From Botryococcus braunii (lineage: Eukaryota > Chlorophyta > Trebouxiophyceae): a stretch of 64,000 nt of DNA. The notes beneath the pieces are model-generated. The model had not been told where the DNA came from, did not search any database, and saw only the letters and a list, made by a program, of their open reading frames with translations. Of the stretch, positions 1-64,000 are shown piece after piece. A program made the translations under genes and the position numbers. The first letter of the stretch is position 1; each line of letters opens with the position of its first letter. The DNA is taken from the NCBI GenBank assembly GCA_002005505.1, contig KV908359.1, positions 611,368 through 675,367 of the forward strand. The letters run 5' to 3'.

Positions 1-1250
1 GTACTTCTGCGACGTCAGGGCGGCTGGGAACTTCGTCCGAAGGAGAACAAGGTCCCCCTTCTTATAGATCACAGCCCGGCGGTGGCGGTTCGCCTGGGCC
101 GCCTGCCGCTCCTGAGCTGCAGCAAAAAACTTCCGTGCAAGAGTAAGGGAGTCTTGCATCTTCCGGAGGAAAAGATCTGCCCGATCTGCTTTCCCCCCTC
201 CATGTGTCCCATAGCAAATGGAATGTTTGGATCCTGTCCATATGTCAAGCGGAACGGTGTGGTGTTGATCGAGGCTTGCCATGTATTGTTATAGGCAAAC
301 TCTGCAACAGCCAGATGGTTTTCCCATTCTTTAGGCTTATCCCAAACATAATGTTTGAGGTAGTCCTCAAGAATCCTGTTAACCCGTTCCGTTTGTCCGT
401 GAGATTGTGGGTGATAGGCTGTAGACCGTGCAGGTTTCCAGCCTGTTAAATGTAGGAGTATATCCATAAATTTACTCACAAACTTAGGATCCCTATCCGA
501 CACAAGGTTTCTCCCCACGACTCCTTCCCCATCCTTCACCTCATAATGCCCTGGGACATACTTCCGTCCCTCCTTCCCATATTCCCATATCCCATTCCTG
601 AAATGCACCTTCCTTCTGTTCGACCTCTTTCCCAACCACTCATCATCCATGTATGCCCTTTTTACTAACTCCAGGAAGGGTTCACACGTGTCAAGCTGCT
701 GGGTGACTCCGCTCGGGCGGGCCCTCCCGCCGGAGTCCATTGCGACCCGGGGCTTGACACTCCTGAGCTCGGGCTCCGCTGGCTCGACGTTGCGTCGGAG
801 GTGCCTGGCCGCGAGGATTGGGATCCTGGACAAGGCATCTGCGACGTTAGTCTTGCCTGGCTCCCAAACCCAGAGTATGTCAAACTCCTGCAATCGCTCA
901 GCCCACCTAGCTCTTCTCGGGCTAAGTCCTGCCTGTTGTTGCAAAAAGGTATTACACTTATGGTCAGTGGTTACGGTGACTGGTTTTCCTAACACATAAC
1001 ATCTCCATTCCTGTAGAGCATACACTACAGCCAACAATTCCCTTTCCGTAGCAGAATAGTTACGCTCTGCACTATTCAACTTTTTGCTATAGTATGCTAC
1101 TACTTTCCCGTCCTGCATGAGAACTGCTCCCACCCCAAAATCACTTGCATCACATGTCACTTGGAATGGTTTCCGAAGATCAGGTAGTGATAAGATAGGG
1201 GCCTCTACCAAAGCAGTCTTCAATGCTGAAAAAGATTCCTCCTGTTCCAA
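1..1250 (-). pseudogene. Gypsy A RNase H-integrase region, internally deleted
   Basis: The main open frame is 69-1250 (393 residues). It opens in the RT-RNase H connection and contains the gypsy RNase H motifs VTCDASDFGVGAVL, YSKKLNSAERNYSATERELL and TTDHKCNTFLQ, ending at ADALSR. It then jumps from YVPGHYEVKDGEGVVGRN directly to LVSDRDPKF. The HHCC zinc finger and first catalytic Asp of integrase are therefore missing, about 140 residues compared with element B. The second Asp (SDRDP) and the Glu ([13 protein letters not shown]) remain. A frameshift near 190 breaks the C-terminal part, which continues in another frame to base 1 as a recognisable gypsy integrase C-terminus (...VIYKKGDLVLLRTKF...). 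Without the first Asp it is not a functional integrase. Confidence 0.9.
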
Positions 1251-3001
1251 TTCCCATTCCCATGCCCTCTTGCTGCTTGGCGAGCGAAGACTTTTTCCAA
1301 ATGAACATAATGCATGTTTTCATCCTTGCTGAAAATGAGCACATCATCCAAATAGACAACGACAAATCCCTCCCGAATGAAATCATGGAAGATTTCATTC
1401 ATCAGCCGCTGAAAAGTGGCCGGAGCATTCGTTAAACCAAAGGGGAGCACCAGAAACTCGTACAACCCAAATGGTGTTCTAAATGCTGTCTTTGGGATAT
1501 CTTCTTCTTTAAGCCGGACCTGATGGTATCCGCTCAATAAGTCCAGGCTTGAGAAGACCTTTGCTCCTTTGAGCCTATCAAGCAAATCATCAATCCGGGG
1601 CAAGGGGTACCTATCCGGAATGGTAATCTGGTTGACAGCTCTATAATCAATTACCATCCTATAAGTTCCTTCCTTCTTTTTAACAAAAAGAACAGGAGAT
1701 GCATAAGGTGAGTGACTGGGCCGGATGTGCCCTAATGCGAGAAGCTCATCCACTGTTTTAGTACACTCTTCCATTTCTAGAGAAGATAAACGATAAGCAG
1801 GCTTATTAGGAGGTACAGAGCCAGGTTGTATCCTGATGGTGTGATACACCTGTCTATGCGGTGGCAATCCTGGCAAACCTTGAGGAAACAAATCACTGTA
1901 CTCCCTAAGGAGCACCCCCAATTGTTCCGGTTTGCCCTTCAACACCTCCTCCAGTCCCAAGGATCCCGTGAGCTTACCCGATGACGACGTTGGCTTCTCC
2001 TCCTCCCCCTCCATTATTCCCTCTTCCTCCCCCTCCACTAGGGGTTCCGAGAATAATTCCGGGACCGGCCCGCCCTGGGTACCCGGTCCCCTGGAGTTGG
2101 TTGATGAGGTGCCTGATTCGTCGTCGGAGGGATCGAGCCCGTTTTCCTCCAGGGATGACTCCTGCTCATCCCATGCATACTCTTCAGGTCTCATGACAAC
2201 ATTCAACAGACAAAGTCTCCATTGATCTACTTTGTTCTTCCCCTTCCTCACTATGTTCATACCCCATTGCAACGTGCAGGGTAAGACTTTCCTGTGAGGG
2301 TCCAACGTTACCCACTTCCCTTGATGTTTTATTTGTGCCTTTCCAACCCCAACACTGACTGTGGCCTCCCTTAGAGACATCCAGTCTTGTCCCAGAATGA
2401 GGTCCACCCCCTCCATAATAGAATCACATACAAAGAAAGTATGGCGGGTGACTACCGAAGGGGTGAACCTAACACTAAGGTCAACCTTCCCCTTGGTTTC
2501 AGACAAGGACCCATCTGCAAGGACTACTGTTGTTGCTTCCTTGTGATACCTAAGCCCTTGTAGTACTTTGCCTCGGACAAAAGAATGGGTAGCCCCAGTG
2601 TCCATGAGTGCACGAAACTCCATGCCTCGAACAGTAACGGCAAAAGTCAGGTTGAGTGGTGAGAGATTTCCCACATGCCCTACATGACAAGATGGTTGTG
2701 GCATGACACATGCAAGCACAAATGAAAAAGGAAATATTCCTGCCTTGCCCGAGAACATGAATTGTTCTCCCCTACATCCCCGAGCAAGAACTTTTAGTTT
2801 GGCCTTTGTCCTGTACTCTAAGAAAAACCTCCTGCTTTTCCAGACTTTTTGGCTAACAACAAAGCAGGCACCAAGGCTGGGATCATGTTTTCTCTTTGCA
2901 AAGAAATCATGCAAGCAAGCCTCTGCACAATTTTTCTTAGGTACTACCAACTCAAAGGGTTCAGAGAGTGAAGACAAATAGGCCAAACAATGGGGATCCA
3001 T
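1220..3001 (-). pseudogene. Gypsy A protease-reverse transcriptase, 3' truncated
   Basis: This 593-residue frame contains the retropepsin active site [12 protein letters not shown] and flap region [11 protein letters not shown] follows, with [54 protein letters not shown] and the catalytic box [12 protein letters not shown]. Just after HLEKVFARQ the sequence jumps to the start of RNase H in another frame, deleting about 110 residues of RT thumb and connection around base 1275. It begins 12 bp after the gag stop, so pol was probably reached by frameshift or reinitiation. The region before the protease has no recognised domain. Confidence 0.92.
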
Positions 3002-3013
3002 GACCCTTGCGAG

Positions 3014-4276
3014 TCAAGTTTTGGGTTTCCCCTTCCCTTTCCCCTTCCACTTCCCTCTTCCCTTTCCTTTCCCTTGCCAATTACCTTGCCCTCCTTGAGG
3101 TGGTGGAAGCCCTCCTTGCACTGGTGCCACCACTGGTGGGGCCTCTGGTGCAGAGGGAAAGTAACCCGGTTGAAAGACTGGTGGTTGGAACCCTCCCGCT
3201 TTAGCTTTAGCAGCCAACCACTCCCTTTTCAACTGACATTGCCATGCTTCATGGCCCAACTGTTTGCAAAAGTAACACTCCCTATTAGCGGGGATGACCT
3301 TCCGAGAGTCCAACTTTCCCTTCCCTGGTGCACCAGGGGGTCCTCCAACAGCTCCCCAGAAGGGTGGTGACCCTTGAACTTCCTCTGGGATATGAGCTGC
3401 ACCAAGATTGGTGTGGAAGTTTGATAGTGTCCTCCTCTTGGGGGGACCTCCCTGTGCATCCCCATGGGCACTCTTGAAACCACCTTCATACTTGACCACA
3501 AAGGAGCACAAGTCATCCAGGTCTGTGAAGGGTTTCCCTGTCCCGGGGTTGATGGTACTGGCCAATCTTAACTGCACATTAAGACCCTTCATGAATAAGT
3601 GCAACTTATCCTGCTCTACCATTTCATATTCCACCTCAATATCCGAAAGCAAAGCAACAAATCTTTCAATGTACCTCTCCACACTTTCATTTCCCTGGTA
3701 GACTTTGTCAAGCTTTTGTCTTGCTATTGCTACTGTGTCAGTGGCATCATATCTTTTGGACATAAAAGCTTTAAAGTCTTCCCACTCTATGGCATCTTCC
3801 TCTCCTCCCTCTTTTTCCCACTTACGCACAAAAGCATCCCACACTTTAAGAGGTCTTTCTTCCAAGTGTTGAACTGCCAAAGCAACCCACTTAGCATCAG
3901 GCACGTTTGTGAGTTTAGCATATGATGCCAATTTCCGTGCAAAAAACATAAAACTTCCACGTTTTCCGTTAAAGAGAGAAGGAGGGGCAGCACGCACTTG
4001 CACCGGTTTGATGATCGGTGCTTGGGCCTCAGCCTGCCGAGCCTCCAACTTTTGTTCGACTAACGTGTTAATGTATTCTTCAATTTCATCCTTTGACAAG
4101 GGGCGTTTCTTCCTTTTGCCTTCCGATCCCTCGGTTGTGGGGGCGATCGGGTTCATGGAATCAACGTCCTCTTCCAACAAGTCCGTCACTTCAATTCCTT
4201 CCTTCAAAGGACCTTCCACAAGGCTTCGGTCTTCTTCAGATAGGTTTTTAAACCTATCGGATCCCACCGAGCTCAT
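3014..4276 (-). CDS. Gypsy A Gag, capsid plus zinc knuckle
   Basis: Intact 420-residue Gag. The N-terminus is acidic and charged. A retrotransposon capsid domain spans about residues 100-265 (LFNGKRGSFMFFARKLASY; KVYQGNESVERYIERF; FMKGLNVQLRLA), and one CCHC knuckle, CYFCKQLGHEAWQC, lies near residues 334-347. The tail is Gly/Lys-rich and should bind RNA. It packages the element RNA into cytoplasmic particles. It is the only undamaged gene of element A. The ATG at 4276 follows the PBS and a leader of about 90 bp, as expected for a gypsy gag. Confidence 0.92.
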   Translation of the reverse strand: MSSVGSDRFKNLSEEDRSLVEGPLKEGIEVTDLLEEDVDSMNPIAPTTEGSEGKRKKRPLSKDEIEEYINTLVEQKLEARQAEAQAPIIKPVQVRAAPPSLFNGKRGSFMFFARKLASYAKLTNVPDAKWVALAVQHLEERPLKVWDAFVRKWEKEGGEEDAIEWEDFKAFMSKRYDATDTVAIARQKLDKVYQGNESVERYIERFVALLSDIEVEYEMVEQDKLHLFMKGLNVQLRLASTINPGTGKPFTDLDDLCSFVVKYEGGFKSAHGDAQGGPPKRRTLSNFHTNLGAAHIPEEVQGSPPFWGAVGGPPGAPGKGKLDSRKVIPANRECYFCKQLGHEAWQCQLKREWLAAKAKAGGFQPPVFQPGYFPSAPEAPPVVAPVQGGLPPPQGGQGNWQGKGKGRGKWKGKGKGKPKT

Positions 4277-4365
4277 CTACGCGACGCATCCCAAAGTTAG
4301 ATCCTTCCATCGGCATCTGCCAACTTCCAACAACTTGAGCGAAAACCACAAAGGATTGATAACGG

Positions 4366-4380
4366 CTTTCGCCGATACCA
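4366..4380 (-). other. Gypsy A primer-binding site
   Basis: On the minus strand TGGTATCGGCGAAAG lies 3 nt inside the 5' LTR end. It starts TGGTATC like the usual plant initiator-tRNA-Met site but then differs (GGCGA rather than AGAGC). The same TGGTATCGGCGA core is used by element B and the TRIM units. Confidence 0.8.
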
Positions 4381-4383
4381 AAT

Positions 4384-4855
4384 GTAATAACTCAGCGGAA
4401 TTTATAAGGAAGTAAGGCAGGAGGGGAGCAAGGAACGAGGCGCGACACGAGGTCCGTCACTTGGGGCAAGCAAGCGTTTACAAGAACCACCCCACCACAC
4501 AGCTTACCCTTGTGGTTTCTCCAGTTCTGTCCTCTCGTGTTAATCTACTCGGCACGCGGGTTCCTAGCCAAGGGACGCCTATGATTCGGACTCGGCCCAT
4601 GTACGACTTATGTCTCTCTATCCTTCGTGAGAGCCCTAGATCGTCCACTCGTTGGCGTGCTAACGGTGACAATTATTGTCATCAAACACACGCAATGACG
4701 GAGTGCCAACTATGCATGGCGTAAGCAACCATCACCGACGGAAGGTGCTACTCTCGTTCGAGCGGCTAACCACGTGGCTCCCACGGGCGTGCAGTATGGC
4801 GCCAAAGGGCGTCTCCCGCAAATGTCCCGAAATGCTCGGAAATCCTCGCATTCCG

Positions 4856-4860
<5 letters not shown>
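4384..4860 (-). repeat. Gypsy A 5' LTR, 477 bp
   Basis: Bounded by TGTAATAA and CCGTTACA on the plus strand, so TGTAACGG...TTATTACA on the element strand. It lies immediately outside the PBS. Its outer end runs straight into (CA)n, so a target duplication cannot be recognised there. Confidence 0.85.
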
Positions 4861-4928
<68 letters not shown>

Positions 4929-4984
4929 AACCCACTCACACACACCCAGCCACCCACCAATCCACACCTCTCTCCCTCCCCCCC

Positions 4985-5077
<93 letters not shown>

Positions 5078-5099
5078 CCCCCCCTCTCTCTCTCTCACA

Positions 5100-5166
<67 letters not shown>

Positions 5167-5260
5167 CCACACACACACACACACACACACACAGCCACAC
5201 ACACACACACACACACCACCACACACACCTACACACACACGCACACGCACACGCACGCAG

Positions 5261-5354
<94 letters not shown>
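4861..5354. repeat. Compound (AC)n-(CT)n-(AC)n microsatellite
   Basis: (CA)n runs from 4861 to about 4926, then a short degenerate stretch, (CT)n from about 4988 to 5096, and (AC)n with a few interruptions to 5354. It is bounded on both sides by LTR termini. Long open frames through it on both strands are artefacts of dinucleotide repeats. Confidence 0.97.
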
Positions 5355-5356
<2 letters not shown>

Positions 5357-5518
5357 TAACGACCGGGATTCGTACCCGGGACTGCGAGGTCCCTCGGAGG
5401 AATCCTACCAACTAGGCCGGGTGTGCCACGTGCCTAAAAGGTACGATCGGTGTTTATCGGCATTGCTCAGCGGTTAAGTAGGGCTCCGACTATCGGACAT
5501 CGCCCGATAGTCGTTACA
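5355..5518 (-). repeat. LTR-A copy 1, 164 bp, with tRNA-like 3' end
   Basis: Termini are TGTAACGAC and GTCGTTACA, a perfect 9-bp inverted pair. On the minus strand the last 75 bp resemble a tRNA gene. GGCCTAGTTGGTAGGATT matches the A box/D-arm pattern, and CCGGG-TACGAAT-CCCGG (5363-5379) forms a 5-bp stem with a 7-nt loop like a T arm/B box. The opposite end carries an 11-bp hairpin, CGACTATCGG with its partner. A polypurine tract lies just inside (5519-5533). Confidence 0.85.
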
Positions 5519-5778
5519 TTTCTCCCCCTCTTAGACCACAATCGTCCTCGATTGTGCCTGGGAACGGAGAATTGGTGGATGGTCCACGTGCCCATACACG
5601 TGGGTGGTGGTTGGTGAGTGAGCCCATGGATAAGGACTGTCCGTTACGGAGGGTCCGTTGGAAGATTGCGTCCGGATGTTACGGCCTGGAATCCCATCCC
5701 CCTTGTGGGCAGGCGCGTCGCACCGCGTGATCGCAATGCGAGAGGAAAATGGGTTTCCTGCTCGCCGATACCAACAAA
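5519..5778 (-). mobile_element. TRIM-like internal region, copy 1
   Basis: About 260 bp between PPT and PBS with no credible coding sequence. On the minus strand it starts at PBS TGGTATCGGCGAGCAGG near 5774 and ends with the PPT AAGAGGGGGAGAAA against LTR-A. This is the layout of terminal-repeat retrotransposons in miniature. Its PBS side abuts LTR-C rather than a second LTR-A, so the unit has two different LTRs. Confidence 0.75.
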
Positions 5779-5863
5779 TGTAATGATCTAGGAAATTCAC
5801 GAAGACAAAGGCTAGATGCAAGATCTAAGACAAAGGCTCGTGTGAGAATGACCTCACACAGGT
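5779..5863 (-). repeat. LTR-C, left half
   Basis: Starts TGTAATGATC and is interrupted at CAGGT by gypsy B. The other half is 12741-12825. Rejoined, LTR-C would be about 170 bp with TG...CA ends. Confidence 0.75.
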
Positions 5864-6162
5864 TGTAACAGGAAAAGTCGCGTGTTATAGGAAAATGACC
5901 GGACCACGAGGATTTGGACCTCCATAAAGGTCCCTTCGTGAGTTATGTTCCTCCACGCCAAGAAGTGGCTACTTCACGCGCCAAGGGAGTGACCCCTTAC
6001 TTGACAAGGCGCATTGGCGATGGAGACAGGGACACACTTAGAACAGGATAGAATAAGGCTTTGGCAGAGGAAGGACCGGGCCGGACTGGACGGGTACTGA
6101 GGTGGAGCCCAAACAACTTGTAACCATTGTTTTCGCATCCTTTGGCCGTTTCTACTGTATCA
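5864..6162 (+). repeat. Gypsy B 5' LTR
   Basis: Begins TGTAACAGG and ends TGTATCA. It appears identical to 12437-12735 and is followed after 1 nt by the PBS. It should contain the promoter, but no TATA element was confidently placed. Confidence 0.96.
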
Positions 6163-6163
6163 C

Positions 6164-6176
6164 TGGTATCGGCGAG
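6164..6176 (+). other. Gypsy B primer-binding site
   Basis: TGGTATCGGCGAG lies one base after the 5' LTR. It is the same as in the TRIM units and nearly the same as in element A. Confidence 0.85.
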
Positions 6177-6378
6177 AGGGGCCAAATTTTGAGCTCCTCT
6201 CGTTGAAAAAATTTCCCAAAGAAGTTTTTCAGAGAATTCTATAGATTCGGATTGGGTTAGTTGTGGTGTGTGTGGCGCTTTTAGGGGCCTACGACTCGGG
6301 TCACCGAGTTTAGGGCCCCCACCCGGACTTTCTCGATTTCCTGTGTCACCCAGCCTCGCCAGCACTGACAGCTCAGAA

Positions 6379-7710
6379 ATGGCTAGACGACAAGTCGAAG
6401 AGCTGCAGGCTGCTTTGGCCGAGGCCGAGGGGCGTGAAGCGGCAATGGCTGCCGAACTGGCTGAGTTACGACAACAGGCAGAAAACGCTTAAGTTGCGGC
6501 TCAAAACCCCGCGAACCCACAGGCAAGAATCCCGACCGTTCGAACCCACTTACCGGAAAAATTCGAGGGACGCAGGGACGATCTCGAACAATTCCTAGAC
6601 GATGTGAGGTCATATTGTGAACTCACCGGTGTGCCCGCGAACCTCAGGGTTGACTACGCAGTGCGCTGCTTAGGAAAGAGCGTGAAAAAGGTGTGGTTAA
6701 CAAAAAAAGCAGCTTACGTGAGGCAAAATCCAGGTGCTGTCGTGGATTTAGCTCTCTTTGGGGATCTGTTGTCTTCTGTCTATGATAACACTGATAAGGT
6801 TGCAAAGGCAAGGGATAAACTTGATTCCGTATATCAGGGCAACGAATCAGTTGAGAAGTATGTTGAGCGCTTTACAACCTTGCTAGCAGAGGTAGAAGTC
6901 AGTGGGGACCTATCCATGGGGGAGAAAATCCATAGGTTTCGTAAAGGCCTACGTGAGGATTTAAAGAAATATTCAGCAATTAACCCTACAACAGGCAAAG
7001 GTTTTGATGATTTGGATGCCTTGATAAGTTTACTCACACGGTACGATGCCGCGGTGGGCGGGCCCTTACAGGCAAAGAGACTGAGAACCGGCCCCGGGGC
7101 CCCTAACTCAAGCATTGCAACCGCCACCGTTGGCCCAGCACCGCACGTTGCTGGCGTCGGACAGGACTGGACAATCCCCTACTACAGTCATGAATTTGGG
7201 ATGATGGCAGCTGCACCGATGGTGGCAGCGCCAATCCAGATGGCCCATGGTTACCCTGCGCCGCTCGCCACGGTCGCCGCGATCCAAGGCGCGACTCCTT
7301 ATCCCCGCAGGGATGGTTTACCTCCCGAGTATCGGAGGGACACTAGAGTTGCCTTTCCCCTCAACAGAAGCTGTTACGCGTGCAATACCCCTGGCCATGA
7401 ATCTTGGTTTTGCCCACTCAAAAAACTTAGAGAGGACCCTAACGCCTATCTTAATCAACAACAGTGGGACATCTTGCAACACATTGTGAAGGCCAGACAG
7501 GAGGTAAACCAGCCTGCTCCACCAATTCCAGGTCTGGCTGGTGATTTGCTGCGGCGACGGGTAGGAGGGGGCCACAACAACTTTAGGTCCCTCGGTGTGG
7601 GAGCAGCCCCTATGCAAGGGTGGACAGCACAGGGTGGGGCCGGACGGGGACGGAGAATCAGAGGACGGGGCCGTGGACGGGGCCGGGCAAGGGGACGCGG
7701 TAGGCCATGA
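6379..7710 (+). pseudogene. Gypsy B Gag with one in-frame stop
   Basis: Starting at ATG 6379, the protein opens with a heptad-like coiled coil (RRQVEELQAALAEAEGREAA...). It meets TAA at 6490-6492 and continues in the same frame to 7710. The capsid domain includes KLDSVYQGNESVEKYVERF and RKGLREDLKKYSAINPTTGK. One CCHC knuckle, CYACNTPGHESWFC, and an Arg/Gly tail (RGRGRGRGRARGRGRP) follow. An upstream in-frame ATG at 6268 is also possible. The gag TGA overlaps the pol ATG as ATGA at 7707-7710. The stop fits CAA to TAA. Confidence 0.9.
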
Positions 7711-8420
7711 GTGGAGTTAGAGAAGGAAACCTCCACACTTTTGTTCCTTGGGAATCTTTTCATTCTTCTATCGAGCAACGTTGTTCTGAGTTTTTGCATT
7801 GTTCTTTTTCTAGAGGCCCCTTTGACAATACCCTACCCGATGGAACGTCTAAACCGACATTTGTTGCAGTACCTATAGGTAAAGCGGAGGACACCTTATC
7901 CACTTTCGCTCGTGAGCAACAAGCAAATAAACATTTAAGTGCTTGTTTTCTAATGGGTAGTAAAGTGGCGAAATCCAAGGCAGTGTACCCATGGCTAAAA
8001 GGCATGAGAGTTATCCTGCAAGGTACCAAGGGACCTGATGTCCCCTACTCCTATGTAGTTTACCATGCCGGACCCAAATTTAGCGTATCTTTTGCTCAAG
8101 CTTTTTCAAATAGGCATTTAGCAATGCTTTTTCATGTTAACTGTACTGGTGTGAAGGGCGTCGCTTTAGTCGATACCGGGGCGACGCACTCGTTCGTCAG
8201 ACATGACTTCCTAGCTACTCTCGGAGTGAGGCTGTCAAAGAAGTGTGTGGATGTCCAGCTTGCAGATGGGCAGACCATGCGCTCGGCGGGGACAGCTAAG
8301 CTCAGGGTGCACTTATCTCAAACATATGTGGAACAGAGGGATTTCATTGTCTGCGAAACTCTGTTGGATGGGGTGGACTTAATCCTTGGTGAGGATTTTC
8401 TGAAAGAAAGAAAAGCTTAA
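7707..8420 (+). pseudogene. Gypsy B pol, protease part
   Basis: This 237-residue frame starts at the ATG that overlaps the gag stop (ATGA, -1 frame). It holds the retropepsin motif [20 protein letters not shown], the ADGQTM region and DLILGEDFL. It ends at 8420, but the expected continuation ([12 protein letters not shown]) is present in another frame just downstream, so a frameshift lies near 8405-8420. The first 130 residues resemble the equivalent part of elements A and E and may be a Gag-Pol linker. Confidence 0.88.
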
Positions 8421-10321
8421 TTGACTACAATCATGGCGCAGTTCATCTTAAACCGCCTCATTCCTCACACTACATTACACTCCTCAACCCGCTGCCCCCT
8501 AGTGAAAGAGGTACCTTACCGGCGCAAAAAGTGAATGTTATAAGTGAGGGTCAAGCTAGGCGGGCTATGCGAAAGGGTTGTCCAGGGTTTTGGGGGGTTG
8601 TGCGAGAGGCAAGGAGTGGACTGGACTCAGTTTGTGCAACACACTATCTCCATAGGGTTGCAGTGGCAACTACAGAGGGGGATAATCCTTGGGACGAAGA
8701 CAGCGGAGCCACCGGCCTAGATTTAAACGAAAACTCCCGGCGTGTTATTGAGGGTATGACTGACAAGCCACAAGACTTGAAGCAATTGTTGTTAGAGTTT
8801 TTGGATGTTTTTCCAGAGAAATTGCCAGATTTACCTCCAGACAGGGGCATCTTGCACACTATACCTATGACACCCGGCCATACGCCGCCCTGTCGCCCCA
8901 CTTATAGGTTGGCTGAACCAGAAGTGGCGGAGTGTCGGAGGCAGGTTGAGGAATTACTAGCACAGGGTTTCATCAGGCCGAGTGCATCACCGTATGGTAG
9001 CCCCATATTGTTTGTGAGAAAGAAAGACGGAACATTCCGAATGGTTATAGATTACAGGGCAGTTAATAACTTAACAAGGAAGGACAAATATCCGTTGCCA
9101 CGGATAGACGATCTTCTGGACAAGCTGCAGGGTTCAAAGTTCTTTACCTCTTTTGATCTCTTGTCAGGTTACCATCAAGTGCGATTACATGAATCCGATG
9201 TTCCCTAAACCGCCTTTAGAACACCCTTAGGTTCATTTGAATTTTTGGTGCTTCCTTTTGGTCTCACGAATGCTCCCTCCACGTTTCAGAGACTGATGAA
9301 CAGTGTGTTTCATGATTTTATTCGAGAGGGTTTTGTTGTGGTTTACCTAGATGATTTGTTGGTATACAGCAAGTCCAGGGAACAGCACTTAGAGCACTTA
9401 ACTCGCATCCTTACTCGGCTGAGAGAGGAAAAACTTTATGCAAAATTATCCAAGTGTGAGTTTTTTGCTGACGAGTTGCGGTATTTGGGACATGTCGTGG
9501 GGCGCGACGGCATCAAAGTTGACCCTGCCAAAGTTCGGACTATTGTGGATTGGCCAACACCCACGGGGAGCACGCACGTACGACAATTCTTGGGACTAGC
9601 CAACTACTTCCGCAAGTTCGTCCCGGGTTACAGTACGCTTGCGGCCCCCTTAACCCGGCTCACTGGCAAAGTTCCTTGGACGTGGGGAGAAGCTGAAGAG
9701 CACGCGTTTCAAAGTTTAAAAGAAACTTTGTCCAATGCTCCTGTACTAGCACTCCCAGACAGTAGCAAGCCTTTCAAAGTGATCTCAGATGCCAGTGACT
9801 ATGGGGTGGGTGCAGTACTATTGCAAGAAGGTAGACCTGTAGCATACTTCAGTAAAAAGCTTAGTAATGCCGAACGCAATTATTCCACAACTGAGAAAGA
9901 GCTTGCAGGTGTGTTGTATGCCCTCAAGGAGTGGAGGTGTTACTTATTAGGGCAAACTTTCACAGTTGTTACGGACCATCGCGCGAATAGTTTTTTGCAA
10001 ACCCAAACCCTACTCTCACCCAGACGGGCGCGCTGGGCGGAGTTTCTACAGTTATTCGACATCCAATGGGAATATGCGCCGGGATCCACTAACCCTGCTG
10101 ACCCATTGTCTAGGAGTCCTCACTTAGCCGGGGCCCACGTCCGAGCCCTAGCTCGGGCCCAGGCTGGGGTTCAGGCGTCGGTTCAGGCTAGGGCAGGGCC
10201 CCTGGGGGAGCACTCTCCCCCTGTCGGAGTAGGAGCGATGGGGGGTTGGGGAGGCTGCAGACTCCACCACCCTACCCACGCCGATGGACGGGTTGAGGGG
10301 ATGGGGAAGGGTTTTAAGTGA
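8421..10321 (+). pseudogene. Gypsy B pol, RT-RNase H part with one stop
   Basis: Coding resumes before 8531 and runs to 10321, with one internal TAA at 9206-9208 where a Lys codon is expected (ESDVP-stop-TAFRTPLG). RT motifs are [54 protein letters not shown] and YLDDLLVYS. RNase H follows with ISDASDYGVGAVL, YSTTEKELAGVLYAL, TDHRANSFLQ and ADPLSRSPHL. The end overlaps the integrase frame by about 40 bp in a different frame, which marks a second frameshift. Confidence 0.92.
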
Positions 10322-11852
10322 GGCATATGAGATAGATGATTGGCTCCATCGTAAACAAAATCGCCGCAAGTTAAGCTTCCATAGTGGCTTGTGGAAGCGC
10401 GGTGCGCGCATTTACGTTCCCTCCCACCATATGAGTTCTGACGGTGTCGAACGTAACCTTCGTAGAGAAATCCTGGAAAATTTGCATGGACCACCTATAG
10501 TTGGTCATCCAGGCAGGGACAGGACCCTCGAATTAGTTCAACGTTCCTGGTGGTGGCCAGGGATGGCCTCAGATGTGGCTGACTTTGTGGCCCAATGTGA
10601 CTCGTGTCAGCGTGTCAAAGCCCCAGCACACTTACCTGTAGGGTTACTACACCCTCTAGAAATACCTGACAGAAAGTGGCAATCAATGTCTATGGACCTA
10701 ATCACTGGACTGCCAAGAACTAAGGAAGGATATGACGCTATCTGGGTTGCTGTTGATAGGTTGTCAAAGTATGCGCACTTCGCTCCGACGACCACTGACG
10801 CAAGTGCAGAAGTGATAGCTCAACTGTTACGGACCCGGGTTTTCACCTTGCATGGGTTTCCCACTCACATTGTATCAGACAGAGATCCTAGGTGGGTGGG
10901 TCGCTTCTGTCAAGAGCTCTTTCGGTTGACCGGTTGTCGCTCTGCGCTATCTACAGCGTTTCATCCGCAGACCGACGGTCAAACGGAACGAATTAATAGG
11001 ATCTTGGAGGATTATTTGCGTCATTACGTCACTGGAAGACACAACGACTGGGATAAACATTTGTGTGAGGCTGAATTTTCTTACAACAACACTTTTCAGC
11101 AATCAATCAACACTACTCCCTTTAGATTGACCTTCGGTCAGGATCCCACGATTCCCTTCCAGGAATTCTATGAAGGTGTGACATCTTCTGTACGTGAGTA
11201 TGTACCAGCAGCAGCAGAGTTTGTACGAAGGATGAGATGGGATCTAGAAAGAGCGCGGACATGTCTCAAAGCTGCGCAGGACCGCATGAAGGCATATGCG
11301 GACGCGAGGAGAAAAGATGCTCCTATTTTAAAAATAGGCCAACCTGTCCTCCTCTCAACAAAGAATCTGAAATTCAAGCATACTCGGACAAGAAAACTCT
11401 TACCTCGGTTTATTGGGCCTTTTCCCATCGTCCAGGAGGTATCATCGGTAGCTTTCAGAATTAGGCTTCCAAAAACTCTGAGGGTTCATGATGTCTTCCA
11501 TGTTTCTATGCTTAAGCCTTATAAGGAAGGTGGGACGGTACAACCTCCTCCTCTACCTGAGATTATTGATGGAGAAGAGGAGTATGAGGTCGAGGCTGTG
11601 CTAGCTCATAGGGAACGAAAGTTACGAGGTCGAAAAACTGCGCGAGAATATCTTGTAAAGTGGACCGGGTATCAGGATATTCATAATACTTGGGAGCCAG
11701 AGGATAACTTAGAACACGCCAGGGAGGCGTTACAGCGGTACTGGGATTTAACCACGGAGCACAGGCCGGAACAAAAAGAAAAGGTGGACAAGAAACGTAA
11801 AGGACGTGGTAAAAATGCTGAGAAGCAGCGGAAGCGCGCTAGGCGCGCTTAG
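10284..11852 (+). CDS. Gypsy B pol, integrase-chromodomain part
   Basis: This 522-residue frame has the full HHCC zinc finger (HGPPIVGHPGRDRTLELV...CDSCQRVK) and the catalytic triad in MDLITGLP, SDRDPRWVG and TERINRILEDYLRHY. The GPY/F module [14 protein letters not shown] comes next. A C-terminal chromodomain (EEEYEVEAVLAHRERK...YLVKWTGYQDIHNTWEPEDNL) and a Lys/Arg tail close it. It inserts element cDNA; in chromoviruses the chromodomain is thought to guide integration to modified chromatin. The frame is intact but lies out of frame with the upstream RNase H. Confidence 0.94.
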   Translation: MDGLRGWGRVLSEAYEIDDWLHRKQNRRKLSFHSGLWKRGARIYVPSHHMSSDGVERNLRREILENLHGPPIVGHPGRDRTLELVQRSWWWPGMASDVADFVAQCDSCQRVKAPAHLPVGLLHPLEIPDRKWQSMSMDLITGLPRTKEGYDAIWVAVDRLSKYAHFAPTTTDASAEVIAQLLRTRVFTLHGFPTHIVSDRDPRWVGRFCQELFRLTGCRSALSTAFHPQTDGQTERINRILEDYLRHYVTGRHNDWDKHLCEAEFSYNNTFQQSINTTPFRLTFGQDPTIPFQEFYEGVTSSVREYVPAAAEFVRRMRWDLERARTCLKAAQDRMKAYADARRKDAPILKIGQPVLLSTKNLKFKHTRTRKLLPRFIGPFPIVQEVSSVAFRIRLPKTLRVHDVFHVSMLKPYKEGGTVQPPPLPEIIDGEEEYEVEAVLAHRERKLRGRKTAREYLVKWTGYQDIHNTWEPEDNLEHAREALQRYWDLTTEHRPEQKEKVDKKRKGRGKNAEKQRKRARRA

Positions 11853-12436
11853 TGCTCTGGCAGGTCGGGTCGGCCCCTCGGTGCGTCCTTGGGCCACCTT
11901 GGAAGCTCTAAGCTTGGCCCTTAGAGTGTACCCTGGGGGTATCCCAGTACTAGAGCGCACTCGGATGAATAGGACGTAAGCGGGGTAGAATGTCTACCTC
12001 GGGTGCGTGCGGTGATGACCGCTCACCCTGGACAGGACTCGTCGAGGTAGGGTGTCGTCTACCTCGAATGCGTGCGGTGTTGACTGCTCACCCTTGTCAG
12101 GTTTCGGACGTCAATCATGTAATGTCGCGACATCCGTGCTAGCTCGCGCTGTAGCGTAACGCCCGACGCAGATGGGTGGCCCCACTGCCGTTGGGTAGAA
12201 TTCCTATTGGACAGGACGGGCGAATTTATGTATGGACGGGACAGATTTTACATTGTTATACGGACAGGGCTGGACAAGACAGGACAGGGGTCTGGCTTGG
12301 GCTGGGGACGCCAGACTAGTACCCGCGGACAGGACGTGACAGGACCGTACCTCTGCCAAGTGTGTTAGGTGCGTAGTGTAGTTGTTTAGAGTGAGTCTCC
12401 CTCTTGGCCGTGACGTCCAAGCTAAGGGGGGGAGGG
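11853..12436 (+). other. Gypsy B 3' untranslated region with tandem imperfect repeats and PPT
   Basis: No coding sequence seen. An imperfect repeat of roughly 60 bp occurs twice (about 11990-12052 and 12053-12108; shared core GTGCGTGCGGTG and GCTCACCCT). GGACAGGACA-type motifs recur at 12210-12350. It ends in the polypurine tract AAGGGGGGGAGGG directly before the 3' LTR. Confidence 0.75.
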
Positions 12437-12735
12437 TGTAACAGGAAAAGTCGCGTGTTATAGGAAAATGACCGGACCACGAGGATTTGGACCTCCATAA
12501 AGGTCCCTTCGTGAGTTATGTTCCTCCACGCCAAGAAGTGGCTACTTCACGCGCCAAGGGAGTGACCCCTTACTTGACAAGGCGCATTGGCGATGGAGAC
12601 AGGGACACACTTAGAACAGGATAGAATAAGGCTTTGGCAGAGGAAGGACCGGGCCGGACTGGACGGGTACTGAGGTGGAGCCCAAACAACTTGTAACCAT
12701 TGTTTTCGCATCCTTTGGCCGTTTCTACTGTATCA
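12437..12735 (+). repeat. Gypsy B 3' LTR
   Basis: 299 bp, matching the 5' LTR at every base I compared. Preceded by the PPT and followed by CAGGT, the second copy of the target duplication. Confidence 0.96.
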
Positions 12736-12740
12736 CAGGT

Positions 12741-12825
12741 GCATACCGAGTCGTATGCACCCTCGTGGTCGAAGACCACGTGAGACCCGTATCCGACGGG
12801 TGGACGTATCCGGAAGTACGTTACA
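12741..12825 (-). repeat. LTR-C, right half
   Basis: Continues the LTR interrupted at 5863 and ends GTACGTTACA. The adjacent TTTCTCCCCCTCTTAG is a polypurine tract on the minus strand, the same as at LTR-A, so LTR-A and LTR-C belong to related families. Confidence 0.75.
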
Positions 12826-13596
12826 TTTCTCCCCCTCTTAGCTAGCCGAGCTCCTGGGAGGCTAACAAAGGGTGAGTGTGGAAGGCTCACTGTAACACAT
12901 CCACAAGATGGTGAGCTGATGAGCGACGACCCGAAGACACCAAGCCCGAGGACTTGGGTTCGAACTTGCCTTGGGTGTACTGAGTAATAAGCCCGCAGTG
13001 AACGGGGTAACGCCGGCCACAGGCCAAACGCCACTGATTCGAAGAGCTAAATCACTACAGCAGTAAGACACAGCTTATGCTGGGACTCGAGGGAGTGGGC
13101 TTAGGAAGGCTAGCACTTGACCTGCAAGTCGGAAGGATACTCGGTGCACTCGAGTATGCGGCTAAATAACCACGACCCTCCCGCAGGCGCGGGGGCTCAA
13201 GGCCGCTGATGAACCTCCTATGTCGGTGCGTTGCGACCGACTGTGTCCCAGTACCTCTTGAGCACTTCAGGAGCATTGGTCAAATTCCCTTGTGGTTCCC
13301 AAGTATTGTGTTCCGGAGAGTGACCTGTCCACTGGACGAGGTACTCGTACTTGGCGGGATTTCGAGAATTGACACGACGGTGGGCTATGATGGAGTCCAC
13401 CTCGTATTCCTCTTCTCCAAGGAGAAGTTCCGCTGGAGGCGGTGGTTGAACTGATCCATCCCTACGGTAGGGTTCCAACTTGGATACATGAAAGACATCA
13501 TGTATTCTCCAGCGTGCAGGCAGAACTAGCTCATAAGCTTGTTTGCCAATGCGCTTGTGGACTTGGAATGGACCTACCCAACGAGGGAGGAGTTTT
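12826..13596 (-). mobile_element. Chromovirus C, 3' end only
   Basis: Minus-strand remnant comprising the end of pol (13218-13596), about 390 bp of 3' untranslated sequence and the PPT. It is cut at 13596/13597, where it joins a LTR-A copy that itself lacks 11 terminal bases. The rest of the element is absent from the window. Confidence 0.85.
13218..13596 (-). pseudogene. Chromovirus C integrase C-terminus with chromodomain, 5' truncated
   Basis: Entering from 13596 without a start, the frame reads a GPY/F module (PKLLPRWVGPFQVHKRIG, then HDVFHVSKLEPYRR). It ends with a chromodomain (EEEYEVDSIIAHRRVN...YEYLVQWTGHSPEHNTWEP) and stops at 13218. The order and aromatic-cage-like residues (Y, W, W) match the C-terminus of element B integrase. 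It is a fragment with no catalytic core. Confidence 0.9.
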
Positions 13597-14165
13597 GGAT
13601 TCGTACCCGGGACTGCGAGGTCCCTCGGAGGAATCCTACCAACTAGGCCGGGTGTGCCACGTGCCTAAAAGGTACGATCGGTGTTTATCGGCATTGCTCA
13701 GCGGTTAAGTAGGGCTCCGACTATCGGACATCGCCCGATAGTCGTTACATTTCTCCCCCTCTTAGACCACAATCGTCCTCGATTGTGCCTGGGAACGGAG
13801 AATTGGTGGATGGTCCACGTGCCCATACACGTGGGTGGTGGTTGGTGAGTGAGCCCATGGATAAGGACTGTCCGTTACGGAGGGTCCGTTGGAAGATTGC
13901 GTCCGGATGTTACGGCCTGGAATCCCATCCCCCTTGTGGGCAGGCGCGTCGCACCGCGTGATCGCAATGCGAGAGGAAAATGGGTTTCCTGCTCGCCGAT
14001 ACCAAATGTAACGACCGGGATTCGTACCCGGGACTGCGAGGTCCCTCGGAGGAATCCTACCAACTAGGCCGGGTGTGCCACGTGCCTAAAAGGTACGATC
14101 GGTGTTTATCGGCATTGCTCAGCGGTTAAGTAGGGCTCCGACTATCGGACATCGCCCGATAGTCG

Positions 14166-14170
<5 letters not shown>
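13597..14170 (-). mobile_element. TRIM-like unit, copy 2, with both LTR-A copies
   Basis: LTR-A (13597-13749, missing its last 11 bp on the element strand), internal region 13750-14006, then LTR-A (14007-14170, 164 bp). The PPT lies next to 13749 and PBS TGGTATCGGCGAGCAGG next to 14007. The internal region and LTR match 5355-5774 at every base compared. There is no coding capacity, so movement would need proteins from another element, perhaps the chromovirus C family with the same PPT. Confidence 0.82.

Positions 14171-14229
<59 letters not shown>
14171..14229. repeat. (CA)n microsatellite
   Basis: Continues directly from the LTR-A terminus GTTACA. It is probably the far side of the microsatellite seen at 5100-5354, into which the compound inserted. 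Confidence 0.95.
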
Positions 14230-14231
<2 letters not shown>

Positions 14232-15829
14232 CCCACTACCCCAGCCATCTCACCCAGAGAGCACATGAATGTGACAAATGGATGTGACATACCCGGCCCT
14301 GGCAGCATCCGGATTGCTCCCAAGGTTGCATTACTCTCGTCCCCCCTGATCTCTGATGCATTTCCCCCACCTGCAGCCCAACAATGCCTTACTTTTACGC
14401 CCAGCTCCTGTTGGAAGTGCTCTGCTGCGGCAACCACACTGGGCGTCATTAATTCTCCCAGCGTCATGGGTCTGAATATGGTTTATGACAAAATGATCAT
14501 CTTGATTTAGAGCCACAGCGACAAGGAACTCCCCCAAAACTACGTCCACAGCAATTTGGTATGTATAGGAGTCGATAGGATTGAAAACATGTGGTGGGTG
14601 AGGAAAAGCTTACTCCTAAACATTGGACCAGTACACCTGCCAAGAGAAAGACGGATATCATACAAAACAGATACCTACATCTCACAAAACTGTAGAATAT
14701 GATTTAACTAAGAATTATCTCTCTCGATCCCAGCGTACAAGCGCAGTGCTTTGTCGAAAGAGACGGAATCACTGAATCTCTGACGCACGGAAAACACGCT
14801 TACCTGCCAGTTACCTTATTTCCCGCGGCACGATGCCGTCCAAGAACGGCTTGTTCTTGTATTTTGCAACGTTTGCCACTGTGTTGCAAAGTGTCCCCTC
14901 CTATTGCGGCCAGTAGGTCCGATAAACGCCACCGTTACGAAGTCGCGGACAAACTTCGTAGCGTAACATAGCTGAACAGCACAGAGGCTATGCCAAAAGC
15001 ACTCAGGTATAACTTGAATCCCGGAACATGGTTTTTCCTCAGGTGTAGCCCTCCGTAAACAGGGACTTCTCCTGGGAAAGCGTCGTTGCAAAGCGGGACT
15101 TCTCCTGGGCAAGTGCTGAGCCTTAGGGTTTCTGTACTGCACGCGGCTGCCGAAGCGCGGCCCTTATCGGCCGTCTTCCTGATTCTATCGTAGTGCTTTC
15201 AACCGCCATTTACCAGGTCGGATCAATTCTCCTTGCCAAATTTTTGGGAGTGATGCGGTGGGAATTCCTTTGTGAATAGACGCGTGTTGATGCTTTGGAG
15301 AGACATTAACAGCCTATTTCGAGGCCGGATTAAAAATTATATTTGCCATTATTGGCAAATATGAACACCTTTACATCAGCTTAAATAAGATATCTGCTAC
15401 TCGCAAGTTGCGACTCGGAAGTTCTGAGTCGGAACCTTGCGCGAAAATGGGAGACTGATTGCTTGGGGTTTTCCGACTCTTCGGAAACACTTCCTCCCTA
15501 TTTGGTCTCGTTTGCCTCTAGAGTCTTGCATCTTTGTCTTCTGAACTTGTCTGTCAGCGCGAGCTAAAGGTCCATGCTCTGGAGTAAACAGCTGGGTCCC
15601 TTCCTTTGCTGGAAGATATTGCCAGGCAGTTAGCCGAGCTCCCGGCATCTGTTGGGTCATATTGTCCGTTGAAGGTGTGCGTATGTATGTCTGAAGAGCG
15701 TGGTATTCGGCTGCCCCCCGAGCTGTCGGGGGTACCACCTCGGCCTCTCGAGGTGTGACCCACTGAAATCACCGTAAGGCCCTGGCAATTGACCCGGGGG
15801 GGTTCCAACGGACGTTGTTCTCTCTACAG
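14230..15829. other. Unassigned 1.6 kb upstream of the CBP60-like gene
   Basis: Unique-looking sequence without a convincing frame or repeat. It may hold the promoter and one or more 5' exons of the gene starting in frame at 15830, since no initiator Met is seen there. I could not place a transcription start. Confidence 0.4.
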
Positions 15830-25400
<9,571 letters not shown>

Positions 25401-26083
25401 CATTGATGCAGTGCTCAGACGGCGGTACTGAACAAGCAGTCTGCTGTAGCACTTCATAATGGAGCCATTTCAACATGGCATGGCCCAGCTGCAAAACCTA
25501 TGCAGGGTGTCTAATTCTATGTACCTTCCTGCCATCAATACTGTTGTTGTGTGGGCCAGGGTGCCCCTCATAGAATTGCAGTGGCACACAAAGCAGCACA
25601 CTCTGCTGCTACAGGAACTCGTGTTTCATGTCCTATGGCATGTTTGACTCTCACCCTGCAATGTTGCCTACGGGCTTGTAGGTCATTGATAAACATAAAA
25701 TTTAAAATAGCACTTGGATTGAACCCTAGCAGGGCAGAGCATGGCCTCCACTGGGTACTAAATAAAGATACCCTTGCAAAAGTGTCATGCAAGGAGTGGA
25801 ACAGCCTGGTATTGGAGCATGCTACGCAATATTGAACACACAGAGGAAATTCGTGTGGCTTGACAAGAACAATCTTCGCTTGCTTATCAAACCTGTAATG
25901 CTTTCTACCTCAGGTGTGCGTTGCATCATAACTGGCTGTTCATTTCTGCCTGAGTATCTCGAGCAAGATGTACACCCAGGCAGGTAGTTCATGGACACTT
26001 TGATGGCCTGCAAGCCTGATCACTAGGCCAGAAGCATCAAAGATGAATGCTGTCATTTGGACTGGTCCTTTCAAATCTCAAAT
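25401..26083. other. Convergent intergenic region
   Basis: 683 bp between two host-gene stop codons. It should contain both 3' untranslated regions. No other feature recognised. Confidence 0.5.
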
Positions 26084-26710
26084 TTACAGAAAAGCCTCCA
26101 ATGCTTTTCGCTTGTTTTCCAACTCGATGAACTGGCTCAAGCTGCCCTTTAACTGACTGAAGGTGTCCTTGATCTTGGCCAGCCATTCCTGGCAAGTCTC
26201 CTTGCTTCCAGCTTGGCATCCTTCTCGCAACTGCAAGTGCAGCCAGCCCATTTGAGGGCACTTCTTCTTTGCTATCCTGTTAAAGGTCGCAGAACACACT
26301 GGACAACAGCTAGCAAGCGATAAAAGTGGTACGCAAACGTATGAAAGGAGTATTACGGCGTGTAAAGAGCAAATATATACCGAGTAGCAAATAGCTGCAA
26401 TTGTCTGTGCTCCAAAACTCGCAGAACTGCCTTTGAACTGGTGAACCAGCTGATCCACATCGTTGAAATCCACAACGGGCTCGGCGAGCTTTGCCTCTAG
26501 TTTTATGAGCTTCTGTTCAGAGTCCACGAAGTAAAGCTCAACCACTTCTGCGACAAAATTTGGATTTTGTTCGTCCTGGAGCTGCATTAGCTGGGCGAAT
26601 TGGTCGTCGAGAAGACCTTCCTGACCAAGTTTATAGAGCAATTGCTCGATCTGCGCGTTGACAACAGCAAGCTGGCGCTCCACATCTGCACGACTTTGGT
26701 CCTGGAGCAT
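26084..26710 (-). CDS. Histidine-containing phosphotransfer protein (AHP-like), two exons
   Basis: Exons 26710-26381 and 26230-26084 give 158 residues. The 150-bp intron has GT (GTATAT) and AG (CACTTGCAG) ends and keeps phase 0. The product is a four-helix HPt protein: EGLLDDQFAQLMQLQDEQNP, FVAEVVELYFVDSEQKL, then the phosphorylation site VHQFKGSSASFGAQTI with His90. After the intron, REGCQAGSKETCQEWL and a last helix match plant HPt length and order. These proteins relay phosphate from hybrid histidine kinases such as cytokinin receptors to nuclear response regulators. The ATG at 26710 has an in-frame TAG just upstream; a splice acceptor-like TTAGCAG there leaves open a further 5' exon. It converges with the CBP60-like gene. 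Confidence 0.88.
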   Translation of the reverse strand: MLQDQSRADVERQLAVVNAQIEQLLYKLGQEGLLDDQFAQLMQLQDEQNPNFVAEVVELYFVDSEQKLIKLEAKLAEPVVDFNDVDQLVHQFKGSSASFGAQTIAAICYSVYICSLHAVILLSYVCVPLLSLASCCPVCSATFNRIAKKKCPQMGWLHLQLREGCQAGSKETCQEWLAKIKDTFSQLKGSLSQFIELENKRKALEAFL

Positions 26711-27400
26711 TGGCTGCTAACACACAAGTGGCGATAAGCGGACCGTGGATTGCGGAGGCTTCCACACGAAACAATTGACATGCCTGAGGCAAGCCAGCAT
26801 TTATGCTTTTGAAACCGCAGAGCATGAACTAGGCTGGCAGATACGATGCGTCCTGTCAACGCTGTTGCGCCTAGGGTTTCAGGCGACTGGGGACGAGGAC
26901 TGTGCACTAGTGGGGGAGCGCGGCGGGGGAGACTGTGCCTTCTGATTTGACTGATGAGTCATCAGTGATGACACGATTCTAATGAGCCATCGCCGTTGGG
27001 GTTTAGCCCGACGTGAGTCACGTGACCCCAACGGCGTCAGTAGCCCGAAGTTACTGAAATTGGGAAGCACTGGTAGTGCATTATCATCAGGGTTGTCGAA
27101 TTTTCCGGTTGCAACAAATGGCTGGTAAACCTGTCAAAACCCCAAGAGTTTGCGACTTTCCATGGCCTGGAAACCTCATAGTGGTCCCCTGACTGCGGAC
27201 ATCCTGGCCTAGAACTCCAAAGAGGGTGATGGCTTCGCGACAATTGGTGGCCTGGATGCATACAGGTTATTTTCAAGCAGGCTTCATTCTAAAGAGGGGG
27301 CCACGGTCAGTGTTGCGGATTCTGGCCGGATAAGGCCAAATGGGCCGCAATCCCCCTTGCTACTTGGTCATGTTGAATATGTTGTTAGGGGTGGCCACCC
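26711..27400. other. Region upstream of the HPt gene
   Basis: About 700 bp, presumably promoter and 5' untranslated sequence of the HPt gene. No clear coding, RNA or repeat feature seen. Confidence 0.4.
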
Positions 27401-27429
27401 CGATTCTGTTAACTGAGTCGGGGTTCCCC

Positions 27430-27510
27430 AACTCCTCTCCCCTCTCTCATCCCTCTCTCATCACTTGCTCTCCCTCTCTCATCACTGGCTCAACCCTCTC
27501 TCATCACTGG
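27430..27510. repeat. Short minisatellite
   Basis: About three to four copies of a 20-bp unit of the type CCCTCTCTCATCACTGGCT. Confidence 0.75.
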
Positions 27511-27547
27511 CTGAAGCGTATGTGTTAGGTTATGGGCTTGGCGTATT

Positions 27548-28012
27548 CCTGTGCAGTGGCGGCATGGAGGGTGTGAGTCAAGGTCCGCTCTACTGTGTGA
27601 CGAAGAGTAGAGTCTAGGACATGAACAATCAAGGACTGATTGGGCAACTTTAAGGAAACACCCGGAGTGCTTGTGTAGTCCCAAACAAGTCTATTACAAT
27701 TGCTCACTTGCTCTCTCTTAACAACGGAATTCAAACTACCCTAACTGGTACATACTCAGAATGGATCAATCTCCTTGTCCGATGATAAGATAGCCAAGCA
27801 CATGTACATAACATGAAAGACTAAGGCTAACAGAGCCTCAAATCTCCTATTCTATTCACGTTCACGTTACCTGTGCAGTGGCGGCACGGAGGGTGTGAGT
27901 CAAGGTCCGCTCTACTGTGTGACGAAGAGTAGAGTCTAGGACATGAACAATCAAGGACTGATTGGGCAACTTTAAGGAAACACCCGGAGTGCTTGTGTAG
28001 TCCCAAACAAGT
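27548..28012 (-). repeat. 143-bp direct repeat in copia H 3' LTR region
   Basis: 27548-27690 and 27870-28012 are near-identical 143-bp direct repeats, 179 bp apart. On the minus strand the first copy (28012-27871) is followed by CACAG|GTAACG, a donor-like junction. The second is followed by CACAG|GAATACG. They lie within or next to the LTR beginning at 28214. Confidence 0.85.
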
Positions 28013-28213
28013 GCCTTGCCTCTCCGTGCTAGCACCACTACCTTCCTGCACTAAACGTGTCTGTAACTTGCGTTATCTCTATCTACATTCAAATTGATCA
28101 TAACCACGAAGTCTTTGCAGTTTCGCCCATATTAGTCATTTATTATTATCACTGACGGAAAAGCCACTATTACTCCACTGAGGGAAAGGCACACATAACT
28201 CATCTATTACAAC

Positions 28214-28341
28214 ACTTCCCCTTGCCTTTTCCTCACCAGAACTTGGCAAGACCCAGTGAGTCTCGATGACCCTGAAACACAAATCTCACAAGTGGTTTGG
28301 TAAAGATGTCAGCCACATTTCTGGCAGATTGAACATGGGTT
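28214..28341 (-). pseudogene. Copia H (minus) RNase H C-terminus, PPT and LTR start
   Basis: On the minus strand THVQSARNVADIFTKPLVRF and VFQGHRDSLGLAKFW form the end of a Ty1/copia RNase H. The polypurine tract (minus strand of 28215-28233) follows, then TGTTGTAATAGATGAG from 28214, the start of a 3' LTR running leftward. The LTR end was not fixed; CCTAACAACA near 27370-27385 is one candidate. Upstream coding is lost at about 28338, where sequence switches to the opposite-strand copia. Confidence 0.8.
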
Positions 28342-28697
28342 GTATTGCGAATCTGCAAAACCATGTGTTGTCCAAATACACCAAGCACATTAGCGTGTGC
28401 TATCATCAAGCGAGGGAAAAGGTTGCGTGGGGGCAGATTACGCCGGTGTATGTCAACACCGAGGACAATGTGGCTGACATTTTTACAAAGCCGTGGGCCA
28501 GTCCAGCATTTCTCAAGCACCGTGACAGCTTGAGAATGGGTTAAGCCTAGAGTGTTGAAGTTCTAGGGCTTTAGGGCTTTAGGGCTTCAAAGATTCTAGG
28601 TTTGGCTCGGAAGAGTAGTGCGTTAATGGGAACAATTGAACTCAACGTTGTTAACATTAATGAATGACGTTATAAATGTTTTCTAAAAGGGGAAGAT
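28337..28697 (+). pseudogene. Copia D (plus) RNase H C-terminus and PPT
   Basis: GCIANLQNHVLSKYTKHISV, then VNTEDNVADIFTKPWASPAF and FLKHRDSLRMG, is the end of a copia RNase H on the plus strand, terminating at 28544. A 3' untranslated stretch and the PPT AAAAGGGGAAG lead into the LTR at 28698. It abuts copia H back to back at about 28338. Confidence 0.85.
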
Positions 28698-30201
28698 TGT
28701 TGTATAAACTGACAGGTACGTATAGATACGTGATGGCAAACGTACTTAGATACAAGGTCGCTATCAGTTTATCAAGTGGTTTTAGGAAACACTGTATAAC
28801 TTGAACTTCTCCACGTGTGGAGTACAAGTAAGAGGATGCGCCTGATTGCGTGTCTAAGGGTAATGTATTATGATCAGTCAGGTTGATCATATAGTGACCT
28901 CCATGCAGTACAGGTCTTGTACTAGTGACGGTGTGGTCACAAGGTAAAGACTCCATTGAGTGTGTATACGTGTATAAGTTTAGGATCCCTGGTGCAGCTG
29001 TAGAGCTACACGTTGGCATAGGGCCAAGTCAGGGTTGTTTATGTGGCCATGCAGTACGGTACGGCTTCTCAAACGAGACTGTACCGTTACCGCCGGTTAC
29101 GATCAGGAGGTATAGAAACGCCAGATCGCGAGCGAGCTTGGCAGTCGATGGGGTGTGGAATGCATCTGGGCTTCGAGCTCCAAGCTGAATAGTGTTTGCT
29201 CTGTAGTGAATGACTGCTTGATATAATACTGTCACACTCATTACAATACAGGTAAGCGAGCGATCGTTGGCAAGGGTAACGGTCGCAGTCGGATGGCTGT
29301 GATCGCAGGTTTTAAGCGCATGCATACTGATGTTTCTGCTGATAATGAAACATTGCATGTGTCTTGTGTTGCAGGAGCTGCATTGCTTGTGTGTTACTGT
29401 TGTGCGAACAGTAAGGCTATTTGTGTGTGACGAGTTACACACTGGTTAATAGCGGTGAGTACAGATACGTATAACAAGCATGCTCCTGCTGGTTAATTAA
29501 CTGTTTTGTTTTGATCTCTGATGATCCACATATTGTGCAGATTGGTTGGGAGTAGCCATCAAACTCCTGGGACTGCTGAGGGCCAAGGGTGCCCTGATCG
29601 GAGAGCAGTCGGTACGTGCACATATGTGGATAGGTTGCGTGTGTGTTTGCTATGGTTTAGATATATTTTAAGGACACTGATGAACCCACAAGTAAATCGT
29701 AACGCTCGGGTGCAGGCAGATATAGACGGCAGTGCGAGCACTGGTCTATATAGACATTGAGAGTACTTGGTGGTGTTCACAGGTAAATATACATAAACCA
29801 TTTGTAACGAGTCGATGGGGTGTGGAATGCATCTGGGCTTCGAGCTCCAAGCTGAATAGTGTTTGCTCTGTATTGAATGACTGCTTGATATAATACTGTC
29901 ACACTCATTACAATACAGGAGCTGCATTGCTTGTGTGTTACTGTTGTGCGAACAGTAAGGCTATTTGTGTGTGACGAGTTACACACTGGTTAATAGCGAT
30001 TTGTTGGGAGTAGCCATCAAACTCCTGGGACTGCTGAGGGCCAAGGGTGTCCTGATCGGAGAGCAGTCGGCAGATATAGACGGCAGTGCGAGCACTGGTC
30101 TATATAGACATTGAGAGTACTTGGTGGTGTCACAGGGGATACGTCTCTCTTCATGCACACGGACGAGCTGACCGATACGTCTGCCACCTTCATATACAAC
30201 A
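28698..30201 (+). repeat. Copia D LTR, about 1504 bp, containing unspliced and spliced tandem copies
   Basis: Begins TGTTGTATA and ends TATACAACA, a perfect 9-bp inverted pair. It is preceded by a PPT and followed by a primer-binding site. Inside, 29143-29782 holds blocks E1-E4 separated by GT...AG segments 29252-29374, 29455-29540 and 29612-29715. The same blocks recur without those segments at 29810-30135, with joins at 29918/29919, 29998/29999 and 30069/30070. It is related throughout to the LTR at 48571-50073. Confidence 0.85.
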
Positions 30202-30208
30202 ATTGGTC

Positions 30209-30219
30209 ATGGGCCCACC
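30209..30219 (+). other. Copia primer-binding site matching the initiator tRNA-Met anticodon arm
   Basis: ATGGGCCCACC is complementary to GGTGGGCCCAT of the conserved plant initiator tRNA-Met anticodon arm, 7 bp after the LTR end. This type of internal (half-tRNA) priming is established for Drosophila copia. Confidence 0.7.
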
Positions 30220-30228
30220 GCTCATTGC

Positions 30229-30363
30229 ATGCAAGACGACGACGTCATCCTGACAGAAGACACTCCAGAGAGAAGAGCCACGCGGGGCCGTACGGTCAGT
30301 GGGACTGCAGATAGAGTTAGAGTGGTGAAGATACACTCGGAACGACAAGTGGTTACTGATTAG
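30229..30363 (+). pseudogene. 5' end of a copia leader ORF
   Basis: MQDDDVILTEDTPERRATRG starts 9 bp after the PBS and stops at 30363. Its first residues resemble those of the copia-3 leader ORF (MPEEGVIVIEDTPEPEEQRT at 50100). The rest is lost. Its position shows that this LTR is followed by the start of another element unit. Confidence 0.6.
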
Positions 30364-31285
30364 TAGCCAGCAGTACAGTGAGAGAGCAGCTGCAAAACAG
30401 GCGAGCGGGCTAGGGGTTTGAGACAACTGGATGGAGCTACATCGACATTTGGATCCATTAGAAAACATCGGATACGGCTTGCAACCTGGAGAGTTGTGCA
30501 TGTGGCAATGGGGATGCACCTTCTCAATTATTGTGGCCGAGCCAACTGATGTGTCATTTGAAAGATGGGGTTGTTGTTTGTATGCTTGCTTCGGGGGTGG
30601 TTGTTGTGAAAATGCTGGTTGGCGTGAAAGAGCGCAGTTGCATTTGATATCATTGATGTGTGGTGATGTGGAGTTTCAGCCAGGGTGATTACATAATTCA
30701 CATCACGGTGCATGGTACCAGATGTACTTTGGGAGCGAGATTTGGTGCTGTGTGAAGATTAAGATGTTGGGAGATTACATGCAAGAGGAGTGAGTGGCTT
30801 CCTGTGAGTTGTTGAAGCGATTATAACCATCAAAGGTATGTGATGACTGGGTTTTTTTGTTGGTATCATGTTCATTGTTGAGTGAACATTGGAGTTCAAA
30901 ATCCTTAGTGTATGTAAATCACTTAAAAACGTGAGTCAGTTTGGCATTGTGAAGCAATGAAGTGGAGGGAATATGGCTGGTCTGACTGGGTTGGCATGAG
31001 TAAAAGTGAGGTCCACTCCCTCTCTGTCCAGAGACACTGGACATTTGACGTTCGTGGTGACGACGCCACCGGTTTTCGTCATTGTGATGCACATCTCTCC
31101 ACTCTACGCAGTGGAGTTTGCTGGCTGGCTTGGTGATGCACTGGTGGAGGAGCCAGACCCAGCTGATCCGGACTCTGTTGCAGTGCGCTTACTTCTCGTT
31201 TTCATGATCACTTGTCTGCTTCTAGCTTTCATGATCAAGCCAGTTCTTCACTCCAGACCTTAGATGACTTCCCCTGGAACCAATT
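30364..31285. other. Unassigned 0.9 kb between copia units
   Basis: Two short plus-strand frames (30431-30688 and 31006-31263, the latter with a hydrophobic end) resemble nothing I recognise. They may be chance or decayed element sequence. Confidence 0.35.
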
Positions 31286-31650
31286 TGTTGAGTTCTGAAC
31301 ATTATTATTGAATGCCTTGTGCGTTAAGTGATCTTCATGTGTGCACTATTAGGATATGGGTTCATTGAGAACATACGGTACCTTGAGACACGGTAGATTG
31401 TGTACGTTTTCGAACATAAGGTACAATCTTAACTAGATCACACGTTTGTCGGGTGAACTCTTAAGGCTGCCCCACCGGAGTGAATACCAACTGGTTGTGA
31501 AAGATGCTGGGCATTACCAGATGCTAGTCTTGTCCAACAGTTGTGTGTGATACTCAGCAGACAGTCGTACGGACTGCAGCTGGAGTAACTACGTCTCTTG
31601 ACGACCTGTCTGCTTTGTACATGATACGCCAATGCCCATAACCTTTTACA
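31286..31650 (+). repeat. Copia-2 5' LTR (probable)
   Basis: Begins TGTTGAGTTC and probably ends CTTTTACA just before a degenerate PBS-like GTCATGGGAC. The first 235 bp match the 3' LTR. The remainder differs from the point ...TTACCAG onward. Confidence 0.65.
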
Positions 31651-31974
31651 GGTCATGGGACGCCCTTCCAGCTGAGCCAAGGGCAGACAGGAGTGCATGT
31701 CATCATCGGATGCATCTGTACCGGGTTTTCGACGGACTCGCCTGCCGGCAAGAAGAGGAAACAAAGGAACAACTGAGTATTCACTCAGAACGCCTGCCTA
31801 CAGAGTCTTCAATCTCTTGGGAGGTTTCTATCGTGGATTTCGCACCTGAGTTTATCACCCGTCGTCGTTATCGTGAGACCGTCAGTAGGTCCGGATGGTC
31901 AGGTGATTGAATTGCTGAAGAACATTTTGCATATTAAGCTACACAAGTTTACATGCTAGACCTCGAACGGGTGG
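31651..31974 (+). other. Copia-2 leader and start of a short frame
   Basis: PBS-like GTCATGGGAC, then an ATG at 31698 opening a short Arg-rich frame (MSSSDASVPGFRRTRLPARR) that ends near 31850. It ends at the LINE 3' tail. Confidence 0.45.
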
Positions 31975-32063
31975 AAGGAAGGAAGGAAGGAAGATTACAT
32001 CCAAAGACCAGCCACTAGGGCTGAAGAGGACGGCAGTACAATGAATTACCCATATCTAGCCAA

Positions 32064-34559
32064 CTAAGGTCGCACAGCACCTGGGAGAGTGAGGTAGCTC
32101 TCCAGTGCTCTAGTCACAAATTTGGCAACCCCTTCAAGGTCTTCTTGCCACATAAACGTCTGTACAGATCGACTCCTTTGTTGAAAAAGATGCATAAATT
32201 GTTGCCGTACATGTTGTACAGCCGGACAAGTGAACAACAGATGATGTTCATCACCAACGAGCTCTAAGGAGCACCTCGTGCAAATCCTCTGGTCTCGAGG
32301 GATGCCTTGTTGTCTACCTTTATCAATAGGAAGGTCATGACACCCTAATCTAAATCGCATAAAGGTCCGCAATGTACCATTAGGAAGGTGGAGTTTGAGC
32401 GCACTCTTACTCCGTGGTACATGAGGCGGACGTGCGAACCACCTTTGGTATCTGCAGAATAAGGCTCTTGGGGATGCACAAGAGCGAGGGGAGATGTCTA
32501 GGTCATCCCATATCATGTCACTTTTACGGTCTAACAGATCCTTTACCTGTGAAATGTCAATCTGCAAGGCTCTGTCAAACCGCACATGGTCAGCTATATA
32601 GTATCCTAGTTTCTTAAGTTGTTGCATAAGGGTACCCGAAAACGTTTCTCGGCCTTCTACTATTGCCAACCTAATGTCATGCATGAGGACCTTGTAGTGT
32701 AATGAATCAGGTCTCATGGCCGCTATATTGTTCCAAAACCTAGCCATACGTAAGATCCAAGTTGACCACAAAGAGAATATGTTTAATTCACAATTGATTA
32801 TTTCCTCAGGGATTGTCCGACGTACCCCCAAAATCTGAGCTAGGACCCGCTTGTGCGCATCCAATAGGGGTATACTACTAGGTTTTCCCGAAGACAATTG
32901 TCTGCCTTGAAAGCATCTGATTGCCCAGACTTCACATCCATAGGAGATGAGGGGTGGTAGGCAAGCTAAGTACAATTCTGTCATGAGCATCATTGACATG
33001 TTGCAACCAAGATTGCTATAAGCTCTAGTAAGGTCTTCCCATGCTACCCAGAACCTCTGCTCGAGGTTCTTAATGCCGGCTTGAAGGCCATTCTTGGCAT
33101 GAATCTGTAATCCAAGGTATTTAACCTCCTGTACCGGACTAATTCTAACCCCTGCAACCTCCAGAGAGGTAGAGAGTGTCAGAGGGTCTGGATTTACTGA
33201 AAGGTATTGCGTCTTGGCCCCATTTAGGCGCATGTCCATACTCTTACACCATTCTTGAGTAGCATTCACCAACACCTGTAGGTCCTCAACTGTAGGCGCG
33301 ACGAGAACAAAATCGTCGGCAAAGCCTAGCACTTGGATACGTATTATATTTAAACGTGTGCCATCAGGTAACTGAAGGCCAGCCGTGGGGCAATGGTGTG
33401 CAAGATATCGGGGGAGTCCATCCGACATAATTCCAAATAGTGTAGGGCTAATGGGGCACCCTTGAGGAACACCCGCACTTGATTCAAACAACCCCCCATG
33501 TTTGCCCTCAATTTTGATCGCCAATACTGTACTGTCTATTACAGCTTGGGTAGCATATAGAAAATCCCCTTGGATTCCCAACTGCTCCAAAATATGCCCT
33601 AACTTAAGACGCGATACCCTGTCATAAGCTTTAGAGAGGTCCAGGAATGCAAAATGGAGTGGAGTGATGCCCATTGCCCAATCTATGAGATGTTGTATAA
33701 CAAACAGTTGATGGGTGGTGGACATTTCAGGACGGAAGCCTGTTTGGCAATCAACACGCAAACGGTACTTCTCCAAGTAAGATACTAAGCGCGAGTTCAA
33801 CACGTTGGCATACAACCTCATAAGAGATTCGCCCACGGCAATGGGACGATAATTTCCTGTGTTATACGCGTCCCCTTTCTTATATACCGGTGTCACCAAA
33901 CATACATTTGACTCCGCCGGTATGGTACGTTGTCTAAGCGCCATAGTAAAAATGTCCGCAATGACATGACTTAACATGTTTCGTGAGTAAGGATCCCCCG
34001 GGTGTGTAAGTGGTTGAGCATACCTAAACAACTCTGTAGGGTAACCATCTTTCCCCGGGGATTTCCCATTGGCAAGTGCTCGGAGACCCAATTCAATTTC
34101 CTCGACTGTGAAGGGAGCATTCAGCTCGTCGCACTGATCGTGACCATGATCTTCTGGGACTTGATGGGGAGGATATGCCCCAATAGGCAGACCATGCGCG
34201 GGCTCTTCATTTCCAAGACCACTTGCAAGGGAATTTATATAAGAATCCCAAGCTGACACATCTCTAAGGGGTTCAGGCAGTCTATCTCTTTCACGCCGAA
34301 GGGTTTTCCAAAACCTATGGGGGTTGAAATGCTTTTGGTGTACCAATGTTTTCAGCTTTTGGGCCTGGTATGCCCTTTTCTTTTTCCTCACAATAGCATG
34401 GTACTTTCGCTCTAACCTCCGGAACTCATCACCCCGCCATTTGGTTAACATTCCATACCTCCAGACTTCCCGTTTAAGGGCCCGGCATTCCTGATCAAAA
34501 AAGGGTTGATGTTGACGCCGGTGTCCATTGTGGGGATATCTTTTGTATTGGTCATGCAT
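32064..34559 (-). pseudogene. LINE ORF2, reverse transcriptase and Cys-His C-terminus
   Basis: An 831-residue frame with non-LTR RT motifs: NGKSPGKDGYPTELF, NYRPIAVGESLMRLYANVL, TGFRPEMSTTHQLFVIQHLI, LHFAFLDLSKAYDRVSRLKL, GVPQGCPISPTLFGIMSDGL and catalytic VLGFADDFVLVAP. The C-terminus has a CCHC-like motif, CTRCSLELVGDEHHLLFTCP, typical of LINE ORF2. The same frame stays open upstream of its first Met for about 90 bp (EKAAADGDIKTSIHCLYALI), showing it was continuous with the endonuclease before the frameshift. RT function looks intact on its own. Confidence 0.93.
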
Positions 34560-34641
34560 TCCTGCTTTCTTTGCAGCATCTTTTATGAGTGCATAGAGGC
34601 AATGAATGCTAGTCTTAATGTCCCCATCAGCAGCCGCTTTT

Positions 34642-35514
34642 TCACATGTGGCTCATGAGGTTTAACTCATCACTCTGTAATGCTTGGACATATTGATCCC
34701 TTGCAAATTGGCACCAGCTAAATTGTGACAATGGGTGTCCCCCTTGAGCAGAAGAGCGACACGGTCTAGGATGAATAGGAACAGACAAGGATGCACATAG
34801 TGGGAAATGGTCAGACTCTGACCTCTCACAATCAATGCCACTGTCTTCTAGGTGTGGGATAAGATTTGGGGATACAATGATATGGTCAAGTCGTGTTGCA
34901 GCTGATCTACGCGTACCATGGTACGACACACCGGCCGGGATATCTCCCCTGACACGGCCAGTGCAAATGTAAACGCCTAATTTGTGGACAGCACGAAGAA
35001 GTTGCCGCCCATGGGGATTGACCTTTGGGTCCCCTCCAGGGGCCATGGGGGGAAGGGGACCAACTCTAGAATTAAGATCACCCCCTAGGAAAGCGTACCC
35101 TTCTACCTTTGCCTTACCGAGTGTTTTCTGGATTTCTTTCATTCTATTAGACAAACTCAAAGATGATAGAAGGGGTGATCCAGAAGGGGGAATGTAAGTT
35201 GTTCCGATGATTAGAGGTAGTCCACCACCCTTGAACTGAATCTTAGCCCACAACGATCCTTGTTTGGTGCAATAGGGGAGAATATGGTATTCATTGCTAT
35301 ATCGAATACCAAGCAATAAGCCTTCCCCTGCCCTCCCTGAGTGTGATGCAGGGTGAAAGAATAGCTTGAAGGGGGCCCAGAGGTCTCTTTCGATAATTTG
35401 TCTTCTAGTCTCACTGAGCATGATAATGTCAAAGGTGTGAAGGTACTCTAAGAGGCCTCGAGATAACAGTTTTTCAGTGCTAAGGCCATTTATGTTCCAA
35501 ACTATACATCTCAA
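34642..35514 (-). pseudogene. LINE ORF2, apurinic-like endonuclease domain
   Basis: This 290-residue domain starts MRCIVWNINGLSTEKLLSRG and contains MLSETRRQ, TYIPPSGSP, GGDLNSRVG, GRRSAATRLDHIIVS-type and SESDHFPL motifs. These are the metal- and DNA-binding residues of APE-type LINE endonucleases that nick the target to prime reverse transcription. It ends prematurely at 34642 by frameshift relative to the RT. Confidence 0.92.
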
Positions 35515-35535
35515 CCTCAGGTGGCTAGATATTTC

Positions 35536-36816
35536 CTATTGAGGGGTTGAGGGGTTGGGACCCAGGTCACCTCCCTCTAGGGTGGAAGGAGTCATAAGCT
35601 CTTCAAGCTCTGGCTCGCGTTGAATGGCGATACGCTTGCCATCGGTGGCCCCCGGGACATGGCGGGGAGTCGTCCTCTGCTGGGGTGGCATCCAATCCAT
35701 GCCTTCAGCTGTGGCTGCATCCTCTCGTTGTACTTCGCTTACGGTGTAGGGCATTGTGGCTTGGACGCCAGGGGCTCGGTCAGCGTGGGCGGCAGCCGGC
35801 CGGCCCCCAGGCACTTGTCGGGGACGTGCGCCCAGGGTCCCCCCGGCTGGGGCAGCTGCCGTACGAGCCCCGGGCGCGTTTTGGCGGGTGCTATGTGTCG
35901 CCGTAGGTGTGACGTTCCCTCTGCTCATTGCAGAGGCCCTCCGAGACTCAAGCACTGTGCGCGATCTGCCATTGACAATTGTCTTCCAGGCGTTGGGCTT
36001 GGGATCCAGGTGTGCTGGCTGGATTTCGTTGGAATAGTCCCTCATGGGTGGGGCCGGCCCATGAGGTTGACTGCTGGTCGGAGGAGTTGGTGCTACCCGG
36101 GGCTCTTGGGAAGCCCGGGCAGGAGGTGGGCCAGGAGGAGCTCCTCCTGGGACCCACTGATTGACTCTCCCATCTGCTCCGCGGAAGCAGAGGGTTCCTC
36201 CACGCCACAGCACTGGATAGCCTTGGGCTTTAAAGGCCTGGAAGTTGGGCAGAAGGCGCCGGCGTGCTTCTTGTTGGCTCGGGGTGAGGTCCTCTGCAAG
36301 AGAGAGGGAACGCCTTCTAAGGCGCTTGCTATGCTTGAAAGCGGCATTTCGTGCCCTTGTCGAGTTGAACTTCACCAAGACTGGCCGCGGCCTTGCAGCA
36401 TTGGCCTTGAGTTGGCCGAGGCGGTAGGTGTCCACAATGTTGGGGATCAGCGATGTGAGATCCCTGTCCCCCCCAAATAACTGCCGGACATCCCCATCCC
36501 CCAAGTGCTCCTCGATCCCATAGACAATGATATTTGTCGCCTTTGAGATGATTTTTTGATGTTCCACGGTTTGTTCCAGTTGTAAAATACGGTCTTGTTG
36601 GTGTTCAACTCTGTCAGAGAGCGAAGAGACTCGGCCCTCTAGAATCGCGACTTTCTCAGCAAGTTTATTTTCATTTACTTCAATATCAATCGTACCATCC
36701 GAGCCAGCAGGGGAGAACGGGGCATTGCGCTTCCCTCCCCTTGTTGCATTGGCATCTGATGGCTGCGGCAAAGCCTTTTGTGGAGTACGGAACAAATTTA
36801 TTGCTGACGATATCAT
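35536..36816 (-). CDS. LINE ORF1 protein, coiled coil and RNA-binding region
   Basis: A 426-residue frame with an acidic and heptad-rich stretch (about residues 48-95: LAEKVAILEGRVSSLSDRVE...LQLEQTVEHQ), suited to multimerisation. An L1-ORF1-like RNA-binding module follows (NIIVYGIEEH; PRPVLVKFNSTRARNAAFKH; LTPSQQEARRRLLPNFQAF), then a long Pro/Ala/Arg-rich tail. It has no CCHC knuckle. ORF1 proteins bind LINE RNA as a particle. The ATG at 36816 opens the element, and its stop lies 21 bp before the endonuclease ATG. Confidence 0.8.
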   Translation of the reverse strand: MISSAINLFRTPQKALPQPSDANATRGGKRNAPFSPAGSDGTIDIEVNENKLAEKVAILEGRVSSLSDRVEHQQDRILQLEQTVEHQKIISKATNIIVYGIEEHLGDGDVRQLFGGDRDLTSLIPNIVDTYRLGQLKANAARPRPVLVKFNSTRARNAAFKHSKRLRRRSLSLAEDLTPSQQEARRRLLPNFQAFKAQGYPVLWRGGTLCFRGADGRVNQWVPGGAPPGPPPARASQEPRVAPTPPTSSQPHGPAPPMRDYSNEIQPAHLDPKPNAWKTIVNGRSRTVLESRRASAMSRGNVTPTATHSTRQNAPGARTAAAPAGGTLGARPRQVPGGRPAAAHADRAPGVQATMPYTVSEVQREDAATAEGMDWMPPQQRTTPRHVPGATDGKRIAIQREPELEELMTPSTLEGGDLGPNPSTPQ

Positions 36817-36826
36817 TTGTAGATAA

Positions 36827-39557
36827 GTGAATCATATAATGTCTGTCTGGTATGGTTTCATGGAATTTCGTGGAATACTTAAAAGTGCTGTGGTGTACGC
36901 CGGAAGGTTAGGCTTAATCAGCTGTGTCAGGCTGAACGCTGTGAGAGGAAGTGAAGTGTATGACCAGACCTCAAATCGTTCTCAAAGCAAGGTTTCTGGA
37001 AATAATCCCAGCAGTACAGGGACTATGGCAACACCAGCAGGAGGCAGCACAGCCTCCTCAGGAGCTGGACAGTCAGGACAGACCACTGGAGGCACTGCAG
37101 CCAGCTCGTATGCATACACAATGAACTCCTCCAATCCCAAGATGTCTACGCAGCTAAAGGCTGACCGCACTAATTTCAGGGCCTTGCGTGAAGAGCTGGA
37201 GTCCTGCGCAATGCAAAAGGGAGCTATGGGAGCGTTGGAGACACCCATGCCTAAGACTGCAGAGAACGCAGCAGTAAAACATTTCATGTTGCAGTCTGTC
37301 CCACCCATGTGGCAGGCCGAAGTCAAACAGCGGGGGAGCGCTTTTGACTTCATTCAGTGGATGGCAGACCGCTGCACTGGAGGGAAGGAGAGGGAAATCA
37401 ACGAGAAGTGGATCAAGGGGCTCAAACAAGGCATGGTGAAGGGAGAGACAGTGCAAGAATGGTGCCACCGAGTCATCAGTATTGCCGCCTCCCTGGAAGC
37501 CAATAACCATCAGCTGGGCGACCGCCAGATCTGCAAGTATATGTATAAGGGGCTACCTGCAGTCTTGCAGAACGACGCCTGGGCAATTACCTCCGCCAAG
37601 TCAGACCCCTACAACATGCTGGAGACGATCCTCACTGCCATTGAGAACTTGGAGTACCAGGATATCCCGTTGGCAGAGTCATTGCATGTCACAGCATCAG
37701 CTGCAGCAGTTGTGGCAGCAGCAGCAGCAGCCGTGCCAGCTCAGGGTGGAATCCCTGGGCCTCCTCAAGGCGCTGGAGCTGCACCGGGCGCTGGAGCAGC
37801 ACCAGGAGTGGGAGCTGGAGCACCTGCTGATGGTCAGGCCATCTATGGCCCTTCTGCTCACAACGCTGGACGCAAGGGGCGAGGGTCTGGACGTGGCGGG
37901 AGGCCAAAGGAGGAACTAGCGTGTCGCTTCTGCAACAGGACGGGACATTTCTTGAGGGAGTGCCTGGATCTGAAGAGGCTGCAAGCCCTACATGGCACAA
38001 TGCAAGCTGCAAGTGCGGGCCCGGCTGCGTGGTGGGGCCCTGAAGCTCCTCAGCAACAAGCCAGCTGGTGGGATGCTGGCCAATCCAGAAGAGGCCCTCC
38101 CGTGTCAACCTCACATGCTGCTGGATCTGTGTCCACTATCTTCCCATGCCACAATTTCTTCCCAGGCTGGCATCTCCCACCACCACCTCCTCCAGGTGCT
38201 GGTGAGCCTATGTTCGTTTCGTTGAATTTGCTTACCCCTACGTCTCATGGGGCTTGCAGTACCTCGTGGCTGATAGATAGTGGTGCATCGGTGCACCTTG
38301 TAAATGATCTGTCGTTACTAAACAACCCTGTCATGCATGCCCGACCCCTCCCTCTTCACTTGGCCACTTCTGACGCCAAAGGAGGGATAGTTGCAACTGG
38401 GTCTGTGTGTCAGGTCAATGCCAAACAAGAGGTGTTTTGGCTGCATAATGTGCAGTGTGTGCCCACTGCACACACTAATCTGATTTCTGTCACAGGAGCC
38501 ATTCAGGATGGAGCGTCATTCCTCACTGACAGTGCAGGTGGGTACACGATCATGAAAGGCCTAGCAGGCTGGTGTGGTCAGATAGCCAGAGAGCGAGGGC
38601 TTTTTTTTTTTTTTTTAGAATGGGTGTGTCCAGTCAAGAGCCAGCATGCTGCGCAGCCACAGTCTAGTCCTCTTGCTGCCTCGTATCATGCTAGGAAAGG
38701 ACACGTGTGTATAGATAGACTACTGTGGCATGCAAGGTTGGGTCATCCTGGTGTTAAGAATATGACAAGGTCTTTCAACGAGGATCTGGTAACTGGGATC
38801 CATGTGTCCCTTGCTCCATGCTCAGAGTGTCCTCCCCAGTGTGAGTCATGCATACAAGGGAAGCATTCTCGCCCCCCCTTTCCAGCTTCATCCAGACCTG
38901 CAGAGAGTGTGTTAGATCGAGTGCACGTGGATACTATGGGGCCCATTTCACCAGCTGCCATCACGGGAGAGCGGTTTTGGGTTATTGTGGTTGATGACAA
39001 ATATCATCTGATAGCCTCCTTGGCAGTGAAGTCGAAAGAAGTCATTCCCAAGGCCCTCATTGAGCTCTTGAAGTACTGGCAGACATTTCATGAGAAAGTG
39101 GTGAAGTGTGTGAGATCTGATAGAGGGACAGAATTTCTGAATCAGCAGTTCAAAGAATTTTGTGCTCAGCAGGGCATTAAAATGGAGACCTCAGCTCCAT
39201 CCACGCCTTAGCAAAATGGACTTGCTGAGCGCATGAATCGGACTCTGAAGGAGCGCACAAGGACCCTGTTGGTGCACGCTGCAGCAGACCCTTCCCTGTG
39301 GAAGGAGGCACTGGAGTCTGCCACCTTGCTTTACAACGTGGGCCCCACCACAAGCAGGCCTCTGACCCCTACTGAGATGTTATATGGGGTAAAGCCTGAT
39401 GTTGTTTCCTTGCGCACATGGGGCTGTGTGGCACATGTTCACATTCCCCCAGGTAAGCGGTCTGTATTTGGACCAAAGACCATTCCAGGCATGTTCACTG
39501 GGTATTGCCCACAGTCTAAGGCCTATAGAGTGTACGTAGGCAATGGTGTATGGAAAG
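36827..39557 (+). pseudogene. Copia-2 gag-protease-integrase, interrupted
   Basis: One frame with a single TAG at 39209-39211. Gag (MNSSNPKMSTQLKADRTNFR...; IKGLKQGMVKGETVQEWCHR) carries an Ala/Gly/Pro linker and CCHC knuckle CRFCNRTGHFLREC. Protease is WLIDSGASVHLVND. The integrase zinc finger is LLWHARLGHPGVKNM...CESCIQGKHSRPPF. The catalytic core has HVDTMGP and VRSDRGTEFLNQQF, then the stop in place of Gln (APSTP-stop-QNGLAERMNRTLKERT). It runs to GVWK, where gypsy E is inserted, and resumes at 44606 as ESRDVTFLEHL. An apparent first Met at 36827 lies close to the LINE junction, so MATPAGG at about 37025 may be the true start. Confidence 0.9.
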
Positions 39558-39757
39558 TGTGGTGGCAAAGGAAGAGAGAGAGAGACACGAGACACCAGTC
39601 AGGTTAGAGCATTCAGCGGAATCTGTTACAAGCCGGTCAGCACCGGGACTTCCTTCGACGCCAAGACGCGTGCCACTTTCCAGAGCCTTCATTTCAGGAC
39701 CCGGCAGCTTCCTGCCCGAAATCCTGGCATTGGACCTGGCAGCTTCCTGCCGTTACA
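39558..39757 (-). repeat. Gypsy E 3' LTR
   Basis: Element-strand ends are TGTAACGGCAGG and GCCACCACA. The adjacent GGGGAGGGGGAAG is the PPT. Confidence 0.88.
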
Positions 39758-40333
39758 ACTTCCCCCTCCCCTACATGGGAGCGTCCTCGCTCACATCAGA
39801 GCAGTCATCACGAGCAAGACTCCATAAGGTAAGAGTTCCACACGCAGTGTACATGCCGTCTACACTCGAGCAACAATATTTTTTTTTACACACATAGCTT
39901 TGGCGACAAGTTTGTTGAGCCTCCAATGGTGAGGTACGCCAGGGTACGTCAGTGAGCTTTGTTCATCATCATTCATTGCTTGAAATTGTCATGACGGGCT
40001 TCAAAGTGGATCGATGATCTACACTTAACATCATGCGCGCGCTATACAGCTCACCGTACTGAACTTCCCACTTGTATAACAACGGGGTGACACGCGGGGA
40101 GCAACTAAGCCCTTCTCCCTCCCCCCGGCGGGCAGCCATGCTGTACCCGCAACAAACAAGTGCAGGAAAAGATCGCCTCTCCGTGTCTAAGTCCGCCTCT
40201 TCTTAGCCGCAGTATTCGTAGTTGCTGAGGCATGCGCATTACTTCGCTTCTTAGTACCGTTGCCTGCAGCCGCGACACCATTCGTGCGCTTCCGTGTTCC
40301 CACCTTCTCATTGAGAGCGCGACCAGCCCAGTA
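39758..40333 (-). other. Gypsy E 3' untranslated region
   Basis: No coding seen. It contains one copy (40035-40112) of a 78-bp segment repeated directly at 44321-44398 beside the 5' LTR. Confidence 0.75.
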
Positions 40334-42823
40334 CTACTGGACAACCTCTTGGGCATGTTCTATTAATCCTGCTTCTGGTTCCCATGAGTTTCGCTCAGGC
40401 CCGTAGCCTTTCCATTTTTCCAAGTATTCTTTCTTTGGCGCATGGTGCGCAGCCTTCTTCTCTCGATGCATCAGAATACACTCCACCTCGTATTCCCAAT
40501 CACCATCAATCCAATCTGGCGGAGGTGAGGGAGCCACATTGACACCCTTATGATATGGCTTCAACAGCGACACATGAAACACATTGTGAATGGTGTATTC
40601 ATCAGGCAACTCCAGCCTATATGCAACAGCGCCAATTCTAGCCAAAATCTTGAATGGCCCAATGAAACGAGGCAAAAACTTCTTGGTGCCAGGATGCTTC
40701 CAACGAATATTCTTAGTGGACAAGAGTACTTCTTGCCCAACTTCATACTCAACATGTCTGCGCCCCTGGTTAGCATAAGTGCGCTGCCTATCTTGTGCCT
40801 CAATCAGGTTGCGCTTCGCTAACGCGAGATCATCATGCAACTTTATAGCAAATCTTTTGGCCGACGGAAAAGTGGTCCCAGAAATCACTGCAAAAGGCTC
40901 AATAGGATCCTCCCCATACACCAACCGGAATGGAGTTGTGCGAACGGATTCTTGATAAGCATTGTTATAAGCGAATTGTGCGGCTGGCACATGCACATCC
41001 CAATCATGTTGTGTAGGACTAACATAATGCCGCAACATGTCTTCCACAATGCGATTCACACGCTCAGTTTGGCCATCAGTCTGTGGATGATAAGCCGTTG
41101 AAAAGACAGACCTCGTGCCCAAAATTTTAAACAACGCTTTAGTGAAGGCACTCGTGAACACCGTTCCGCGATCAGTCAACACCTCTTTAGGCATACCGTG
41201 CAGCTTAAACACACGATCCACAAACACATCAGCAAGACCTTCAGCAGACAGCTGATCAGTTGCTGGGATGAAATGCGCATATTTAGACAGTCTGTCCACA
41301 ACCACAAGGATAGCATCATTCCCGTTCACTGTTTTGGGTAAGTCAGTAATAAAATCCATGGAGATGCTTTCCCACCTTCGTGAAGGAATTGGTAGAGGCT
41401 GCAGCAGACCAGCTGGCAGTGAGGTATCCACCTTGTTGCGCTGGCACACATCGCAAACGCGAAGAACATCTTCAACACCTTCCCTCAGCTTCGGCCACCA
41501 AAAATACCGTTGTAATTTCTCCAACATTTTAGTCCGGCCCACATGGCCAGCCTGTGGCACTTCATGGTTTTCTTTGAGAATGGCTTCTTTGAGCTCTTTA
41601 TCTGTACCATCTGCCATTTCGGGAACATACATTGCTTTTCCACGGAACCAGTAACCATCTTTAGCGACCAACTTCGCTCTTTGTCTTTTACGCCCATCCC
41701 TTAGAAGATGATCCTTCTCATACGCGGTCCGTATGCGGTGCAACCAGTCTTCCCCATCGGGGCACCACATGGTGAACCCATCCGGGCACGCGTCGCCCGA
41801 GTCACTTGCTGCTCCAGGGACCACCCCACCTAATGGCGGGGCCGTACCGCCTCCAGTGGAACACGCCCCCTTGCGCGTAAGTACAGCACACCTAATACGA
41901 TGACCTATGCCGCGCCCCCCCATCGCGGCCCTATGCTGAACAGAGCCCCTAGGAGTGTGCACCAAAGAACTAACAACGAACGCTGGATTCCTACTCAAAG
42001 GGTCCGCAACATTAGTACGACCGGGCTCATACTTCCACTCTATAGAGTACATCTGGAGCAACTCCGACCACCTGGCTTGCCGAGGGCTCAAAACCGATTG
42101 GGACGGCAAAAACGTGTTTGCTGCATGATCAGTGACCACTTCAAAGGGTTTCCCAAGGAGATAACATCGCCAATCAGTCAATGCCATACACACTGCAGCC
42201 AACTCTTGCTCGGTGACATGATAATTTCTCTCAGCATAAGAAAATTTCCGGCTCATATAGGCACATGGGCGTCCATTTTGCTCAAGCACAGCACCAACAC
42301 CATTCTTTGAGGCATCACACACGACCCGAAACTTAGGCGCATCCGGGGAGAGATCAGGGATTGCCAACACTGGGGCATTTGTGATGGCCCACTTCAACCC
42401 ATCAAAGGCTTTTTGACATGCATCAGTCCACAGCCAAGGGACACCTTTTCGCAATAAGTGATTCAACGGGGCAGCAAGTTGACTATACCCCTGCACAAAT
42501 TTCCGCGAAAAATTGCAGAGGCCCAAAAACTGTCGTACCTCAGTGGCCGTCGTCGGTACAACCCACTTCATCACTGCTGCGACTTTATCCGGATCAATCT
42601 TGATTCCATGCTTCCCCACAATAAAGCCAAGATAGCGTAGTTCAGGCTGACAAAAAGAACACTTCTTTAGCTTCACAAACAATTTCTCTTCACGTAGGCG
42701 CTCGAACACTTTTTGCAAATGCTCTTTATGCTCTTCCTCGGTTTTAGAGAAGATCAAAACATCATCAAGGTACACTACCACAAAGCCTTCAGCCACAAAG
42801 TCATGGAATACGCGATTCATCAT
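40334..42823 (-). CDS. Gypsy E pol, RT C-half, RNase H, integrase, chromodomain
   Basis: An 829-residue frame. It enters within RT just before [15 protein letters not shown]. RNase H has [34 protein letters not shown] and [12 protein letters not shown]. The integrase HHCC finger is [15 protein letters not shown]...CDVCQRNKV, and the catalytic core has [18 protein letters not shown] and [19 protein letters not shown] ([14 protein letters not shown]) and a chromodomain ([17 protein letters not shown]...[17 protein letters not shown]) close it. It overlaps the upstream frame by 4 bp because of a one-base shift inside the RT motif FGLT(N)AP. Confidence 0.93.
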
Positions 42824-44412
42824 ACGTTGAAAAGTAGCGGGGGCATTGTCAAACCGAAGGGTAGAACTTTGAACTCATAATGGCCAAAAGGGACACGGAA
42901 AGCAGTTTTGGGAACATCTTCCTCTTGCAAGCGAATTTGGTGATAGCCAGAGAGTAAATCAAGACTTGTAAAGCACACAGCACCTTGCAGTTTATCAAGC
43001 AACTCATCAATCCGCGGGAGAGGATAACGATCAGGGACAGTAATGCGGTTTAACGCACGATAGTCGATAACCATACGCAACGTGTCATCCTTTTTCTTCA
43101 CAAACAGAACAGGGCTGCTAAACGGACTGCAACTTGGTTGAATCAATCCCTGCTCAAGAAGTTCAGCAACCTGTCTCTGTGCTTCTTGCAACTCAGGCAA
43201 AGCTAAACGGTAACCAGGTCGGGATGGAGGAACATGTTCACTATACAATGGGATAGTGTGGAACAGATGTCTGTCAGGAGGTAGGCCTTCTAATTTCTCA
43301 GAAAAGACATCACTGAACTCAGCACGAAGATGTTGACAAATGGGGTGATTCAATCCACTTTTATCAGAAGGGACATCGGCCTTGTTTGTAGGCCCAAAAG
43401 CAGGTTCGAACTCTTTAACATCATGATCATAATCGCTATGCCCTTCGTTACGCGCTTCGTTGCCCTCTTGCCTATCAACATGTTCATGCCCTTGCTCATC
43501 CGAGCATGTCTCGTTATCATGCCCTTCAGTCTTGCTTACCATGCCCACAAACACTGGACAGCCTTGCTTCATACAGCGCGCCAAATGCCTCGCAGAGATG
43601 ACAGGGGACTTCTTTCTAGCGCTCCTAGCAGTAGCAGAAATGGACTTAACAATCACGCCTCGCCCTCTGTTCCAAAATGTACACGTATCTTCCGCTACAT
43701 CAATCTTGGCCTTATAGCGCTTAAGGAAATCCATGCCCAACAAGACATCACAGTCACCAGCCAATTTTGGTAGCACATAATAAGTATGCACACAAGGCAA
43801 AGACTTGAAAACTGTTCTCAACTTCACTTGATGCACCACTTTCGCAATGTCACCCGTGGCCACTTCCACTTCCAATTCATCCACTTGTTGCGGGGTTATG
43901 TTCACTTTCTTCAGAAATTCTGCCGAGATGAATGAGAGTTCTCCCCCGGTATCAACTGCACAATCAGCGGTTGCCCCTGCAACCATACCGCGCAAGACCA
44001 TTTGCGCTTCGGGGTGTTCTTTTCTCACCATTGATATACTGGGCCTCTTCTTGTCATACCACACTTCAAAAGACCATGGGGCCACAATTCTCTCTTCCCC
44101 ATGCGCACTTTTCAAAGCTACACTTTCGTTGCGCCTCCCCTCCATAATTCTCTCTTTACTTTTTAAAAGGGGAGCAACACTTACTGCCTTAGCAACTCGT
44201 TTGGGCAAAACAAAATAAGCGCCAATCTGACGGGCATTCTTCTTCAGGGCATTATACTCGGAGAGCACTTCATGGGCTTTTTCGGGCTTACGCACGAACG
44301 CATACACATGACCATCTCGCGCGCGCGCTATACAGCTCACCGTACTGAACTTCCCACTTGTATAACAACGGGGTGACACGCGGGGAGCAACTAAGCCCCC
44401 TTGTGGTGGCAA
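42820..44412 (-). pseudogene. Gypsy E pol, protease and RT N-half
   Basis: A 530-residue frame. Residues 1-31 read through the 78-bp segment and are probably not native. The conserved part starts [17 protein letters not shown], shared with gypsy F. The protease is unusual in having [16 protein letters not shown] (DTGG rather than DTGAT) and [14 protein letters not shown] begins [34 protein letters not shown] and LPFGLT. A single-base loss at about 42849 shifts the frame before NAPATFQ. Gag is absent upstream. Confidence 0.9.
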
Positions 44413-44605
44413 AGGAAGAGAGAGAGAGAGAGAGACGAGACACCAGTCAGGTTAGAGCATTCAGCGGAATCTGTTACAAGCCGGTCAGCACCGGGACTTC
44501 CTTCGACGCCAAGACGCGTGCCACTTTCCAGAGCCTTCATTTCAGGACCCGGCAGCTTCCTGCCCGAAATCCTGGCATTGGACCTGGCAGCTTCCTGCCG
44601 TTACA
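44402..44605 (-). repeat. Gypsy E 5' LTR
   Basis: 204 bp, as the 3' LTR but with a longer GA run. No PBS follows on the element strand; instead the sequence AGGGGGCTTAGTTGC leads into the 78-bp repeat. Confidence 0.88.
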
Positions 44606-47263
44606 GAAAGAGAGCAGGGACGTTACATTCCTTGAGCATTTGAGAGGGGGGGAGAGAGTGGCTATGTCTAACGTGCAACCTGGATCCCCTCAATGGCTCT
44701 CAGGAGCGTCCTCGCATGGCAGGGGAGGCAATCCCAATGTCCCTAGCTCACCATCAGCCATTCCCGTGAATTTTTGGGAACCAGAGGATGACCCAGTGGT
44801 GGAGCGCAAGCCCACTGGATCTCCTGCTACCACTGCCAGCTCTCCAGAGGACCACAGCATTCTGAGGAGGTCAGTCGGACCTGTGGTAGGAGCCCCCAGC
44901 AGTCAGGATGGTTCCCCTGCCACACCAGGGACCTCACAGCAGTCCTGGTAAGTGCTGGGACATCTTCAAAATTTAGCTAGGGGTGGTGCTGAAGCGCAAT
45001 TGCAACTGGACAGACTGCAGAAGGTGCAAGAGGGGGTCAGGTCCCAGGGGAAGTCTCAACATAGACTTCCACCAGGAACCACCCTCACAAGGAATCAGCG
45101 CTATGAACAGCGCCAGGCTAGGAGGGACCAAGTAGGGGTCCCCAGGTATGACCCTGGCTCAGGCTAGGTACTTGTGAGCGAACAAACCTTGGTAGGTCTC
45201 CCTAATTTGCAGAGGCAGGTTGAGACAGGGGAGGCTATGCTTGGAGAAGATGTTAGCGAGGAGAGTAGTGGGCTAGAAGTGCCAGCAGCAGGGGAAGCAT
45301 GTAGCCAATGTGAGTTGGGGGCCAACCATGCATATGGTGTGTGGGCTGACACAATAGGCGCAGCTCAAGAAAGTCAGAATGGTGTGCCTAGGTGTGAGTC
45401 CAGGAGAGAGAGAGAGAAGAGAGCTGCTGCTTCTATCTGCATTGAGAAAGGTGAGAGACTATAACGATGGAGCGCATGAGTCTGGCAGTCCAAGAGAGAG
45501 AGAGAGAGAGAGTTGGGAAGGGATCCGGCAGTTCTGGCTGTAATGCCGGGTCTCAACGTAAGGTACAGAATATACCTTATTTTGGGAACCAGGATCAGAG
45601 GGATATAAAAGACAATAGTCCCAGGAGTGCTGACAGTACTGCCGAGTCTCAGCATAAGGTACAGAATTTACCTTATGTCAAGCTGGGAAAGGTTCACGTG
45701 CCATCTAACCTGAGGGAAGCCCAATGCTCCCCTCAGTGGGATTTTTGGCAACAAGCAATGAGGGAAGAGATGGATTCCCTTGATACCCATGAGGTTCTAG
45801 AATATGTAGACAGACCACATGGACAGAAAGTTATTCCTGTCCATTGGATCTTCTCCACTAAAGTTGATGCACATGGGAATGTTATTCGCTTTAAAGCGAG
45901 ATTGGTTGCCCAGGGGTGTAGACAGATCCCTGGTATAGATGTTGGGGAGGTATTTGCACCCACCAGCAGCTATGGGGCAAGGAGGGCTGTGCTGGCAGTG
46001 GCTGCCACACAGAATCTTGAGATCCACCAAGTGGATATCAAGACGCCTTTCTTAATGGGGAGTTGGAGGAAGAGGTCTATTGTGACCCAACCACCAGGAT
46101 TTGAGAATGGCAAACGAGAGTGGTTGTCAAGCTCAGGAAGGCACTCTACGGTCTAAACAAGCCCCAGGGCTTGGCACAAGACCTTGACGACAAGTTGAGC
46201 GTGATGGGGTATAGTGTTGCAAGAGTGATGCAGGGGTATACATCAGGAGGGCCCCTGATGGCAACCTGTCCTTTATTCTGGTTTATGTAGATGATCTTCT
46301 CATTGTTGCCAGAGTGTTGCAGAGATTGAGTGGGGAAAGAGTTCTTGAAGAAGGACTTCACCATCCATGATTTGGGAGAGGTGAATGATTTCCTGGGATG
46401 TCAGGTCCTACGCAATACAGATTCAGGGCACTATTTCCATGAGTTGCACTCCCAAGATTGATGCTCTTGTGGAGAAGTTTGGTGTTGCTGATGATGGCAT
46501 GTGGTTGATACCCCATGTCCAAGGACTTCGTGGCTAGCAGCAGACCCGAGTCCTCAGATGGTATGTCACATGGGGCAGGTACCCCTCTGCCACCTGGTCA
46601 TCGATACTGCGAGTTGATTGGATCGTTGCTGTACATTGCCAATACGACCCGGCCTGACATTTCTCAGGCTGTTGGAGTGTTGTCAAGGTATAGAATGACA
46701 CCCACTACCTCACACTGGAATGAGGCCATTCGAGTGCTGAAGTACTTGAGAGATACCAGAGAGTTAGCTCTTACTCTGGGTGGAAAGGGGCCTGAGCTAG
46801 AAGGCTATGTTGATGCCGACTATGCTGGGGACCTGGACCACAGGTATTCCACCACTGGCTATGTTCTATCAGTCTATGGTAGTGCCGTGGTTTGGGGAAG
46901 CAAGAAGCAGAGCTCAGTTGCTACCTCAACTGTGCAAGCCGAGTTTACGGCAGCCGGCCATATTGTGAAGGAAGCCAACTGGCTTAGGGGCTTCTTGGAA
47001 GAGATAGGGGCTGCACCTTGGAGGGTCAAAATTTTCTGTGACAACCAAGGATGCATTTCCAATTTACGGAACCCATTTATCCCAAATTCACAAAGCATGT
47101 TGCAGTAAGCTTCCACTATGCTAGGGAAGCTATGGCACTTGGGCAGGTAGATATCCTCTATGTGGACTCTGCTCGCAATGTGGCTGACATTATGACCAAG
47201 CCACTTGCCAAGCCCGTGTTTGTTGGTCATCGTGATTCACTAGGTTTGAGAAGATACACATAA
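44606..47263 (+). pseudogene. Copia-2 RT-RNase H, multiply frameshifted
   Basis: It continues from 39557: ESRDVTFLEHL then a Ser/Pro-rich linker stopping at 44951. RT resumes in 45467-46156 (WDFWQQAMREEMDSLDTHEV; VIRFKARLVAQGCRQIPGID; NLEIHQVDIKTPFL). After indels, LVYVDDLLIVA appears at 46281-46312. RNase H spans 46515-47263 in two frames (VDADYAGDLDHRYSTTGYVL; VQAEFTAAGHIVKEANWLRG; NVADIMTKPLAKPVFVGHRD). At least four indels or stops separate these pieces. Confidence 0.88.
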
Positions 47264-47283
47264 AGCATGCAGGCAAGGGGAAG

Positions 47284-47637
47284 TGTTGAGTTCTGAACAT
47301 TATTATTGAATGCCTTGTGCTTAAGTGATCTTCATGTTGCACTATTAGGATATGGGTTCATTGAGAACATAAGGTACCTTGAGACACGGCAGATTGTGTA
47401 CGTTTTCGAACATAAGGTACAATCTTAGCTAGATCACACGTTTGTTGGGTGAACTCTTAAGGCTGCCCCACGAGTGAATACCAACTGGTTGTGAAAGATG
47501 CTGGGCATTACCAGGTGCAAACATTCAGTGCGCTCTCGTCATGCACTCTCATCAATGCACACTGCAGTAATATCCAACTGGTCTGAATGTTTGAGCACAA
47601 TCATATCTGCAACGTCTTGAGATCCTAAACACCTGCA
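47284..47637 (+). repeat. Copia-2 3' LTR (right end approximate)
   Basis: Starts TGTTGAGTTC directly after PPT GGCAAGGGGAAG. Bases 47284-47514 match the 5' LTR. After TTACCAG the sequence continues GTGCAAACATTC, unlike the 5' LTR. A possible end is CACCTGCA at about 47637. Confidence 0.65.
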
Positions 47638-47640
47638 GTT

Positions 47641-47880
47641 ATGGCACGACGGCAGCGTCAATTCGTAGCCTGTGGAAAACCGTCCACGCTACAACGTTTC
47701 CAGGAACAGCACCAGCACTCTCCAACAGTAGAGGTTGGTCAAGAATACCAACATGCTTCGGACAAGTACGAGCCGTTCTGGCTGCCCAGGGATGGCTCGG
47801 ACTGCAGGGATCCTAAAGTACTACCATACGTAATGTCAATTGAGATCGCATATCGTACAAGTCACGTGTTATGTCATTGA
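47641..47880 (+). other. Short frame after the copia-2 3' LTR, uncertain
   Basis: 79 codons from ATG 47641. The end (KYEPFWLPRDGSDCRDPKVL) loosely recalls the copia-3 leader ORF (VPDYFGDPGLYIHIERPG). It may be the start of another copia unit sharing this LTR, or chance. Confidence 0.3.
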
Positions 47881-47989
47881 GGTACGAGTATGATCTATAC
47901 CGTTCATAAAGTCTATAGTTTACTCCGTTGTTGATGGCATGTGACAGGGGATGTCACTAAGCACAGTATTGACCAATTCATTCAACAGA

Positions 47990-48510
<521 letters not shown>

Positions 48511-48570
48511 TAGTTATTCCGTAGAAGGAATGTAAAACACCCAGTGAGAAACATAATAACACACAGACAC

Positions 48571-50073
48571 TGTTGTATAAACTGATAGGTACGTATAGAT
48601 ACGTGATGGCAAACGTACTAGATACAGGGGCGCTATCAGTTTATCAAGTGGTTTTAGGAAACATTGTATAACTTGAATTTCTCCACGTATGGAGTACAAT
48701 TAAGAGGATGCGCCTGATTGCGTGTCTAAGGGTAATGTGTTATGTTCAGTTAGGTTGATCATATAGTGACCTCCATGCAGTACAGGTCTTGTACTAGTGA
48801 CGGTAAGGTCACAAGGTAAAGACTCCATTGAGTGTGTACACGTGTTTAAGTATGAGATCCCTGGTGCAGCTATAGAGCTACACGTTGGCATAGGGCCAAG
48901 TCAGGGTTGTTTATGTGGCCATGCAGTACGGTACAGCCTCTCGAAAGGAACTGTACCGTTACCGCCGGTTACGATCAGAAGGCATAGAAACTCCAGATCG
49001 CGAGCAAGCTTGGCAGTCGATGGGGTGTGGAATGCATCTGGGCTTCGAGCTCCAAGCTAAATAGTGTTTGCTCTGTATTGAAGGACTGCTTGATATACTG
49101 CTGTCACGCTCATTTCAATACAGGTAAGCTAGCGATCGTTGGCAAGGGTAACGGTCGCAGTCGTGTGGCTGCGATCGCAGGCGTTAAGCACATGCATACT
49201 GATGTTTCTGCTGATAATGAAACATTACATGTGTCTTGTGTTGCAGGAGCTGCATTGCTTGTATGTTACTGTTGTGCGAACAGTAAGGCTATTTGTGTGT
49301 GACGAGCTACACACTGGTTATAGCGGTGAGTACAGATACGTATAACAAGCTTGCTCCTGCTGGTTAAATAACTGTTTTGTTTTGATCTCTGATGATCCAC
49401 ATATTGTGCAGATTGGTTGGGAGTAGCCATTAAACTCCTGGGACTGCTGAAGGGCCAAGGGTGTCCTGATCGGAGAGCAGTCGGTACGTACACATATGTG
49501 GATAGGTTGCGTGTGTGTTTTATATGGTTTAGATATATGCTATGGACACTGATGAACCCACAAGTAAATCGTAACGCTCGGGTGCAGGCAGATATAGACG
49601 GCAGTGCGAGCACTGGTCTATATAGACATTGAGAGTACTTGGTGGTGTTCACAGGTAAATATACGTAAACCATTTGTAACGAGTCGATGGGGTGTGGAAT
49701 GCATCTGGGCTTCGAGCTCCAAGCTGAATAGTGTTTGCTCTGTATTGTAGGACTGCTTGATATACTGCTGTCACGCTCATTTCAATACAGGAGCTGCATT
49801 GCTTGTATGTTACTGTTGTGCGAACAGTAAGGCTATTTGTGTGTGACGAGTTACACACTGGTTATAGCGATTGGTTGGGAGTAGCCATTAAACTCCTGGG
49901 ACTGCTGAAGGGCCAAGGGTGTCCTGATCGGAGAGCAGTCGGCAGATATAGACGGCAGTGCGAGCACTGGTCTATATAGACATTGAGAGTACTTGGTGGT
50001 GTTCACAGGAAGTGATTCTCTGACGGCATACGTACCGCTTACAGTTACGGCATCCTCCAACTAATACACAACA
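48571..50073 (+). repeat. Copia-3 5' LTR, 1503 bp, with unspliced and spliced tandem copies
   Basis: TGTTGTATA...ATACACAACA. The region 49015-49654 contains GT...AG segments 49124-49246 (123 bp), 49326-49411 (86 bp) and 49484-49587 (104 bp). The copy 49682-50008 lacks exactly these, with joins at 49790/49791, 49869/49870 and 49941/49942. The lengths agree: 640 minus 313 is 327. Confidence 0.88.
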
Positions 50074-50099
50074 AAGGTGCTGGGCCCACAACTTGCTGC

Positions 50100-51080
50100 A
50101 TGCCAGAGGAGGGAGTCATTGTGATCGAAGATACACCGGAACCAGAAGAGCAACGGACGCCGAGACCTTTCCCAACAACGAGAGGAAGAGGACTGCGACC
50201 TGCATTACGTCAACAGCATCCAAGAAGACCAGAATACTCAGAGTATCCCATTCCTTTTGTCAGGACTCACTTTGAAGTTCCTGACTATTTTGGAGACCCG
50301 GGTCTGTATATTCATATTGAGAGGCCTGGTGTTCCAAAGGGTCAATTTCAAAGGCCAATTGTGCATCACCAAGACATTGTGCTGAACAATCTTCCTGATC
50401 CTGTTGAACAAGCAAACTACATATTTGTTAAAACTTGTGAAAGTGAAGAAGGGTCCGTTCTGTGTGGAGGAATTATATCAACGGCATTCTTGGCTGGTCT
50501 GACACAGCCACGAGAGGAGCCCATTTTGGTCAAGTGGGAGGAATTGATTGTGTTCAGTGATCCCCTTGCTGATAGCCTGGTGCATGAGGTAGCAGAGCTA
50601 TACGGGAAGAGCCTTCCAAAAGAAGACTGGGAGGTGCACTATTTTCTGAAAGTGTGGAACCGTTTGCAGGAGTTATTTAAGCTAACTGCAGACGGGCCAC
50701 GGGAAGGTTTTCCTTCGTTCTTTCTCAACAGAGCTATTGTTGAGGGAAGAGAGGGAACAGGACAGGTACTCAGGTGGTACAGAGAATACCACGTGTATAT
50801 CGAGCTGGTACAGTTCCAGTTCCGTTTACACCAAGGGCAGAGTAAGGCAGTATTTGACCGACTGCCATCATGGAGGGAGGTGGAGGAGCTGGGACTCAAT
50901 CCGTTGCGGCTCCATCCGGATTACTTCCAGACCTACGAGGGGATCTCACGGGGGTGGCTGGAACCAGTGATGGGGTTACAGCGACTGACATGGGAAGAGA
51001 TTCAGGAGTTGGAACAGCAGTGGCTAGGGGATCTGAACCGGCCATTACATCTGGCCGGGAAGATCCGACTAGTCCAGTGA
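50100..51080 (+). CDS. Copia-3 leader ORF, unknown function, 326 residues
   Basis: Starts MPEEGVIVIEDTPEPEEQRT, 10 bp after the PBS. It has a Pro/Arg-rich N-terminus, then a folded-looking region (DYFGDPGLYIHIERPGVPKG; YIFVKTCESEEGSVLCGGII; WEVHYFLKVWNRLQELFKL; YHVYIELVQFQFRLHQGQSK; LTWEEIQELEQQWLGDL). I recognise no domain, and no zinc knuckle or protease motif is present. It overlaps the gag frame by 211 bp and stops just before the recognisable Gag domain, so it could be a separate protein or an N-terminal extension of Gag by frameshift. A related start occurs after the LTR at 28698-30201. Confidence 0.7.
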   Translation: MPEEGVIVIEDTPEPEEQRTPRPFPTTRGRGLRPALRQQHPRRPEYSEYPIPFVRTHFEVPDYFGDPGLYIHIERPGVPKGQFQRPIVHHQDIVLNNLPDPVEQANYIFVKTCESEEGSVLCGGIISTAFLAGLTQPREEPILVKWEELIVFSDPLADSLVHEVAELYGKSLPKEDWEVHYFLKVWNRLQELFKLTADGPREGFPSFFLNRAIVEGREGTGQVLRWYREYHVYIELVQFQFRLHQGQSKAVFDRLPSWREVEELGLNPLRLHPDYFQTYEGISRGWLEPVMGLQRLTWEEIQELEQQWLGDLNRPLHLAGKIRLVQ

Positions 51081-52204
51081 ACTCCAGTCTGCAGGTCACC
51101 ACCTCCTTAGATAGACTGGGTTTTTCGTTGGACATCTGGAAACAAAATGTGTTCCATTGTGCCGTGAGCAGGAATGTGCTGGAATGCCTAAAAACGTCCA
51201 TGCCGGGGACTAAAGGGGATGCAGTGGCACTGCATTTGTTGCTGCAAAAGGTTCCAGAAGTGTGGGCTCAGAAGGTGGCATTCGCTGAATCTGCAGCAGT
51301 GGCATTTAAATGGATTATGAGCCAGTTCCAAGGGGGAGCAAATTTGGAAATCCATGACCAATGGCTGGAGCTGTTGGACAGTGAAATGATGGGGAGTGAG
51401 GGCACGTTGGAAGAATATGTGGCTAGGAAAGAGTTGTTGGCAAAAAGACTGAACGATAACAACATGCCAGTAACGCAAACAAAACTCAAGAAGTCAATCC
51501 TGAAGTGCCTTCCGTGGCAGTTTGATGCTCATAAACCAAGTTTATCTTCTTCCACTGCTACATGCAATATTAACCAAACTTTGGCTGCCATAAGGGTGGT
51601 TGCAGAAACCATAGGTTTCAATGATCAGCAACCAAGGGCTCCAAGGGCGGCTGTTGTCCGCAAGCCGGGTCCGGCTGTCAGGAACGATAATCGGACGTGC
51701 TATGAGTGTGGTGAGAGGGGGCACATTAAAATGAACTGCCCAAGACTTGTGCACCCTCCTAACCGAGGTAACCCACCCACTGGAGAAGAGGTAAATCCAA
51801 GGGCAGGGATGGCATCTTCAAAATTACAAAACACTGGGGAAGGGCAGTGGATAGTAGACACGGGTGCTACTAACCATATATGCAATGATTTGCATTTAAT
51901 GTCCAATGTCATTGTTTATAATGAAGCCAAACCACTGGGACTGGTAGCGAGTGATGGTCAAGGATTGCGAAAGGCACAGGGAAATGTGTGTCTATCTGTG
52001 CAAGGTGGGGGAAGTGTGTTGCTTACACATGTTGAGTATGTCCCGACAGCGACTGATAACCTCTTGTCCGTGTCAGCTGCCGTCAAAGATGGATGCACAT
52101 TCTCTGTAAATGAAAAAGGGGAATATGTAGCTGTCATGTGCCAGGCAAATGAGTTCATGTGTGATATTGAACCGAAAGGGAGCTTGTATTTCCTGTCACA
52201 CTAA
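50870..52204 (+). CDS. Copia-3 Gag-protease
   Basis: A 444-residue frame. The Gag capsid-like region (VTTSLDRLGFSLDIWKQNVF; FQGGANLEIHDQWLELLDSE; KKSILKCLPWQFDAHK) resembles that of copia-2. The zinc knuckle is CYECGERGHIKMNC. Protease has WIVDTGATNHICND followed by KPLGLVASDGQGL and THVEYVPTATDNLLSVSAAV. It stops with TAA at 52202-52204. The same frame reopens and runs through integrase, so this was one Gag-Pol frame broken by a single stop, unless that stop is read through. The first about 75 residues overlap the leader ORF and may not be used. Confidence 0.88.
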   Translation: MEGGGGAGTQSVAAPSGLLPDLRGDLTGVAGTSDGVTATDMGRDSGVGTAVARGSEPAITSGREDPTSPVNSSLQVTTSLDRLGFSLDIWKQNVFHCAVSRNVLECLKTSMPGTKGDAVALHLLLQKVPEVWAQKVAFAESAAVAFKWIMSQFQGGANLEIHDQWLELLDSEMMGSEGTLEEYVARKELLAKRLNDNNMPVTQTKLKKSILKCLPWQFDAHKPSLSSSTATCNINQTLAAIRVVAETIGFNDQQPRAPRAAVVRKPGPAVRNDNRTCYECGERGHIKMNCPRLVHPPNRGNPPTGEEVNPRAGMASSKLQNTGEGQWIVDTGATNHICNDLHLMSNVIVYNEAKPLGLVASDGQGLRKAQGNVCLSVQGGGSVLLTHVEYVPTATDNLLSVSAAVKDGCTFSVNEKGEYVAVMCQANEFMCDIEPKGSLYFLSH

Positions 52205-54643
52205 AGTGGGCTCTGTGCATGGGGAGGGGCGGCTGCACTTTTAGTTACTACACGAGAAGAGACAGAGTTGTGGCACAAAAGGTTGGGACATCCGGGAGTT
52301 GTATGCATGACAAGAATGTTGAGAGAGCAGATTGTGAATGAGGTTAAAGGAAGTGTGGGTGAAGTAGAAAGAGTTGTGACTCACTGTGACGGTTGTATAC
52401 GGGGGAAGCAGACTAGGACTCCCACGCCTTCCTCCACTGCGGCTGAGTCTACTGAGAGACTTCAGCTGGTCCATATGGACGTAGTGGGAGAGCTGCCTGT
52501 GGCTGGGCTGAATGGAGAGAAGTATATGCTGGTCCTTTTGGACGACTTCTCGCATAGAATTCAAATCAGGACCTTCAGTTCAAAGACTGAGGTAGGAGCA
52601 CTCGTTCAAGAGGTCCTCTTGAATTGGGAGGTGTCAACTAAATGTAAAGTTGGCACTGTTAGGACGGACAGAGGTACTGAATTTGTAAACCGCGAGCTGG
52701 CAGATTTCTTTGCCAGAAAGGGGATCGCACATCAGACCTCTGCACCGTACACGCCTCAACAAAATGGCAAGGTAGAGCGTGTAAACAGGGTAATCAAGGA
52801 ACGAGTGAGGGCCCTCCTCTTCACAGCAGAGGCAGGGCCTGAACTCTGGGCTGAGGCAGCACACACTGTGGTACGACTGCTGAATGTGAGTGCCGTCAGT
52901 GGCAAGGAGTCTTGTCCGTATGAGGCATTCTATGGCAGGAAACCCTCAGTTGCTCACCTGAAGGTTTGGGGTTGTTTGGCTTATGTGAAGCTGCCTGATA
53001 GGCAGCTGTCAGCACTTGGTCCGCGCTCAGTTGCGGGCATGTTTGTGGGATATGAAACAGGATCCAAGGCGTATCGGATCCTGGTGCAAGGCAAGGTAAT
53101 GGTGAGTAAAGATGTGAGATTGATTGAAGATGAGTTGGGCTATCCGGTTGTAACTCCACCCACACTACAACCTGAAATGAGGGTTGAGGAGTTGTTTCAT
53201 GATGAAGAGGAGGCACCTGAGGTTTCCCTGGAAGAGGCAATTGATGCCCCGCGCGAAATTGCGATAAACCCGGAATTACGAGCGGACGATATGCATGAAG
53301 TCATGAGGCGTGCACGGGAGGTGCTGCAGCAGCTTCCTGCAGAACTTCCAGCCGGGGAAGTGACTAATGAGGGAAATGGTGATGGTGAAAGTCAAGGGCA
53401 GGCAAGTGAGAGAGACGAAGAGCAGCATGATAATGAGGAGAATGCAGAGAGGGGAAGAGGTGGTGGGCGTTACGAATTGAGAGAGAGAGTTGGCCCGCCA
53501 GGTAAGTATGTTCCTGGGGCATATCACACGCAAGTAAAAGCCCATGCAGTAGTAGTTGAGGAGGCAAAATTGAAAGCATCAGAGTTGTTAATTCCAAAAC
53601 ACATTGGAGAAGCGCTTGCCAGTCCTCAAAAGGAGTACTGGAAGCAAGCCATGCAAGAGGAGCTGGATGCTATTGAAGAGTGTGACACGTATGAGGTGGT
53701 GAGGAGGCCAGAGGGAGCAAAAGTGATTCCTCTGATTTGGGTGTTTGCGTTAAAGACGGATGAATATGGCGATGTCATCCGGTTTAAGGCAAGACTCGTA
53801 GCGCAAGGTTGCAGGCAGGTAGAAGGTGTAGATTGTGATCAAACCTTTGCACCTGTCAGCACCCATGCATGTAGGAGAGTGTTGCTGAATATTGCAGCAA
53901 CAGAAAATCTTGAAATCCACCAAGTGGATATCAAGACGGCATTTCTCAATGGAGAATTAGAGGAGGAGGTGTATGTAACGCAGCCTCCTGGTTTCTCTAA
54001 TGGTGATAAAAAGGAGGTGTTTCGCTTGAAGAAGGCTTTGTATGGACTCAAGCAGGCACCTCGGGCATGGCACAAAAGGCTCTCCAAGGATCTTGGAGAG
54101 ATGGGTTTCAAGGCATGTAGGAGCGACCCGGCCTTATTCTTGGACTCCGGAAGGGGTGAAGACCGGGCGTTCATTGTTACTTATGTGGATGATTTGCTGA
54201 TCATCTGCAAGAGTGATGAGAGAGTGTCAGAAATAAAGGGTGAGTTGAAAGCAAGATTTAAGGTTCACGACTTGGGGGAAGTGAAGAACTTCCTCGGAAG
54301 TGAAGTCAGGCGCGATCACGATGGGGGAGTGATAGTGATTTCCAACGCTCAGAAGATCAAGGATCTTGCGGAGTCATTTGGAGTGAGTGAGAGTGACAAG
54401 GGAGTGAGCACACCCATGTGTAAAAGCTTTGTGCAGACAGAGCTTCCACAAGGGAAGGTGGGGGATGAGAGTGCGGGTTCAGGGTCTCCACTGCCGGACG
54501 GACACCGGTACCTGGAACTCGTAGGGTCACTGCAGTACCTGGCCAATACCACTCGTCCTGATATTTCACAGGCAGTAAGCCTGCTGGCAAGTTATCGTGC
54601 TGCCCCAACCACTGCACACATGCGTGCAGGGTTGAGGATTGTG
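52205..54643 (+). pseudogene. Copia-3 integrase-RT-RNase H, 3' truncated
   Basis: In frame with gag-PR. The integrase zinc finger is LWHKRLGHPGVVCMTRML...CDGCIRGKQ. The catalytic core has MDVVGELP, VRTDRGTEFVNREL and PYTPQQNGKVERVNRVIKER. An acidic linker (53200-53460) follows. RT has YWKQAMQEELDAIEECDTYE, VIRFKARLVAQGCRQVEGVD, IHQVDIKTAFLNGELEEEVY, ALYGLKQAPRAWHKRL and YVDDLLIICK. The start of RNase H (YLANTTRPDISQAVSLLASY) ends at about 54643 in a junction with gypsy F. RNase H catalytic residues beyond this are missing. Confidence 0.93.
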
Positions 54644-55200
54644 AGATATGAATGGGTTGCGTGCATCGTTGCATTCTCAGTGTCGAATTAATCACAAAAC
54701 TGGCCGTGCTTTCGATTCGTATATGGAGCTCTACCAGATCGCTCATGGGCTCGATGATACTGCGCTGAAGGGTTTCGTACGCGCCGTTCCGACATGTTTC
54801 CTTCGAATCACCATGCTTATCGTGGGTTTGGTCGTTTCGATCGTGGGTTTCGTCGTTCTCGCGGTGTGTTTAAGGCTCGTGGGTTTCGTGCTCGTGGTCG
54901 CGGTTTTGCTCGCGGTGATCGCTTGCATCATCGCCATGTCCCAGGTTTTCATCATGGGTCTTTTCCATCCCACTCCATGCCGCTCACTTGTTATGGGTGT
55001 GGCCTCCCTGGCCACAAATAGTCCGAGTGCCCTATGACTCCCCGGTTCTCGCAAGGATCTGCGCAGGTACCCCAAGCCCCAGCACAATCACGCCGGTCCC
55101 CCAAATTCTGGTCGCGGCAATGCACCGAGTGGGCGTGGATCATCTCGAGGGCGTGGACGCTTTGGTTGGTATGAAGACTTATCTTTCTCAAAACTTGTGG
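54644..55200 (+). pseudogene. Gypsy F Gag C-terminal part
   Basis: Capsid end (FDSYMELYQIAHGLDDTALK) in one frame. A frameshift leads to RGFGRFDRGFRRSRGVFKAR and GFRARGRGFARGDRLHHRHV, then the CCHC knuckle broken by TAG between CYGCGLPGHK and SECP. It gives the type of Gag that gypsy E lacks. Confidence 0.78.
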
Positions 55201-55265
55201 CTGCTCATGTTTGTTTGGAATAGGGACCTGGTATTGATATCCTTGTTTGTGAAGATACCCCCCAA

Positions 55266-55856
55266 GTGAACCTGCAAGATGGTCATGTGTATGCGTTCGT
55301 GCTTAAGCCCGAAAAAGCCCATGAAGTGCTCTCCGAGTATAATGCCCTGAAGAAGAATGCCCGTCAGATTGGCGCTTATTTTGTTTTGCCCAAACGAGTT
55401 GCTAAGGCAGTAAATGTTGCTCCCCTTTTAAAAAGTAAAGAGAGAATTATGGAGGGGAGGCGCAACGAAAGTGTAGCTTTGAAAGGTGCGTATGGGGAAG
55501 AGAAAATTGTGGCTCCGTGGTCTTTTGAAGTGTGGTATGACAAGAAGAGGCCCAGTATATCAATGGTGAGAAAAGCACACCCCGAAGCGCAAATGGTCTT
55601 GCGCGGTATGGTTGCAGGGGCAACCGCTGATTGTGCAGTTGATACCGGGGGAGAACTCTCATTCATCTCGGCAGAATTTCTGAAGAAAGTGAACATAACC
55701 CCGCAACAAGTGGATGAATTGGAAGTGGAAGTGGCCACGGGTGACATTGCAAAAGTGGTGCATCAAGTGAAGTTGAGAACAGTTTTTAAGTCTTTGCCTT
55801 GTGTGCATACTTACTATGTGCTACCAAAATTGGCTGGTGACTGTGATGTCTTGTTG
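55266..55856 (+). pseudogene. Gypsy F protease region, truncated
   Basis: Open from 55266: [60 protein letters not shown] and [18 protein letters not shown]. Compared with gypsy E, the LGMDFLKRY continuation is lost. The frame runs on to 56048 through unrelated sequence. Confidence 0.87.
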
Positions 55857-57257
55857 AGCTGTCGTGAGTTAAATCATGATGTGTGTTTAGTGATCGTTCA
55901 CGTGAGTAACGTCGGTCATGGTGATCACGTGAAGGCTCAGGCATACCCAGCCCGACTGGTCTGTCAGCTTAACAGATTTGATGCCTGGGACGATCTTGCT
56001 ATAGACTTCCCAAAAAGGCTTTTGACGTTCATCCGTAAGCTACATTAGGCCCTTCATTGCTGAAGTAAGCTAGGAGGACAATCCTTATTGTGAAAGATCC
56101 TTGCGTTTGGTTAGGTAGCAAACAGGCGGGATTCGTTGCATCCCTTAGTCGAAAAGCCGACAGCCAGCACCAACTCAAACGAAAAGGTAAATATATTTGC
56201 AGTGAGAGCTAAGGGGTCTCACATTTCCCTTCGTCACCTTCGCAGCATAGATCCGTGTTAGGGGACGCCCACCGGGGAGCGCGAACAATGGATAGGTGTC
56301 AATGTGGTTGCTAAAGTGTAGCTAGTAAGCACACATTATGTCTGTAACCTTGCTATAGGTGCAGCGTTCTATCTCTTTTGACTTGGCCTGGTCGTAGCCC
56401 GACTTGCAGGTAGTTTCGAGCTTGGTCGCATCACGCGCCAGTTCCTCGTATCATTGTTCAAGGTATCTAAACCTTGCAGCGGTTGAGGCTTCCTCATTTA
56501 AGTACCTGCCGCTTTTTCACCGTGGGTTGAGTGCTATTCATCTTCCTTGTTACCTCGTCGAGGCTTCCATCGTAGACTCCGAGGTCCGCGAGCGTCGTCC
56601 TTGAGAAGCTCAGATTGAGAATCGGTTACGTGAGTGTAGTTCTTTCGAGAAGTTGAAGCTTCGTTTGAAGTTTTAGACTGCCCCGCGTCTTCTTGAGCTC
56701 GAACGATAACCTCCTGAGGAGTAGGCAGTGTCGGTGCAAGACCCTGCACATCTTCTTTGTATGTTTGTATCCCTGCTGTAAGTCCTGGGGAGTGAGGTCA
56801 AAAGTGTGGACTTTTAGGATGGTGAGTGACTTGATCAGCTGCCATTAAGCTGGTCGGGATCCCAGTCCGAAGGTCCGGCCCTGATAAGGTTCGCGCACTG
56901 ATATCCTCCCATTCTAAGGGCAAGCCAACTAAATGAATGGACTAAGTGTCTGTTGCTGAAATCAGGAGAGTGTACGTTGAGTTGCGGGCAGTCTGAAGCG
57001 TAAGACGAAGTGACGGCTGTTGGGAACTGCAGCCGTGCAGATATCATCTAAGTACAGGATGATTTTGTAAGTCGGTATACTTCTACATTTTGAGCAGTTC
57101 TGAGAGAAAATTATTTTCACATTTAACACACAATGTAATTGACGAGAGAGCGAGTAGAGCATTTCTTAGACAACCGAGAAGTGAGTGAGCCTTAGATCAT
57201 GCAAGGGTTTGGTACTTGAGCTTGGTTAAGGACACTGCTACGTGTGTTGTGTAAAGC
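55857..57257 (+). other. Probable 5' LTR and leader of gypsy G
   Basis: 1.4 kb without coding sequence between the gypsy F break and the gypsy G gag. A TG-starting LTR (for example TGTCGTGAGTT at about 55860) could end near 57205, followed by a PBS-like TGGTACTTGAGC at about 57208. No second LTR is in the window to confirm it. Confidence 0.35.
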
Positions 57258-58925
57258 TTGTTTTGCTTGAAAGTTATGGACTTTGCTGAGGGCTTTGAGG
57301 TTGAAATTGAGGAGGAACAGCTTACCCCTAGAGTCAACCAACAAAGACCAGCACAAGGTACACCAGCACTGCCACCAATAGGCAATTCACTTCAGATAAT
57401 ACAAGATGAGCCCACACTTGCTGCAAAAATGCCTTTCATTGTGCAATTGATAGAAAGGGGTTGTGGCCCAGAGGAGGCACAACGGTTTGCAGATTCTTTG
57501 AGGGCAGGAATAGATGTTGGTAATGAAACCACACATATCATCGAGGGTATTGTAAGGGCAATGAACAAGGCTTTGAATTTGAAAGATCAGCAGTTTCAGA
57601 ATCATGTCAGCCTGGCAGCAAGGACTCAGAGACCAGCTGCAGCCACCAGCATACCAACTGCTCAAGAGAAGTCAACAAGACGGAAGATGCTGTCAGAACG
57701 TCTTCCGCCTTTAGTGAAGGGCACGTCAATCGCACTGTGGATTGACAATGTAAAGGTAATCATCAGGCAAGATGCTGCAGGTATGTCCAGTGCAGAAGTT
57801 TTGGATGCTGTAAAGAAGGCTGCCAGACATAATAATGAGGTTGCTTTGACCATTGATTCTGCTGTCGCTAATCGTCTATTGACTGATGTTGATGAATTGT
57901 TTCTGATACTAACGAGACTCTTCAGTCCTGATTCTCGTGGTCACTTGTCTGCACTTCGCGCGAAAAAGCAGCGCGACAACCAACCAGCGGCAGAATACAT
58001 GAAAGAGGTGCGAGACATGGGCTACGTGCACTGGGTAGGACTGCCTGAGAAGCCAGAGACCTTTGATATGATCATCAACAACATGTCTGAGAAACACCGT
58101 GCGTTTGTCAGGGATAAATGGAATACTATGCATGTGGCAATGCAAGTGCATGATAATCCGAATCCTATTACCTTTGCACATTTGATGAATTGGGCCTTAG
58201 ATTCAGATGCTGAGTATACCACCAATCAGCAGTTTAAGAAGACTGACAACAAAAATGCAGGCAAGGCTAACCATGTGCAGGGGGAGCCTGACAAAGACAA
58301 ACGACAATTCAATGATGGCAGAAACCACCATTATCGCGGTAGAGGCCCACAGGTAAACTATAACCAGGGTTTTCAGGAGAAGTCCCCATGGTCATTCATG
58401 TTGCAGCTCCATGTGTCAGATGAGGAGTCAGAATCCGATTCTGACATGGATGTAAACATTTGTGATCTGGAGCCCGACACTGAAAAGTCCAAAAAGAAGA
58501 AGATTGATCCCGAGGTAAGTGAAGGTTTCGTACCGGTCGAGATTGTTAACAAGAAGTTTGCAGATTATGTTCCAGCACCTGAAAGTGGGAATGTGAGAAA
58601 AAGAAAGGTGACTCCTCTCACTCGTGAAGCTGCAACTGCAACTGCCAGTGATGTTTTACCATTACCTCCCACGCCAGTAGGGGAGCAATATCCAAAACTA
58701 CCTGAAGATTCAATGCCTTTGACAGAAAATATGTTTATGCATGGTGTAGATATGTTGTTAAGACATGCAGCCACTAACTATGCACCTGCAGCGAGGACTC
58801 CTGGTCCTCGGAAGGTAATCCGTAAGCCGAGGGCGGCTATCAAGAGTCGCACCTCTCCAAGGAAAGTTAATGATGATGTTCCAGCGAAAGCTACCAGACA
58901 GAAAGGTGTCAGAAAGGTAAGGTAG
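57258..58925 (+). CDS. Gypsy G Gag-like protein
   Basis: A 555-residue frame (start at 57258 or ATG 57276, MDFAEGFEVEIEEEQLTPRV). It has a helical N-terminal part, then a capsid-like region (KMLSERLPPLVKGTSIALWI; HLSALRAKKQRDNQPAAEYM; MIINNMSEKHRAFVRDKWNT). An acidic stretch (DEESESDSDMDVNICDLEPD) and a basic tail (RKVIRKPRAAIKSRTSPRKV) follow. No CCHC knuckle is seen; the basic tail may replace it. It is assigned as Gag by position and the capsid-like region. The stop is 5 bp before the next frame. Confidence 0.72.
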   Translation: MFCLKVMDFAEGFEVEIEEEQLTPRVNQQRPAQGTPALPPIGNSLQIIQDEPTLAAKMPFIVQLIERGCGPEEAQRFADSLRAGIDVGNETTHIIEGIVRAMNKALNLKDQQFQNHVSLAARTQRPAAATSIPTAQEKSTRRKMLSERLPPLVKGTSIALWIDNVKVIIRQDAAGMSSAEVLDAVKKAARHNNEVALTIDSAVANRLLTDVDELFLILTRLFSPDSRGHLSALRAKKQRDNQPAAEYMKEVRDMGYVHWVGLPEKPETFDMIINNMSEKHRAFVRDKWNTMHVAMQVHDNPNPITFAHLMNWALDSDAEYTTNQQFKKTDNKNAGKANHVQGEPDKDKRQFNDGRNHHYRGRGPQVNYNQGFQEKSPWSFMLQLHVSDEESESDSDMDVNICDLEPDTEKSKKKKIDPEVSEGFVPVEIVNKKFADYVPAPESGNVRKRKVTPLTREAATATASDVLPLPPTPVGEQYPKLPEDSMPLTENMFMHGVDMLLRHAATNYAPAARTPGPRKVIRKPRAAIKSRTSPRKVNDDVPAKATRQKGVRKVR

Positions 58926-58930
58926 CTGCT

Positions 58931-60976
58931 GTGAAGGCCCTTGGGCCAGTTCCACTTGTGAATGCAAAAGGCAATAGTCCATCTGCAGTACCAGTTATCC
59001 AAACTCCGCAAGAAGTTCCTAGCGTCAACAAAGGTAAGCGCCTGATGACGCCCGTGGAGCTACTGCATTTTGATCAGTGCAAGAAAGGTCCTGTCAGTAC
59101 TCCAACTATGCAGTCTGCAAGTGCAGAGCACAAGGTACCTGTGTATGTGCAGCAACGTACAATACATCCTACTGCATTCAAGCATGTGCCTTTATATAGT
59201 GATGAATGCTGGACCTTGCCACTCCCTGATTCGACCCGTCTTGCAGAGCGTCAAAAGGGGTGGACATGGCCATGGAGGTTTCCGTTGTTTGATCCCATCA
59301 TTCACACATTTGATAAACCCCCATATTGGCCAGAACATTTGCCTAGGCCGGCAGCCAACACTGGTTGGCCTAGTGGGGATAGTGTAGAGCCTGCGGATGT
59401 GTTTTATCCTAACGGAATGATCAAGCCGTGCTCAGCGGACTTCAAACCCGTCTTGCAGCAACCGCCTCATCAATTAAACGAAACACACATGGCGCGGTTC
59501 AATGCAGAGTACATGAACACACTCGAGCCTATTTGGCAACGCACCCCCCACACAAACAATTACACTGCAGTGGATGCCACCAGTCTACCAACCCATAGAA
59601 TGATTACAACTCGTTCGGTTGTAAATAACAAGAGTGTGGTTGTAACGGTGGCGCCGCAAGTACAGCTAACACGCACCCATCTAGATGTGTTGGCTCTTGT
59701 TCAGGATTCATCATGGCCTAATCCTAGGTTTGTGAATTGGGCCATTGATATCAATGATTTACTAAGGATGAAGGAGAGCCAGCCTCTCCCTCGTGAGCAT
59801 GTGGGCGCGCAGATGTTACCTGGCGAGACCCGCAATCATGCATTATGCATGAGACACTTACACGCTGAGCAACTTTTGAAGGAAGCTAGAGACGTCACTG
59901 GAAGACAGTATGACAGCCCTTCCTTTCCCCATGCTACTGGTCCTATTTTTGCTGCTGACTTGACTTCTGTGGCAACTCCTGCCAACAACACCGCTGCAGA
60001 CCCTTCTGCTATGCTTGCGTGTGATAATGAAGAACTCAATGACATCCTATGTAACATGTTGCAAGGAGTTGGTCCAATGTCAGGGACCTCTTATGAAACG
60101 TTGCCACCCAACTGCTTTGCCATGAACAATAGGCGACCGTACAGGGCCGAAAATTTCAGGGCAGCAGATCGTGAAGAAGCGCGCTTCCCCGCGCACCAAC
60201 CACCTTTATTCTTCCACCAACCTGAGAGTCGTATTGCCAACTCTGTTATCACAACCACTCTTGCAGGACTTGTAAAACTGAGCAAAAACCCCAAATTTCC
60301 TAAGTTTGTTGATGGTTGTGATGACTTATTTTCTCCAAAATCCGTAGATGCCCAACACACACTGGTGAAGATTGGGTCCGCCGTAAACCTTGTTGCAGCT
60401 GAAGAAAATATTGCTTTCACCTGCTCCTGCAACGGCCAGGAGCTGCCTGCGCAAGGGGGGGGGGAGTTCTTCCACGCTGGTGCAGGCACCCCCAATCAGA
60501 CCAGTGCAGGGATGGGGCAACCTACTGCAGGGCTTAGTCCACCAACTGCAGGGATGTTTCAACACCCAATTTATATCGAACCACTTGACTGCATTCCAGC
60601 TAAGGCTTTCAACGGTAACGATATTCCTATTGTTCAGCTTTTGACTCCAGCGATGCAGATTGCTGAGGCTTTTCCTCAGCCACTACCTTCGGATTTTGCA
60701 CAAGTTGCAATCAATCAGGTACCCACTATCTTTATTCCGACAGCTTCCATGCCTGAGTTCAAGTTTGCATTCATGAAACCTGCAATTTCCAAAGATTCCA
60801 AGCCCACGCAATTTTCGCCCATGGCGGTACGTACTGGTCATTTTGATACGGGCTGCAACGTCAATTTGATGAGCGCCAAAGCTTATTCAGCCAATCAGCA
60901 TTTGTTTTCTAGTGAACAAATCAAGGTATCCGCCCATTTCGCATCAATATGGCAGATGGTAGGAGCCATACCATGA
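58931..60976 (+). CDS. Gypsy G linker-protease protein, N-terminal 630 residues unrecognised
   Basis: A 681-residue frame. Most of it is Pro-rich, low in recognisable motifs, with possible folded segments (FDKPPYWPEHLPRPAANTGW; HLDVLALVQDSSWPNPRFVN). Near its end is the retropepsin motif GHFDTGCNVNLMSAKAYSAN. The rest of the protease (FLIIDNLAIDYLIGWAFMLQ) is in an overlapping frame, 60949-61248, so a frameshift lies near 60950-60976. Function of the long N-terminal part is unknown. Confidence 0.7.
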   Translation: MKALGPVPLVNAKGNSPSAVPVIQTPQEVPSVNKGKRLMTPVELLHFDQCKKGPVSTPTMQSASAEHKVPVYVQQRTIHPTAFKHVPLYSDECWTLPLPDSTRLAERQKGWTWPWRFPLFDPIIHTFDKPPYWPEHLPRPAANTGWPSGDSVEPADVFYPNGMIKPCSADFKPVLQQPPHQLNETHMARFNAEYMNTLEPIWQRTPHTNNYTAVDATSLPTHRMITTRSVVNNKSVVVTVAPQVQLTRTHLDVLALVQDSSWPNPRFVNWAIDINDLLRMKESQPLPREHVGAQMLPGETRNHALCMRHLHAEQLLKEARDVTGRQYDSPSFPHATGPIFAADLTSVATPANNTAADPSAMLACDNEELNDILCNMLQGVGPMSGTSYETLPPNCFAMNNRRPYRAENFRAADREEARFPAHQPPLFFHQPESRIANSVITTTLAGLVKLSKNPKFPKFVDGCDDLFSPKSVDAQHTLVKIGSAVNLVAAEENIAFTCSCNGQELPAQGGGEFFHAGAGTPNQTSAGMGQPTAGLSPPTAGMFQHPIYIEPLDCIPAKAFNGNDIPIVQLLTPAMQIAEAFPQPLPSDFAQVAINQVPTIFIPTASMPEFKFAFMKPAISKDSKPTQFSPMAVRTGHFDTGCNVNLMSAKAYSANQHLFSSEQIKVSAHFASIWQMVGAIP

Positions 60977-61945
60977 CAATGCGAGTGGTTGAAGATGTCA
61001 TTATGTGCATGGATAAAGCCTTTTATGTTTCTACGTTCTTGATCATTGATAACCTAGCTATTGACTATTTGATAGGTTGGGCATTTATGCTACAGTATGA
61101 TGTCCAGCTAAAGCCTGCCAGATCACAATATGCAATAGGCTTGCCACGTGACAACATACTGGATCCCTCGCACAATCCCAGCCGTGAGTACCAGCTGCTT
61201 CCCCTATCGTTCAAGACTAAACGGATGACCCTAGTGGTCGCACCATAGTGTGACGGGGAGGACAGGTCTTTTTCACTGCCAATATTTGTAATCAGCTATC
61301 ATGGAACTTTATTTTGAGTGTGTATTTGACGACCGCACGTACGAGCATCGCGTGCTGGATGAAATTTATGATTTCGATGAAGTTATTCAACTAATGAGAG
61401 AATGCAGAGTGAATACAGCAGTCCTTCCATTTTCTCTCAAGTTGGGAGGATACACTTCCTCCAGTGGTAACCCTGCTGAGACCCCTCTCTCTTCCACACT
61501 TGCTTCAATGCATGAAGTGGAACCGTATGACATGTTGTCTGATGCTTGTCCTCGCTTGTGTGATATTAAAGTCACCCCACAAACTAGTAGCCTGGATCCT
61601 GATAAGCAAAAAGACATTGAAAAGCTGTTGGAAGAGTTTGCTGAATTGTTCAGCTCTGGCAAAGATGATTTAGGTTGCATTTCTGATCCCAGTATATGTC
61701 ATTAAATCCATCTCAAGCCAGATTCGTACCCACCTTCCAAATTCCGTTACATGTCTACGTATTCTGAGAGAGAGAAAGAATTTTTGTCTGGTGAAGTGAA
61801 AATGTTGCTTGACCTTGGCATTATCAAGCACTCCACTTCTCCTTGGGTTTCCGCACCTGTAATTGTGAAAAAGCACGATAACACCCTTAGACTGTGCATT
61901 GACTTCCGTCCACTTAATGCGTGAAATGTCTCAGATCCCTATCCT
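60949..61945 (+). pseudogene. Gypsy G protease end to RT start, broken by stops
   Basis: 60949-61248 carries the protease C-terminus. 61301-61705 is a linker into RT (LDPDKQKDIEKLLEEFAELF). After a TAA at 61703, the same frame gives IHLKPDSYPPSKFRYMSTYS and VIVKKHDNTLRLCIDFRPLN, then TGA at 61922. Both stops sit where gypsy RT is normally continuous; the TGA fits CGA to TGA. Confidence 0.8.
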
Positions 61946-63745
61946 TTGCCTTTAATTGAAAGCATGCTTAGGAAGATGGCTCCTGCAAAATATTTCTCGG
62001 CCATGGACATTGCTTCAGCATTTTGGCAAGTTCAAATGCATCCGGAACATACCAAATATACTGCATTTGTGACACATGAAGGAAAATATGAATGGCTGAG
62101 GATGCCCTTTGGTTTAGGAAATGCTTCAAGTACATTTCAACGTCTCATGGACAATGTGCTTGGTGCTGCCCTCTTCTCTCATGCTTACTTGGATGACGTG
62201 CATGTATTTTCGAACACTTGGGAAGATCATGTTAGACACATAAGGGACACTTTTGAGAAACTTGTTCAACACAAAATCAAACTTAAGAGACCTAAGTGCA
62301 TATTTGGTGCTGAGTATTTGAAGACTTTAGGGCATGTAGTAGGACAAGGTTGCTTGCGTCCTGACCCTGATAATGTCGCAGCAATCCTAAATTTGCCTAC
62401 ACCTAGGGATGTTTCTACCACTAGGTCCGTGCTAGGTGCTGCTGGATATTATCGTGAGTATGTGGAGAACTTTGCAAGAATTACTGAACCTATATCCCGC
62501 TTGCTTAAAAAGACTTCTGTATTTCATTGGACCCCTGACTGTCAGGTCGCTTTTGAACAAGTGAAACATCGTCTGGCATCTGAGCCAGTGTTGCATGCTC
62601 CGAACTTTAATTTGCCTTTTATTCTTACGACTGACTGGTCAAAGACGGCAATAGGTGCCGTGTTGAGTCAGCCGGATCCTGTCAAAAATGAGAATGGCAT
62701 TCATTTCGATCACCCTGTTGCTTTTGCATCAAAAACCCTGAAAGACGCTGAAAGAAATTATTCGCCTACTGAGGGTGAGTGTCTTGCACTTGTGTGGGCC
62801 TGTGAGAAATTCCGTCCCTTCTTACATGGCAGGCGTTTTATTGCGTATACTGATCACTCGCCTCTTCAATACCTTGACTCAAAGAGGCACTCAAACAGCA
62901 AGTTAGAGCGTTGGGCAATAAGATTGCAGGAATTTGACATAGATATCAGATACAAGAAGGGTGCTGATAATCTTGTTGCTGACTGTCTCTCGCGTTGTGT
63001 GCATTCTGAGGTATTGCATGTATGTGCTGTGACTCCCACCTGGCAGACTAACCCCCAGAAACAGAGTGATTTGGATTCAATACCTTGTGTCATTTGTGGA
63101 TTCCCTCAAGGGGATGACAACATTGTGCTTTGTGATGGTTGCAATAGATGCTTTCATCTTAGATGTCTTTTCCCTCCTCGTTCGACTGTTCCGGGAGGAT
63201 GTTGGTTCTGTCCTGCATGTGATCCCTACCTAGGTAAGGGGGGAGAACTAAAGATTGAGGAGCTTAGGAAGATTGGAACGCCACTTTGCCACCACAGACA
63301 TGATCCGTACAGGGATCCCTTGTTTATGGAGTACATACAGTCAGAACATAATTTGGACATGTTGGTTAGCCTTCCTCCAAAGCTCGCAGCAGAATCTAGA
63401 AGAAGAGGATCCTACTTTACTACACACCCATCAATTCCAGATTGGCTCATGGTCTATAAGAAGATCAGAGGTAAGCCCCCGCGATGGTTAGTGTGTCCGC
63501 CCGTTGAGTTTCGTTGGGATGTTATAGCAATGATACATGATGTTCTTGCGCACCCTGGCATTGCTCAAACTTTGGTAGTATTGCATTTGCATTTCCATTG
63601 GCCTGAAAATCAAGGCTGATGTTGAACTTTTCGTACGTACATGTGAACCCTGTCAGAAGGCGAAAGCCGCAACTCCAACACCACCTCTCATGCAAAAACC
63701 TGCACTGTTTGGACCTATGAATCATGTTCATATTGATTTATTTGG
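61946..63745 (+). pseudogene. Gypsy G RT-RNase H-PHD finger-integrase zinc finger
   Basis: The frame 61946-63619 (557 residues) has RT motifs FSAMDIASAFWQVQMHPEHT, MPFGLGNASSTFQRLMDNVL and AYLDDVHVFS. RNase H motifs are LTTDWSKTAIGAVLSQ, ERNYSPTEGECLALVWACEK, YTDHSPLQYLDS and VADCLSR. Residues 381-425 are a C4HC3 PHD finger: CVICGFPQ...IVLCDGCNRCFHLRC...CWFCPAC. An integrase HHCC finger follows (HDVLAHPGIAQTLVVLHLHF). After a frameshift near 63613 its Cys pair (RTCEPCQKAK) and the first core Asp (HVHIDLFG) appear before the break at 63745. Confidence 0.9.
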
Positions 63746-64000
63746 ACATAACCCCGCAACAAGTGGATGAATTGGAAGTGGAAGTGGCCACGGGTGACAT
63801 TGCGAAAGTGGTGCATCAAGTGAAGTTGAGAACAGTTTTCAAGTCTTTGCCTTGTGTGCATACTTATTATGTGCTACTAAAATTGGCTGGTGACTGTGAT
63901 GTCTTGTTGGGCATGGATTTCCTTAAGCGCTATAAGGCCAAGATTGATGTAGCGGAAGATACGTGTACATTTTGGAACAGAGGGCGAGGCCTGATTGTTA
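63746..64000 (+). pseudogene. Gypsy F family fragment 2, protease region
   Basis: Bases 63746-63909 repeat 55693-55856 (about 97% identical). The sequence then continues past the fragment 1 break as [20 protein letters not shown] up to the window end, matching gypsy E. It is either the right-hand part of the same gypsy F copy or a separate copy. Confidence 0.85.

Follow-up and report, generated by a model that had tools for sequence, protein, structure and literature searches.

The window, that is, the whole 64,000-nucleotide stretch of Botryococcus braunii DNA analyzed here, contains on its plus strand an LTR of a Copia family (family 1) that carries its putative leader twice: as an intron-bearing copy (U) with four exons (E1-E4) and three introns (i1-i3) and, behind a short linker (L), as a spliced copy (S). 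The parts of this LTR and its immediate flanks are as follows:

5' of the LTR at 28698, plus strand: PPT-like sequence AAAAGGGGAAGAT
28698..30201, plus strand: family 1 Copia LTR, 1504 bp, with the ends TGTTGTATA..TATACAACA, which are the same in sister copies
28698..29142, plus strand: U3
29111-29118, plus strand: TATA-like sequence TATAGAAA, 32 bp upstream of the start of the repeat
29143..29782, plus strand: U, the unspliced leader copy (E1-E4 with i1-i3), 640 bp
29143-29251, plus strand: exon E1 of U, 109 nt
29252..29374, plus strand: intron i1, 123 bp, GTAAGC..GCAG
29375-29454, plus strand: exon E2 of U
29455..29540, plus strand: intron i2, 86 bp, GTGAGT..GCAG
29541-29611, plus strand: exon E3 of U
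29612..29715, plus strand: intron i3, 104 bp, GTACGT..GCAG
29716-29782, plus strand: exon E4 of U
29783..29809, plus strand: L, the linker, 27 bp, with a donor GTAAAT at its start and TTTGTAACG at its end, abutting S
29810..30135, plus strand: S, the spliced copy of U, 326 bp, with joins at 29918/29919, 29998/29999 and 30069/30070
29783..30135, plus strand: putative intron 4 (L and S together), with donor GTAAAT and acceptor GTGTCACAG, predicted from its boundaries
30136..30201, plus strand: U5, 66 bp
30205..30219, plus strand: putative PBS GGTCATGGGCCCACC (variant GGTTATGGGCCCACC in copy L081)

An earlier note on this DNA had described the three GT..GCAG segments in 29143-29782 and a tandem copy at 29810-30135 without exactly these segments, and all of its coordinates, lengths and joins proved correct. 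The alignment it proposed gave, after splicing of U, 323 identities, 3 mismatches and 1 gap between U and S. The gap corresponds to the one base by which S was said to be short; it is real in E4 of the window S, but many other S copies are 99-100% identical to the final 68 bases of U, so the family as a whole does not lack this base, and we rejected its absence as a fixed mark of a one-off copying event. Three features had been overlooked: the conserved GT that opens L, the ending of S where that GT would splice, and a related duplication in the neighboring Copia LTR on the minus strand. An RNA family search of the LTR returned only one sub-threshold miRNA match, located just outside it.

At 28294-28492, two oppositely oriented Copia RNase H ends adjoin each other, and as a consequence the LTR at 28698 has a PPT-like end on its 5' side and a putative PBS on its 3' side. 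We take this putative PBS to resemble the complement of the initiator tRNA anticodon arm; it has 593 exact matches in the genome, a count that pools tRNA genes and PBSs. The second family 1 LTR of the window is followed by a Copia gag-pol:

48571..50073, plus strand: second family 1 LTR, with U at 49015-49654, L at 49655-49681 and S at 49682-50008
50858-54691, 3' of the second LTR: gag-pol with Retrotran_gag_2 (E 0.00013, a match under its cut-off), Pol_BBD, gag_pre-integrs, rve and then RVT_2, the Copia order

With INT before RT (RVT_2), paired TG..CA LTRs and 5-bp target duplications, family 1 is a Ty1/copia family. Its putative PBS may be a further likeness; Ty1/copia elements that use a half-tRNA initiator Met primer include copia and Volvox Osser. 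Its LTRs depart from the ordinary U3-R-U5 plan with a single leader copy in that two copies are present, one of them with introns; to our knowledge, known Copia elements have U3-R-U5 LTRs that contain neither introns nor a spliced tandem copy.

The window also contains a piece of a host gene for a histidine phosphotransfer protein (26333-26716, minus strand) that over 87% of its length is 99% identical to a protein of Botryococcus braunii (jgi Botrbrau1), in line with Botryococcus, a chlorophyte, as the host. By eye, a LINE-like element with endonuclease and reverse transcriptase ORFs (32064-36831, minus strand) and several Ty3/gypsy-like gag-pol copies (69-11852 and 40334-44451) were also seen.

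The 176 Mb genome has 35 matches to the chlorophyll-binding protein family. A search of this genome for further LTRs of family 1, as suggested in the earlier note, showed that the layout of U followed by S recurs family-wide. We parsed 70 LTR loci, including both family 1 LTRs of the window. U is complete in 65 of them, and each of these has S behind it (complete or nearly complete in 61, partial in 4), which excludes chance; in the remaining five loci U is truncated or internally deleted and S is kept. Throughout the 70 loci no S has an intron and no complete U lacks one, with the exception of the middle copy of L026 (see below). For a sample selected independently of U and S we took the best 40 matches to U3 alone and read 32 of these, all of which carry U and then S (interrupted by N runs in three copies and truncated in two). 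Truncated S copies were considered as alternative splice products and rejected, as L032, L075 and L079 run into assembly N and L039 and L069 are truncated or rearranged (in L069 the last exon of S is cut short).

Pattern searches of the genome gave 148 unspliced E1|i1 and 141 spliced E1|E2 junctions with up to three mismatches, together with 123 U3|E1 and 77 L|S junctions. Among the matches listed, 81 of 100 spliced junctions are preceded on their strand by an unspliced junction, which in 66 cases is 667-670 bp away. That 20 of 100 listed unspliced junctions have no partner among the matches listed made U without S a candidate ancestral form, which we rejected, as the five of these 20 loci that we read (L003, L014, L045, L055, and L091) each had an S missed by the pattern or the listing. 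By exact patterns U3 leads into unspliced E1 at 133 places and into spliced E1 at three, bearing in mind that the two patterns differ in length by one base and miss changed anchors, e.g., S with GAGTTGC. Matching 5-bp flanks were present in 10 of the 15 LTR pairs tried and absent in L070/L071, L030/L073 and L051/L052, while L033/L032 and L049/L050 could not be judged for a target duplication. The loci L038, L040 and L090 (C163) have a common 3' flank and are apparently segmental duplications of LTR fragments.

The splice dinucleotides of i1-i3 and of the L donor are changed in only 3 of 882 cells across 63 aligned U copies, compared with change rates of 7.9% (i1), 3.1% (i2), and 4.4% (i3) elsewhere in the introns. 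None of the donors of i1-i3 has lost its GT in these copies, and AG is kept at 187 of 189 acceptors; the donor GT opens L in 62 of 63 LTRs. As judged from these substitution patterns, the splicing signals are under constraint. Gaps that vary independently or lie at other positions, which the earlier note had named as the result that would speak against a spliced copy, were not seen in the 70 loci parsed, the middle copy of L026 excepted. In 58 of 61 copies S terminates with ACAG|G at precisely the L donor position, the exceptions being L052 and L060, which have a changed end, and the truncated L069. Because the end of S coincides with the donor position, the border between S and U5 itself looks like a splice junction, and we infer that L and S together constitute a fourth intron, removal of which would join E1-E4 directly to U5.

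The poly(A) signal of chlorophytes is UGUAA, generally located around 15-20 nt upstream of the cleavage site, according to the accessible text of PMC1868727. A count of TGTAA over 63 LTRs of family 1 gave 62 in L, none in U and three in S and U5 combined; in L the motif begins 20 bases past the GT that opens L and 7 bases before S. TGTAA in L is likely the poly(A) signal of the element and, given its position relative to S, cleavage would be expected about 8-13 bases into S. Transcription would start at the A of AGTCGATGG, the start of U, although the TATA-like box in U3 reads CATAGAAA in many other family 1 copies, a point we count against the model presented below. If both the start site and the poly(A) site hold, R would consist of the first ten or so leader bases only, and the splice donor present in family 1 would lie between the two, each of these roles being assigned from the sequence.

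If S were a single old copy, U and S would be expected to accumulate different mutations. We compared the two in 60 LTRs with both copies, leaving aside L033, L064 and L069, which are incomplete in one copy, and L014, which has an insertion inside its U. The commonest base is the same in U and S at every column of these 60 LTRs, and at 21 polymorphic exon columns U equals S within the same LTR in 56-60 of the 60, with shared alleles present in all four exons. The exons of U and S are identical in nine of the 60 LTRs, and the differences within one LTR range from 0 to 9 of ~327. When the set was de-duplicated to one LTR per recognized or presumed insertion (n = 46), minor exon alleles of U recurred in their own S in 141 of 162 cells (31 expected), and the mean distance between U and its own S was 3.11, as opposed to 8.79 when permuted (lowest value among 5000 permutations, 6.61). 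The same agreement is found in L091, a deeply diverged relative that differs from the window exons by 49 mismatches and 20 gap bases and has an intron 1 of 138 bp rather than 123 bp: after splicing, its U differs from its own S by four mismatches and one 9-bp insertion, and its joins are at its own GT-AG borders. The agreement of alleles within LTRs, L091 included, means that S has been remade from U repeatedly and is not the fossil of one event.

Distances between S copies correlate with those between U exons (r 0.77) and U introns (0.70), and hardly with those of the adjoining U5 (0.12; 54 LTRs, with seven of the set left out). The low value for U5 is weak evidence on its own, because U3 also tracks U poorly (0.28), though the model would pass both on together; recombination is therefore common in family 1. 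Taken with the exact joins, the sharing of alleles suggests that S is rebuilt through spliced RNA during copying of the element. The earlier note had attributed S to splicing and reverse transcription, and had proposed that spliced leader cDNA is joined to an unspliced LTR; both ideas are supported, the replication step itself being a reconstruction, with the refinements that the remaking is recurrent, that L and S should leave as intron 4 if the layout is to stay stable and that L has a likely poly(A) signal.

The neighboring Copia LTR on the minus strand, which represents family 2, follows the same plan but has no internal introns:

27523..28214, minus strand: family 2 Copia LTR
28214-28013, minus strand: U3
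28012-27871, minus strand: X1, first leader copy, 142 bp
27870-27691, minus strand: L2, GTAACG..TGTAATAG, 180 bp, with TGTAA at its end
27690-27549, minus strand: X2, second leader copy, the 142-bp repeat
27548-27523, minus strand: U5, short

This LTR matches that of family 1 at chance level only. A primer-site-like GGTTATGGGC lies behind the LTR in two sister copies. The genome search for family 2 gave 1026 first-look candidates, 40 of which were scored, and 41 of the 42 matches listed span at least query positions 1-690 of 695, both X copies included. Private bases are common to X1 and X2, namely ACTTGT in the window, ACTTGG in L093 and ACTTGA in L094, plus others, so that X1 and X2 are also concerted in these three copies, few as they are; splicing would leave no internal trace there. 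The occurrence of a donor, a TGTAA-ended linker and a leader copy in two families argues for a working design. The 153-bp repeats at 13597/14018 were examined as a third such family and rejected, as they begin TGTAACGACT and have neither the donor nor the leader-copy plan. These direct repeats (13597-14170, 421 bp apart, starting TGTAACGACT on the minus strand) look like the short LTRs of a small element, perhaps TRIM-like; the 300 bp that start at 13597 are repeated exactly at 5366.

We consider it probable that the family 1 LTR is regenerated from a single RNA whose two ends have undergone different processing. Transcription would start at U. At the 5' end of the RNA, introns 1-3 would be spliced and intron 4 removed to give a leader E1E2E3E4-U5-PBS, while at the 3' end cleavage would follow shortly after the poly(A) signal of L, at a site a few bases into S, and U would stay unspliced (the retention of introns 1-3 in this U is an assumption of the model). 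The RNA would consequently terminate with the first ~8-13 leader bases (R), its 3' part comprising U3, U with its introns, L and R. Strong-stop cDNA, primed by the tRNA and consisting of spliced leader and U5, would then transfer to the short R behind L, and its extension would copy L, unspliced U and U3, restoring U3-U-L-S-U5. S would be new in each cycle, the introns would persist because they are kept at the 3' end, and the poly(A) signal, being inside an intron, would be usable at one end only. Retention of intron 4 would add one extra copy, and cDNA landing on E1 of U instead of on R would produce U3-S-U5. Two further points count against the model: E1 of the 3' U offers a 109-nt landing site, which is larger than the R we propose, yet U3-S-U5 is rare (3 vs. 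133), and U and S are not always identical within an LTR.

Several unusual LTRs bear on these expectations. L038 has the form U-L-S-L-S, and L026 the form U-L-P-L-S, in which intron 3 is kept in P. L025 and L026 (C21) belong to one insertion with the target duplication TGCAC, of which the 5' LTR is U-L-S and the 3' LTR is U-L-P-L-S. The forms of L026 and L038 fit intron-4 retention and, equally, unequal crossing-over in E4 or E3; as crossing-over gives the same forms and L026 shares its insertion with a plain L025, the arrays carry little weight and we do not lean on them. The exact pattern identified three intronless U3-S-U5 LTRs, L088 (C365) and L089 and L092 (C48), the latter two being one insertion with both LTRs intronless and matching CCTCC target duplications. 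All three share a U5 variant, which makes a mobile intronless lineage possible; such a lineage, without U and L, may itself have moved at least twice. In the young insertion L043/L044 (C174; 4 differences in 1505, target duplication CGGAG), U is from one lineage and S from another, with 7-8 differences of ~327. A mosaic of this kind would be expected where the two RNA ends stem from different RNAs. The S of L043/L044 resembles that of L051/L052 but its U5 does not, and as U5 did not accompany the foreign S, a second template switch must be assumed; the mosaic is compatible with the model and is not proof of it.

The main rival explanation is that one ancient event of splicing and reverse transcription made S and that gene conversion or unequal crossing-over between DNA copies has since kept the exons alike. 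In favor of this, direct repeats of 62-110 bp are present at spacings of 354-667 bp, the rare forms L026 and L038 are those expected from unequal crossing-over in E3 or E4, and the 142-bp repeats of family 2 would be easily converted. Conversion, however, should sometimes move introns between U and S, for which the middle copy of L026 is the sole candidate in the 70 parsed loci, and it would have to account for shared alleles in all four exons and for exons that are identical in nine of 60 LTRs. It also gives no role to the conserved splice sites or to the TGTAA abutting S. On this evidence we regard it as unlikely.

We give somewhat less credence still to a promoter in L, from which genomic RNA would start at S, with S as a plain U5, U and L as plain U3, and ordinary replication, S being refreshed occasionally by spliced RNAs that start upstream. 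L is AT-rich with TAAATATA 19-26 bp upstream of S, a TGTAA just before S would then work at the 3' end only, and BARE is described in the accessible part of PMC3735527 as having two TATA starts with different RNA fates. Against such a promoter, the conservation of the splice sites and the tight sharing of alleles between U and S would require upstream starts and splicing to be frequent, and by eye there is no TATA-like box near -30 in L2 of family 2. A start in L, with S as an ordinary U5, may apply to some of the RNA. An artefact of assembly or annotation is conceivable in that repeats may collapse or chimerize and N runs do lie inside S at L032, L075 and L079, yet it is contradicted by >130 copies on many contigs, the 5-bp target duplications, deep subfamilies and the second family, and we consider its probability negligible. 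The remaking of the LTR from two differently processed RNA ends is thus the reading that we prefer. On balance, we also favor, a little less confidently, the broader proposal that these elements represent a class of LTR retrotransposons of this green alga whose genomic RNA undergoes splicing at the 5' end but not at the 3' end, in which the poly(A) site is in a leader intron, the spliced leader is reinstalled in each cycle and introns survive, and which comprises at least two Copia families with unrelated LTRs.

Penelope-like elements also keep introns through retrotransposition, by means of a different reverse transcriptase and a target-primed mechanism that lacks the strand transfer of LTRs; family 1 has RVT_2 and rve rather than a PLE-type reverse transcriptase. 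Individual components of the layout are already known from other systems. In foamy viruses the major splice donor is upstream of the LTR poly(A) signal, and recognition of the donor decides between suppression at the 5' end and cleavage at the 3' end; the accessible text describes no intron-bearing LTR or spliced second copy (PMC3694450). An effect of U1 on the poly(A) site of family 1 would be only an analogy to this. The Copia element BARE has pools of spliced and unspliced RNA and two start sites, its splicing favoring a Gag subgenomic RNA, with no tie to LTR structure described in the part of the paper available (PMC3735527). For an LTR that holds an intron-bearing leader copy and a remade spliced one, searches of an open-access library listed no precedent. 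Two candidates for an intron-bearing LTR were rejected, as the accessible text of PMC4256276 concerns the bacterial ltrB gene and that of PMC5542766 a vector, LTR1.20, with an intron in its leader. In the B race of Botryococcus, LTR elements are reported to predominate among class I elements and manual curation has been called for (PMC11286282, accessible text).

The layout described here illustrates how an element replicating via spliced genomic RNA can retain its introns, and it provides a natural means of confining use of the poly(A) signal to one end even though the two ends are identical. Replication through spliced RNA should, after all, delete introns. If S is indeed a fresh record of the parental leader, each genomic copy would store the states of both parental LTRs, and strand transfer, template switching and splicing could then be studied from genome sequence alone.
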